Assembly: GCA_963556255.1 (NCBI GenBank)
Contig: OY744613.1
Coordinates: 47,397,546-47,461,545, forward strand
DNA: 64,000 nucleotides
Reading direction: 5' to 3'
DNA from: Allolobophora icterica
Lineage: Eukaryota; Annelida; Clitellata; Crassiclitellata; Lumbricidae
In this document: positions 1 through 64,000 of the stretch, piece by piece
How positions within the stretch are numbered: the stretch's first letter is position 1
Layout: the number at the start of each line of letters is the position of its first letter
Program-made: the position numbers and the translations under genes
Notes under the pieces: model-generated
Database searches by the model: none
What the model was told of the DNA's origin: nothing
The model's input: only the letters and a program-made list of their open reading frames with translations

Positions 1-252
1 CGATAGAACCTCTTCTAGATGAGGCCCCATCCCGAGGTCGGAGGAGATGGTGACACCTAGGACACGCGGGGAAGTAACGCGGATGGCCCCATAGATAATG
101 AGGGGAATGGAGGGATTGCTTTCCTTCTGTTGAAGATGATTAATTCACAAGTTTAATTGGGGTTGAGGCGAAGGTTATTACTACTCGCCCAGGATGTGAT
201 ATGTGCAAATTCTTCTTGGGCGGTATCTATATTAGAGGAGCCTATAAGGGGT
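1..252 (-). mobile_element. LINE reverse transcriptase fragment
   Basis: Minus-strand translation gives IDTAQEEFAHITSWASSNN, then LRLNPN with one stop and one frameshift, then VLGVTISSDLGMGPHLEEV. These are the region after the YADD box and the LGV strand of non-LTR reverse transcriptases. It is closely similar in style to the nested LINE at 61057-62252. It is truncated by the window edge. Confidence 0.7.
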
Positions 253-724
253 TAGGTATTGTATGATACATAGATTTTATAAGTATAATAAACATTTCCA
301 ACAGTTCCATTTTATCTGCAGTTAGACTTGCTTTGTTCAGCTTTATCACTCATGCAATTTAATTTGACAAAACTGTGATGTTTATCCGGTGTCAACCTTC
401 TGGTACATTTCATGCTACAGCATTATTTATACATGTACAATTGGAACAGGATTTGCATTGGTGAATTTTTCAATATTTTCAAATGCTGAATTGAACTGAA
501 GAATACATCTATAGTATAAAATAATAAATAGTTAATATAGGAATCGAATTGAAGAATACATCCATAGAATAAAATGATCAGTAGTTAACATAGGCCTAGG
601 CAGGAATTTAAACATCTCTCCTAAATAGTTTAAAAAATTATATTTTACCTGTGAAAACTTCTTGTCCCTCCAGAAACAGATATTACAGTGCACCCAAATG
701 CACAACACGAAATCACCATCTTGT

Positions 725-897
725 ACTGGTGGTGTAGTGGTGTAGGTCGGTGCCTTGTAACCGCAGGTTCAACTCCACCTCAAGCCACTGCGTAGCGACC
801 CAAGTGCTTCTGAATCGTTGCTTCGATCTTATCGACTGTCTACGAAATACGGCACTCTAATTTCCAGTATTTATTTATTTATTTATTTATTTAATCA
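725..897 (+). repeat. tRNA-derived SINE
   Basis: An A-box-like TAGTGGTGTAGG is followed about 30 bp later by B-box GGTTCAACTCC, then an unrelated body and a (TTTA)n tail at about 868-893. This is the structure of a tRNA-derived SINE. It lacks a foldable acceptor stem, so it is not a functional tRNA gene. Confidence 0.6.
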
Positions 898-1029
898 ACA
901 TCAACTCCATCAATTTGCACAAAGATAATAAAAATTATATCTCCCGCATCCTCTATAAATAAAATTTCAGTACAGTCCACAACAACCCATAACCAGCATA
1001 ACTTTAATTTATATTATTTACATTATCCA

Positions 1030-1085
1030 TTCTCTTGTTCATAGTTGCGGTGTGCCAACCAGTTTTGCCTAATAAACAAATATAC
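1030..1085 (+). repeat. Dispersed repeat shared with 41020-41110
   Basis: The stretch around GCGGTGTGCCAACCAGTTTT recurs as its reverse complement at about 41020-41110, together with flanking TCTCTTGTTC. The family is not identified. Confidence 0.5.
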
Positions 1086-1673
1086 TACTAATTCTTTTCA
1101 ACACAGAATAATGTTATTATTTTTGATTATCATTATTATAATTCTTATAAGTATTAATGTTTGTAATTTATGTAATAGGGGCCTAACCAATATACGTCGT
1201 GGGTAATAACACTGGTTTCCCTATTGAATCATTTCATCTCAAGTATAAGTTAACACCAGCAGTAGATAAATTGAAATACTGAGAATCCTAGAAAAACATG
1301 ACAAGCATAAGTAATACATCGTTAGAACCGGAAGATTGTGTAATTAGGACTAAGGATGCCTATGTGTAAAAATATTCGGATAACCTTATTCGGGGTGTCA
1401 TGTGTAAATAAGGTCCGTGCGGTGTTTAGATCGACACGGCAGGCCAGACACATCGACAACAGACACAGTACATCAACGACAGTAACAATAAATTTGTTCA
1501 AAAACACAGCAAACAATCAAAAATTTGTGTATTCTTCGGTTTCAGACAAAGTATATACCTTTCTCAACAAATTCTTAAAATTATGCGCAAGTCTGGATGC
1601 CTACAGATATTACCATCTCCAACTTCCGTCGATGGCAGATACTAAGCTTTCTTCAACATCGATATAAATTTTA

Positions 1674-1717
1674 GTCTAAATCATCGACGTATATTGATAT
1701 ACGTCGATGGTCTAAAT
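1674..1717. repeat. 28-bp palindromic micro-insertion with 8-bp duplication
   Basis: The arms CATCGACGTATAT and ATATACGTCGATG are separated by TG (1682-1709) and flanked on both sides by GTCTAAAT (1674-1681, 1710-1717). The outer CATCGACG termini are shared with the 14-bp palindrome at 30679. Confidence 0.75.
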
Positions 1718-2199
1718 ATAGATATCGCCGTTCCCCGTGCATGACGTCAAGCAATAGTGCTCATTAGCATATTATGTGGACATCAGAATCTAAAAGGCAA
1801 TGTACTGGCCTACGCTGTGTCAACTAATAAAGGTCGATGCACTCATCGCATGTAATTTGAAGTTCGTGTTATCATGTAAATTGTGTAATTGTTCAAAGAT
1901 TGGTGAACAATAGAAGAATTTTGATTTGATTTGATTGATTAAGTGAGAAAAAATATGACGATGGGTTGTTTTACCGATTTTCGGGTCTCAGTGAACTTTG
2001 AATCTCGACTGGTTTTCTTCAATTGATTGTATTAATAGAATGCAGTTCAGTTAGAAGCGACAATAGACTGATAAATAAAAAAAATCGAATGAAAATAAGA
2101 TATATCAAGTGTATGTTATAAGTATTTAGATGATGCAATTGATATAATGCATAATAGATGGATGAAAGATATCGCCGTTCCAAGTGCATGACGACCCAA

Positions 2200-2300
2200 C
2201 CCCGTGCTCTTCAGCCGGGGTTGGGTCGGGAGTGCTTCTGAGTAGATAGCCTTGAAGAGGCGCTATATAAATTCTCCATATGAATGAATGAATGAATGAA
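2200..2300 (+). mobile_element. LINE 3' end, L2/CR1-like
   Basis: The sequence encodes GSASE then stop. A stem AGTGCTTCT/AGAGGCGCT follows, then TATATAAAT and a (TGAA)n tail at 2280-2299. This is the same 3' architecture as several other fragments in the window. Confidence 0.65.
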
Positions 2301-2584
2301 AAGTGACCAATGCCAATTTCTTTGCTGAAAGGCTTTGAATTACCATTCTACGATAATATTTTGCATTTAGAAAGCAAAGCTGTTTGAACTGTATTTAAAC
2401 GGAGATGGATTAACTTCAGAAGTGAATTCTTATAATAAATGATCACGAACATCGAGAAGCACTCTAGGAATACTTTATATTTTAACAAATATAATGTTGG
2501 CTGTAACGAAAACTGGAACGTGGCATTTAGGATAAACAGAAAACAACTTGATTATATTCGTTCTTCTATTATCTCAGGTAACGT

Positions 2585-2705
2585 CTCTTTCTCTTTTGCC
2601 TTTCTTAAAACTTGCGTTTTCTCTCACGGTCTCTCGCACTGGGAGCGCTTCTGAATGGCCCTCCCGCTAGAAGCGCTTTATAAATATCCAAATACAATAC
2701 AATGC
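2585..2705 (+). mobile_element. LINE C-terminus and 3' hairpin
   Basis: FLKTCVFSHG resembles the LKTFLF motif near the end of L2/CR1 ORF2. GSASE is encoded at 2640-2655 inside a hairpin GAGCGCTTCT/AGAAGCGCTT, followed by TATAAAT and a (TACAA)n-like tail. Confidence 0.65.
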
Positions 2706-2895
2706 AATACAATATTATTGAAGTGGTAATAACTCTTTTTTGATATGACAGTAGAATCGTGTGAAGCTGCTGTTTTCAAGTCATGTTTCTTTGATGCAGG
2801 CTGTCGAATTTCTAGATTTTTATTCTTTATTTAATTAAGCTTAAAGATCTTCAACTTTTCGAAATAATTTTCAAAGTATAAAGTTGTAAAAGCTA

Positions 2896-3462
2896 ATGTC
2901 AAATGATTCGCAGTTTCTCAGTGCCTCCATCATCATTGCAACCCGTCCTTCATCCTCATCCTCATGTTCCTCTATCACCCCCCGGGCTTTCCACTCAAAA
3001 CTGAAGTCTCACCTTTTCAAATCTCCTACCGTGACTCATCTGATCCTCCGCCTTCCAATAATTCTCGCCGTAAACGACACCCGCCTTGACAGTTGCTCTG
3101 CCTCTCCTGATCTGGTACCCTGGAAATCGGACTTGGACCTCTTTTGGACTACTCTCTGGAAACCCCCTTAGATTTGGTTTGGCCTCCTGGAAATCAGACT
3201 TGGACCTCTTTTAGACTACTCTCTGGAAACCCCCTTTGATTTGGTTTGGCCTCCTGGAAATCGGACTTGGACCTCTTTTGGACCACTCTCTGGAAACGCT
3301 CTGATCTGGTACCCTGGAAATCGGACTTGGACCTCTTTTGGACTACTCTCTGGAAACCCCCTCTGATCTGACGTAGCGCTCGTGAATAGGCTGGTGTCCT
3401 GCGCTTGGCCTTCGAGTGGCGCTCTAGAAGTTTGGAGATTACGATTACGATTACGAATTACG
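2896..3462 (+). mobile_element. LINE 3' end with internal 67-bp tandem repeats
   Basis: Translation gives SITPRAFHSKLKSHLFKSPT, the typical C-terminal block of an L2-like ORF2. From about 3108 to 3370 a unit of about 67 bp (GGAAATCGGACTTGGACCTC and following) is repeated four times. The end has the AGCGCTCGTG/CGAGTGGCGCT hairpin and a (GATTAC)n tail at about 3440-3462. Confidence 0.7.
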
Positions 3463-3634
3463 AAAATGTTAGTTTGTAATTAGTGTAACTTACTTTAAAT
3501 GTTTTTTATAATGAACTGACTTAATGCTTCACAGTGTCATGCTACAAGTTATTCACGCTCACACAAGTTTACCGACATATTTTAAAAATGTTCACAGAGG
3601 CCTACTGCATAACATGTCGTTGATTTTTATTTAG

Positions 3635-3925
3635 TTGGAATTTCTACTTCAAACATAACAAGCAGTCCTGTGGTTATAGCAATTAATAATGTCACATGCG
3701 AAGTCAGAGCCTTGACGTGTCATTCATCGGGCAATCCTGAGCCGAATTACAAATGGTTTGATTCGAATGAGAACGACCACAAAGTCCTAAGTGTAGATCA
3801 AACCTTGACATTGGCAGAAGTTAATCGGAATTACACATGCACCGCATGCAACACGATTCGAAGTGTAGCACACAACGCATCAACACACTACACCGTTTCA
3901 GACAATACCAGCACTCCAGATTGCA
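3635..3925 (+). CDS. Gene A Ig-domain exon (intact)
   Basis: Phase 1-1 exon of 291 bp between a TTTAG acceptor and a GTGAGT donor. It encodes VTCEVRALTCHSSGNPEP, YKWFDS, LTLAEVNRNYTCTAC and ends STPDC. The LTC, W and YTC residues form the Ig core. The extra VTC and terminal PDC cysteines match the pattern of gene B exon 4. Several sequons are present (NVT, NYT, NAS, NTS). Upstream exons of gene A (leader and any V domain) were not found in 1-3634 and probably lie outside the window. Confidence 0.8.
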
Positions 3926-4100
3926 GTGAGTTTAATCTATTAAACGTGAACTGAATGTTACTGTTATTGTGTTTATTTAAAAAACAACTTTATATTAACG
4001 TGCGTGATAATGCTACTTATGTCATCATTTCAGATGTAATTCAAATAACTCCCGTTTCTGGATTCTAATTCATACAATAATTATGTTTTCAACTTCCACC

Positions 4101-4252
4101 CATGGGAGTCCGGAAGGAGGAAGGGAGGCGCAATTTTCCCCTGGATTTTGAAAGTTGTCGCGTTTTCTGCGTTCGTGAATGGCTATGCAAAAACGTCATT
4201 CCCCTGGAAAAATTTTGCACCCCCATGGAAAAATTCCTGCGGACGCCCATGC
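4101..4252. mobile_element. 152-bp hAT-like MITE
   Basis: The ends CATGGGAGTCCGG and GCATGGGCGTCCGC (reverse complement of the right end) form imperfect terminal inverted repeats. They are flanked by CTTCCACC (4093-4100) and TTTCCACC (4253-4260), a duplication matching 7 of 8. It lies in a gene A intron. Confidence 0.65.
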
Positions 4253-4344
4253 TTTCCACCTATAACTACATTGGTACATAGGTGGCCCTGCTAGCGGGAA
4301 TTCGGTCTCTTTAGGTTATCCTTTTGTATCCTAACTTAATCACC

Positions 4345-5150
4345 TTGTCACCTTGTGCAGTCAGTTCGTGGAACTCTAGCGACCGTCATGACCAGCCTCC
4401 TCCATTCTTCCCTGTTCCGTCCCGCTTCCCTTAGTTGTGCAAGGTTCATCGTTGTCCTCCTGTGTATCTCCTCCATCCATCGAGTTCTCGGGCGACCCCT
4501 TTTCCTCACCCCTCTCCGCACGCCAGCATCATCTCCTTCTCCATCCCGTCTGCTCTCGTCACATGTCCAAAGTACATAAATTTCTGTCTGATGACCCTTT
4601 GTTGTAGTGTCATGTCTCCTCTTAATTGTCCTATCTCCTGGATTACAGATGCATTTGTTCTCTTTTCTCTCCACGATATTCCCAGCAACCTTCTCCATAT
4701 CCACATTTCACACGCATCAATCTTATCTTCTGTCGCTCTTGTTTTTGTCCACGTCTCACTTCCGTATAGCACTATCTGGAATATCATTGATTTAACCAAC
4801 CCTGTTTTTGTCTCCATGCTCACATGCCTGTCTCTCCATATCAGTTCCATTCCCTGCATTGCGGATTTTCCTAGTGTTATTCTCCGTCTCACTTCCGGCT
4901 CACATCTTCCCCCTCTTTCGATCATTGAGCCCAGAAACGAAAAACATGTTAGGACCTGTATTTCCTCTCCGTCTGTCTCGAATGTTTCCAATTCTGCCGT
5001 TGTCATGATCTTAGTCTTCTTGATGTTGAAGTACATGTATGACCCTGCTTTCTCGCTTTCTTTTCTTAATCTTCGTATGAGTTCTGCGAGGTCATCTTTT
5101 CTTCCGGTCAAAAGCGTTGTGCCATCCGCATACCTTTGATTACACTGCAC
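4345..5150 (-). mobile_element. RTE-like LINE reverse transcriptase C-terminal fragment
   Basis: The minus strand encodes RYADGTTLLTGRKDDLAEL (YADD box with D to G), NIKKTKIM, FSFLGSMIE, VLYGSETW, WIWRRLLGISWREKR, KFMYFGHV and, after a frameshift, KRGRPRTRWMEEI. These are landmarks of RTE/BovB-type proteins with the terminal GRPRxRW block. It is 5'-truncated and frameshifted, in a gene A intron. Confidence 0.8.
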
Positions 5151-5394
5151 AACACATTTAAAAAAAAATTTTGCTTCCTGAAAATTTTTCGGTGCTGATG
5201 ATAGACCCCTTCAAAGTGAACACAAATATCATTTTAGATTGTCTGTGTCACGTAGGAATTTTGAGAAACAGGAAATTAAAGTTTGTTGACAAATGCAATT
5301 ATAACCTGTTTAGTTACACAATGTGCATGTATAATTATGAGATGCAGAATAAATAATTATTCCAAAGGCCTAAAAATGTTTTGATGTTGATTTT

Positions 5395-6700
5395 CTTTTG
5401 TAATCATTGGCCGCTGCATCCCGTTGCAGTGTCGAAACAATAGTCAGCCAACAGTGATGGATTCCACGTTGCTTTGATACCGTTATTCCACTGTGGCAAT
5501 GTCCTGGTAAAACCTTTCTTCCTGTTCGTCACTGACTGCACCTATAGCTTTGCGGGGAAGAAGTTCAAATGGAAGTGAATCTTAAGTGACATGTTGCATT
5601 TCATGTTTTTCTATGCTGTAAGAAGTTTGTCAACCACGTGAATACAATTTGGCGCTCTGTAGTTGCCAAGAACATTCTCCACGAAACCGTGGAATGCTTT
5701 CCAGGCGATTTTCTCTAGTCCCACCAACAGATGTTCGGACTCCTTGTCATTGATGACGTGTCTGATCTGTTGATCCACAAAAATGCCTTCGTTGATCTTG
5801 GCATCACTTAGGCCTATTCTTGGGAATATCTATCTTAACTAACGAAAACCTTCACCATCCTTGTTCATGGAAACAGGTTTTGAAGGATGGACATTGCCAT
5901 TGTGCAACAACACAGACTTAAGGCTAAACACCAATGAATCAATAAAGAGACGCCATTCTTGTGGGTCATGCTCACAACCCAAAGCTGTGAACAACCTGTC
6001 AATGTCAGTAAAGAAAATTAGGTTGCCAACCTTTTCAAAGAACTTTGTTAAATCATCTTGCCGGTGTCGAAATACAGAAACCTTAGCACTTGGAGACAGC
6101 AAACACCATCATTGCAGTCTTGAATCCAATTGTTCTGCTTTTGCTTTCGACAAACCCAAGTCCCTGAACAGGCCGTTTAATTCTGACTGTGTGATGAGAT
6201 AAGGCTCACCAGACATGCCTGGTTTAAAATCCGAATCACGGTCAGTAGCTGTAGACGTGCCCGGCTGGTCCTTGCAGCATCTTCTTCATCTTCTTCGTCT
6301 AAGCTCCACTTCCCCGGTGGCTTAGGTACCGGAAGACTCATCGTATGGGACTAGTCTCATGGCTGAAGGTAGATACAGGTATTCAATTGCTTGCTTTCTT
6401 CTTACCAGAGCAACAAGAAACATTAGTGAGACAGAAGTTGCAGTCCGTCACGTGATCCTTCTGTTCTCGCAAGACCATCGGGATAGCAAATGGCATTGCC
6501 TTCGGAGTACCTCTGAGCCAAGCTCTAAGATAGACAGCACATCTTGCACAGCAAATGTGAGAAACCCATTCCTTGTATTGTCTTCATAATTTTAGATTGA
6601 ATATCACGATGGCTTCTACCAAAGGACAGCTCATATGCTTTCCTAATAAGTCCAGTCATGACGCGTCTCTGAGGCCTAATCGTGTACTCTCCACAAATGC
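5395..6700 (-). mobile_element. Decayed transposon-derived protein of an uncharacterised invertebrate family
   Basis: Reading the minus strand from about 6690, broken segments appear in order: IRKAYELSFG, AIPMVLREQKDHVTDCNFC, PYLITQSELNGLFRDLG, VFRHRQDDLTKFF, EWRLFIDSLVFSLKSVLLHN, INEGIFVDQQIRHV and MSLKIHF. I associate this block order with repetitive predicted proteins common in cnidarian and arthropod genomes, but I cannot name the superfamily. There are several stops and frameshifts, plus an internal deletion after the HNGN block. No terminal repeats were found. Confidence 0.6.
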
Positions 6701-7219
6701 AGCAGAACTTACATATACAGTATCACGGCTGCTGTTACTCTGGCGAGACATTTCTGAGTCAACTACCGTCCTAAAATATATTATATTTAAATGGAAATTT
6801 ATCATGAAACTGCCTCACTTGTTATGTAGCTTACATAGACAAAGCTACACGTTGAAAAAGTGACATAAAAATACAAAACACCGATCTCAGCTTCCTGAGT
6901 AGCATATGTGTTTGCGAGTGGCTTCTATAGCGCCATAGAGTTTGCCGGCAGCTTCCATCCAGCATCCGCATGCTCATGCATGCACAAGCTGTACCAATTA
7001 TAACACAAACGTTACTCAATCTGCCCTAAATGCTTGCCTGGACACACCTCAGTTACACGGAGCATATTATAATGTCAGCAAAAGATCATAGCTGAAAAAT
7101 ATGAAAATAAATTTTAAAAAAAAGATTTCTCAAGAACGGTACGTGATAGGACAAGTTCAAGGTGATTTTCGTGATCAGCAGTAAAAATTGCATTAGAAAC
7201 ACCCAATAGTGTTCAAGAA

Positions 7220-7531
7220 GCAAACTCACTGTTGTGCAGTGTTATTTAGTATTTGTCCTGCCATCTTCACCACTTCCACCGCCGTTTCCAGCTCAGCCAT
7301 TCGGATTATTCTTTCAGCAAATAGATTGAACAAAACCGGAGATAGTATGCACCTCTGTCTCACTCCTTTCCCTATCTTGAAATTTCCAGTGTCGTCATGT
7401 TCCGTCCTAACCACTGCCTCCTGGTTCTCATATAAGCTCTTAAGCAACATGATGAGATGCGTTGGTATGCCCAATTGCCCATCTCCTTTAGGGTTCTCCA
7501 CATTATTGAATGATTTATGATTTTTGGACAC
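7220..7531 (-). mobile_element. RTE-like LINE fragment (RT domain 5)
   Basis: The minus strand encodes PTHLIMLLKSLYENQEAVVR and GVRQRCILSPVLFNLFAERI, the GVRQGC-LSP-LFN block of RTE/L1-type reverse transcriptases (second G replaced by R). It probably belongs to the same family as 4345-5150, representing a more N-terminal part. Confidence 0.7.
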
Positions 7532-7577
7532 CTTGTTTGATAAACTTAATACTAACCTGAAATCCGATCATTTGTTA

Positions 7578-9324
7578 GGGTGAACTAATACATAATCGGA
7601 AGCCTTTTGTTCTGACCGACGCTACACCGTAATGCAAAGTTATATATAGGCCTATGCGATGTAAAGTTTATTATATAGCCTATCACCTCATTCAACTAAT
7701 CGAATCAGTTAAATCTGACCAATTTCACATAAACTCTGACAAGAGTGTGGCAAGTACAGTGAGCTGACTAAATTTGACTTTTTAATTTTCAGTTAAAGTT
7801 GGACACCTTGTTTGATAAACTTGGACAATAATGTGCTAGGCGTAGCTACATTGAGGTAAGAGGAGGCAGTTGCTTCCTGTTGCTTTTTTTAGATTTCAAC
7901 AATTTTCCGTGGGTTATACCTCCCCACCTTTACTACCCCTGAATGCCTCCCGGAGTTGCCTCCTCTTGAATTTAAGTCTGGCTACGTCCTTGCTACCATG
8001 ACCTTATTATGTTAAAGTTGGACAATGAGGCTACGCTGAACTGATAGATTTTCATCAAGTTATGTACAAAATTTAATGGCAAAATAAAACTGAACAATAA
8101 AATAACTTAAATAAATCCTCGAGTTTCACTCTCTCAATCGGAGTCCGCCTACCTACATCTATTACAAAGATTGAACATATGGAACAACTAAATGAAACCC
8201 ACTTTCATCACAATTCCAAATATGGGAAGGAATATCCTTAATTCTTAGTTTGTCAAGTAACTCAGAGTCTCAGAATAGTCATGAAACCATTTAGAAACAA
8301 TGATTTCATTCATGCCGGAGGCAAGCACATCAGGGTGTCGTTGCATGAAACCACGAAACCTGTAATAGCCTGCACATTGTTTATCAGTTACCATTCCTTA
8401 CTGCAAACTGCTAAGCCAGTGACCGAACGTGCTGCTTGCCTAATGGGAACTACCTGATGACATTATTTCGTATCAGTTTCACAAATTCTACTTCATCACT
8501 TTCTGAAGAATGTTCGAACCCTTTAACTTTGCCTGTAATTCTGTCACACAAAGTTGACTTTGGGATTCCCCACGTACTCGCTAATAATCGTATTCCCATT
8601 TTTGTCTATAAATTCTTCTGTGGTTAATTTCATTTCTTCTTTCACTCCATTTGTTCAACTGCTTTGACCTTCCTGTTTGCACACTCAATTGGAAAATGCT
8701 TTTTGATTTGTTAGCTGACGTTTTCAGTGACTTCCGATTTGCCTCGTTTTGCATGTATTTCTAACATTTCGAATCCTAGCCATGGTTTATTACTAATTTC
8801 CATAGGGTAGCTGTCGTAAAAAATATGAATTATTATCGTGGACCTCAGTTTGACAAAGTCGGAAACACAGCAGCTGGGTTTAACAATTTTGTCCGACTTT
8901 AACAAAAGCCTATGTGGCAAAGTTGGACATAAAACAGCTAGGCCTACAGTTTCAACCAAGAGACTAGTTCAAAATCGCTAAAACTAGTTATGCAAGACAG
9001 GTACCATACTGTAATCTATGTCATAAAAATTCAAACTCTTCCTCTTCGCCAATTAATATTATCATACACCCTTAGCAGTGAATGAAGGATTTCACTATGT
9101 CGACCTTTAAAATTCCAAAAAATTCGACAAACGTAAAAAACGGGTCAACTCCTTAAAATTTCGGCAACAACTTTAGAAGTTTATTAATTTCATTCATTAG
9201 AATTTGTAAATATAATTTATTATAGGCCCTACTTCCGCCTGTTGATCGAAGTCTCGTCAGCGTGGCAGGCTGCTACAAATTTTGTCAGAGATTGCCCGAT
9301 GTCCGACTTTGTATGAGTTCACCC
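7578..9324 (-). mobile_element. pogo/Tigger-like DNA transposon relic
   Basis: The terminal repeats GGGTGAACTAATACATAATC and GGGTGAACTCATACAAAGTC (reverse complement of the right end) are flanked by TA on each side, the Tc1/mariner/pogo target. Minus-strand pieces at about 8300-8700 include GIPKSTLCDRITGKVKG (CENP-B/pogo helix-turn-helix), PLGKQHVRSLA and RFRGFMQRHPDVL. The motif AAAGTTGGACA recurs internally. It has several stops and frameshifts. Confidence 0.65.
7837..7990. mobile_element. MITE-like element nested in the pogo relic
   Basis: The ends TAGGCGTAGCTACATTGAGG and AGGACGTAGCCAGACTTAAA (reverse complement of the right end) and the inner GAGGAGGC are inverted. The termini resemble those of the hAT element at 31064. 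No clear target duplication was found. Confidence 0.4.
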
Positions 9325-9498
9325 TATAGTATTTTCTGCATATCTTGGGAGCAATAAAAATCTACATTATGTTATGTTATGTTATAAACTGTTTACTTCT
9401 CAGTTCTTTGCGTGTTATGATATCAGAAATTCACTCAAGCCTTGCAAAAAAACAATGAATTTAACTTCTCAGTCTCCTGATTGTACCTTTATCAGTAC

Positions 9499-10759
9499 TA
9501 GTCCCCGGAGTCAGTCGCTAAGGAGTTAGCGACTGACTTGATGAGTTAGCGACTGACTTAGCGACTCAGTCGACTAAGTCGCATGCTTATCGACTGACTA
9601 AGTCGCTTAGACTTATCGACTGACTTAGCGACTTGCTATCGATTTCTCTATTGGACATACCTGATTACCTAACAACATAATGCATTTTACCGCATACTGT
9701 ATACTGACCGTGCCATCATTTCCGTGGGCATTAGATGGAACCCATATGGGCTCTATACGGGTCCAGTATGGGAATGTGGAGTCCGCTCAATGTGGGCATG
9801 CTGACAGAGGACAGACCGTGACTGTGAAAATTAATGTTAATATGAATTCGTGAAATTGAGCACTTGATAAATGGAATGACGCTAGGAGGATTTATAGCAA
9901 TACCCGACCTTACGGCCCACCAGTTGGCCGAAACTGCTGATGCGTCCCTCTTTCAGGAAGTAGCAGAGAACGAGAATCATGTACTCCGGCACTTATTCCC
10001 AGTGTGAGAGTTGTAGAAAAAAGACTGGAGGTTAGACTTGGATCCACGTGGAGTTGAATATTTTATTCGTATTTTGCAAACTGATGTCAGCGAAATTTGA
10101 AAGCAGCAAATTTCAACGCTAGCAGTTTTGCAAGTCAAACTGAAATCAGAATCAGTTCCGTTGTTGAGAAAATTCAAAAAAGCATACATGATGGATGCAC
10201 CATGGAAATTTCTTCACTTTGTCAGAGATTCATAATCAAATAATGCTAAATTACACCAGCACAACTGAGGGGGTTGGAAATGACCCTCTGAGTGTGCACT
10301 GAAGACAACAGTGGGGATCTAAAGAAAGACTAGGGGTTTGAACCACCAATCCCGACAATTCTCACCCTGCTTATTTTCCCTCTTTGTTATCATCAACACC
10401 ATCTTTGTAAGATAATTGTATAAATTCACTTTACCAAAAACGACAACAACTATATACCCCGCGTATTCTCTGTAAGAACTTTTACCAATAGAGCAAACTC
10501 TCTCACTTATAATGTACCAAGTTGCGGAATGTCCCCTTGTTTTCCTCAACAAATGATTATTGCATTGTATTGCATTGTATTTGTTGCTCATGTCCTGCTG
10601 CTGATGTCTTCGTGAAATCGAAAATTTGAAACCGCGGTTAAAACAACAAGTAAAATATTAAGTGAACGAAGTCGCTAGCAGTCGATAGCTTAGCGACTGG
10701 TTTCGACTTGAGAGCTTAGCGGCGGCGGCGGCGGCGGATGGCGGCGGCGCCGGGGACTA
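9499..10759. mobile_element. 1.26-kb non-autonomous hAT-like element with AGTCGCTAA iterons
   Basis: Ends TAGTCCCCGG and CCGGGGACTA, with a perfect 8-bp duplication ATCAGTAC at 9491-9498 and 10760-10767. Subterminal regions carry many copies of TTAGCGACT/AGTCGCTAA in both orientations (9511-9640, 10668-10720). A (GGC)n run precedes the right end. No transposase reading frame is recognisable. Confidence 0.8.
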
Positions 10760-11048
10760 ATCAGTACCCGTCAAATTGGAAGGTGCGGCAACAATTTCAG
10801 AATGCATTGACCTTTTGTGTACAAGAAACGAAAATTGCGCCTTTAAACGATATTTTAAATAGCATGTTACTATTTGAGTTTGTTCGTATACTGAATCTAT
10901 GGATAAATGATTTGTGGGTAAATGCCCTACACGTGTAATAGATGTGATGGTACATACTTATTATTTCTTTTAATCCTGTATCATATTATAACAGAGAAGT
11001 ACTCGTATATAAATACTAGTTTGTAGAGAGCAGGATACATTTATGACC

Positions 11049-11195
11049 ATACTAGCTGGATTACCCGGCGTTGCCCGGGGTTATAAGTTTCACACCACCA
11101 CCACCACCACCACCACCACCACCACCACCACCACCACCACCACCACCACCACCACCACCACCACCACCACCACCACCACCACCACCACCACCACC

Positions 11196-11278
<83 letters not shown>

Positions 11279-12447
11279 CTGCTTGGCAATCTTGGCAGTC
11301 GCCCTCTGGCGGCGACTGCTTGGCAGTCTTGGAGGCCCTTGTGGCGTCTGGCGACCTGTGGCGGAGACTGCTTCGAAAGTCTTGTAGACGCCTTCTGGCA
11401 TCTAGCGACCTCTGCCGTGGAGTGACTGCTTCGCAGTCGCCCTCTGGCGGCGACTGCTTCACAGTCTTGGAGGCCCTTGTGGCGTCTGGCGACCTCTGGC
11501 GGAGACTGCTTCGCAGTCTTGTAAACGCCTTCTGGCGTCTAGCGACCTCTGCCGTGGAGTGACTGCTTCGCAGTCGCCCTCTGGCGGCGACTGCTTCGCA
11601 GTCTTGGAGGCCCTTGTGGCGTGTGGCGACCTGTGGGGGAGACTGCTTCGCAGTCTTGTAGACGCCTTCTGGCGTACAGCGGAGACTGCTTCGCAGTCTT
11701 GTAGACGCCTTCTGGCGTCTAGCGACCTCTGCCGTGAAGTGACTGCTTCGCAGTCGCCCTCTGGCGGCGACTGCTTCGCAGTCTTGGAGGCCCTTGTGGC
11801 GTCTGGCGACCTGTGGGGAGACTGCTTCGCAGTCTCCCGTGGACTGACTGCTTCGCAGTCGAAGAGGGTGAACCGGGCGTTGGCGTGTTAAAGAAAACGC
11901 CAGAAATCTAGCCCTCACTGCCGGTCTGTAGTCGGCCTCGCCCTTAGTAGAGCAGACTGGTTGTTTGATATACTGTAAATAATTTAGATCTTTGTCTTTG
12001 AACATACATGTGTTAAAATTTTGCTGTAAAACGATGAATATACTTCGAATCGATCGTCATTATATTTTGTGCGAAAGTAAACAACTTACGCGCATTATTA
12101 GTGACGTTGGGGAATACCGGCGCCATAAATAGAACCGCGGTGTCGTTAAGCGGATTATTAATGACGTTGGGGAATACCGGCGCCATAAATAGAACCGCTT
12201 GGCAGTGGAATAGGCGAGCTTGCGCGTTATGGACGGTCGGGTGGGTAGGGTTTTGGGGCATTTTCACCATGGTAGGGTTGAAAACGGAGGACGCGAACCC
12301 CTCCACTGGGTGTCCGAAGCCGAGGCCGACACATTAGTGAAGGTTTCGAGTGAAAAGGTGCAAAATTGTAGAAGTTAAGCCCGGTCAAACAGACAGACAG
12401 ATAGACACACAGACACACAGAAAGCTGGCTTTATTTATATAGATTGC
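11049..12447. repeat. Composite repeat of unknown class
   Basis: It begins TAGCTGGATTACCCGG with a CCCGGCGTTGCCCGGG hairpin and ends in CAGACAGACAGATAGACACA then AGCTGGCTTTATTTATATAG. It contains (CCA)n at 11093-11211, (CAA)n at 11212-11279, a hairpin array at 11283-11870 and a 58-bp direct duplication (about 12092-12205). The single-letter-repeat reading frames here are artefacts of the microsatellites. Confidence 0.5.
11283..11870. repeat. Array of short palindromes (GACTGCTTCGCAGTC)
   Basis: Higher-order units of about 137, 138 and 180 bp contain the perfect-arm hairpins GACTGC-TTC-GCAGTC, CGCC-CTCT-GGCG and ACGCC-TTCT-GGCGT. GACTGCTTCGCAGTC occurs about ten times. Confidence 0.75.
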
Positions 12448-12574
12448 TTACTAGTACCAAGAAGTAATGAAACGTTGTTTATATTTTCTTGACTAGTAAC
12501 TGTCTACATTAGGCCTACTATTAATAAAGAGTTTCACGATCATTGGTTTATTGGTTTTATTGTATACTTTGCAG

Positions 12575-12839
12575 AGTTTCCTCGTAAAGCAACTGTGAGT
12601 AATGTAACAGGCGATTGTTCAAAGGGCAGTAATGGAATTACTTTGACATGTAATACAGAGAATAGCTATCCCAATCCATCGTACATGTGGATTGTTGCTG
12701 ATGGAAATCATGTCAGTGGCTCAGTCTATAAAGACATTAAAACGAACGTGTATCGCGTATTTTGATCGACCTTCATCAAACTACACCGGAAACGTTAGTT
12801 TTCCGAACGGAACAACTCAACATACAGTCAACGCATGCT
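12575..12839 (+). pseudogene. Gene A second Ig exon, frameshifted and lacking the F-strand Cys
   Basis: Acceptor TTTGCAG and donor GTGAGT are intact, and the exon begins and ends in the family pattern (GDCSKGSNGITLTC, YMWIV, terminal VNAC). The exon is 265 bp, not a multiple of three. An extra T in a TTTT run near 12764 shifts the frame and brings a TGA. Ignoring that base restores DRPSSNYTGNVSF to the end. The residue expected to be Cys in NYTC is Gly (NYTG), so the domain would lack its core disulfide. Either this is a decaying exon that gene A skips (1-1 phase makes skipping harmless), or the frameshift is an assembly error and the domain is divergent. Confidence 0.65.
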
Positions 12840-13064
12840 GTGAGTACCCAGTGCTCTTGAACTGTTAGCCAAACTGTTAGAATTTTGAATAAACATGTCT
12901 AAGTAACTTTAATTCATACAATTCACCACCATTTTGTGATTCAACGTTCAAAATGATAGCATACTCAGTGATGAAATGAAATGCACTAGGCTATTACGCA
13001 GGATCAATCGCATAACTTTGCAAGGAGATGTATACACGAAAAATGTTACCCCAGGTAGCAATAT

Positions 13065-15594
<2,530 letters not shown>

Positions 15595-15716
15595 CTAATA
15601 TATATATATATATACAACTATGATTTTATTCAGATGCTTGAAGTTTAAAGTAATTGCAGTTAAGCGTCAGACAAAATCATAAACTTTGTATAGCTGATTA
15701 TAATATTTTTCATAAG

Positions 15717-15804
15717 TTGATTGCGGGCCCGGCCCGGGTCCTTAAAAAGTCGCCGGGCCCCTGGGCGTTTGCCCACCTGCCCTCCCCCCTCTCGGCGGGC
15801 CTGA
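15717..15804. mobile_element. Partial copy of the 27543 MITE
   Basis: TTGATTGCGGGCCCGGCCCGG to CTCTCGGCGGGCCTG matches the right part of the MITE at 27543-27686, ending at the same CGG-GCCTG terminus. The left terminus is missing. Confidence 0.6.
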
Positions 15805-16488
15805 ATGCATTTATGTGCATCGTTTGATGCCATTCATAATTATTGTAGCCTACAAGAAAGAAAATAAAGCTATAATTAAAATTATTTATTTTTACTCTGA
15901 CCAAGTACTTGTTACTAATTTGAAAGGCGAAACTTTATGCAGGTTAAGGTTTTAGTCAAATATAGACAGAAAAACAAGTTTGCACGTGTACTTAATTTTC
16001 AAATAGTATGTGATAAATGAATTTGACACGCATTCTGCACGTTAAGCTATGGGTTAATTTAGAGGATGATATTCCGATATGACAGAATTTGCGCTCAAGA
16101 TAGCTGGTAGGCATAACATATTTCGGCCTTAACGCACAACAGTTAAATACTGAGATGCAAATCAGGTTAAGACTTCGGGTAATAAACTTTAAGTTCAAGT
16201 GACAGCATTACCACTAAACAGCACCTGCTGTGACTTCTCAGTTTCCCGGAATACACTAAAATAGTGCATACGCAGACTGGACTCTAAGCAGTGAGCTAAT
16301 GTTTTCAAGGGAGCTTAAATATTAAAAATCGCGTACAAGCTATAAGAGCATACGCGCGAATGGTCAATTAAATCGTAAATGTAGCCAAAACTCTGGGCAA
16401 ATCTCATGTTTTATCTGAACTAGACATAAGAAGCATTAAATGTGTTCGGAACCTTAGTTTATGTATTATTTATACACATGTATTATCA

Positions 16489-17456
16489 TTGACCTCTCAG
16501 ATCAGGAAAAAAGAACCTTCCACGCATCTACCCACCAACGCTTCATCTCTCACTTTTATCTCTGACTCAGCTGTGCGCGATCTTAGCGTTGCTTTTGATT
16601 CGCATAGACATTCTCCTATGACATCACAACCCCTCGCGCACCTGCTTCGTGCATGTTCGTGGCCTCCGCAGCATCCGACCCATCCTTGACTTTAAAACTG
16701 CATCCACTATCGTTGTCCACTCGAAGTTTTAGTACTGTAATTCTCTGTTCCTTAACCGCAAATTCTTCAACATTAAGCGTCAAAAACTCATCCAAAATGT
16801 ATTCGCCCTATAGGTCACAATGACCCCAAAGCATCGCCATATCACTGCCGTTCTGAAATCACTCCACTGGCTGAAAATCCCTGAGCGCATCCACGCCAAA
16901 GACCTATCGATAAACTACAACTTAAGCTTACTACAATACTCCCAGCCAAAGTACCATCGTGAACTCTTCACTATCCAGCCACCCCGGTGGCTGGATAGTG
17001 GATATCTCACTCTTTCCCGTCAACCAGTTAGGCCTACTACTCGCCTCAAGTTCTCCAACGGATCCATATCTGCTGTTTTAAAATAACTCTGGAAAGACCT
17101 TCCTCTGAATTCCGCATATTCTTAGTTCGTCAACCAATACCATCACTGGCTCACCGTCATCTGCCTCGGGCTCATCTAATTACCACTCCACAGGCTTTCC
17201 ACTTAAACTTTGATTTTCTCACCTCTTCGGGACTTCCTACTCTAATCCATCCTGATCTTCTGCCTGTCAAGCTTTATCGTCCTCAACGAAAGCCGCCGCT
17301 CCGCCTCTCTGGCAATTGGACTCAAACCTCCAACGGACATCGATTTCTACAACCCCATTGATACCACACAGCGCTCGTGAATAAGCTGTTGCTTTGTACC
17401 TAACTTTATAGTAGCGCTTTAGAAATTTGAAGTTTACGATTAGGATTAAGATTAAG
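16489..17456 (+). mobile_element. L2-like LINE 3' fragment
   Basis: Broken frames give RDLSVAFDSH, PKHRHITAVLKSLHWLKIPE, RIHAKDLSI, SQPKYHRELFTIQPP and PQAFHLNFDFLTSSG. A CGCTCGTG/TAGTAGCGCTTTAGAAA hairpin and a (GATTAG)-like tail follow. An inverted duplication of 15 bp lies inside (16969-17000). Confidence 0.7.
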
Positions 17457-17519
17457 AGCCCATAATTATGATTACTAAGTCTTGTTAGAATTATCCATTG
17501 AAGGTTGCTTTCCTTTCAG

Positions 17520-17717
17520 ATAAAGCACCGATATTACTCGGTGCTATTTTGTGCGGATACTGTCTGTGCAACATAATCGCAACGATTGTTTTCCTCGTGT
17601 ATTACAACCGAAAGTCAAACACCGAAAAAGAAGAGTCCACATTCAAAAACAAAGCACAATTAAATGCCCGGTTTCCGTGTCTCCAGCGCATGTTGCCATG
17701 TATGAATAAATCCACAG
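17520..17717 (+). CDS. Gene A transmembrane exon 1
   Basis: Phase 1-1 exon of 198 bp, acceptor CCTTTCAG and donor GTAAGT. It encodes a hydrophobic helix starting ILLGAILCGY and ending IVFLVYYNR, followed by a Lys/Glu-rich juxtamembrane segment with several Cys (FPCLQRMLPCMNK). The positive-inside pattern after the helix fits type I topology. The helix resembles gene B exon 6 (G-x-L-x-G then N-I-I). It can splice directly to the terminal exon at 21947 in frame. Confidence 0.75.
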
Positions 17718-18179
17718 GTAAGTTAATCAAAACTTAATTTTTCTTTGAATGTAACGACTTATTAATGTTAAATTATACAGTAGGCCTAATTGTAGTTTAG
17801 TTAAGTGGAATTATCAGGTCTACAATCTATAACGAACGAATTTTATAACTTATAGATTCACGAGTGTTAAGAGTAAGTTCTTATGCTAAGAGCTACAAAA
17901 CAAGTGAGATTGAATATCGCTTTCCTGAACAAAGTAATTATGTCGAAATGCTATTTTAAGCACGCAAACCAGCGATGTTAAGGACATAATTCGAAAATGG
18001 CAGTTTTAATCTATAGGAGTGTGATGTGGGTATAAAGTATTAGCGACTTCATTTAGCTTTCCCTCTCCATATGAGGGCCACTGGCCAGCCATCTCCATTA
18101 CTTCCTGATCTTATCATTAGCAGTGTGCGGTCAGCATAGTAATTATAGCCAAGATAGTTTGGGGTTAAACTTGAGCAGA

Positions 18180-18256
18180 AATAGCCTATGGAAACTAATT
18201 TAAGTGCGGGGATTTGAACCTCCGACCCTCGAACCCCGCCCAGCTCGACTATCGCT
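18180..18256 (-). repeat. tRNA-like SINE head
   Basis: The minus strand has A-box-like TAGTCGAGCTGG and B-box GGTTCAAATCC about 20 bp apart. The spacing is short for a tRNA and no acceptor stem pairs, so a SINE head is preferred to a tRNA gene. Confidence 0.45.
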
Positions 18257-18496
18257 CATCCCCTGTTATGTGGCAGAAAATGCACAAAAATGTGCTAATG
18301 TTGATTACCTTGTCGATATATCCTTTATTAGCCTAAATGCAGAGTGGATTTGTGTAGCCCTTACTCATAGGTTGAGATTTTTAAAGAGTTGGGTGTATAA
18401 GCTTAGTCCGCCAATTGAAATTTAATGGGTTGAACACGTTTCCTTCTAAATCAAATTGTCTTACTGAGCTCTTTCATAAAATGTTACCGCTTTCAG

Positions 18497-18619
18497 AAAA
18501 CACCGGATGCACATTCATGTGGGTCATGCTGTTCATCTTTGTGTCTATTGTGGCTGGAATTATAGCATTTCCCATCTTAGTTGCAAGTGTAAACTGCGCA
18601 AGAGAAAACGACTCAAAAG
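18497..18619 (+). CDS. Gene A transmembrane exon 2 (possible alternative cassette)
   Basis: Phase 1-1 exon of 123 bp, acceptor GCTTTCAG and donor GTATGT. It encodes a second hydrophobic helix starting TFMWVMLFIFVSIVAG, then NCARENDSK. Because it has the same phases as the preceding transmembrane exon, it may be an alternative to it or may add a second membrane pass, placing the terminal exon on the other face. A 22-bp candidate exon at 18957-18978 has usable splice sites but incompatible phase, so I do not include it in the model. Confidence 0.65.
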
Positions 18620-19451
18620 GTATGTTTATAGATTTATAGTGACCTAATGGTGTCTAATGTAAAATGGAGATTTTAAGCATTTAAGATTTATTTGTTGTCT
18701 AGTGTTTCAAGTGATTAAAGTTTTGCAGAATCTCACACCTCAGTCAAAATCAATTGGATGAATTAATAAAAACTATTGCAATTCTGTTAATTCTAGATAA
18801 TTTAGTCCATATACACGTTTCCACGGAGCTGAGTAATTTTATATTAACAGAAACTAATCGCGCTTTGCAAAAAGTGTAAACATAATATATTGTTCCTTAA
18901 GCAATTACACGGCTAACAGCTTAAATATGAAACCTGCACCATTGTTTGATTTGCAGAAAACTCGAAAATTGGCATGAGGTAGGAAGAAACATATTTCTCC
19001 CTGAAATTAATTAGTAATTTATCCATCTCCTAACTAACTTTGGCGTTGCGTAAATAGTCACATATTTAGTGGAACGAAAAAATTAGCTACTCTAGAATAA
19101 AATTTGTACTGTTCTCGTATTATCGCTTATCTGCACAATATTGCTTAGATTTTCTTTGATTATGACGGAAGCAAGTGAAGTTCAGTAGCGCTTAGCCCGC
19201 TTAATGTCTTTTAGTTACCACAGAGACACTCATAAGTTAAATGCAAGTTTACAGGCTAAGCTGTGTCATATCCACAAGTTATTACATAGAGCGACCATGC
19301 TTCTATTCAGTGGTTTCTTCAAAAACGTATAAAAAGTAGTTGAATAATTAGAAAATTAATTATATAGCCAGTTAGTCATCTAGTTAGTTAGTTGGTTATT
19401 TAAAATTTACATCGCTTCTTGAAGAAGTTATGGTGGTGCTCTTATCCAGAT

Positions 19452-21432
19452 CAGGGCTTATTCTAAGGAATTTTTTCAACCGCACATGGGGGCGAATTAG
19501 GAGGTCTGGGGGCTGTGCCACAGTGGGGTCCAGGGGCAAAGCCCTTCGCTCCCTGAAGCTAATATGATATGGCATTTCAAACAGTGAATTCGCCCATTTT
19601 TGGCAATTTTTGGTTCATATTATTATTTCAATTTTATGGCTTCCGAGTGGACGCAATTAACTAAGGCTGTTCAAAGACGATTCATAAAACGGCATTATGT
19701 CAGGCTGGCCTAAACTCTAAGGAATAAGTAAAATAAAGTACATCTGTTCTCCAGTGGCAAGAGATATGGACGAATGACAGTTGAATGTAACTGTAGCAGA
19801 TAGATGGCCTTTAAACAATCGCCAGTGTTCTGAAACGAAGTATAGAGTTATTGCAAAAGACAGAAAGGGAAATGTGAGAAGAATCCGGGTAGGCTAAGCT
19901 TTCCCATTCAAACGCTTTCGGCTGCTGTTTCTTACTGAAGGCATTCACGCGCTTAGGTCTGATCAAAAACAGATTGAGCCTCATCGCACAAAAAAGTGAT
20001 TCTGAGACAAATTCAGCCCTGCAGCGCTATGATCAGATTACGATTCTGCACCCTAGTAAAAGAAGGCAATCGCTTTGTTATACGTGTCAAAATGTGTGTC
20101 ATGTGCGTGTGCATCTGTTTCTGATGTTATACAATGACGAAACGCAATCCCGTGAATATGAAAGCTTGCGTTGTAGTAAGTTGACTCAGAGTCGGGACAT
20201 TTAAAAGGATGCATGAATGTTGCACATAGCCTGATCGACTGACAGTTCAAACCCAACAGAGAACAACAGATTTTTTCTCGTTTATTTTTGCTACCTTAGG
20301 GTGTGCACTGGCGGCTCAGCACCAATAGAGGACGCTGACATGGAGCTCAATCGAATATTCAAAGGCAAATTCAAAACTGAGTCTGTTAATAATTAGGCCT
20401 ACAATGGGGGGCTATCAAGACAGCGGTTTCTCTGTTCTAACCTATCTGACAGCATTACCCTGACGTTCAATAGCACCTGCAACTCGTCCACCGTTTCTCC
20501 AGCTTCTTTCCATTCTTTTCATTAAATATTATTGATCCTCGTACTTCAACCTTTATCGTTTCTTATTCTCCTCTTCTTTTCATTAAACTGATCTTTCCTA
20601 CTTCAGCAATTTTTTCTCCTTTTAATTCTCCTTCTCTTTCTTCTCCTCCTCATTCTCCTCCTTTGCCCCTCCTTCTGCTTTTTTGTTTGCTACTTCTCCT
20701 TCTTCAACTTCGTTTTCTGCTACTCCTACTTCTTCTCTTCCTTATTCTGCTTCTTCTTTTTCTACTTCTCTTTCTCAGTCATCTTCTCCTCCTCCTCCTC
20801 GTTCTCCTGCTCGGAGCTGGCTCCTTCTGCTTTTACTTCGGTGCTTGTGTGGCTGCAAAAACGAGCACATGGGCCTACTGTAGAACGAAAGACACACTAA
20901 AGCAACAAAACGCAGTTGCTTTAAGGGAATATTTACAGGTTCCGGAAGCGAAAGTGCAGGCAGTATGCAACGAATCTTTTGGTCAAGATAACACCGCCAC
21001 TGTTGCTGAACCAAAAGCATTTTGATCTCTGAAGTTAATTATGCCCGCCTCGATGTGGGATAGCTTGGGAAGTTGGGAGACGCTCTACGCGTTTACGATT
21101 TTCTTGTATATGCCTTTCCAAGTTGCAGCCACAAAAGCAAGGAAGCCCTATGGTCCGACTAATTCGTAAATGTTTCGTTTTAAACTTTTTTATGTTAAAA
21201 ACGGCCAACTGCAATTACTGCTTGCGTTTAATCTCGTTTGATTAATCGTTATTTGGCTTATTTCGGACTCGGCGAACCAACAGCTTGGTTTAAATATTCC
21301 ATTATTAGCTATACTTTCGTTAGTTTATTCAATCAGGTCTATAAAAAGTAACTGCACATCTTAATTTTAACTGCACAAATTTCTTTCCAAACTACACACT
21401 TTGTGTCCAGATGCACGTTAGAATAAGCCCTG
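19452..21432. mobile_element. 2-kb hAT-like element (complete ends)
   Basis: Ends CAGGGCTTATTCTAA and TTAGAATAAGCCCTG, with a perfect 8-bp duplication ATCCAGAT at 19444-19451 and 21433-21440. The left 0.7 kb is shared in inverted orientation with 26735-28845. A polypyrimidine tract (20495-20830) lies inside. No transposase is recognisable. Confidence 0.8.
20495..20830. repeat. Polypyrimidine tract
   Basis: About 330 bp of almost pure C/T on the plus strand, built from TTCTCCT and TCTTCT units. The Leu/Ser-rich reading frames across it are compositional artefacts. Confidence 0.8.
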
Positions 21433-21946
21433 ATCCAGATAGTTCAGTATGATTTGAAAACAACTCAGAAATGTGTATTTGACCTTTACATTTTACTTAA
21501 AGTCGTCAATGAAGTTACTTGGTTGGGCACCACTAAGTGTTTTCGTAAATTAAAAAACCCATCATAGTCATCATGGTTTGTTGAATAGTGGCTATCTTCA
21601 GCGGACAAGGAAGTGATGAGATCCAGCTTAATCACAGGCACTTAGTCAAAATAAAACAAAACCGGTGAGGGAGAAATGATCAGGTCTGGTTCTGTAGTTT
21701 AGATCCAAATGTCAGAAAGACAACTACGGTGGTGTTTGGAATTGGAGCTGGGGAAAGATAACAAGAGGATGAATCAGGAAATGATTGTTTAGAGATGATC
21801 GTGCAGTTTTAATGAAAGAATAGTACAGTAATCGCATAAGAAGTAGAGTTGTATTGTATTGTAACACTCTAGGAAAATTTACGGTGGTGGCAACAACCAA
21901 GAACACTCCACAAACCGTCTAATAACTGTTACAATCCCGCGTACAG

Positions 21947-22137
21947 CCGCTTATGGAGACGTTGAAGACCCTTACGATGTGGTAGGACCAACACATCCTG
22001 ATCGACTATACACTTTGGAAGAACCAACTTCCGCCAAGAACACCAACGCCAAAGGAGCTAATGAAGTGCTCTATACCAGAGTGAACCCAAACTTCAATAC
22101 AGGGAAAAAAGATATTGAGGTAATTGCTAGAACATGA
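21947..22137 (+). CDS. Gene A terminal cytoplasmic exon with Tyr motifs
   Basis: Acceptor GCGTACAG. The frame entered in phase 1 stays open for 63 codons to TGA at 22135-22137. It encodes AYGDVEDPYDVV, DRLYTLEE, EVLYTRVNPN and ends KKDIEVIART. VLYTRV fits the ITIM consensus (V-x-Y-x-x-V). YGDV and YDVV are Y-x-x-V SH2-type sites. GAG-GTAATT at 22117 could instead be a donor to a further exon. The exon lies about 500 bp downstream of a hAT element. The role inferred is SH2-dependent signalling. Confidence 0.7.
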
Positions 22138-22334
22138 TATCTTTGAGGTTGAAATTCTAGCTAGTTAGCTGAAAGTAGGACTGAGTTAACCATATCCATG
22201 AGCATCAACTCTTATATTGATCACAGTAATTGATATATCGCGTTCTATTACAAGTACGGTAGGCTTAGACCAAGAATTAAAGGTAGATCCAAAAAATGGA
22301 GAGAGACAGTTAGCATCGACTGACGTGAGATGGA

Positions 22335-22490
22335 ATAGGACTATTAATATCAATCAATCAATCCTTTTATTGAAGCCATTTGAAGTACAAGGAAAAATAC
22401 AACATAAAAGTTTGAACTTTGGCAACAAGTGGAGACCCAAAAGGGATCTTGATCCCGCTTAGCAGGGCCACCTAGTTAACGTTTATCGTA
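22335..22490 (-). repeat. Dispersed element 3' end with (TTGA)n tail
   Basis: Read on the minus strand, AGGTGGCCCTGCTAAGCGGG leads to AATAAAAGGATTGATTGATTG. A piece of the same element (AGGTGGCCCTGCTAGCGGGA) occurs in plus orientation at 4267. It is probably a LINE or SINE 3' end, class not determined. Confidence 0.5.
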
Positions 22491-22984
22491 ATACAAGTAA
22501 ATGGCAGCACAATCAATACTTTTAGCGGTAACATCGATCAAGTTATATGATCAGCAGGTAAAAGAAACAATGATAGAACTCTTAACTAGAGAACTTAACT
22601 ATCAGTACACATGGATTAATTTTCATTAGTTAAAAGAGATGAAAAACAAAAAACAAAACAAAACAAAAAAACAAAAAAACAACAGTACCTGTGCAAATAA
22701 ACACATAGGCCTAGGCCTAATGCAGTCATGTGAGTGCATCCAAGAGATAGATAGACATATATCATACATAATATCACACATTTCTGTACGAAGGAGCTTC
22801 TTCATCTTCCATCCGACTACGAATTAATTCTCAACACTATCGTAAGCTTAAATTAGCAAGCATTATAGACCCTATACATATTTGCATTAACTCCTTTTTG
22901 CCGAGGTGTTTAACTCTGCTTACATTTATTTTTACACTGATTAACTTGATGCGTTATAATGTACTACGAACACATTATTTTTGC

Positions 22985-23275
22985 ATTTCAGAGATACTGT
23001 GTCGAACTTCCCTGACGAAGCTGTGCATTTGTATACATATGTAAATATATATACATTATGTATATATACATAATATGTACATATAAGTATATGAGTATAT
23101 ATACATATATATACATAATTATATTCATATACATGTACATATCTACATATATATCATGTATAATTGTATACATAAAAAATATATGCATATATATGTCTTC
23201 GGAAAATTGAGGACTTCTTATACAAACATTCAGCCCTCAGCGCAAACATTTATAAATTTATTCAGCCCCCAAAGA
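22985..23275. repeat. TA/CA-rich low-complexity block with shared 80-bp unit
   Basis: The (ATATAC)n-like sequence is followed at 23187-23270 by a unit beginning ATATGCATATATATGTCTTC and containing TTGAGGACTT. It recurs at 36885-36970 and 37175-37260. Confidence 0.6.
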
Positions 23276-23344
23276 GCTAATATGAACCACGCTTTTGCCC
23301 AAGCGAGCAGATGTAAACTTTTGTGAAAGTGTTCATTACTCTAT

Positions 23345-23510
23345 CGTGGTGTCACGACAAAAGGTTCACGGACAAAAGGTTCACCGACAAAAGGTTCACG
23401 ACAAATGGTTCACGACAAAAGGTTCACGACAAATGGTTCAGGACAAAATGTTCACGGACAAATGGTTCACGACAAAAGGTACACGGACAAATGGTTCACG
23501 ATCTTTTCAC
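23345..23510. repeat. Short iterons GACAAAAGGTTCAC
   Basis: About ten copies of a 15-18-bp unit (GACAAA-A/T-GGTTCACG) stand directly before the large satellite. They resemble iteron-built ends of the foldback element at 38648. Confidence 0.75.
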
Positions 23511-23514
23511 TGCT

Positions 23515-25800
23515 AATCCAGCTTCTAGATTGAACTACGTTTTCGTCGAGAACCCAGTTTTTAATTTAAGCTAAGCTTTGATCGGTCATCCAGCTACTAG
23601 ATTAAGCGTTAAAATGAAAGCCCAAGTGTTAATATGACGCATTTTCATCGATCATCCAGCTTCTATTTTAATTTACATTTTAATCATTGATCCCGCTTCC
23701 AGTTTAATTTACATTTTAATCATTGATCCCGCTTCCAGTTTAACTTACATTTTTATCGTTCATCCCGCTTCCATTTTAATTAACATTTCTATCGTTCATC
23801 CCGCTGCTAGTTTAATTTACATTTTAATCGTTCGTCCCGCTTCCATTTTAATTTACATTTTAATCGTCACCCCGATTCCAGTTTAACATTTTAATCGTCA
23901 TCCCGATCTTAGTTTAATTCACATTTTAATCGTCATTTCGTTTCCAGTTTAATTTACATTTTAATCGTTCATCCCGCTCTTAGTTTCATTAACATTTTAA
24001 TCGTTAATCCCGCTTTCAGTTTAATTTACACTATAATCGTTATCCCGCTTATATTAATTTACATTTTAATCATTATCCCGTTTCCAGTTTAATTTACATT
24101 TTAATCGCCATTCCGCTTCTAGTTTAATTAACTTTTTAATCGTTCATCCCGCTTCTAGTTTAATTAACATTTTAATCGTTTATCCCGCTTCCAGTTTAAT
24201 TTACACTTTAATCATTCATCCCCTGCTAGTTTAATATACATTTTAATCGTCATCCCGCTTTTAGTTTTATTAACTTTTTAATCGTTCATCCCGTTCCTAG
24301 TTTAATTAACATTCTAATCGTTCATCCCGCTTTCAGTTCAATTTTCATATTAATAATTCATCCCGCTACTAGTTTAATTTACATTTTAATCGTTCATTCC
24401 GCTTCTAGTTTAATTAACATTATAATCGTTCACCCCGCTTCCAGTTTAATTTACACTTTAATCATTCATCCCGCTCCTAGTTTAATATACATTTTAATCG
24501 TCATCCCGCTCCTAGCTTAATTAACTTTTTAATCGATCATCCAGTTCCTAGTTTAATTAACATTCTAATCGTTCATCCCGCTTTCAGTTCAATTTACATA
24601 TTAATCATTCATCCCGCTTCTAGTTTAATTTACATTTTAATCGTTCATCCCGCTTCTTGTTTAATTTACATTTTAATCGTTGATCCCTTCCATTTTAATT
24701 CACATTTTAATCGATCATCCCGCTCCTAATTTAATTTACATTTTAATCGTTAATCCCGCTTCCCTTTTAATTTACATTTTAGTCGTCATCCCGCTTCCGG
24801 TATAATTAACATTTTAATAATCATCCCGCTCCTAGTTTATTTAACTTTTTAATCGTTCATCCCGCTCCTAGTTTAATTAACATTTTAATCGTTCATCCCG
24901 CTACTAGTTTAATTTACATTTTAATCGTTCATCCCCCTTCCATTTTAATTTACATTTTAATCGTTCATCCCGCTCCTAGCTTAATTAACTTTTTAATCGA
25001 TCATCCAGTTCCTAGTTTAATTAACATTCTAATCGTTCATCCCGCTTTCAGTTCAATTTACATATTAATCATTCATCCCGCTTCTAGTTTAATTTACATT
25101 TTAATCGTTCATCCCGCTTCTTGTTTAATTTACATTTTAATCGTTGATCCCTTCCATTTTAATTCACATTTTAATCGATCATCCCGCTCCTAATTTAATT
25201 TACATTTTAATCGTTGATCCCGCTTCCATTTCAATTTACATTTTAATCGTCATCCCGCTTCCAGTATAATTAACATTTTAATCGTCATCGCGCTCCTAGT
25301 TTATTTAACTTTTTAATCGTTCATCCCGCTCTTAGTTTAATTAACATTTTTATCGATCATCGCGCTCCTAGTTTAATTTACATTTTAATCGTTGATCCCC
25401 TTCCATTTTAATTTACATTTTAATCATTCATCCCGATCCTAGTTTAATTTACATTTTAATCGTTCATCCCGCTTCCATTTCAATTTACATTTTAATCGTC
25501 TTCCCGCTTCCAGTATAACTAACATTTTAATAGTCATCCCGCTCCTAGTTTAATTCACATTTTAATCGTCATCCCGTTCCCAGTTTAATTTACATTTTAA
25601 TCGGTCATCCCGCTTCTAGTTTATTTAACTTTTTAATCGTTGATCCAGCTCTTAGTTTAATTAACATTTTAATCATTCATCCCGCTTGCAGTTTAATTTA
25701 CATTTTAATCGTTCATCCCGCCTCTAGTTTAATTTACATTTTAATCGTTCATCCCGCTTTTAGTTTAATTAACATTCTAATCGTTCATCCCGCTTCGAAG
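23515..25800. repeat. 2.3-kb satellite, unit about 37 bp
   Basis: About 60 divergent copies of a unit approximating ATCCCGCTTCTAGTTTAATT followed by TACATTTTAATCGTTC. Copies alternate TTAATTTACA and TTAATTAACA variants, and blocks of several units are themselves duplicated (compare about 24520-24720 with 24975-25190). There is no open reading frame. Confidence 0.9.
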
Positions 25801-26469
25801 AGAGGTAGTCATTTAGCCGACAAAGGACAATTCGTTCAGTTAATTTAGATAGAAAGGAAAGATTGGAGATAGGGCGTTAATATAGTTACAATGGCGCTCC
25901 GAATGGTCCCTATGGGGGGCATCGATTAATTATGTCAACAAATGTTAGGCAGTTTTCGATCTCCCCCTTGTCAACAACTGTCAAACATAAAGGACTTCCT
26001 AAAAAAATTATGTCAAAGAAAATTACCCCACCCAGAAAATTTCTATGACTCTAGCAAATGGAAAAACTGAAATTGCCGATAAACAAATGTTGTTACTGAG
26101 ATTTGAATTTGGTACTTAATGGCAACAGTACAATGTATCTGTCATAGATATTTAATTGATTTTTCCCATTCAAAAACACAATCTCGTTTTCTGTCAACTG
26201 TGTATTCAATTCGATTTTTTTATGAAAATTTCTAATTTGAACATGAACATGGTAACTTTTTTATAAGATTCCTTTTAACATCGAGAATTAAGAGCAAAAC
26301 AAGTTTCTCACTGTTTAATATTAACAATCGAAAGAAAAATGATCTTTCCATCAAAAAGAAACTCGAGATATTAGATTTTCGAAAAGAACCCAGGATATTT
26401 GCAAAGACAATATGCAGCACATATTTTCTCATTTTAGCTGGGAACAATAAACAGGATAATTTAAAACGA

Positions 26470-26668
26470 TATTATTAAAAAATCGATATTGCACTTTTAT
26501 TTCATTAACGAAAATAGCGATGAATTTTCGTTAGTGTTATTTTCGTTATAGTTATAGTTGCTAGTTAATGATATTTTTTAGTTACAGTTATAGTTATCGT
26601 AAGCGAAATCATTTTTTGTTCGTTAACGAACATTTTCGTTATCGTTAACGTTAACGAGAATCACACTG
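26470..26668. mobile_element. One end of an element with TTAACGA iterons
   Basis: Multiple TTAACGA/TCGTTAA and CGTTAT motifs precede AACGAGAATCACACTG, which looks like a hAT-type terminus (CAGTGTGATT in reverse). The opposite end was not found. Confidence 0.4.
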
Positions 26669-26821
26669 GTCTTGTCCCCTCAACCTCCTCTCGGATCGCC
26701 GCCCACGCGACTTGCATCAATTTGCCACAGTCATCGCAAGCTTTGATATTCACGGGATTGTGTTTCGTCATTGTATATCCTCGGAAACAGATGCACGCGC
26801 ACATGACAAACAACTTAATGC

Positions 26822-28185
26822 CAGGGCCGGATTAACCAGTATGCCATTTATGCCATGGCGGGGACCCCGCGTGAACAAGAAGAATTTTTGTTAATGTGCA
26901 TTTTCACATTTAGTCAGCTTTTTTTGGGCAGTGTGAAACTACATTTACGTCAGGAGTCAGTTGTGAATTGGTGATTGATTCTAATGATGACGATCAATGG
27001 CCCCCATATCTACACCATGCAGTTATAATTATTAAAATTAGTCTTCGTCTAAAAAAAACAAACAACCGTTCTGGATATTATATAATTATATTCAAGAAAA
27101 GTGAATAATGCCAGGAATAAAATATTTCAACTTTCCGGTGCTCAAAAAGGCGAGTAGCTAGAGATCGTACTGACAGGGAAAGAAATAGCGTTGCCTAGTT
27201 CCGAAATTGGAGAGTTTTTTCGTAGGCTACACTCCAAACAGACAGTCACATCAAATGAGCCAGACGAAGGACAGGATCGAAATGTTGGTGGTAGCTATAC
27301 GCCTTGCACTGCAGGTACATCGTCTGTGTCTGAAATTTGTGAGTCTGGTACTGCATCTTGCGCTGCTTTAGCGGTTACAACAAAAATTTCTGTATTGGAA
27401 CCGTCAGTGGCAGATGTACTGAGTACGGTGACAGACTTGTAAACGCCTAACTGCACTGGAATTTCTCAGTGTTGAGAGTGATCTCATAGATCTATACTGT
27501 TTCTTTCGATGACATTCTTGACTAGTTTGCCACTGCCAGGAGCAGGGCTGCCGACAGAAATTCCGGGCCCCTAACCTATCATTAGGCTTTATGAGAAAAG
27601 TCGATTGCGGGCCCGACCCGGGCCTCTAAAAAAATAAAAATCGCCGGAAAATCTCCGGGCCCCTGGGCTTCCCTCTCGGCGGCCTGGCCAGTAGAGTAGG
27701 CCCTAGAGAAAATGTGAACTAAAGTCTGTAGGTCATAAGGTTTGAAAACGTTAAACTGAACAATATCTACTGTATTGACGTTTCTTTGATCATTTAGCTG
27801 TAGGAAGTCACTGTTTTGCAGTCTGTTAAAGTTAAATTTATTGTATGAATCATTGAAACTGGATGACAGCTAACTTTCATTCACTTTTGATCTTTGTTTC
27901 GCACTGTGACTGATTCTGATCTTGACAAACTGTCACAAATTGTTGAAAACAGCAGCTTTGTCTTAGAAAGTGAGCCTATAATAAAGTGTTATTTTAACAT
28001 GTTTTTTGGTATTTTATTAAGCTGCACATTATTAAGTTTGAGTTATATAGTCAATAATTGACAATTGAGCCTTAGCATTTTGGAGGGGAAGAGATAGGTA
28101 TGGTGAGGGAAGGGGTAAATTTAAGGGATTAAGGTACCCTCGGAGAATTTGGCGAGGGGCCCCCCGAGGGCTTAATCCGGGCCTG
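26822..28185. mobile_element. 1.36-kb hAT-like element nested in the inverted copy
   Basis: Ends CAGGGCCGGATTAA and TTAATCCGGGCCTG, with flanks CTTAATGC (26814-26821) and CTTAACAC (28186-28193) matching 6 of 8. CAGGGCCGGATTAA is a terminus I associate with hAT families. A short reading frame at 27191-27442 (FFRRLHSKQT) may be a transposase N-terminal remnant. Confidence 0.7.
27543..27686. mobile_element. 144-bp hAT MITE nested in the 26822 element
   Basis: Ends CAGGGCTGCCGACAG and CAGGCCGCCGAGAGG (reverse complement of the right end), with flanks GCCAGGAG (27535-27542) and GCCAGTAG (27687-27694). GC-rich centre. A partial second copy lies at 15717. Confidence 0.75.
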
Positions 28186-29599
28186 CTTAACACACACATG
28201 TTGACTTGTATAACAAAGCGATTGCCTTACTAGGGTGCAGATTCGTAATCTGATCATAGCGTTGCAGGGCTGAATTTGTCTCAGAGTCACTATTGTTGTG
28301 CGCTGAGGCTCAGTCTGTTTTTGATCAGACATAAGAGCATGAGTGCCTTCATTATGAAACTGGAGCCGAAAGCGTTTGAATGGGAAAGCTTACCCGATTC
28401 TTCCTACATTTCCCTTTCTGTCTTTGCAATAACTCTATACTTCGCTTCCGAACATAAGCGATCGTGTAAAGGCCACCAGTCTTCCACAGTTACATTCAAC
28501 TGTCATTCGTCCATATCTCTTGCTACTGGAGAGCAGTTGAACTATGTATTACTTATTCCCATAAGGTCTAGGAAAGGATGCCGTTTTATGAATCGTCTTT
28601 GAACAGCCTTAATTAATTATGTCCACCCGGAAGCCATAACATTGAAATAATTATTATGATGTGCACTCAAACTTGCCAAAAATGGGACGAATTCACTGTT
28701 TTAAATGTCATATCTTATTAGCTTCAGGTTGCAAACCCCTTGACAAAGGGCTTTGCCCCTGGAACCCACTAAGGCACAGCCCTCTGACCCCCTAATATGC
28801 CCCTCATGTGCAGTTGAGAAAATTCCTAAGAATAAGCCCTGTCGTTGCCGTTCTAAAGTTATCCGTGGAAAAGCGGGTCTTGGGATTCGAGGGTTAATAG
28901 GCTATTCATTACACCTTTCGTACAAAACCAGTCACACTATTTTTGTTGCGCATTACCACCTGGTAACCATACGGTGAGCAATGGAAATGTGGTCATACAA
29001 AGGGAATCACATTTTAAACCCATGACCCAATTCGAGATTCGCAGTTAATATCCACAGTTAGGCAGTCTGAACGCCTACGTTAATTCTTTTCTTGCATCAA
29101 ACCAGGATGTTTGTTAGAAACTCATGTGACTCATGTCACAGAGTCTATCCGCTTAGATTAATTTACAGACCGTTCAGGATACGCTCGGGCAACGTTGAGG
29201 CCTTGGCTATAATTTGGTCGGAGTCTAATATTTGTTAGGCCTATTCAAGCTCTTAGTACAACGTACAGTCAAAACAATAATTACAGAAACATTATTTTAA
29301 ACATTGCTGAAACATTATTTGCTTCCTGGTTTTTATAAGCTCGTCAATTCTTTCATATTTTCACTTCACTGAAAATCATATAGCGACTATCTTTCAAAAG
29401 ATAAAATAGAAGTACAATTCTTTTTACGATAAATAACACGTGCATTTACAGAAATTAGTAATTCAGGCAGAAAATGAATCATCATTACGATCCTATTTTG
29501 CTGTATCTTTCCTTTTTTATCTTTACGTAACTGGTGCTTTGAAAGATTCCTACAAATGCACCCTAAATGAATCCAGAGACACACACATACAGCAAACAT

Positions 29600-29662
29600 A
29601 GGCTCCTGAACAGGCTGGTGCCTGCGCTTGGCCTTCGAGTGGCGCTTTAGAAGTATGGGGGT
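29600..29662 (+). repeat. Solitary LINE 3' hairpin
   Basis: GGCTGGTGCCTGCGCTTGGC to CGAGTGGCGCTTTAGAAG matches the 3' end of the LINE at 2896-3462, without coding sequence. Confidence 0.5.
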
Positions 29663-30206
29663 AGTGACGACATGGAAATTTCATTAGAAAAGATATTTAA
29701 CCTAATCATACTAATATTAGTATGATAGATATTCATTTGTCTGTAGTTCCTTCAGTTGAGTGCAATGCCTGGCCATCTATCGAATGTTTAAGAAACATAT
29801 TTAAACATTAACGAGATGGTAATTATAGGCAACCATCGAAATTCAATGCTACCAAGTACCAACTTCATTTTCTTAGCATCGACAATCGATATGCGCATAG
29901 GCGCCGACTTTTAGTAAAATGTACTGGGGCCAGAATTTCATTCCCATGATCCCGTGATCGGCTGACCCTATCCTGCCGTGTCTTCCCTCTCCACGAGCCC
30001 CCTTTCCTCAAGCCCTTCCAGCTGGGAAGAGACTAACACTAACTGTAATAGGGCCTACTCTGCAACAGTGCTTCCTCTTTCCTCAAACAAGAAGACAACC
30101 ACACAACAACCACGAATATTACTCAACAAAAATTTCAGTTTTCTGTAACTACTAACTGGTACTAACTAACTACTCTCACTTTCACAAACAAATCTGATGT
30201 TACAGC

Positions 30207-30463
<257 letters not shown>

Positions 30464-30670
30464 TGCATACAGTTTTCCAGTAAGACAGGCTTTAGTTGTG
30501 GTCTAACTTCAACTCAAGCCTGGATTAAACACGGTTCCTGTGATTCACAGAACCAGGCCTACTAAACATTTCACAAGCAAGGGTCCTACCATTAGTGTGC
30601 TACCTTAAAACTTTTAACTATTATTTTAGTTTTCAAATGTTACATCGTTGACATGTAATAACTGAATTAT

Positions 30671-30700
30671 GTTTAAACCATCGACGTCGATGGTTTAAAC
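30671..30700. repeat. 14-bp palindromic micro-insertion with 8-bp duplication
   Basis: GTTTAAAC flanks CATCGACGTCGATG on both sides, so the whole 30 bp is a perfect palindrome. The insert shares its CATCGACG/CGTCGATG termini with the one at 1682-1709. Confidence 0.7.
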
Positions 30701-31063
30701 ACGCTAGTTTTGCTGCAAACAAACAACGATAATCACTTGCCCATGGACAGCCAAGACAATTATGAGATTTGTGACCGTTAGCTCCGTTATGCCGTTACTA
30801 ACGGTTAGTGTTCCCACTACATTTTACTCTGATGAGGCTACTTATAAAGGCTATAGCCTCTTCCGCCAATCACCGTCGGCATTTTTATGTCAGTGTCCGT
30901 TAGTACCAACCAAACCATCGTCTCTCCAAATGTTGCAATAATGAAGGAATAGAATTTTGCAATCAGGATTTCCGAATGTTTGCATTGATCTGCGTATGTA
31001 GTTTACACTTCCTGTATCTAACTGCAGCGATGTAAGATCGTAACACTTTTTTCACCCCAAACC

Positions 31064-32547
31064 CAGAGGCGTAGCTAGGGGGGGAGCAGGGGGAGCGGCC
31101 GCTCCCTCTGAGACCATTTTCCAAGATGTGGGGCCTTTTCAGTTTATTTAATCCAATCGTTCAAAATATACTTATTCCAATTGTTCGAACGACATATTTT
31201 GTTTTCTGGAACTCTAGAAAGTATCTATACATTTTTTCTGGCAGTTTACCTCGTCTTTCAATATTAAAAGAAGAACATTGCAATCTTATTTCGTGGCCTA
31301 GCTTTCGGGTTGAATCGCGGTTGACTCTGAAAAGACTTTGCGATACTAGATTCAGGAAATCAGCAGTACATACTTTTGCAGAATTGTTATCACTAATTGT
31401 TGCCCTGCATAGAATCGTGGATTGTGAGATTAAAAGCTGCACTGAGAAACAGTTGACTGAGGCAAATGGTATGCTTGTAACATTTGATACGTTCGAAGTG
31501 CTAGACTGCTAGAGTTTAAGTTTATCCACATATTTACAGAGAAGCATTGATATGGTAACAGCTTCTTTATTCAACTATTTGAAAACGATATTAAAAACAT
31601 GCGAAATGAATTTAAATCTGAGTTTGAACGGATTGAGAATGAAACAACCGAGCTGGCTCAAAAATGTGATATTACTACTGACTATAAGCCACATAGGGCC
31701 TAGAGTTCGAAAAAGAAAGAGATTCCAGGAGGAAATGTCAGTGGATGATGGAATATCTGATTCATGGTTGAAACCTAAATACTGTCACTAGATTGTGTCA
31801 TAAATCTTGACTTGACTAATGTTCCTCACTCTACTATGGCCTTAGTTGGCCTACCTTCTAGTCGTTTGGCGTGCCTCAATCGAGTGCAAGGCTCTGCGGT
31901 ACGCCTTATTGGTCCAATACTAAAATTTGGTCAGGTCTCTGGTTATATGCTGGAGGTCCTGCATTGGCTCCAGCCAACTGTCAGCCAGCGTATAGTATTT
32001 ATAAGGGTTGTTTCCCTGGTCTGGAGGTGCTCGCTGGGATGCGCTCCAGCTTATCTGCGGGTCCTTTGCCGCCCGATGCTGGGAGTTCAGGGTAGTCGTC
32101 GCCACCGATCTTCAGGCAAAGGGGTACTCATTGTGCCTTTTTCCGGACAGCCACCATGCAGAACCGTCTTCTCAGTGGTGACCCGACGGCATGGAACGGC
32201 TTCCCCCGGATCTGCGCCTGTTCCTCAGAACTCCCTCTGATAGGTTCTATTCTCGATTGAAAACTGTCTTGTTTGGCCGTGCTGGAATCGGGAGCACCTC
32301 TGAGTAGCCCACCTGGAAGAAGTGCTATATAAATACCCGAATGAATGAATAGCACAACTAAAAGACTTGAACATTTGCTATATATATTACTTTTGCTACC
32401 TTTTGAGTGTTTCAGTTTTCTATTTAAAATACAAAAACAAATACTTATAATCATAATGAATGTAATTAATTGAAATTATTAATTTTGGTAGTTGGGGCCT
32501 TTTTATGTGCTCGCTCCCCCTGGTGTTAAAACCTGGCTACGCCACTG
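31064..32547 (+). mobile_element. hAT transposon relic with transposase fragment
   Basis: Ends CAGAGGCGTAGCTAGG and CCTGGCTACGCCACTG, with a perfect duplication CCCAAACC at 31056-31063 and 32548-32555. The reading frame at 31126-31512 contains LTLKRLCDTRFRKSAVHTFA, resembling the LKxLCxTRW block of hAT transposases. It is interrupted by an L2-like LINE (31812-32350). Confidence 0.75.
31812..32350 (+). mobile_element. L2-like LINE 3' fragment nested in the hAT relic
   Basis: The sequence encodes CLNRVQGSAVRLIGPILKFG, LEVLHWLQPTVSQRIVF and CAPAYLRVL. After frameshifts come AWNGL, PPDLRLFLRTP and RLKTVLFGRAGIGSTSE stop. The AGCACCTCT/AGAAGTGCT hairpin, TATATAAAT and (GAAT)n tail follow. Confidence 0.8.
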
Positions 32548-32806
32548 CCCAAACCCCAGTATTTCTGTGTGCGGACTTATGGCATTCGCTGTTCAGAGCG
32601 TTTCAGTTGAAACCATTTAAAACGGGTCATGGAAGCTATTGTGGCTTAACAAGGATATAATTATTTTTCTAGGCAGCTTGAACAGTACAGACCAGGATGT
32701 GAATCAGCCTCGTGCAGCTGGTGTGTTTTCGTGTGAAATTGATCGGCCTAAGGGCGTGGGCCCACGGTTTCATGATGATGATGATGATGCTGTGCTGCGT
32801 TAAGTG

Positions 32807-32941
<135 letters not shown>

Positions 32942-33265
32942 ACAGGCAATTCGTAAAACCAGGGATTTTGTAAAATCCCTGAAATTTTTAGGTAATTTGT
33001 AAAATCCCTGATTCACTCAGGCACTTTACAAAATATCTGAAAAACCAGGGATTTTGTAAAATCCCTGAAATCAGACGACGAAAATTTGACAGATTGCCTG
33101 AAATGAAAATTTGACAGAGTGCCTGAAAATTTGACAGATTGCCTGAAATGAAAATGACGAACATAATCGAAGTTTATTACGCAAACAAACCTTATTTTCA
33201 AAGGATTGATGGCATTTTATTTTAAGTTCAGTTCGACATCAGTTTTTGTTTTCACACGACATACT

Positions 33266-33555
33266 CGAATGGCTTCGACACTTGACTTTCCCTTTGAAAA
33301 ATTTTAACTTTGAAGTTGCAGATTGATTGAAGTTGTTGATACATCACAAATTAATAAACAATCCGGCTCGACAACTTTGCTTTCCCTTTGAAAAATTTGC
33401 ACCTATTTGTCTTGCAGCACTCAGTAGACTTTGAAGTTGCAGGATAATTGAAGTTGTTGATACTTCACCAATTAATAAACAATACGGCTCGACAACTACA
33501 CTTTCCCTTTGAAAAATTTGCCCCTATTTGTTTTGCAGCACTCAGAGAACTTTGA
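33266..33555. repeat. Tandem repeat of about 120 bp in the Ginger 5' region
   Basis: Just over two copies of a unit including TTTCCCTTTGAAAAATTTG and GAAGTTGTTGATAC, between the left TIR and the first coding segment. It may hold the element's promoter (inference). Confidence 0.7.
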
Positions 33556-33768
33556 TTGTCTATATCCTTATAATTCTTTGATGTGCCGTCGCAACAATTA
33601 GAAGTTGACCGAAATATTTACAGATTGTCTGAGATTAACTGTGGTCAGACGAGTACCCTTGCTATAAATTTAAACCCAGCAAGAACTATTTCATTTCTGG
33701 TTATACTTTGGTTAGATCAGTTCTAAACAAAATGGATAGTGAGCATAATATGAAAAGAGGTAAAATTT

Positions 33769-34023
33769 ATGGAACAATTGCTTGTTATGTACAATGCCGA
33801 TAAGAAAACAGCGCTGATGAAGAAGGAAACGTACTTCAGTTTGATTGATGAGCTGAAAGAAGCGATGAAGGATACAACAACAAAGACCAACAGACAGTAC
33901 TACATCCTAAAACGGTTAGTGACATCAGATAAATGTATTGCGATCATTCCTACTGGTGGGAAGAACATATATTATTATAAACCGAATCGATGCATTGAAG
34001 TCAGGCCCAGTGTAGCAATTTGA
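33769..34023 (+). pseudogene. Ginger transposase N-terminal segment
   Basis: The sequence encodes ALMKKETYFSLIDELKEAMK and TNRQYYILKRLV, resembling the N-terminus of KRAB-A domain-containing protein 2-like integrases. The expected continuation before the zinc-binding region is replaced by about 650 bp of other sequence (34024-34670), either an intron or an insertion. Confidence 0.6.
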
Positions 34024-34669
34024 AATTACCCCACTTCACATCATCCCCCTCCGGTAGGCTAACTTACGTTTGTATGTAATATACCAGGCACTTTGAATTA
34101 GTCCATGAGTGGCTTTAATACGATTAACATTTCTGTGACTTTTTCAGATTTTTACAATAACTTTCAATCTTCTATGTTTCACGTGTTTTATTCAGTAAAC
34201 GTATCATGAGTTGTAAGCACAAGAATGTATCATTTTAGCTAAATCATAATTTATAGGGGTGATGTGAACAGCGCAGAGGGTAACTTGAAATCGCGTTCAG
34301 GCTACCCCGTTGGTAATATGAATTCGACTTCAGATTACCGTAGGGTAACTTGAAAGACTGGGTAGCTTGAAGTCCTTAAGCCGGTGCCATGAGGAGAAAG
34401 CAATGGAGGGCGTGCCATGCTTGAACGAATGCAACTGTTGTAATATTACTTTATTCGCTGTGCTTTTAAACTTGCTACACCTGAATCGCACTTGTTCTTT
34501 GGGATCGCCATTATTTCTTGAGGCAGACACTGACTGAAACTTCACCCACATTTTATGTGTTTGCTTTTATATTAGCGCGTTTGGAATTACTTTATTTTAT
34601 AGATTCCATGTACTACAATGTGGCGACGTTGAAAACTGATCAAAAAACAACATGACTCAGCACAAGATC

Positions 34670-36072
34670 CGGTCTATTATGCACACACGATGTGCATGAC
34701 ATCATCAAACGTGTTCATATCAGCACCGGACACGGCGGACGGGACAAAATGCTTAAGGTTTTATCTGTAAAATACGCAAGCATAACCCGAGATGTCGTGG
34801 AGCTGTTCAGGTCGTTGTGCATGGAGTGTTTGAAGAAGCGAAAACGAACAGCCGTGAAGGGAGTTGTTGTCAGGCCAATCTTAACTAAGGATTATGGTTC
34901 CCGTGGTCAGGTTGATCTTATCGACATGCAGTCCATGCCGAACGGAGAATTTAAATGGATCGTGGTATACCAAGACCATCTCACAAAGTACTGCGTGCTG
35001 CGTCCACTCACATCGAAACGGGCCTCAGAGGTAGCATATCAACTCATAGATATCTTTCTCCTTTTTGGTGCCCACAGATTTTGCAAAGCGATAACGGATC
35101 AGAATTTACCGTTTTAGTAATCACTGAGCTAAAGCTATTGTGGCCCGAGTTACTTATGGTAGCCTACACGGAAAGCCACGTCATCCGCAAAGTCAAGGCT
35201 CAGTCGAACGCCTTAACTGCGACGTGAAAAGCATGCTCATTGCTTGGTTGGGCGATAACAAATCCACAGACTGGCCAGTAGGACTCAGATTCGTCCAATT
35301 CAGCAAAAATTCCAGCTATCACACGGGAATCAAGCAATCACCTTATATGGCCCTATTTGGAGAAAATCCAAAATTTGGTCTTCGTTCAACGACCTTACCG
35401 CCTGAGATTTTAGAGCGTATGGTGACTGATCAGAAGATGACTTATTTGCAGCTTTCAATACACACACATTAGCAAAATGACAACCCGACTGGTCCAGGTA
35501 CCTCAACTACAACCGTGGACCACAACCCATATTGTCCAGGTACCTCAACTACAACTGTGGACAACAACCCATCTGGTCCAGGTACCTCAACTACAACCGT
35601 GGACAACAACCAATCTGGTCCAGGTACCTCAACTACAACCGTGGACAACAACCAATCTGGTCCAGGTACCTCAACTACAACCGTGACAACAACCAGCCGA
35701 GTTGCAAACGTTGCTGCAAACCCAGGAGATAATGTTACTATACCGTTGACAGAGGACGGGGAGATCCTCAAAACATAATGGGTGTTGTTTGTGAGCGTGA
35801 CAACAACGATCTCTATCGCATCGCTGTAAGGGCCGGAATGTTGACCGGAAAATACTCCCGTAATCAGTTTGATTTGTGTTCCCACAACCTACTCAGTAAC
35901 AATGTCATTTCAACAGAGCTGTTCAGTTCGAGTCCAAATGTGGTGGGCAAGGCTTTCTGAGATGCAACTGTGCAGGGGCTGGACGCTGCAAGACAAATAG
36001 GTGCAAATGCTTCAAGTGGAAAGTAAAGTGCAACAGTCGATGCCATTGGAGCATGTCGTGTGAAAACAAAAA
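34670..36072 (+). pseudogene. Ginger integrase (KRBA2-like), frameshifted
   Basis: In order: HDIIKRVHISTGHGGRDKM with CMECLKKRK (HHCC zinc-binding region), RGQVDLIDMQ (first catalytic Asp), ILQSDNGSEFT (second Asp, after a frameshift near 35080), HGKPRHPQSQGSVERLN (catalytic Glu), VQFSKNSSYHTGIKQSPYMA, then an in-frame TAG at 35470, five 14-residue repeats (SGPGTSTTTVDNN), a frameshift near 35775, RAGMLTGKYSRNQFDLC, and the Cys-rich tail RCNCAG...CKCFKWKVKCNSRCH. The last codons and stop lie within the right TIR. It is inactive as written. Confidence 0.75.
35485..35690 (+). repeat. 42-bp minisatellite inside the Ginger coding region
   Basis: Five near-identical units of GGTCCAGGTACCTCAACTAC plus about 22 bp, in frame with the integrase, encoding a Gly-Pro-Ser-Thr linker. 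Confidence 0.85.
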
Positions 36073-36884
36073 CTGATGTCGAACTGAACTTAAAATAAAA
36101 TACCATCTAAAAATGGTAATCGTTTGAAAATAAGACTTGTTCGCATAATAAACTGTCAGACATTTTACAAAATTCCTCGTTGTACAACATGAGAACTAAA
36201 CTTAAAATAATACCATCTAAAACTGTCAATCCTTTGAAAATAAGGTTTGTTTGCGTAATAAACTTCGATTATGTTCGTCATTTTCATTTCAGGCAATCTG
36301 TCAAATTTTCAGGCAATCTGTCAAATTTTCAGGCAATCTGTCAAATTTTCATTTCAGGCAATCTGTCAAATTTTCCTCGTCTGATTTCAGGGATTTTACA
36401 AAATCCCTGGTTTTTGAGGGACTTTGTAAAGTGCCTGAGTGAATCAGGGATTTTACAAATTACCTAAAAATTTCAGGGATTTTACAAAATCCCTGGTTTT
36501 ACGAATTGCCTGTAACATATATAAGTATATACATATATATATATACATATATACACATATACATGTATATACACACATAGGGGTCCATAGAGAAGCGGTA
36601 ACATCACTGGCGTGAAGACCAAGCGGCAGCGGGATCGCTTCACGCAACCAACCCTCCCAAAAACGTCCACTCAACCTATTTTCATTCGCGAGATGGCGCG
36701 TTGTTAAAAATGAGATGTATGACGTGATGGACGCCTTGCATGGCTGCCGTGTACAGTTAAATTCGACTCCTGTAATAACTTGTGATCATCCGTTCATACT
36801 GATTTGTAATCATACTGCGTTATTGTCAGTTTGAAAATATTAAACCAAAAAATTATTATTATATACATGTCTGTTTATACATAT

Positions 36885-37260
36885 AAAAATATATGCATAT
36901 ATAAATCTTCGATAAATTGAGGACTTATTACAGCAATATTCAGCCTTTAGCCCAAACATATAAAAATTCATATAGACATATATATATACACATAAATCAA
37001 ACACATACATAAATATACGCATATATATATACATACAAATACATAAATATATTAATATATATATAATTATATAATCAAACATATATAAATGGACATATAA
37101 ATATACATGTACAAAATGTGTGCATGTAATTATATACATATGTAAATATATTCATACATTATGTATAAATGCAAAAATATATGCATATATAAATCTTCAG
37201 GAAACTGTGAACTTATAATAGAAATATTCAACCTTCATTCCAAACATATAAAAGTGTATA
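36885..37260. repeat. TA-rich block with two copies of an 80-bp unit
   Basis: Copies at 36885-36970 and 37175-37260, about 290 bp apart, both related to 23187-23270. Confidence 0.6.
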
Positions 37261-37261
37261 T

Positions 37262-38640
37262 ATTAGGGTGGTCCAAAATAAATTTTTGTTTAAAGGCCAA
37301 AGTTAGAACCCACCATTGCGGTCCATCTATTGAAAAACTACTATGCTGAAAATTTGAAACAATTTGAACCATATTTAGGGGTTGCACAAGTCAACCAAAG
37401 TATGTTATGCATACTTCAAATCCACACGATACATTTATGGCAAACAAACATCGGTACAAAAGCGTTACAATGTATTCATGGTTTCAGCAATTAAACTCTG
37501 TGATTAAATAGCATTTTGTGTTCGCAAACTGCAAGTTTTAGACTAAAAATAACGTCAGAAGTGTTTCGATATGTCATCATTGAGTAGCAGTCGTTTCCAT
37601 ACTGGCAGCGGCACTATCCAAACCTGCAATGTCTCCGGGTCAGGTAATTGACGGCGAAGTGCATTAAAAACTAGAGGCAAATACTGTTTCATTTGTCAGT
37701 ATTGAGTTTTAATCCTGGATTAGCTCTACACCTCTCTCTGCTGTGTCGTTGACTACTTTGAGTGTCATCACGACTTCATGTGATTCAAGATAATCTTCAT
37801 AGTCATTCGAGTTTTTCATTGTAAACTGCAGAAATGAATCCTTTGGTGCCAGGATATGAAAAATTGTATTGGTGGTGATGAAAGCACTGAGTGACCGTTT
37901 GTTAACACCAACAGATGTCAGCTTGGGAAGTTTGTGCTTCGATCCATGCTGCTGACATAAATTGTCTACCATTCTGTCTTTCTCAGCAAACTCAATTATT
38001 GGATCGAAGAAAGCCAGTCCAACTGTGACCTCACTCAGGTATCACTATGGAGTGCTGTAGTAGTGTGGCCTGACGAATTTCTTGGTTTCTGTATTCAGCC
38101 AATTGCTAAAGAAAGCGAAGATCGTTTGCAGTAGCCGAGACAGGACAGGGAGCTTGAAACCATGCCTGGACGTATACATTACAGATAAATGAAGGACATT
38201 GAAGATACCCGTTTCATCAACTGGCTTCGGTTTGAATTGAGATCGAAACAACCACATCTTGAATGAATACATTATTCTCGCCATCCAACGAGCCTGCTGT
38301 AAAGTTCCAGGTGCTATAAAGTGAATTCCTGGTTGGAACTTACTTCATCTAGCAGGTCGTCACCATTTGATGGAAATCGTTGCTGAAAGTGTCATAAAAT
38401 TGCTCCCTCCGCTGGTCCAGATATTCTAATATATTGCCGTTTTCGTGACCATTGGCGTCGAACTGACTCAAGTAGATTTGAGACAGCAGTGGACCTGGTA
38501 GATCCACTGCTATCTAAATTCAGAGGGTAAGTTATTTAACTGCGTTATGAAACAAAGCTGGAGGCCAATCATCAGAGATGACTACAAGGAGCTTCTTGAA
38601 TTTGTACTAATCATTTTCTTGGTGGAGCACCATAGAATCT
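37262..38640 (-). mobile_element. Transposon with TAGGGTGG terminus, uncharacterised protein family (copy 2)
   Basis: It begins TATTAGGGTGGTCCAAAATA, matching the terminus of 13527. Minus-strand segments in order: RKRQYIRIFGPAEGAIL, HFIAPGTLQQARWMARIMYS, KMWLFRSQFK, EVTVGLAFFD, DRMVDNLCQQHGSKHKLPKL and LKVVNDTAERGVELIQD. The RIxGPAEGA, ARWMA and VVNDTAERGV blocks belong together in a repetitive predicted-protein family. Multiple stops. The other terminus was not found. Confidence 0.6.
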
Positions 38641-38647
38641 AAGGTTC

Positions 38648-39012
38648 TAGGACTTTTCGCCCCCGGAAGATTCGCCCCCGGAAGATTCGCCCCCGACATT
38701 TCGCCCCCCGGAAGTTTCGCCCCCGTCCATCCAGCTTCTAGTCTTAGTTACATTTTCATCATAGATCCAGTTTCTAGTCTTCTAGTTACATTTTCATCGC
38801 TAATCCAGCTTCAAATCTTAGTTACATTTTCATCATAGATCCAGTTTCTAGTCTTCTAGTTACATTTTCATCGCTAATCCAGCTTCAAATCTTAGTTACA
38901 TTTTCATCATCGATCCCGGAGGCGAAACTTCCTCGGGGGCGAATCTTCCCGGGGGCGAAATGTCGGGGGCGAATCTTCCGGGGGCGATTCTTCCGGGGGC
39001 GAAATTTCCGTA
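38648..39012. mobile_element. Foldback-like element with TTCGCCCCCGGAAGA iterons
   Basis: Four TTCGCCCCCGG-type units on the left (38656-38727) are inverted on the right (38933-39010). The centre has about six units of about 30-35 bp (ATCCAGCTTCTAGTCTTAG, ACATTTTCATC), clearly related to the satellite at 23515-25800. Confidence 0.8.
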
Positions 39013-39917
39013 TCCCGAATCTAAATGATGGTTCGATAGTTATCACTATGGTCACACTGTTACTGTTCAGGCCTAATCACTTTTAACTTGTTATTGTCAT
39101 CCAACCCATAAATTCCTCGCATAGATTGGATTCCTATTATTGCAATATAATATAATATTATATGCTTTATAATAAAGCACTGCATCATCCTACGCCGGAC
39201 TACATCTCTGACTTCTGCATTCAGGTAGCAGACATCTGGAACACATATCGGCTACGATCGTTATTCAATAATCAACTACACGCCTATAATAAATACATCC
39301 ACACATTCACGAACACGTGCGCATGCGTAGGTACTTACTTACTTGCCACCTTTGCAAGTATGAAGATTTTCAATAGGCCGCATAATAAGTTGTTTAAAAA
39401 AGAATGTTCGTGTATAGTAATGCTCATGAAAGGCAATACTGTGGAATAACTACAAGGGTTTAATGTTTCCGCCGTATTGATGAGCACTCGCATAATATCT
39501 AACACCAGGTTCCCAATAATTAATGCATGCAATAGTGAGCGAGATTAAACAAAGCACGCAAAGGCTGTGCTGATAGCAAAGGTCGCAGTCAGTTGTTTGA
39601 CTGTCATGTAGATACATCTGACAAAACTCTCACTGAAGAACTAAACCAATTTACCACAATTTACAATTATGATAATTTTTCTGCACTGTAGTGATAATGA
39701 TACGACTTTCTTCACGGAAACCAATCTTGTAATTCAGGAATAATATCGAGTTAGCAGGTGCAACGAATTTAGGAGAAATTTAATTGAATGGTAAAAGGTC
39801 TCATTTTGTCCAGTATTGTAACTGATGCTATTCATGTAAACAATATAAATTTTCAGAACAGATTGTTCGAATATGATATTTTTTCTCAAGTAGGAATAAG
39901 TAGGCTACTGATGTACT

Positions 39918-40145
39918 GATGTACTTTGGACATGTGATGAGAGCACTACGGGATGGAGAAGGAGATGATGCTGGCGTGCGGGGACGGGGTGAGGAAAAGG
40001 GGCCGCCCGAGAACTCGATGGATCTAGGAGATGCACAGGAGGACAGCGATGAACCTTGCACAACTAAGGGACGCGGTACGGAACAGGGAGGAACGGAGGA
40101 GGCTGGTCATGACGGTCGCTAGAGTTACACGAACTGACGGCACAT
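39918..40145 (+). mobile_element. RTE-like LINE 3' fragment
   Basis: The sequence encodes YFGHVMRALRDGEGDDA and, in other frames, the KRGRPRTRW and LAQLREA region, matching the end of the LINE at 4345-5150. Confidence 0.65.
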
Positions 40146-41572
40146 GTCATGTTATATACTAAAAAAATTAATTTGACAACACACACATTCTCGCCACCGA
40201 CTTGAGCTCCATATATGATATATCTGTCAATTGCATTTTCACAGAAAATCTTTTACAGACATTTCAGATTGATGTGTAGTCAATAATATATTTCCACCTG
40301 GCGAGAGACATGAAAACTCATCATTTGTTAAAAGTCTATGAAACTTGGTTGAAATTATATCACCGTTATGTGAGTAAACAAAATACTAACGTGAAGCTCA
40401 TAGCGACTTTATTTTCTTAACCTTAGCATATGGCGTCGTTTGGCCAGTCACTTCATTTGCCTACGGATCTCTGAAAGCGAGATCAAGAACGTAATAAAGC
40501 ACAAACTGAACTCACAACGTTTAATCGTTATGATTGAAACGTATAGCTTATAGATCTTCTTAAATATCTAGAAGGAATACATACAATCATTCATGCAAAC
40601 ACACATAATATATCATCATGTAATGTCCCACTGGGTCGACCGACGACCATACAGAAGCAGTAATGAGATGTAGTGAAGCAGACAGACGGATGGAGATGTT
40701 CAGAAAATGAATAGTTTCTTTTTATCTAACCATGTCAAAATGCAGCATCAGTCAGACTTTCACTGTTAAGTCTAATCAAGCTTACTAGCTTAGATTTCTT
40801 ACTAATAAATAGTGAACCCGTGAATTCCTCGCATTACTTGGATCCAAAAGAATTATTCACTATGAGCAGATGAGAGAGCCAATTAACGCAGAAATATGGA
40901 CCCTAATGCAGAGGATGGAGCCTGAAATCCAGATTCGAATTAACGGTCAAAACTACACGAACTTCAAAGCTGAAACAATGCGGTATTCGCTTCAACTACT
41001 TCAACTATCATTCCAAATGTGTGTGTATTCGTTAACTAGGCAAAACTGGTTGGCACACCGCAACCAGGAACAAGAGAATAGAATAAAGGAAATAATAAAA
41101 ATTAAGATATAAAGGTTATGGGTTAATTTTGGAGTTACTTGGATTTTTTATAGAGAATGCGCGAGAAATAGTTTTTTATCATCTTTCTCCGGAAGTTCAA
41201 GATCGTAGGCCACGACGGCGACACTTTGTTAGCTCTCTTAGGACGTGGGCTTCGTTCCACACAACAGCATTGAGCTGTCGATCTTTCGCTAATTCTACCA
41301 CATCAGCCACCGTTGGTGTGGCATCTTGTAGAAACCACAGACGCCGGCTTCTTGCTATGAGTCTCTCAAGTCTCTGCCGATCATCTGCGGTGGTGAAATC
41401 TCACCAAACGGATAATGCAAAGGCCAGCGAGACCCAATCCTTTGATTCCACAACACACATTTACATGATTTGTGCAAGCATACATTAAAATATACAAACA
41501 TATAGGCCTACACATGCATAGATTATGTATGCCTTATAGGGACATATTTAATACATACATAGGCCTACCAAC

Positions 41573-41885
41573 CACGGGCGGCGATCTAGGGGAAACGGGG
41601 GGACATGTTCCACACCTTTAAGAGTAGGGGGACACGCCATACATTTGTCCTCCCCACATTTTGATAAAACACCAAAAAGGCCACTAAATGTAACTGCGTG
41701 TGATAGTTTTGACAGCCTTTTTTGACGAGATGAGGTAAAAATGAAATGTATAAGGAGAAGTGTCCCCCCCCCCGAAAAACTATGAGAAAGGAGAAAGTAG
41801 AAAGCAAGAAGAAATTTGTAAAGTAAAAAGATTTTGAGAGAGCGATGACATGGCGTTCGGAAAAAAGTGATGATATGATGATAGT

Positions 41886-41927
<42 letters not shown>

Positions 41928-42192
41928 TATACATATATATATATATATAACATATATATTCACGTAAGTTTAGAGTCCAGCGCCTATCTTCTGTTTAATA
42001 GGCTATATAAAGTTCATAAGTGTTATTGTTATACTGTTTCTGAGTGGAAAATACTGTAGAAATTTATAATGATATTTTTGAAATATTTCTGATATATTCA
42101 AATTTTTGGGGGGATGTAAGCACCTCCGTCCCCCACCTCAAATTTTGGAGGGGACCGTCCCCTCCTGTCCCACCCCTAAGTCTCCGCCTCTG
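41573..42192. mobile_element. Probable hAT-like MITE containing (TA)n
   Basis: CACGGGCGGCGATCTAGGGG and CAGAGGCGGAGACTTAGGGG (reverse complement of the right end) are inverted, with matching GGGGGGACA and GGGGAC regions inside. The target duplication is unclear. Internal (TA)n at 41888-41949. Confidence 0.5.
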
Positions 42193-43160
42193 CATACACA
42201 CATGCAAGCATACTTACTTAATCGGCAGCTTTATATTGAACGTTCACGAAATTACCTACAACGATGCTAAGATCACAAATACAGGATCATAAATTTATGA
42301 AAGGCAAACACCGAATGTCTACATGATAAAATATAATTGAAGTAGGTCTTATATATATTTGCCAATATATTAGAACGGCTGAGCTTTATTCATCGTCAGG
42401 CTCGTAGGCCTGATGTTCTTGCAGGCAATACTGATCAAGATTATGCAAACCACTTTTGACCAGGCTAAACGTCGCCATCAAATGTTTGATTTTCGCGTTC
42501 ATAGGCTTTTCCCAGCGTAACTTCCGATCAATGCTACACAGCAAACAACCGGCTTAAATATGATTTACTTCCTGTTTTAAAGACTGGTTTGTAACCGCTC
42601 ATTAGTTGTTTCACCTTTTCACTTAACATCAGAAGACACTCAAGACACGAATATCCGACTGCAAATTATATAGCAAACTATATTGCTACTACTAGTGATC
42701 AGAAAAAAGATGAGCACAAGTTATGTCACAATAATTGCCACTTAAATTGATACAAAGTAAAAGTTTGGAACATAAAACATCTCAGCATACGATTCTGCAT
42801 TGCAAGAAATGTTGCGTGCATGACACATGTAGAATTAGATATGTGAAAGAAAAGCTGTCAGATTAATGGAAAACAAAATGAAGGCATTATAAAGAACATG
42901 TTGAATTTGTCAAACCGACTACTGTTTAATTGTTTCTAACTTAACTAAACTAAACCAAGTGTTTAGAAAATAAACTCTTTAAGAAAAATTAACAGTACCA
43001 ATTGGAAATTATATAATTCAATCTGAAATAAGAAAAGCAGTGAAACTACGATGCATGCAGACACTGAACAAATACGGCGAGAATAGTTGTTTAGTTTACT
43101 TTAAGAATTTAGCAAAATCGCGGTTTGGTGTCAAGTTGTGAAAGTTGTCTGATTCATGTT

Positions 43161-43339
43161 TCAAAATGCTTGGTTTATATACAATGGAGGTTTAGGCGTC
43201 AGTTTTTCGTAAGTGCTCGGTTGCAAACGAATTTCATCGGTACGTCTAAGCTCTTCGTATTGGGATGGTGCACAAGGATCTGAAGGATCCAGTATTTCAG
43301 GCTCAGAAATATTCTCTGTTCTTTTAAAATAATCTGGCA
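43161..43339 (-). CDS. Gene B exon 7: cytoplasmic tail with two ITIMs and stop
   Basis: Terminal exon, acceptor TGCACAG, ending TTT TGA. It encodes PDYFKRTENISEP, then SQYEEL, 12 residues, STYEKL, then PLYINQAF. Both SxYxxL hexamers fit the ITIM consensus exactly. The 12-residue spacing is at the long end of what an ITAM allows, so an ITAM-like reading is possible but less likely given the Ser at -2. YINQ fits the Y-x-N Grb2 SH2 site. The tail is short (about 66 residues) and has no kinase or TIR domain. Confidence 0.85.
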
Positions 43340-46300
43340 CTGTGCATACAAAAACGACAAAATCAGTTTTTTTACTAAAGTGTAATTGTAATTTATAGGT
43401 TCTACCACGCCGGTGTCTAACGCACAAGGCAGGCACCGATGGCGCACTAAAACCAAAACGTAATCACGTCAATATCCAAAGAAAAGTCCATAAGACAATT
43501 ATAGGGGCTGCGACGTTCACAGTATACCCCGTGATCGATCGAGTCAGTCGACCAAGTCGATCGAAACTCGGCCAAGTCGAGTCGGTCGAAAAAACTTCGA
43601 CTCGATCGACTTGCAAGTCGAGTCGATCATATGCTTTGACAAGTCGAGTCGATCGTTGTTTCCTCGACTTGACTCGACTTTGAAATATTTTCTTACTATT
43701 TTTTGCTGCACACTTCACAAAATGACTCACATATTGTGATTACGTAATGCTTTGTAAGCGCATAACTACCGTATTAACCTGATTTGAAGTTCAGTGCAAA
43801 CTATGAGCCTCTTGGTGATTTCGTATAGTGGAAGCTGCAGATACTTTTTTCACAGTTTTACGGTGAAAATGGAGAGATTAAGATGCATTAACATTGCGCT
43901 AGTTTAAGGAAATTTCAGCTGTGTAGTCAGCATGATGTAAAAATAGTTGTTATTTTTACATCATGGTAGTCAGTAACGACGATCTCAAAACGTTCGAATG
44001 TCTGTATGTTAGGACGGGACTGAATGCTTCGACTTTGGCCAAGAGCAGTGGCTCGGAGAGTGTTTAATAGTTGCGTGAGCTAACCTCAGGCAAAGTACAG
44101 GCCTAAGATGGATAGAACTATATATTTAGTAATCTTAGTCCTAGGAATTATACATTATATCCGCTATAACCAATAAGAATATTTTGTCATTTTATACAGT
44201 CAGTGGAAAAGTGTATTATACTAGGCCTACATATTCATGAAATGAAACGCGTCTATAGCACAATAAGTCAATAACTACTTTAGCAAGCATTAAATACAAA
44301 ACGCCATCCAAAAGTTGTGTGAGCATGCTTGTGCCTCGGCTCTACAGAGCCAAAACTTGTATGAGAATTGGCACCTTTGGCGCCATGGCTCCCGGGCCCT
44401 TGGCCCAGAGATACAGTCCAAGTCGACAAAGTCGACCAAGTCGATCGTTTATTTGCCAAGTCGATCGAGTCGACGAGAGGTCGACTAGTCGACAAAGTCG
44501 ATCGAGTCGATAGTCGGCCGAGCCAAGTCGATCGTAGCAGTTCGACTCGATCGATCACGGGGTATAGTTCACAGTTTTAGAAGAGCGACGAGTAAAGCAG
44601 ATTAGGCCCATACTTAATTTGGCATACAATCTTTACGACCTTTACTTCAATCACCAGGATATTTACGGAAGACCTTCCTGTGGTACACCTTTCTGGTGAC
44701 TTTTTACTCTCCAAAATGCAATTTCATCTAGTGACTTCAACCGGGTCATTAACCCTTTAATTTGTGAATAGCAATTCGTTAATTCGGGCTTAAAGATACT
44801 CGTAATCATTCTTTGCCCCAATCTCAAACGCTTTTAGCTGAACCAAAACTTGGGACGATAAATATATGTCTTGCCTCAAGAGCCAAAAGTATGGCTAATT
44901 TATCTCCACCCTTCTATTCGAGTAGGGCCATGGTTCTAAGACTTTTTACTTATACAATACATTATTTGGAATCCACAAGCAGTTTTTGCACATTATGCTT
45001 AACACGTAACACGGCGTTCAATCCTGTTGTGTTTAATATCTTAGTATTTTATACTTTTTACGAAAATTTATTTCATTTATAATTATACTCCTCACAATTT
45101 CACATGACTTTGCATTGAATAATATTCTCGGAACGGAAAACGAAGATACACCTTGTTTGGCTGGTTGATTTCGCAACAAGATGATCAGCAAGATTATATT
45201 CCCACCGAGCGAGATGCCGAAGAGAACGCCCATGACTATGGCTACGTCATTGTTTGTATTGAGAGTAGACACAGTAGCTGCAACTGAATCACACGAACAA
45301 ACATGATATTTGGTTAGAGATAATATTAACTATATTATTTCTCTTCCACGTAGAAACTTACACTTAGCACACAAATTCACTTATTACATGTAATATATAC
45401 TATAAAATATACTAATGTGTAGCCACATCATAGACTAATACACGATATACTATTTAGTAGATTATATTGACTAGTTTAAATTGGTTTCGCTGAGTAGCAT
45501 AGCTGTGCTTAATTACTAGTTTAAATGGGTTTCAATGTCATTAATGTGAGTACACGTGTAATCAGACTAATCAGTAAAGTCTATAAATGAACTATTGAAT
45601 GCATCATAGCATTTTAGTTTAGACAAACGTCTCTCAATCAACGCTACGTAACTTTCTGGATTATACTGGATTAGACCACAATGTTTGACAATGCATTTGG
45701 GTACTGTTGATTTAAATTATTGGGTTGATTAAACAAACATCTAAGTATATGTTTTTTTTTAAATTTATATTTCCATTTTACCATAATGATGGCGTGATCT
45801 GAGAAACTATCAGGTAATGTTTAGCTGTTGTTGAACAGATTCTGCCAACAAACTACTTGTAGATAAGCTACTGAGCCGTTTAGGAGATGGATACATACAT
45901 AATGTTACTGCGTTGCATATGATTCTGGCAAGCAGAGCTACCGATGCTATTGGTACAGGAAGTGTGTGTCAGCTTCCATGAAATACCAAGTCATCTGGGC
46001 TAACGCAGCTGAATCCCTGCGTGTTCGGTATTTTAATAGTAAAATTAATGTCAGTAGGCTAAAATACGCGTTTGAATCTAATTCCGGAGATCCTTTACGG
46101 GAAGGTACAATATTCTGGAAGAGTTTTTGTTCGGTCACGTGGAAAAGAATGTTCCTTTCTTCAGTTAGGCTATCTGTTCACTTGCTTGCATTCACTCGTG
46201 TGAGGTGGCTATTGTAGCGGTTGATATTATCATATCATACTATATATGCGTCATACAACTGATGCCTCTGTTGATGTAAACCGGTCTAAAATTGTTCATA

Positions 46301-49300
46301 ACTAAATGTTTATAAATAAGCAATTTATGAAGTTTGCCAATTTTTTCTTGCATTAATCTTTAAAATTTAGGTTCTGGATACCGACGTAAATAAGTTTTCC
46401 GACATGAAACAACTATTAGCGCTGAAAGGAAGCAAAACTATCAGTTCATGACACACATTCCTCTGCCATAATATTATGGCTTATTATATTTTTCGGCACA
46501 AGCCAGGAGTCACTGGATTTACAGTTTAAGAAAAGGATTTACAATTTGCTGTAGCATTCGCTTGGACAAAGTCGTAACTGATAGGCAGGGCATGTTTTAA
46601 GGAAAATTTATCACTGCACATGGCGAGCGCCTGAGCACATAAAAATCATAAATAATTATGAATTACTATTCTTTTCGTGCACAAACACCGGTTAACAGCT
46701 TTTCATCACTGCACATTTTGTGTATCATTGCACGTTAAAACAATCCCTGCTGATAGGCCTATAACCACATAAATCAATTATCTGTAGTACGAGCAAACAA
46801 TGTGGAAACTGTGGAAGCATTCTCCATAACTGGATTTATTGTATTTAGCATACTATAGTGTCCAGAGGCATTCGCGCACTCATTAGACTAAAAGCTAGTA
46901 ATACCGTTGACGCCTCCGCCTGTTGTCCTTCTGGACCAGCTAAGCAACTTAGTCCATGAACTCTGAACATGGTGTCATCTTTCTACTTTGGACTCTTCTA
47001 ATATTATCTTCGCTATGTTGTTTCCTGACGTATTTTCTGTTCTAAATGACATTTACAGCGCATTTGGGGTAATGCAGAGGCGCTATATTAAATAAATAAA
47101 TAGCTAAATGACTAATTGACGCCAATTTGTTCTTGTTGATAAAGGACAGAATTCAGCAGAAATCAAATCCATCAGAATATGTCGGGAAACATAATAATGC
47201 AGTGTATTCACGTAAAGGCAAACTGACAAAGTGTGAATATGGGAAGAGGAAAAATATTGCGCAAACGTGGTTTGCTAATGATTTTCGCATTATTTTAATA
47301 GAAAAATGATTTTAAATTGCAACAAGAGTATGTGTATAGAAAGCTTGAAAGGCAGGATGAAAGCCAAACGTGAATTTGAGTTTAAAGCAAAATTTAGAAA
47401 AAGTGAAGCTGGGTGTATTTCAGAAACATGTTATAACTTAGACAGAAGTTTTGGCAATTAGGTCACTATATAGAATGAGTGCAAGAATAGTTTGTATAAT
47501 GCTTGTCTCTTTCCGATAGAAGGCAATACAACTGTGTTTTCTGCTGCCTTCCTTCCAAAGTTCCGGACTGCATACGACCATACGACAGAATATCGACTGT
47601 GAGTAGACATGCTCAATGTCCCTATGCAGTAACTGTCGCGGGCGAGGCTCAAACCCGTTATCTTCATGTTAATTTTCTATTATCTGATTATTTCGTTAGG
47701 TGTCAGCAAAATTAGTCAATCATAAACATTATGAACATTTTTCGAGTTTAAAATGTTGCTTACTTGATGTTGATGAAGTCGTTGTTGATAATGTCGTGGG
47801 AAGAGAAGCTGGTAAACAATTTCATTATTGATAGAAATATATTTTCAGGCTTTGACATTGTCAATGAGCTATTTAACCACAGATGTGAAATAACTACACC
47901 GTTCCTTGCTAGGAAATTAGGGTAACTCAATTGTATTATATCAGTTAAACATGAAATTGAAGCGTATACTGTCCGACTAAGAAGAAAATGAGAACATAGC
48001 AGGGAGGCAGATGACCAGTCCACTTCCAAGCAGCCTTTGTAGACTACTAGCTTTATTGTTGAGTTGGTTAGGGGCTAATAGACTATTGTCATTTTCAAAT
48101 GCATTAAAATATATAATCCATTGATGGATTTCATAATTGTTTCCTTGCCAGTATATAAAAGTTGACTTCAATACGACAATAAAGTGCTCCATTGGAGTGG
48201 TAATTCGCAATGATGTGCAGTTTTGTTTTGAATTATTTTCTATCATACTTAAAGAGACACTGAAAGCGAACATCATCCTGTATCTTTGACAATAAAAAAA
48301 TCTTGTTTTTACCAAGAAATTCACGCATTCAACAAAACCATAAATATCTGTCATAATGGTGGCTTGTTGCTAACTGCAAAGCGGCAAACTAATAAATTGT
48401 TTCGTCTGGGTAGCGGTTCTACCGTGGTCATTGTAATCATTTTCTAAAATTGATAAAAATAATAATAATAATAAAATAATATTAAGTGTATACGTACAGC
48501 AGTTAGTTTCAGTAGCTGTTTTCGTGTCGTTATATCTTTGGCCCCTTATGTAACTGTAAGCGGTGCACTGGTATTGTCCACCAGATGTAATGGATTTGAT
48601 CGCACCAGTAGTTGTAGCATTATTGCTAAGATCCAGCCATACGTACTGAGCTAGAGGATTGGCATCTGCTGAACACGTAAGAGTTTCCTGTTTGTAGACA
48701 CAGTAATCCACTGTCGACGCTATTCTTATGTTTTCAGAAGGATCTAAAAGAAGAAAACACTTGCTTTTACAAACAACTGACATAATTCTACATGAAATTG
48801 TTAACAGTACTGTACGATAATTGCCGTTTTGTATCTTCTGAAATCTGCACAACGTCGCTTCAAGAGAAAGTAATCAGATGCACCCTCAAGCAAGGTTTAG
48901 CTAAACAGACGTCTTTAATTCAAGGCACCATTAGCAGTTGGGTAAATCAAAACAAGCTATAGATGAGATAGCGACCTGTTGTGAATGATTTTTCTCTCAA
49001 TGAATAGAGGCTTCAGGAGTTATCGACGGACGCAGAATTTAGTGGCTGTTTTCTTCTCAACCGGGTGTAAGCCGGATGCAAATAGAGACGAAACTTTCTC
49101 TGCAACTAGGCGAGATGAACCAATCGCGAATCTGGGCCAGACTGAGGGAAACGGAACTAGCATAGAGCGTGCACTAACGAACAGTGAGCACTGTCTTACG
49201 GAGGAGGGCGCATGGATAATAAGACGTCAGTCCTCGTGACCTTGAAAAACTTAATGCAGACGACAGAATCTTTTGTAGGTCACCCACCCTTTTAGATCTA

Positions 49301-52300
49301 CGGTAGGACGGAATAAGGGTCCATGAGGTTAATACCAGCGGCCGAATGCAAGATGAATATAACGCGAATGGAAAAAGACGATCGGGACGGTTACATGACA
49401 TTTGCACATACAGGCTAAGAAGTTGCCAAAAACAAGAATCAAAATGGAATTGCGAATTTAAAGTTTTTCGATTTTTCGTTTTGCAAGTTTGTTTTGGCCG
49501 TTGACAACGGTCTTTGCTTTTTGGGTTATTATTGATTTAATTGTTTATTCCTGGAGCAATCAAACGATCTCCCAATAAAGCAATCAGACAATCAGTCAGT
49601 CAATCAAACGACGGAACGAATGATTAAACGAATTATTAGCAAATTATTAGTTAGTAAGATTAATTTACTTTTTAAAAATTCTGATTGGAGCGCTGTGCGA
49701 TGTTTTGTTCTCAATGAAAATAATGATCAAGAGTATCTCAGCTACTAGGTGGAATGAACTTATCGCGCGGCTGAGGAAGACTGAGGGAACCATAGAGAGT
49801 GCAGTAACGCCGAGCAGTGAGCACTGCCTCACTGACAAAGGCGCGTGGATAATAAGCTTTTTGTAAACGCATGGGTCCTAGTGACCTTGAACAAACTGAA
49901 TGCAGACAACAAGAGCTGTTGCATGTCACCCACCCATTGAGAACTGATGTAAATCTGTGTTGAAGGGTCCATGAGGCTAATACCAGCGGACGAATGCAGA
50001 TGAATATAACGCAAGTGGCAAAGACGATTTTGACTTCCAGGCGGTGCTTTGTAGCAGCACGGTTCAACGCTGAAAATTACCGTCCATTATGCAAAACTCT
50101 TAAATTTTGCTTACGATAAATTTTATCAGTAGTAAGCCTTGAGAATTTAAGGTGCACTGCGCTTTAATTGTCTCTTGAATCAATTATAGGCCTATTTCGA
50201 AAACGATTTAGCTATTCTTCTTCAATTAATTCAAGATAAACTGAATACTTCCATAATTACGTTGCTGGTGATTTTTATCAGATGTAGGCTTCTCTGTTTC
50301 ATAAAGGAAGGTACATGTATACTCACATTGAACGTCCAGTTCTCTTGTAGAGCCGACTGCAAAATTATCCGATGGAGGAGTTGAATTGTATCCACTGGTA
50401 TTTCCTGTTATTTCAAAAACTGTCTTACACTGAAATATTGGAACTGTCGGCTTCTGTACTCTCACTGTTGCTACCAAAGTAACGTTTATCGACGGATGAT
50501 ATGTGGCGCTGGTGAATATCTGTCCTGGTGATGTTGACCAATAAGGCGAAGGACGAAGAGAAGGCGCTGGTGATGCTGGTCCATTGTAGTTTATGGTGCA
50601 AGATATGTTTAACAGATCAGCATCGACTACTTCGGAACGGTTGTACACAACGACATTTGCGACAGGATCTAAAAAGAAACAAAGAACATCGCACGGTTAA
50701 TCAGTTTTAATGACATCAATGAGGATTTTATGTACCACAATGCACATTGTTCAATCACTAATTACGATGTACACATAATCCCTATCCGACCACGTTTCGA
50801 CCACGTTAATTTCTTACAACTCTGGAGGCTGACTGGATGTAGTCGTAACCTTAGGTGACCGCATCATTCAGATGCCACAATGACCCAACCGTCCTTCAAG
50901 GATGAGTATATCCTACTCTCCACCACTCCTTACATGCACGCGAACGGTCTATTTGGTCAGGTCTTTGTGTGGTTATATTAATATAGACCAAAAGGCTTTC
51001 GAAGCTGGCCTATTAAACGGTCCGTTGTTGACCATTTTGTAATTAATTCTTCTCCACCTTAAACAATGTGAAGGTCAGCCAGAGACCTCCCACTCCAGTG
51101 TCTGTACTCAGAATACGCGAGAAACAGAAGACTTGATCAACACTTCAGATGATGCAAGATATTCTGAAGACCCTGCAGACTAGTTTCCACCCGTGTGACA
51201 AAGTCTTGGCTTGTTCAGAGATAAGAAAATGCTCCCCTGGAAGAACGTGGCAAAAAGGAATGCCATGCACTAACGACGAACAACTAAGGCCATCGCGTTG
51301 ATGCAATTAACACAACATTTTAGTAAAACTCTGCTTCTCGGGCAGGGTTGGATTTAAGATAGTTCAAATATAGTTATATTGAAACACGGAGTTTTGTAGA
51401 CATTTTCTGGTTCCTGAGCGGTGTCATGTAAATCTCGTCCTGATGTCTGAAGCCAGTAAGTCCTTTGATACTATTGATCATGACATCATTCGTAGCGCCT
51501 GTCTTCAGTATCGGCGTACATTCGTCTCTGAGCGCACTCACAAATGCTTTTTTATTTCAAACTTTGTGTCTGGTCCATGGTCTCACTTGGTCTTTTGCAG
51601 CGTTTCTTCTTAGGCTTTATACCCTATGTCATCTACATCATTGATCTTTCTTTATTGGGGGTTTCGGCTCATTAGTATGCTGATGACTGGCATGTTTATA
51701 TCCAAGGCATACTTTTATATAAATTTTCGGTTATCAGATCACGAGTTTTGATTGTGATTTCACTAGAAGCGACTATCGATTGATATCTAGGACATTATGG
51801 TAATGTCATCATGATTTAAATCATACTAAGTAAGATTACATTGCATTAGGCCTACACTAAAATCACCAGAACAACCTTTCGAGACCACGAGGACCTCATG
51901 ACCTTAAGTAAGGACATCATAGACCTTTCATCTTCATCAGTTCAGTTTCGTGTTGAAAGCCCCCAAATTTTCGAACAAATAATTATAATTACGATAAGGC
52001 CTACGTGAGTGTACCCAATTACATTTGGGTACACTCACTTTATAGGCCAGCATTATTTCTATGAGAAAATAAATGTTGGTTTAATTAAAGATATATAATA
52101 TTTTATGTATATATAAAAATGCTTATTTTTCCGATTGTCGGCTACTAGATTTCAAATCAACGTCTTGAGAGGTCAGGTACGGTATCCTAATATCACGTTA
52201 AACTAAAAGATTTTAACTAAGATGCACAGAAGGGTAATCTGGCTTGGACAGATTTTTTATATCGATTTCCTCTGTCTGCAACGTTCTTTCCCATCCAGTT

Positions 52301-54021
52301 ACGCGTTTCAGGAACTGCACTGGTTACGTATGCTGAACGTACTTATTATCTAGTTGCTGCGTAATTGTTTTATCTTAGCAAGCTTTAAGTCTCTGTCTCA
52401 TCCACACCTGACTGCAGATCCTTTAGCTCTACCGCAACAAAAACGGTCTACATGAAACCGATGAGCGGTATGAAAGCTACAAATTCAAAGAGCGAACTAT
52501 TAATTAGCAGTAGCCCAAAAGCTACTGGAGATAAGATGCCACTTGAGTACCCGAGGACCCCAGTTGGTCGCATGAGGGTCATAGCCAAATAACGTACTTG
52601 ACGTCATAGTATTTGGATAAGTTAGTTCATATCAGAAAAAACGAAAACAAACTAAATAACACAGAAAAAGAAATTGTTGGTAATACTATCAGTTATTATA
52701 AGTTTTAAAGTTAAGTCTAATTTCACCTTTTAAGTAACATGTATGTTGATACTCACCAATGACCGTGACCAAACTTCTGTATATGGTTATTGAGCCATCA
52801 AAGCATGTATAGACTCCAGCCTGTTGCATTGTCACATTTGCAATAATTAGTCTGCATATGTTTCCTCCTGGTTGTTCTGTTCTGTAATATGCTGCATTGT
52901 TTCCAAAGACAATGCAGCCATCTGCAATCACCACCACATTCGTGGTCCCATCCGTTGTATGTATCCACCTAGATAATCCCATGTTGCTTGTAGAGCAATC
53001 CAGCATCGTCTGACCGTTGATTAAAGCGACTGCATTCGGACCCGGAGTTTGTCCACGTACAACATTGACTAATAACATTCATAACATAGCCTAATACAAA
53101 AAAAATAATTATGTGCATAGTCATTTTATATTTCGATTGAGTTTTGTATGTTTTATTTGTACAACATCGCCTAATAACATTTATAGCCTACCTGTAATAT
53201 AATGTATAGGCTGTAGTGGTAAAATTAGGTGAGTAAACGCTGCAGGTTAGTTTCCCGAAACACTGAGGGGGATGTGCCCCTCCCAAGGAAGAAAATATTT
53301 TGAAATACGAAACGATTTGGGGAGCTTTTAAGCAGACTTGTTGTCCTCGAGACCAAGTTCTTGGTCTCGAGTGCACTCGAGTTCGTTTTTAAAAGTCTTG
53401 GTCTTGGTCTTGAGACCAAAAGTCTTGGTCTTGGTCTTGAAGTTCAAAGTCTTGGTCTTGGTCTTGAGGTTCAAAGTCTTGGTCTTGGTCTCACAGTAAT
53501 AATTTCATGAATAATCCAACTTCTAGATTGAGTTTTACTATGAAATGTTTTCATCGCTCGTGCAATGTAAATAATTTCCGACGCTAAAATGGGGTTTTAC
53601 ATAACTATAAGTCACTTACTTGGGACAGCAGAGGATAGAAACAATTGTTGTGGCCATCATCGGAGCGAAGAGGGTTGAGGACAAAACAAGACAAGGCCAA
53701 AGAAGGCATTTGGTCTTACCTCTCCTTCATTTCGATTCTCTGTTGTAATTAACAAACAGCTTAATCTTGTTGATTTAGCTCTTCTTAGGAATTCATAAGT
53801 AAATAACTAACCTGTAGCAGTAGCGGCACCACGATTTGAAAAGTAGTACGGCAAATTAGGGGTACGGCTAAAAGTGGTGCGATAAAAGTATGTTGTTGCC
53901 GTATCACCTTAGAAAGTGGTACGGCAAAAGCCGTACACAAGTAAAGGCGGCGCCGCCACTGACCTGTAGTAATCGATAGAAAAAGACACAAAAGTAGACG
54001 CGATGCAGGTGTAAGCGTCAT
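43161..54021 (-). CDS. Gene B: complete Ig-superfamily receptor with two ITIMs (7 exons, 435 aa)
   Basis: Gene model read on the minus strand. Exons are 54021-53964, 53068-52757, 50668-50327, 48743-48498, 47808-47764, 45277-45152 and 43339-43161. All introns are GT-AG and phase 1, and the exons total 1308 nt (435 residues plus stop), which supports the model. Order: signal peptide (1-19), V-type Ig (about 20-123), second Ig (124-237), third Ig (238-319), Ser/Thr stalk (320-335), transmembrane helix (about 346-369), cytoplasmic tail (370-435). The tail has S402-Y404-L407 and S418-Y420-L423, both matching the ITIM consensus S/I/V/L-x-Y-x-x-L/I/V, and Y430-I-N, a Grb2-type site. In known families such tails recruit SHP phosphatases, so an inhibitory cell-surface receptor is inferred. 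The ligand is unknown. I do not recognise a named orthologue. The alternative is an adhesion molecule with signalling motifs. Confidence 0.85.
43523..44566. mobile_element. 1.04-kb hAT-like element with AGTCGATCGAGTCGA iterons, in a gene B intron
   Basis: Both ends read TATACCCCGTGATCGATCG outward-in and are flanked by a perfect duplication GTTCACAG (43515-43522, 44567-44574). The subterminal 150-170 bp on each side are dense in AAGTCGA/TCGATCGAG. No transposase is seen. It lies between the tail and transmembrane exons of gene B and contains the 35-bp micro-palindrome at 43931. Confidence 0.85.
43923..43973. repeat. 35-bp palindromic micro-insertion with 8-bp duplication
   Basis: The arms CATGATGTAAAAATA and TATTTTTACATCATG with a GTTGT loop (43931-43965) are flanked by GTAGTCAG on both sides (43923-43930, 43966-43973). 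It is inserted in the middle of the hAT element. Confidence 0.8.
45152..45277 (-). CDS. Gene B exon 6: transmembrane segment
   Basis: Phase 1-1 exon of 126 bp, acceptor GTTGCAG and donor GTGTAT (weak). It encodes a Thr/Asn-rich juxtamembrane stretch, then an uncharged hydrophobic helix beginning VAIVMGVLFG and ending IILLIILL, then RNQPAKQ as a basic stop-transfer. There is no Lys, Arg, Asp or Glu within the helix, so it lacks the charged residue used by receptors that pair with ITAM adaptors. This agrees with a self-contained ITIM tail. It resembles the first gene A transmembrane exon. Confidence 0.85.
46850..47102 (+). mobile_element. LINE 3' tail fragment
   Basis: GCGCATTTGGGGTAATGCAG, then AGGCGCTATATTAAATAAATAAATA: hairpin plus (AAAT)n tail of the common LINE type. 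Coding sequence upstream is not recognisable. Confidence 0.45.
47764..47808 (-). CDS. Gene B exon 5: 45-bp Ser/Thr stalk exon
   Basis: Very small phase 1-1 exon between acceptor TTTACCAG and donor GTAAGC. It encodes SLPTTLSTTTSSTS, a Ser/Thr/Pro segment typical of O-glycosylated stalks just outside a membrane anchor. It was chosen because its phase matches both neighbours, and including it gives a whole-gene length divisible by three. The reading frame would also survive skipping it, so it could be an alternative cassette. Confidence 0.7.
48498..48743 (-). CDS. Gene B exon 4: membrane-proximal Ig-like domain with four cysteines
   Basis: Phase 1-1 exon of 246 bp, acceptor CTTTTAG and donor GTACGT. 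It encodes YCVYKQETLTCSADANP (C252, C261), YVWLDL (W273) and GGQYQCTAYS (C297), a compact C2/I-type Ig core. It ends ETNC (C319). The additional Cys in strand A and at the exon end (C252/C319) recur in the gene A Ig exons and probably form a second disulfide, a family signature. NNAT and NDT sequons are present. Confidence 0.85.
49095..49400. repeat. Intronic repeat, copy 1
   Basis: Shares with 49738-50035, in direct orientation, GAGCACTG..C, GCATGGATAATAAG, TGACCTTGAA, GGTCACCCACC, GGGTCCATGAGG, TAATACCAGCGG and ATGAATATAACGC. It lies in the intron between gene B exons 3 and 4. Confidence 0.7.
49738..50035. repeat. Intronic repeat, copy 2
   Basis: Direct-oriented homologue of 49095-49400, roughly 75-80 percent identical by eye. 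The class is unknown. Confidence 0.7.
50327..50668 (-). CDS. Gene B exon 3: second Ig-like domain
   Basis: Phase 1-1 exon of 342 bp, acceptor TTTTTAG and donor GTGAGT. It encodes LNISCTI (C147), SPYWST (W167) and PIFQCKT (C204), the Cys-Trp-Cys core of an Ig fold. The segment between strands B and C is long and Pro/Ser-rich. Three N-glycosylation sequons are visible (NRS, NIS, NVT). The exon ends LDVQ before a split Tyr codon. Its divergence from the other two domains makes V or C typing uncertain. Confidence 0.8.
51430..52450 (+). mobile_element. L2-like LINE fragment
   Basis: Degenerate frames give EASKSFDTIDHDIIRSACLQ (AFDTIDHDIL block), YADDWHVYIQG-like coding near 51675-51705 and FQELHWLRMLNVLIIYLL (LHWLP block). 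Many stops. In the intron between gene B exons 2 and 3. Confidence 0.6.
52757..53068 (-). CDS. Gene B exon 2: V-type Ig domain
   Basis: Phase 1-1 exon of 312 bp. The domain has the B-strand Cys (C44 in LDCSTS), the core Trp (W54 in SRWIH) and the F-strand motif QQAGVYTC (C108). The hydrophobic RLIIANV E-strand precedes it and the exon ends in a G-strand-like SLVTVIG. Cys-to-Cys distance is 64 residues, which is V-set length. An extra Cys pair (C71, C91) probably forms an intradomain bridge across C'-D. The donor is GTGAGT. As the membrane-distal domain, it is the likeliest ligand-binding unit. Confidence 0.85.
53207..53290. mobile_element. Partial copy of the 62863 MITE
   Basis: GGCTGTAGTGGTAAAATTAG and GGTTAGTTTCCCGAAACA match the left part of the hAT MITE at 62863-63070. 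The right end is absent. Confidence 0.6.
53338..53490. repeat. CTTGGTCTTGAG iteron cluster
   Basis: Repeated GTCTTGGTCTTG with inverted CTCGAGACCAAG, followed by a satellite-like unit AATCCAACTTCTAGATTGAG (53515-53535) related to the 23515 core. Lies in gene B intron 1. Confidence 0.65.
53818..53961. mobile_element. 144-bp hAT MITE on the gene B exon 1 splice donor
   Basis: Ends CAGTAGCGGCACC and CAGTGGCGGCGCC (reverse complement of the right end). Perfect duplication ACCTGTAG at 53810-53817 and 53962-53969. On the gene strand that duplication is CTACAG-GT, the exon end plus donor dinucleotide, so a working donor remains on the exon side. Confidence 0.85.
53964..54021 (-). CDS. Gene B exon 1: start codon and signal peptide
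   Basis: The exon encodes MTLTPASRLLLCLFLSITT: a short basic/polar N-terminus followed by a Leu-rich hydrophobic core, as in a secretory signal peptide. It ends ACTACA-G before GT (phase 1) and joins exon 2 to make Val20. The donor GTCAGT is formed by the target-site duplication and the first bases of a MITE inserted immediately downstream (53818-53961). The ATG is the only one in frame before the hydrophobic core. Upstream sequence has a CCAATC motif (minus strand, near 54055), but no convincing core promoter was identified. Confidence 0.8.
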
Positions 54022-54482
54022 CCTTTTAATCCGGCAAAATATAATAAGTCCTCAATCGATTGGCTTAAACAGAAGAAATGCAGACATTGAACTTTTCAAT
54101 ACACTATCTTGCAGTTTGGTGTCGTTAAAATCCGATTCGTAGAGTCACTGAAAAGCAGTGTGACATAGATCCTCACACATTAATGCTACCCGGGAATATG
54201 CTGTTGACATTAAAGATGCCTATCTAGAAGTATCGTTATAGCCTATTATAGTCACTTCAGAATTGAACTGGGATTGGTTAGAATGAAAACTATTGTTGTG
54301 GCGACCCCATGCGAATATAGATGAAATAATTTATGGACATGTTTTACTTTATTAAAACGTTCGTCGAAACTTTTCCAGTATCAGCTGTTATGAAATATAG
54401 TTATAAACAAACTATAACTTATAACCTAACATTTTTGTGCACAGGCCTAAATCTCCACTGACTTTAACCTTATTACGCCCAC

Positions 54483-54693
54483 CTGGGGTCTACTGGACCC
54501 CAGCGATGACACTTCCTTGATAGCTACGTCGATGCAAAATAGTAAAAATCTGATATATTTCTAATTCCTCAGCTATTCATCCCCTTACATTTGTGGATAA
54601 CTTGGATGATATTAATGTTCTTGGTTCAAGGGTAAAACAATAAGATAGACACCTGGGCATAGATAGCATACCTGGGGTCCAACAGACCCCAGG
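54483..54693. repeat. Pair of CTGGGGTC palindromes
   Basis: CTGGGGTC-TACTG-GACCCCAG at 54483-54503 and CCTGGGGTC-CAACA-GACCCCAGG at 54671-54693. I associate such hairpins with piggyBac-like MITE ends, but no TTAA-flanked boundary pair was established. Confidence 0.4.
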
Positions 54694-54759
54694 CTGTAAC
54701 ATTGATAGTCTCATGACGCATTGACTACTGCATAATCCCGGGTACGTCAAAAATGGAAC

Positions 54760-54805
54760 ACTGTGGGAGGAGCTTTATAAATGTTTAGATACAATACGAT
54801 ACATA
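54760..54805 (+). repeat. Solitary LINE 3' tail
   Basis: GAGGAGCTTTATAAATGTTT followed by a (GATACAATAC)-like tail, the common LINE 3' signature without coding sequence. Confidence 0.45.
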
Positions 54806-54879
54806 TAAGTTTACCTACTACTTCGGCTGTCCTGTATTCTGGTTGCAATCTTACTTATCCCCCCCCCCTTCTCTGTAAA

Positions 54880-55765
54880 AGCCGCTAATCACTACTCACA
54901 AACCTTTTCCGCCCTATTTTAGTACTCCCCGGGTTCCATTCTCTTTTACCTCTACACTATAGTGATCACGCCGGTGAGCCATCTCATAAATATCTTCATC
55001 TGTTGACCACCATATTTATGCAGACGACACAACAATTCTTTGTATCTTTCTTCACTAGCTCTTTCTTCACTAATCACCTACACTGCCCAACTACTCGATG
55101 CGGCAAACCTTATCTCTAAATGCATATCCCCAACCTCCTCTGCCTCAATCCTGCCAAAACTGAATTTACTATCCTTTGCCTCCAGAACAGACCAAGAATA
55201 TAAACGACACTTCCATGCACCCATCCACCAACTCTTCATCTCTCGTTTTCACATGCGACACTACTGTGCGCAATCTTGACGTTGTCTTTGATCAACAACT
55301 CTCCTTCTTTTATCACATTGACCATCCTGCTCCATACAGATACAGAGTCGTAGCATCCGCCGCATTCGACCCATGCTTGACTTTAAAACTGCTTCCACCA
55401 AAGCTTCATCCATTGTCCACTTAATATTAATTCCCTTATTAGGATCACCGAACTATCCCAAATTATGAGTCTACAACTCATCGAAAATTTTCTCGACCGA
55501 ATTGCCACCAGGACACCCAAGCATCAGCGTTCACCATATCACTTCCATCTTTAAATCATTATACTGGCTGAACAATCTCTGAGAGCATCCACTTCAAAGT
55601 CCTATCGCTAAACTACGAGTCCTTACAATACTCCCAGCCAAAGCACCTTCGCGAACTCTTCACCATGCAACCGCCGCTCTCTACACGACCATCCGTCTTA
55701 ACCAAAGTGCGATTAGCAATTGAATAATAAAGAATATACTTACTTACTTACTTACTTACTTACCT
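54880..55765 (+). mobile_element. L2-like LINE 3' fragment with (CTTA)n tail
   Basis: Broken frames give LLDAANLISKC, LNPAKTEF (NPxKTEF block), HPSTNSSSLVFTCDTTVRNL, RIATRTPKHQ and LHWL-like pieces. The same family as 16489-17456. The tail (CTTA)n begins about 55738. Confidence 0.65.
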
Positions 55766-55810
55766 TGTAAAGTTTATTTAGCCACATTCGCAGGAGGTCG
55801 CTACGTACGT
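55738..55810 (-). repeat. LINE 3' tail in opposite orientation sharing (CTTA)n
   Basis: Read on the minus strand, GCGAATGTGGCTAAATAAAC runs into (TAAG)n. The same tail occurs in plus orientation at 63862-63897. Confidence 0.5.
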
Positions 55811-56261
55811 AGGAACAATTTGCAGTTACTTGTGCGTCAGACTGTAAGAATTATTTAACATGCAATGGGTCGATATATCAGGGTGAATTATCGAAGGCTT
55901 TGCTCATGTTGTTGGATAAAATCGAACGAAAGACTGTGCGAAAACATTTCGAGTGTCTAAGTGAGAAAGAATAATACCGAGTTTTGTTTTCGTAGTATAA
56001 GCATAGGGCCTATTTGCAGGTGAAAGCGAAAACTTCAATTGTTACCCTGTTAGAGTAATGTCTCGATCAAGTGGAATCGGAATAATTTTATGGATATATC
56101 TAATGATTACAAAGGGTTAGTAGTTTAACGAACTGTTTTTCTTGACAAGATAACATTGATATGGTAAATTTAATTAATGTGCTATAGAATGTCAGATGTT
56201 GGCTCTTTCCTCATACTTTATTAATTAACTAATTTCAAACGTATAACGGTTGGACATTTCG

Positions 56262-56350
56262 TGATTGTAATTGTAGTGGGAATTTGTATAGCGGCGCATC
56301 AGGATAAACTCACGGAGGCGCACGACCTGAACAAATAAGACGAAGATTTA
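56262..56350 (-). repeat. LINE 3' tail, minus strand
   Basis: TGATTGTAATTGTAGTGGGA then GTATAGCGGCGCATCA matches, on the minus strand, the hairpin-plus-(TTACAA)n end of the LINE at 58597. Confidence 0.5.
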
Positions 56351-56819
56351 ACTTAGGGCATAACCGGAAATCGCCTCGGACATTTGCCTCGGCCGAATAT
56401 CCAGTTTTTCGGCACTAATTGCCTCGGCAAATAGTTGCATGTCTGCCTCACATGCCAGAATTTATAGGCTAACAATATCAGCTTTGAACTTCATCTAGCA
56501 TTTCATTTTGAAGAAGAAAAGTACAAAAAACACCAACATCTGAAGTCTACAACAGATGTCAAGTCCATTTCATTGATTATTTATTTCAAAAATTCAAAAT
56601 GTATTAGTCAGTTATTACAAGTACAAATTTTTTTTGATAATTTATTTTATTACTTGAAAATGTGAAGCTTCGCATATAGAACGAATGGTACCCGGTTCGT
56701 ACCTGGATCCAAATAGTACATCCAAATACTCGAATTCGGTGGAAAATGTCTATTCTAATTTAACTGAACAATTCAAGCAATCAGGGGAAAGAAGTATACA
56801 GGACATATCATGAGAATCT

Positions 56820-58020
56820 TACAGATCTAAATAAGTGCGTTTTAAGATGGCTTTAAAATGTTTCTTAAGATGCCTGTAGTTCGAAAGTTTAACGGTAGAC
56901 TGCTCCAGTAAGATGGTCCAATGCCTGATAAGAAACGACGAGCCCGCAGAGTCGTACGGAAGAGCAGGGCTGACAGGTTCCATGGACAGAAGGAAGTAGC
57001 GACTGTCGAGTGGGTTGCCTGGAAACAGGAACGCATACTTTCGGGTGTTGTGGTGCCCCAACGACTAATGAACCGCTTCACGTGAGGAGGATTTGGAAGG
57101 CGATCCTCTCTCTCGCATATAGTTCGACACATAGTTGTTAAAAACGAGAAAAAAACGGAAAAAAGAAAATAATTTGACTTTCTCGCATCTTGTAGGCCAT
57201 GCTGCAATTCAAAATTAACAACCTTGTTTGCAGAATTTAATCAGCAAATAACACAACTTTATTAGTAAACACTAAATAACATCAATCTACAACAATTATT
57301 TTATTTCTTATAAGTTTGGTTTAATAAGAAATTGAGAAATTAAAAATATTGAAATCTTTTCAAATTCAAATTGTAAACATGAGTCCACATACGTTCATCC
57401 TGACTAAATTAACACAATTAAAAACTAAACTTTGGAGGTATAGACTATATAGTGTAAACTTTCTAACAGTAGATGCATTTCAATTTAGCCAATGCTGAGT
57501 TTTTGTCTTTCTCGTTTATCATAGTAACGTGAATCCATTCCGCACCCTTTTCTTTTGGCATTTTAGATAACTTAGAAATAACTTTATAAACTTTTATTTC
57601 TTGTACTTTGCTATTTCATAAAGTATTTATTTCTCAAATGATGTCGTAAATAGTGAGGTAATTTAGCTGAATCATTGAAAGTACGGAGACAGCGTAAGGG
57701 ACATCAGACACAAAATTAAACAGAAACGGTAAAACATTAACAGACGGTAAATAAATAAATAAATAAAATTACATAAAAAACGGAAAAAAACGATAGGAAA
57801 AATAAAAAACGAAAAAAACGACGTTTTCTGGAGAAAAATAAAAAAAACGAAAAAAACCGTTTTAACATCTATGGTTCGACACATACGAACATTTTGGCAG
57901 GGTAGCAGCGCAGTTGAGGATGGGCTGAAGCTGTTGCAGCCAGAATTTCGGAGGCCTGCGAAGACTGCTATTGAAAGCCCAGGCGCGTCAGAAAGCAGGA
58001 GTGGAGAGGAGTTTCAGCAG
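56820..58020 (-). mobile_element. LINE ORF2 C-terminal fragment, split by a hAT element
   Basis: The minus strand encodes WLQQLQPILNCAATLPKCSY (57900-57980), then on the other side of the 57130-57873 insertion HHNTRKYAFLFPGNPLDSRY and RHLKKHFKAILKRTYL. These resemble LQxILN-AA and the RTRxY...FKxxLK C-terminal blocks. Confidence 0.55.
57130..57873. mobile_element. 744-bp hAT-like element inside a LINE
   Basis: Ends CATAGTTGTTAAAAACG and CATAGATGTTAAAACGG (reverse complement of the right end), with a perfect duplication GTTCGACA at 57122-57129 and 57874-57881. Subterminal ACGAAAAAAAC repeats occur at both sides. Confidence 0.8.
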
Positions 58021-58596
58021 CGTCAAATAAATAAATAAATTTGAAATTAAATAAACACGAAATAAATTTTGTGTACTGATAAATTATAATTTTCATACAA
58101 CTTTAATCTGACGCACCTGATAAAAAAAAGGACCTGCAGTTAGAGCCCAGATGTGTCTTCATCGATAGATCTTCATTCCAGGACAACACGCTCCACTTTT
58201 AAATCTGAAAACGCCGCCGCCATCGCTTCCCTGTCAATCATTCCTGGCATCTGTCGTGTGACCATCCATATAAATTTTCTGTCTTACCAGACCTGACATT
58301 TCATAACTTGATGAACCCGTGCTCCAAGAGTGGAAATAAGTCGCATCTTTCTCTGCGGAAACGACCTTAAAGCGATTAACATGTCAGCACCTACAGCATA
58401 ATTTTATATAAAACTTTAATTGTAAATTAACTTCTATTGCGCCGATGTCATAATCAGGTCAGCATTCAGAAGATCAGTCCGTATGTTAGGCAGCACTTTA
58501 CCATATGTTTCAGCCATACTTGGCCATGCTTCCGCCCTTAGGGACCTATGTATGGCTTCGAACTATCTTGCGACCCCGCAACCGTTCAGTGACAGA

Positions 58597-60240
58597 TTTT
58601 TGTAATTGTAATTGTAACCGAAAACTTATATAGCGCCACTCAAATCAGCGGCGTTTTCAACCCGCATCAATGCCGGCACGAGCAAAAAGGAAAGTTTTCA
58701 GGCGTCTACGGAACTGGAGAGGAGAGAGGGCAAGAAGCTCTTGGCGGAGAAACAAGGGGAGACAGTTCCAAGCAGAGGGGCCAACATAGGCGAAACTTCT
58801 GGATTGTGCCGTGGAAGATCGCATGCGAGGGACAACCATAAGGCCGCGAGCCGAAGATCGCAAGGAAGCCCTCGCAGGCAAGGAAGAAACTGGGTTGCAA
58901 AATTTCATTAGGTAAGACGGAGCAGAGGCAGTAAGGCAGTTGCGCATGAGAGTGAGGGTTTTAAACTGAATTAGCTGTTGAGCAGGGAGCCAGTGGAGGG
59001 AATCACGGATAAAGGCAGAAATGTGGGCAAACTTAGGAATGTCACCTATAAGCCGAGCAGCAGCATTAAGGATAGTCTGGAGTTTGTGCATATTGGAGGA
59101 GGAAAGGCCAATGTACACAGCATTGCCAAAGTCTACCCTAGTGCAGATCAGAGCATGGACCAGTGTAGTAACAGCATGAAATGAAAGAGACTTGCGGATG
59201 GATGGGAGCTGGCGTAGATGATAAAAGCAAGATCTGGATACAAGGTTAACTTGATCAGTAAAGGAGAGGGTAGGGTCAAGGACAATCCCCAAGTCACGAA
59301 CAGAGCAGGAGAATTGAATGAGGGGAAACCTAAGATGTAGGGATTCAAAATCAATCTTGCTGAGTTGGAGGCGACCACCGAGCCAGATAAACTGAGTCTT
59401 GTCGGGGTTCAGCCGCAAGCGATTAGAGGAAAGCCAAGAATCCAGAGCAGAGGCTGCTGCTAAGATGCGTTCGACCATTTGGACAGCAGAAGAGGCTGGA
59501 CCATGAATTAGAGACTGGGTGTCATCAGCATACTGATGAGACGAAACCCCATACTGCTGGAAAATCCCCCCAAGGTCCGAAGTATATAGGATGAAGAGCA
59601 GAGGAGCAAGAACAGAGCCTTGGGGGAGACCATAGGAGGTAGTGGCCCAAGGAGTACGATGTGATCCAAAGACCACAGATATGGACCTTTCAGAGAGGAA
59701 AGAGCGGAACCATAAAAGGGCACTATCAGAGATACCGAAGGATATAGATAGCCGATTTAAGAGAATAGAGTGGTCCACCGTGTCAAAGGCTGCGCTGATA
59801 TCATAGAGAGCTAACAGGGTGACATGACCACGGTCAAGAGCTTGGAAGACGTCGGCTAGGAGCCGGACTAGTAGGGTTTCAGTTGAGTATGATTTCCTAA
59901 ACCCAGATTGAAATTTAGGCATGAGGGAATTAGATTCGAGGTAGTGGACCAATTGAAAAGCAACACACCGTTCCAGGAGCTTAGAAAGGAAGGAAAGGTT
60001 GGAGATGGGCCTAAAATTAGCTGGAGAATTAGGATCCAGACCTTGACGCTTAATGGAGGGAAAGACGACAGCCCGCTTGTGGGAGACAGGAACAGAACCC
60101 TGGGTCAGAGAGGAATTACAAAGTAATTGCAAAAACGGACCAAAGTCATCAATGAAATCCTTAAGTAAAAACGGAGGCAACAGGTCCAATTCACAAGACT
60201 TAGAGGGGGAGTCTAGAACTAGTTGACGGATGGTAGTTAA
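58597..60240 (-). mobile_element. L2/CR1-like LINE, 5'-truncated, with long open RT frame
   Basis: An uninterrupted minus-strand frame (58657 to about 60236) encodes most of the reverse transcriptase: SPSKSCELDLLPPF, PANFRPISNLSFLSKLLERC, FQSGFRKSYSTETLL, LLALYDISAAFDTVDHSILL, YGLPQGSVLAPLLFILYTSD, SSHQYADDTQSLIHG (catalytic YADD), RLRLNPDKTQFIWLG, DSLHWLPAQQ, SAWNCLPLFLR and RRLKTFLFARAGIDAG. A hairpin CGCCGCT/AGTGGCG, CTATATAAG and a (TTACAA)n tail follow. The endonuclease is missing, so it is a dead-on-arrival but young copy. Confidence 0.9.
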
Positions 60241-61056
60241 TTAATCCGGGCTTGGATAAAACATAACCAACCAAAAAGTGAGATTACCGTGAGTTTCTCC
60301 AAATCAATGCTGGTAATACAAAGAACTCATGGTCTCAAATAAATTCACTTTGCAGTTACAATGAAATCATGTGTAAAGGTAGAAGTCTCTGTAACTCAAC
60401 TAAATAAAAGATATTATGTAATTAATAATCGATTAATGATGCAAACTGTATGAATGATTACCTCTGTGTAATTGGATATAAAATAGCTTCAAAATTGGAC
60501 TCACCGAACCATAATTTTGAACATTATATGGGTAGTTCTCTTACCCATATAATGTTCTCTTCACTGTGAAGAGATAAACAGAGAGGAGAATTTAAGTCTT
60601 ATGAAAGACCTAAATCCTCGAAAGTCGCCAGGTCCTGACAGAATTTCTGTTAAAGAGACTGCTGAAAGTATTGTCCAGCCCTAGAAATAATGTATAATGT
60701 ATCTATAAATAGAGGTAAAGAACCAACTATTGTAGTATGAAAGTTTAAAATTACTCAATTTAGGTAAAATCAAATTATGGGCTAATTTCTCTCTTTCCAG
60801 TGTTTAGTAAATTATTTGAAAAACTTATTTATTATCGGGTTATGAACTTTCATGAAAAACTCTGTATTATATAAATATCACTTTGGATTCAGGGAAGGTC
60901 ATTCTACCAACTTAGCATTGATAGATATAATTTATACCATAAATGTGACACTAGGTTACGATGAATAAGTTATTGGTATCTCTCGCGATTGCAAAATGTA
61001 TTTGACACTATTAGTCACGAAATATTGCTAATAAAGTGTACAACTATGTACTAAAT

Positions 61057-62252
61057 TCCTTGGTGAAGTCTCCGCCTACTGTAGAATAAATGCCAGCATT
61101 ATCCAAGACTCTGGCCTTGGACCGCTTCACTTCCTTGTTGCAATAAAAGGCCTAAAACAGTAAACCCGGTCAACCGCCTGCTGAAATATGCAGACGATTG
61201 CTATCTCCTGATTCCAGCGTCAGCCATTGCAACTTCTGAGGCTGAGCTGGACCATGTTGCTGTTTGGGCGGCCTCCATCAACTTGAGGTTAAATCGCGCC
61301 AAGTCCAAGGAAATGGTTATTAGGCGCCCCAGTTTTAGGCTAGCCAATCCAGGGTATCAGAGGCAGTTTTCCTGTGGGTGACCTTGACCGATCGTATTGG
61401 TTTCGGTTCCCATGTTCAGCGGATCTGCATTAAGGCTAGTCAGTCCCTATATGCGGTCTGTTGCCTTATCGCCCATGGGCTTGAGGGGCAGCGCCTGCAC
61501 GACGTTGTTCGTGCCACTACGCTTCCTCGATTACTTTATGCATCGTCCGCCTGGTGGGGCTTCACAAATGCTGAGCAGCGAATTCGCCTCCGTGTGTTCA
61601 CTAAAAAGCTGGTTCGGCTTGGGTATTTCCCAGAATGTACCGACTCCTTTGATGCACTCTGTCAGAAAGCTGACAGCGCTCTCTTCGCCGCCGTTCTGCA
61701 TAACCCTGCGCATGTCCTTCCTGCCTTGCTGCCCCCAGTAAAAGACTTGTGCTTATGCGCTCCGCCCTCGCCTTCACAACCGTGAAATCCCCAGATGCGA
61801 CGCGCTGACCAGGAGGGGTTTTGTAATCAGAACTAGTGTATTAACCCGTCATAAATTATGACATGACGACAGTGTATCATTATAGGCCTATATGTATCGT
61901 TGGCTAAAATGCTCTCATCCCTGTCTTCAAGACGACCGTCGTCAAGACGGCAGTATAGTGACGTCACAAACGGTTTCACAATAGAACAGAAAGCGTTATA
62001 CGACGGACAAATTTGCATATAAGGAAACTATATGTATAGATGCTGTATCTGTAAGCTGTTGGCTGGGGTTAGGCTGTCCCCTTGGTATCATAATTAGAGT
62101 AATTAGAGTATTTGAGACGTTTTCCTTCTTGTGTCAATGTCATTTCTCTAATAACAGTTTTCTGTTTACTATATTCCCTTTGTTTCATGCGCCTCTTTTG
62201 TGCATAACATGTGTGATAACCGCATACTTACTTACTTACTTAATTAGAAATA
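61057..62252 (+). mobile_element. LINE nested in the 60560 LINE
   Basis: Flanked by TACTAAAT at 61049-61056 and 62253-62260. It encodes AYCRINASIIQDSGLGP, NRLLKYADDCYLLIPASA, INLRLNRAKSKEMVIRRPSF, DRIGFGSHVQRICIKASQSL, LVRLGYFPECTDSFDALCQK and, after a frameshift, LRPRLHNREIPRCDALTRRG. (ACTT)n tail at about 62225. 5'-truncated. Confidence 0.75.
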
Positions 62253-62862
62253 TACTAAATGCGTGCTTTACTGAATAATTATATTACTGATCGAAAACAA
62301 TTTGTAACTATTAATGATGCTAATTCTTGTAAAAACGTATCACCTTGAGGTGCACCCGAGAGATCAGTATTGTGCCCTCTACTGCTTATTTTGTTTGTAA
62401 ATGATATACTAACTCTGCTCTAAATGTAAATATAAGATTGTTTGCAGATGATACAGATAAATTCTTCAATGGGAATCATCTTGATTTTTTGTTTGGAACA
62501 TCATGCTATGCATTAAACAACCTATGTTATTGGTTTTTGGCAAATATAATGTTCTTTTTAAAATGATGAAACGTCCTACATGTTTGTCGACCATAGAAGA
62601 AAATCGTCCGCATATGATGTTACTCTGTTTAGTATTATTGCCCTCTCACTTAAAAATAACTACAAGTACCTCGGAATAACAACTATTCATGATTGACTAA
62701 GTTGGAAAGAACACATTCACAATGTCATGAATAAAATTAAAAGATTCAGTTTTATATTTTCAAAAATAAGAAACAGGTTAAATCAGAAGGTTTTAAAGAA
62801 ATTATTCTGGCTCTAATATATCCCCATCTGATGTAAGGAGTCGAAATTTACTGTAATACAAC

Positions 62863-63070
62863 CAGGGCTGTAGTGGTAAAATTAGAGGTGAGTATACGCC
62901 ACCGGTTAGTTTTCCGAAACAAATTAAAGGTGAGTATACGCTACAGTATTTTGTGGGTATACGCTACAGTATTTTAATATAAATAAATATAAATATTTGT
63001 GAGGTGAGTATACGGTCTCTGGAGGTGAGTATACGCTGTATACCCGCGTACACCCTCGACTACAGCCCTG
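62863..63070. mobile_element. 208-bp hAT MITE nested in the 60560 LINE
   Basis: Ends CAGGGCTGTAGT and ACTACAGCCCTG, with a perfect duplication AATACAAC at 62855-62862 and 63071-63078. Internal GGTGAGTATACG units repeat. A partial relative is at 53207. Confidence 0.85.
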
Positions 63071-63729
63071 AATACAACTAAAGATGCTGCCTGATACCCT
63101 ATAAACATTATGTGTAAATCGCATTCTGCGCTCGCTGCAAAATCTTTCTTCTGCTACTCCTCTCATTACATTGAAATGCTTCCATTAGCGGAATTACCCG
63201 GTTTGTTCATAAATATAGGCCTATATGTTATACATAAAATGCACATCTCTCTTTTTTCATAATTATTTAAAACTTAATTCAGATGTTCACTGTTAGGCCT
63301 ATGCACTAGGAATAGCAATAATACTCTCATTCCAAATTCTTGTCCACAAGAGTACTAAAAACGACACGTTACCATGGAGCAAATTAGTGGAATGACTTAC
63401 GTTTCCAAGTTAGAAGTGTATCTTATGGATCATTCAAACACCTGTTAACGTTAGGAATTATAGCTTCATTTTGCAACTAACTCTGTTAAGCAAAAAGTTT
63501 CACAAAAGTTATTCTGCTTCTTTACTTAACCAAAATCGCAGTTTATTGATCTATGGACCTGTGCAGTCTAATCTATCTTGATCCCATTCTATAAGGTTAT
63601 TATGAATGCATTATCCTGTTTTCTGTCTTAACACATGTTTGCCTTCTTATTGGGGGCCGATACAACCAGACAGATAGCTTAGTTAGCTATAATAACATAA
63701 CACAACAAAACAAAGGTTTAAAGTGATTC

Positions 63730-63897
63730 CAAACAGATTCTCCTCCGGCGGAATTGTTGTTCCAGAATAAATTGCCCCCCTCCTCGGAGACTATGTTCTG
63801 AAAGATGGTTCCTGCGTGACAAAATTTGTGAATTTGTGCAGTTATGTTCATTTACTTTAGCGAATGTGGCAAATAAATTTCTTACATACTTACTTAT
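63730..63897 (+). repeat. LINE 3' region with (ACTT)n tail
   Basis: TTTAGCGAATGTGGCAAATA then CTTACATACTTACTTA, the same tail as on the minus strand at 55738-55810. Confidence 0.45.
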
Positions 63898-64000
63898 TAA
63901 CTAATAACGAAAATTGAACGTATTGGCACTTGGCTTCACTGCCTTTTTTAAACAAATAACACAGACGAAACTTAATCGAAAGATAAAATGACAATGCTGA

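Follow-up and report, generated by a model that had tools for sequence, protein, structure and literature searches.

A clustered three-domain immunoglobulin receptor gene with a paired YxxL tail in the annelid Allolobophora icterica

A gene predicted to encode a type I membrane receptor with three immunoglobulin (Ig) domains, a stalk, a transmembrane region (TM) and a tyrosine-bearing cytoplasmic tail was found in the window, the whole 64,000-nucleotide stretch of DNA analysed here. That a gene of this architecture is real is hardly in doubt. Its product may be a clustered Ig immunoreceptor whose tail is of the ITAM rather than the ITIM type, a reading for and against which the grounds are evenly balanced.

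Gene structure and domain assignment

Seven exons on the (-) strand, spliced in silico, gave 1308 nt, which encode 435 amino acids plus the stop codon with zero internal stops. All internal exon boundaries are phase 1 and all introns GT-AG. The reconstruction agrees with an earlier note on this DNA, which had joined seven exons in phase 1-1 into 435 residues without a stop. The features are as follows (window coordinates).

53964..54021, (-) strand: exon 1, with the start codon and a stretch resembling a signal peptide, MTLTPASRLLLCLFLSITT, phase 0 to 1
52757..53068, (-) strand: exon 2, Ig domain 1 (V-like), phase 1-1, 25 copies read
50327..50668, (-) strand: exon 3, Ig domain 2, phase 1-1
48498..48743, (-) strand: exon 4, Ig domain 3, phase 1-1
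47764..47808, (-) strand: exon 5, Ser/Thr stalk, 45 nt, phase 1-1
45152..45277, (-) strand: exon 6, membrane-spanning stretch, phase 1-1, with paralogues
43161..43339, (-) strand: exon 7, cytoplasmic tail and stop codon, all 36 tail-query matches on contig C13
43200..43259, (-) strand: YEEL-x12-YEKL, a pair of YxxL boxes at ITAM-like spacing, each also fitting the loose ITIM pattern
43173..43181, (-) strand: YIN, a YxN motif; YxN occurs in 10 of the 16 distinct open tails

Read by eye, the protein has a signal-like start and three Cys/Trp/Cys blocks, followed by a Ser/Thr stalk and a hydrophobic stretch free of charged residues; its tail contains the motifs SQYEEL, STYEKL and YIN. This reading bears out the three Ig domains, stalk, uncharged helix and tail motifs described in the earlier note. 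The YIN motif at 43173..43181 is presumably a Grb2-type SH2 site. Since each Ig domain lies on its own phase 1-1 exon, domains could be gained or lost without a break in the frame; likewise, the stalk exon could be skipped with the frame kept, as it is 45 nt long and phase 1-1. A fourth Ig exon was not found in the receptor gene when two fourth-Ig queries were run against positions 43000-48800, where only Ig3 itself scored below E 0.3.

The assignment of the Ig domains was examined with profiles and structures. Pfam profiles stayed below their gathering cut-offs on the receptor model, the best being Ig_3 with 22.9 against 30 bits, and the sushi family was absent from the seven families listed at E<=10 for the 435-residue protein. 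In the relative P0001, which is 65% identical, Ig_3 exceeded its gathering cut-off with 49.4 bits. By curated profile, membership in the Ig superfamily comes through this relative and not through the receptor model itself. A Foldseek search with the Ig2 model returned nothing at E<=0.001; a COPI component headed the list (E 0.014), and most of the rows after it were complexes of MHC class II and T-cell receptors. The Ig2 model has Ig-fold neighbours. Human Fc-gamma-RIIA, which has two Ig domains and binds IgG, was not among the 14 solved chains matching the receptor at E<=1.

Paralogues and gene cluster

The whole-protein query produced 97 matches in the genome, 80 of them on contig C13, and the tail query produced 36 at E<=1 (28 at E<=1e-3), every one on that contig. 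To judge from these matches, the receptor gene belongs to a multi-megabase tandem cluster on C13. Each exon is backed by paralogous sequence. A weak tblastn match (E 0.16) marks an exon resembling exon 1, with the same phase-1 donor, at window -54626 on the (+) strand; a paralogous Ig1 exon follows 3.8 kb downstream. DNA similar to the stalk exon was found at locus L094 and near window -69.1 kb, and paralogues of the TM exon at window -74.6 kb, at window 140.9 kb and at L094. A second predicted gene at -75 kb on the same strand comprises Ig1, Ig2, TM and tail within about 8 kb, has phase-1 boundaries and is open to the stop codon. At L094 the order Ig-TM-tail is collinear with the receptor gene, again on the same strand.

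Members with two, three and four Ig domains occur in the family. No stops were present in the best-matching stretches of 25 Ig1 and 25 Ig2 copies, stretches that were selected by the match itself and include one partial Ig2 copy. The median pairwise dN/dS was 0.49 for Ig1 and 0.39 for Ig2 (25 copies each, with pairs that are not independent), and the median for the tail was also below 1 in an uncleaned set of nine tails. Two relatives on short contigs, P0001 and P0002, keep the Ig1/Ig2 and Ig2/Ig3 junctions, and their C-termini differ from that of the receptor; in P0001, Ig3 is followed by a fourth Ig domain and an end with two hydrophobic segments. Several copies appear decayed: the tail at window 117 kb shows a frame change, the TM donor is gone from the copy at window 120-144 kb, and the matches to Ig1 at L094 are split over two frames. 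The searches made returned no transcript of the receptor gene and none joining its Ig exons to the 43161-43339 tail, and with residues 338-435 as query no protein or transcript bearing the receptor tail was found at E<=1 among 77 candidates.

Tyrosine motifs across the family

Reading 23 distinct loci among the 36 tail matches yielded 16 distinct open tails. Tails that were unclear or decayed (w117k, L031, L033, L107 and L109) were dropped, and duplicates were left out (L096, identical to L095, and L101, which differs from L100 by one residue); L097 and the -75 kb locus are the same. Two tails, w120k and L030, were kept despite damage elsewhere in the copy.

The arrangement YxxL-x12-YxxL was present in 12 of the 16 tails, with a spacer of 12 in all 12 and varying spacer residues. 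The paired pattern is missing in the other four; one of these is the second predicted gene's tail, with YEEP in box 1. A spacer of 10 occurred in one dropped, frame-changed tail. The residue following the tyrosine (pY+1) was Glu in all 29 boxes of the family, both receptor boxes included. The earlier uncleaned set (n=9) had contained one tail with two ITIMs, five with at least one, seven with an ITAM-like pair (spacer 12 in six, 10 in one) and eight with YxN.

The ITAM pattern is given as YxxL/I(6-12)YxxL in the part of PMC6433993 that treats it, where the spacer of Fc-gamma-RIIA is 12 residues, while an extract of PMC5071834 names 6-8 residues as typical. YEEL-x12-YEKL matches the form YxxL/I-x(6-12)-YxxL/I and lies outside the narrower 6-8 definition. 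Among the points against an ITAM are the receptor's own two strict ITIMs, a spacer at the long end of the range and the four tails without the pair. Another concerns a Syk-type partner, for which the candidate SH2 exon, at C15, scored 45.4 bits with PTPN11, 44.1 with SYK and 41.8 with ZAP-70. Moreover, a spacer length shared across the family could have plain descent as an alternative cause. In 100,000 shuffles of the receptor tail, the ITAM pattern arose at a rate of 2.2%; for two strict ITIMs the rate was 0.6%, and for one or more it was 13.9%. The ITIM pair is therefore the rarer pattern for the receptor tail taken alone, and the case for an ITAM rests on the family.

Candidate signalling partners and alternative readings

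The earlier note had interpreted the boxes as paired ITIMs. Both SQYEEL and STYEKL indeed fit S/I/V/LxYxxI/V/L, and the receptor could accordingly be inhibitory, its boxes recruiting an SHP2-like phosphatase and damping an activating partner, perhaps from the same cluster. The search for SHP-family phosphatases that the note had called for found candidates in the same genome: at several loci, exon matches to SH2, SH2 and PTP stand in a row on one strand, as in an SHP2-like array, and the N-SH2 exons at the C1 and C8 loci have PTPN11 as their best solved match (E 1.8e-32 and 1e-26, respectively). Oyster IgIT receptors are also called inhibitory in two titles cited by PMC11999971. However, at the C1 locus the PTP exon is closer to receptor-type PTPs (3.6e-22) than to PTPN11 (1.2e-16). 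The family argues against paired ITIMs as well, as two strict ITIMs occur only in the receptor's own tail (1 of 16) and at least one ITIM in 7 of the 16 tails, compared with the 12 tails carrying YxxL-x12-YxxL. Furthermore, PMC8631942 describes a nonpolar pY+1 as a defining feature of an SHP1 site, at which charged residues are less efficient; the invariant Glu thus disfavours ITIMs as far as SHP1 is concerned, SHP2 lying outside that statement. We consider an inhibitory receptor unlikely, yet the strongest of the alternatives. The preference for an ITAM over an ITIM is put no higher than an even balance, since the pY+1 criterion was stated for SHP1 whereas this genome shows a phosphatase of SHP2-like type.

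YxxL also fits the pattern of AP-2 sorting signals (YxxPhi). The boxes could then serve mainly in sorting, and the protein would act in endocytosis or adhesion and not as a signalling immunoreceptor; the presence of members with two, three and four Ig domains is indeed reminiscent of adhesion families. This explanation is improbable, as it leaves unaccounted for the constant spacer in 12 of 16 tails, the invariant Glu and the YxN motif in 10 of 16. That the exons do not form one protein, with the Ig exons using other C-termini (e.g. one of TM1-TM2 type, as in the plus-strand gene) and the exons for TM and tail being relics, finds some backing in the end of P0001 and in the C-terminal copy at 120-144 kb without its donor, but is very improbable given the same-strand Ig-TM-tail order in the receptor gene, the -75 kb gene and L094, the restriction of tail matches to the contig of the Ig cluster, the open frames and the dN/dS medians below 1.

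Proposed mechanism

The pair of boxes probably signals through phosphotyrosine. For an ITAM-type tail, ligand binding would cluster the receptor and Src-family kinases would phosphorylate both YxxL boxes, which together may form one dock for a tandem-SH2 protein, as in the single-chain ITAM of human Fc-gamma-RIIA. The YxN motif could in addition recruit a Grb2-type adaptor. The output would most likely be activating, in the form of phagocytosis or effector release, and an SHP2-mediated inhibition is also conceivable. Duplication, loss and decay of copies may have shaped a germline repertoire resembling the KIR, LILR and FcR germline receptor repertoires or the FcoR clusters of Botryllus.

Comparison with known receptors

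The closest known systems include Siglecs (MAG, CD22) and other vertebrate inhibitory Ig receptors. The earlier note had stressed the layout of a vertebrate inhibitory receptor in an invertebrate; the layout fits, but such receptors have already been described in Botryllus (PMC12065747) and oyster (PMC11999971). In the sections of PMC12065747 on Botryllus, FcoR is, like the receptor described here, a clustered germline family of type I Ig proteins in an invertebrate, with 53 loci reported so far and tails with ITIM, hemITAM or Y-x-x-I/L/V motifs. FcoR proteins differ in combining a sushi domain with V-type and C2-type Ig domains over 520-610 amino acids (PMC12065747), compared with 435 amino acids and a Pfam list free of sushi here. 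An echinoderm source was considered and rejected on the mitochondrial codons, as ATA in COX1 aligned with Met at 12 of 14 positions and AAA with Lys at 4 of 5; the codons argue against a vertebrate as well. For a tunicate, the counts (AGA opposite Gly twice and opposite Ser and Pro once each, AGG opposite Ser once) are compatible with such an origin, but conserved Ser positions judged by eye (NNMS and FSW in COX1, WYWS in COX2) favour AGR as Ser and lean against it. ARAGORN detected no tRNA in the mitochondrial stretch. Oyster CgIgIT2 is likened by its description as an Ig receptor of an invertebrate whose tail bears a tyrosine-based motif, but has five Ig domains instead of three (PMC11999971); the text of this review associates it with an ITAM and activation, the two inhibitory titles standing in its own reference list. 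Also by description, Hydractinia Alr, a 41-member Ig family of the allorecognition complex with reported ITIM/ITAM motifs, is comparable (PMC12065747; PMC11999971).

Human Fc-gamma-RIIA resembles the receptor in carrying YxxL-x12-YxxL as an ITAM in its own chain (PMC6433993); according to the same paper, this ITAM departs from the canonical consensus, and ITAMs can inhibit. Lamprey NICIP, which also comes from outside the jawed vertebrates, is likewise an Ig receptor whose tail has two boxes (PMC5071834). It has two Ig domains, its boxes are 17 residues apart and its recruitment of SHP-1 and SHP-2 was demonstrated (PMC5071834).

Significance

In the literature searched, which was aimed in part at echinoderms and among molluscs at oyster, receptors of comparable kind are already known from Botryllus, Hydractinia and oyster. 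We tentatively propose, at somewhat less than even confidence, that an invertebrate other than an echinoderm, probably a protostome, evolved a large Ig immunoreceptor cluster of its own, with tails converging on an ITAM of the Fc-gamma-RIIA type plus an adaptor site, next to neighbours with a second, unrelated tyrosine-rich tail. The 12-residue spacing together with the Glu at pY+1 makes the choice between ITAM and ITIM directly testable with phosphopeptides. If the proposal is true, the cluster would be an independent counterpart of the paired-receptor clusters of vertebrates, and a germline-expanded repertoire of Ig receptors with ITAM-type tails would exist in a lineage remote from vertebrates. 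This would strengthen the case for an Ig ectodomain combined with paired tyrosine boxes as a repeatedly evolved solution to self/non-self recognition.

Gene model and protein relatives

The seven exons of the gene (window 43161..54021, minus strand; 58, 312, 342, 246, 45, 126 and 179 nt, 1308 nt in sum) were joined and translated, which yielded 435 residues and a stop, with phase 1 and GT-AG at every internal boundary. The exon chain and open frame described in the earlier note are borne out and reinforced by the analysis. The 45-nt stalk exon can be skipped with the frame preserved. The gene was also compared with 100 kb of flank on either side of the window, where an exon resembling exon 1, with the same phase-1 donor, lies at window -54626, plus strand (weak match, E 0.16). 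DNA similar to the stalk exon occurs in two places, each at 77% identity: 74 nt near window -69.1 kb and 43 nt in L094, a collinear family locus. Another such stretch at 144.6 kb overlaps the last bases of the stalk only.

At least two matching proteins were present among 7999 candidates scored. P0001 (504 aa, from a contig of 1813 nt) is 65% identical over 77%; P0002 (359 aa, from a contig of 1638 nt) is 51% identical over 69%. Judging by their open length, both contigs are probably transcripts. Since both proteins are unbroken across the Ig1/Ig2 and Ig2/Ig3 junctions, they support these two predicted splices; the tail of the gene is absent from both. Beyond Ig3, P0001 continues with a fourth Ig domain and a C-terminal end unlike that of the gene. 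A Pfam search of the 435-residue model gave no match reaching the curated cut-offs; P0001, the closest relative among the matches listed, scored above them for Ig_3, Ig_2, I-set and ig.

The family cluster

With the whole protein as query, at least 97 genome matches reached E<=1, this being the number scored out of 3039 candidates. After sorting by the analyst, 80 of the 97 listed were assigned to contig C13 (53.5 Mb), comprising 28 Ig1-like, 24 Ig2-like, 19 Ig3-like, seven tail, one TM and one TM-to-tail match; 75 of these 80 lie at 45.17-48.26 Mb. The remaining 17 were on C3 (11), C2 (4), C9 (1) and C1 (1). The tail query returned 36 matches (37 candidates; 28 at E<=1e-3), every one on C13, 33 at 45.5-48.3 Mb and three at 41.6 Mb. 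The tail exon was therefore confined, among these matches, to the contig that carries the Ig cluster, and it nearly always lay within the cluster. That this is an Ig receptor gene of an invertebrate is upheld, and it forms part of a large cluster.

Other members have a similar layout. Between window -67049 and -75258, the minus strand holds a second predicted gene, with exon boundaries chosen by the analyst; it comprises exons of 321, 345, 144 and 176 nt in the order Ig1-Ig2-TM-tail. Its boundaries are of phase 1, its frame stays open from Ig1 through to the stop, and a stretch of N directly precedes it on the 5' side. L094 holds Ig1-Ig2-Ig3-Ig4-TM-tail in collinear order within ~7 kb, its Ig1 match being split over two frames.

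Further clusters of Ig1-like exons, at 32-41% identity and lacking a tail match, were observed on C3 (72.8-73.6 Mb) and C2 (9.55-9.68 Mb). At C1:36139707-36140591 one 505-aa open frame matches residues 22-323 at 26% identity; it is apparently intronless, as Ig1 to Ig3 are matched in a single stretch.

Median pairwise dN/dS was 0.49 for Ig1, 0.39 for Ig2 and 0.54 for the tail, and dN exceeded dS in 2/284, 0/274 and 3/35 finite pairs, respectively; these values come from 25 copies each of Ig1 and Ig2 and from nine tails, decayed ones included, each represented by its best-matching stretch, and are descriptive, because pairs have branches in common and copies were picked by match. The gene differs from its nearest tail copy, in which the TM donor is lost, by four nonsynonymous and no synonymous substitutions, which is consistent with that copy having decayed.

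The window also contains a candidate receptor of a second type:

Window 3635-3925, from ~12575, 17520-17717, 18497-18619 and ~21872-22137, plus strand: Ig, hydrophobic and tail exons

Two of its exons are hydrophobic, and its tail, unlike that of the gene, carries the Tyr motifs AYGDV, PYDVV, LYTLEE and VLYTRV. If both hydrophobic exons cross the membrane, this tail would be outside. Paralogues of the hydrophobic pair and of this tail lie at 87.6, 88.9 and 90.4 kb, and P0001 has similar hydrophobic segments, joined.

Mitochondrial code and repeats

The mitochondrial contig C328 carries nad2, cox1 and cox2 consecutively on one strand (gene names by eye). The echinoderm mitochondrial code reads ATA as Ile and AAA as Asn, and the vertebrate code reads AGR as stop. 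Against mammalian COX1, TGA corresponded to W (10/11), ATA to M (12/14), AAA to K (4/5), AGA to G (2), S (1) and P (1), and AGG to S (1). ATA as M and AAA as K disfavour the echinoderm code, and AGR codons within COX1 the vertebrate one; the standard invertebrate code fits best, which would indicate a protostome or cephalochordate source, a tunicate being less probable. A second COX1 (C257:6513-7808; 721-aa open frame, no TGA) may be bacterial sequence within the assembly. In the window, long frames resembling retroelement reverse transcriptase and integrase by eye lie at 58657-60240 (minus) and 34656-35472 (plus), and an imperfect 36-nt unit is tandemly repeated at ~23504-25900.

Tail motifs

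The earlier note regarded the tail as bearing paired ITIMs. In the excerpted sources, the ITIM is given as S/I/V/LxYxxI/V/L (PMC8631942) and the ITAM as YxxL/I(6-12)YxxL (PMC6433993), with a typical spacer of 6-8 (PMC5071834); the own-chain ITAM of Fc-gamma-RIIA has a 12-residue spacer and is called non-canonical (PMC6433993). SQYEEL and STYEKL of the gene are both strict ITIMs, and its YIN represents a third motif, YxN. Among 16 distinct open family tails, 13 contain two YxxL/I/V, 12 an ITAM-like pair with spacer 12, ten YxN and none an ITSM. An alignment of nine tails, three of them decayed or unclear, shows no variation at Y1 or at the YxN Tyr. The -2 residue of 29 family boxes varies (T 13, S 7, A 4, five others once each). 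At sequence level, what the family conserves is the YE-x-L pair and its spacing, not the ITIM -2 residue, and an ITAM-like reading therefore suits the family better. We give an ITAM-type tail about an even chance.

That the boxes are ITIMs of an inhibitory receptor is considered rather unlikely. For the gene alone both readings fit, and its ITIM pair is the rarer on shuffling the tail (0.6%, against 2.2% for the ITAM pattern). In the family, however, at least one strict ITIM occurs in seven of the 16 tails and two only in the gene itself, and pY+1 is E in 29/29 boxes. The excerpt of a PD-1/BTLA study counts a medium-sized nonpolar residue at pY+1 among the features that define SHP1 sites, rates polar, charged or bulky ones there as less efficient, and does not extend this to SHP2 (PMC8631942). 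As this criterion concerns SHP1, the ITAM-type tail was rated slightly lower, and the ITIM reading slightly higher, than otherwise. The family tails favour neither the paired-ITIM reading nor the proposed inhibitory role; inhibition by ITAMs is also described as possible (PMC6433993).

Candidate signalling partners

The genome yielded at least 127 SH2 matches among those listed (150 of 210 candidates scored) and at least 152 PTP matches. SH2, SH2 and PTP matches follow one another on one strand on C1, C8, C2 and C19, and less tidily on C20. The C1 and C8 loci were compared with solved structures, and the best match of the N-SH2 was PTPN11 in both (E 1.8e-32 and 1e-26), whereas the C1 PTP exon scored higher with receptor-type PTPs (3.6e-22) than with PTPN11 (1.2e-16). 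The scores of an SH2 on C15 resembling SYK/ZAP-70 did not separate it from PTPN11. Such partners would make signalling through the tail possible.

Mammals have two SHP-like phosphatases; the up to five loci here represent an apparent expansion. On C1 (85.4-89.5 Mb), at least 21 PTP-domain matches in ~4 Mb form a tandem expansion.

Comparison with known receptors

So far 53 loci are reported for the Botryllus FcoRs, which combine V-type Ig, sushi and two C2-type Ig domains with ITIM, hemITAM or core-tyrosine tails (PMC12065747). Hydractinia Alr (PMC12065747; PMC11999971) and oyster IgIT2 (PMC11999971) are likewise invertebrate Ig receptors with such tail motifs. The original interpretation of the gene is partly supported, as an Ig receptor in a large invertebrate cluster. 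Receptors of this kind are already known; within the literature searched, what is new is the domain set, the cluster on C13 and the pair with its 12-residue spacer.
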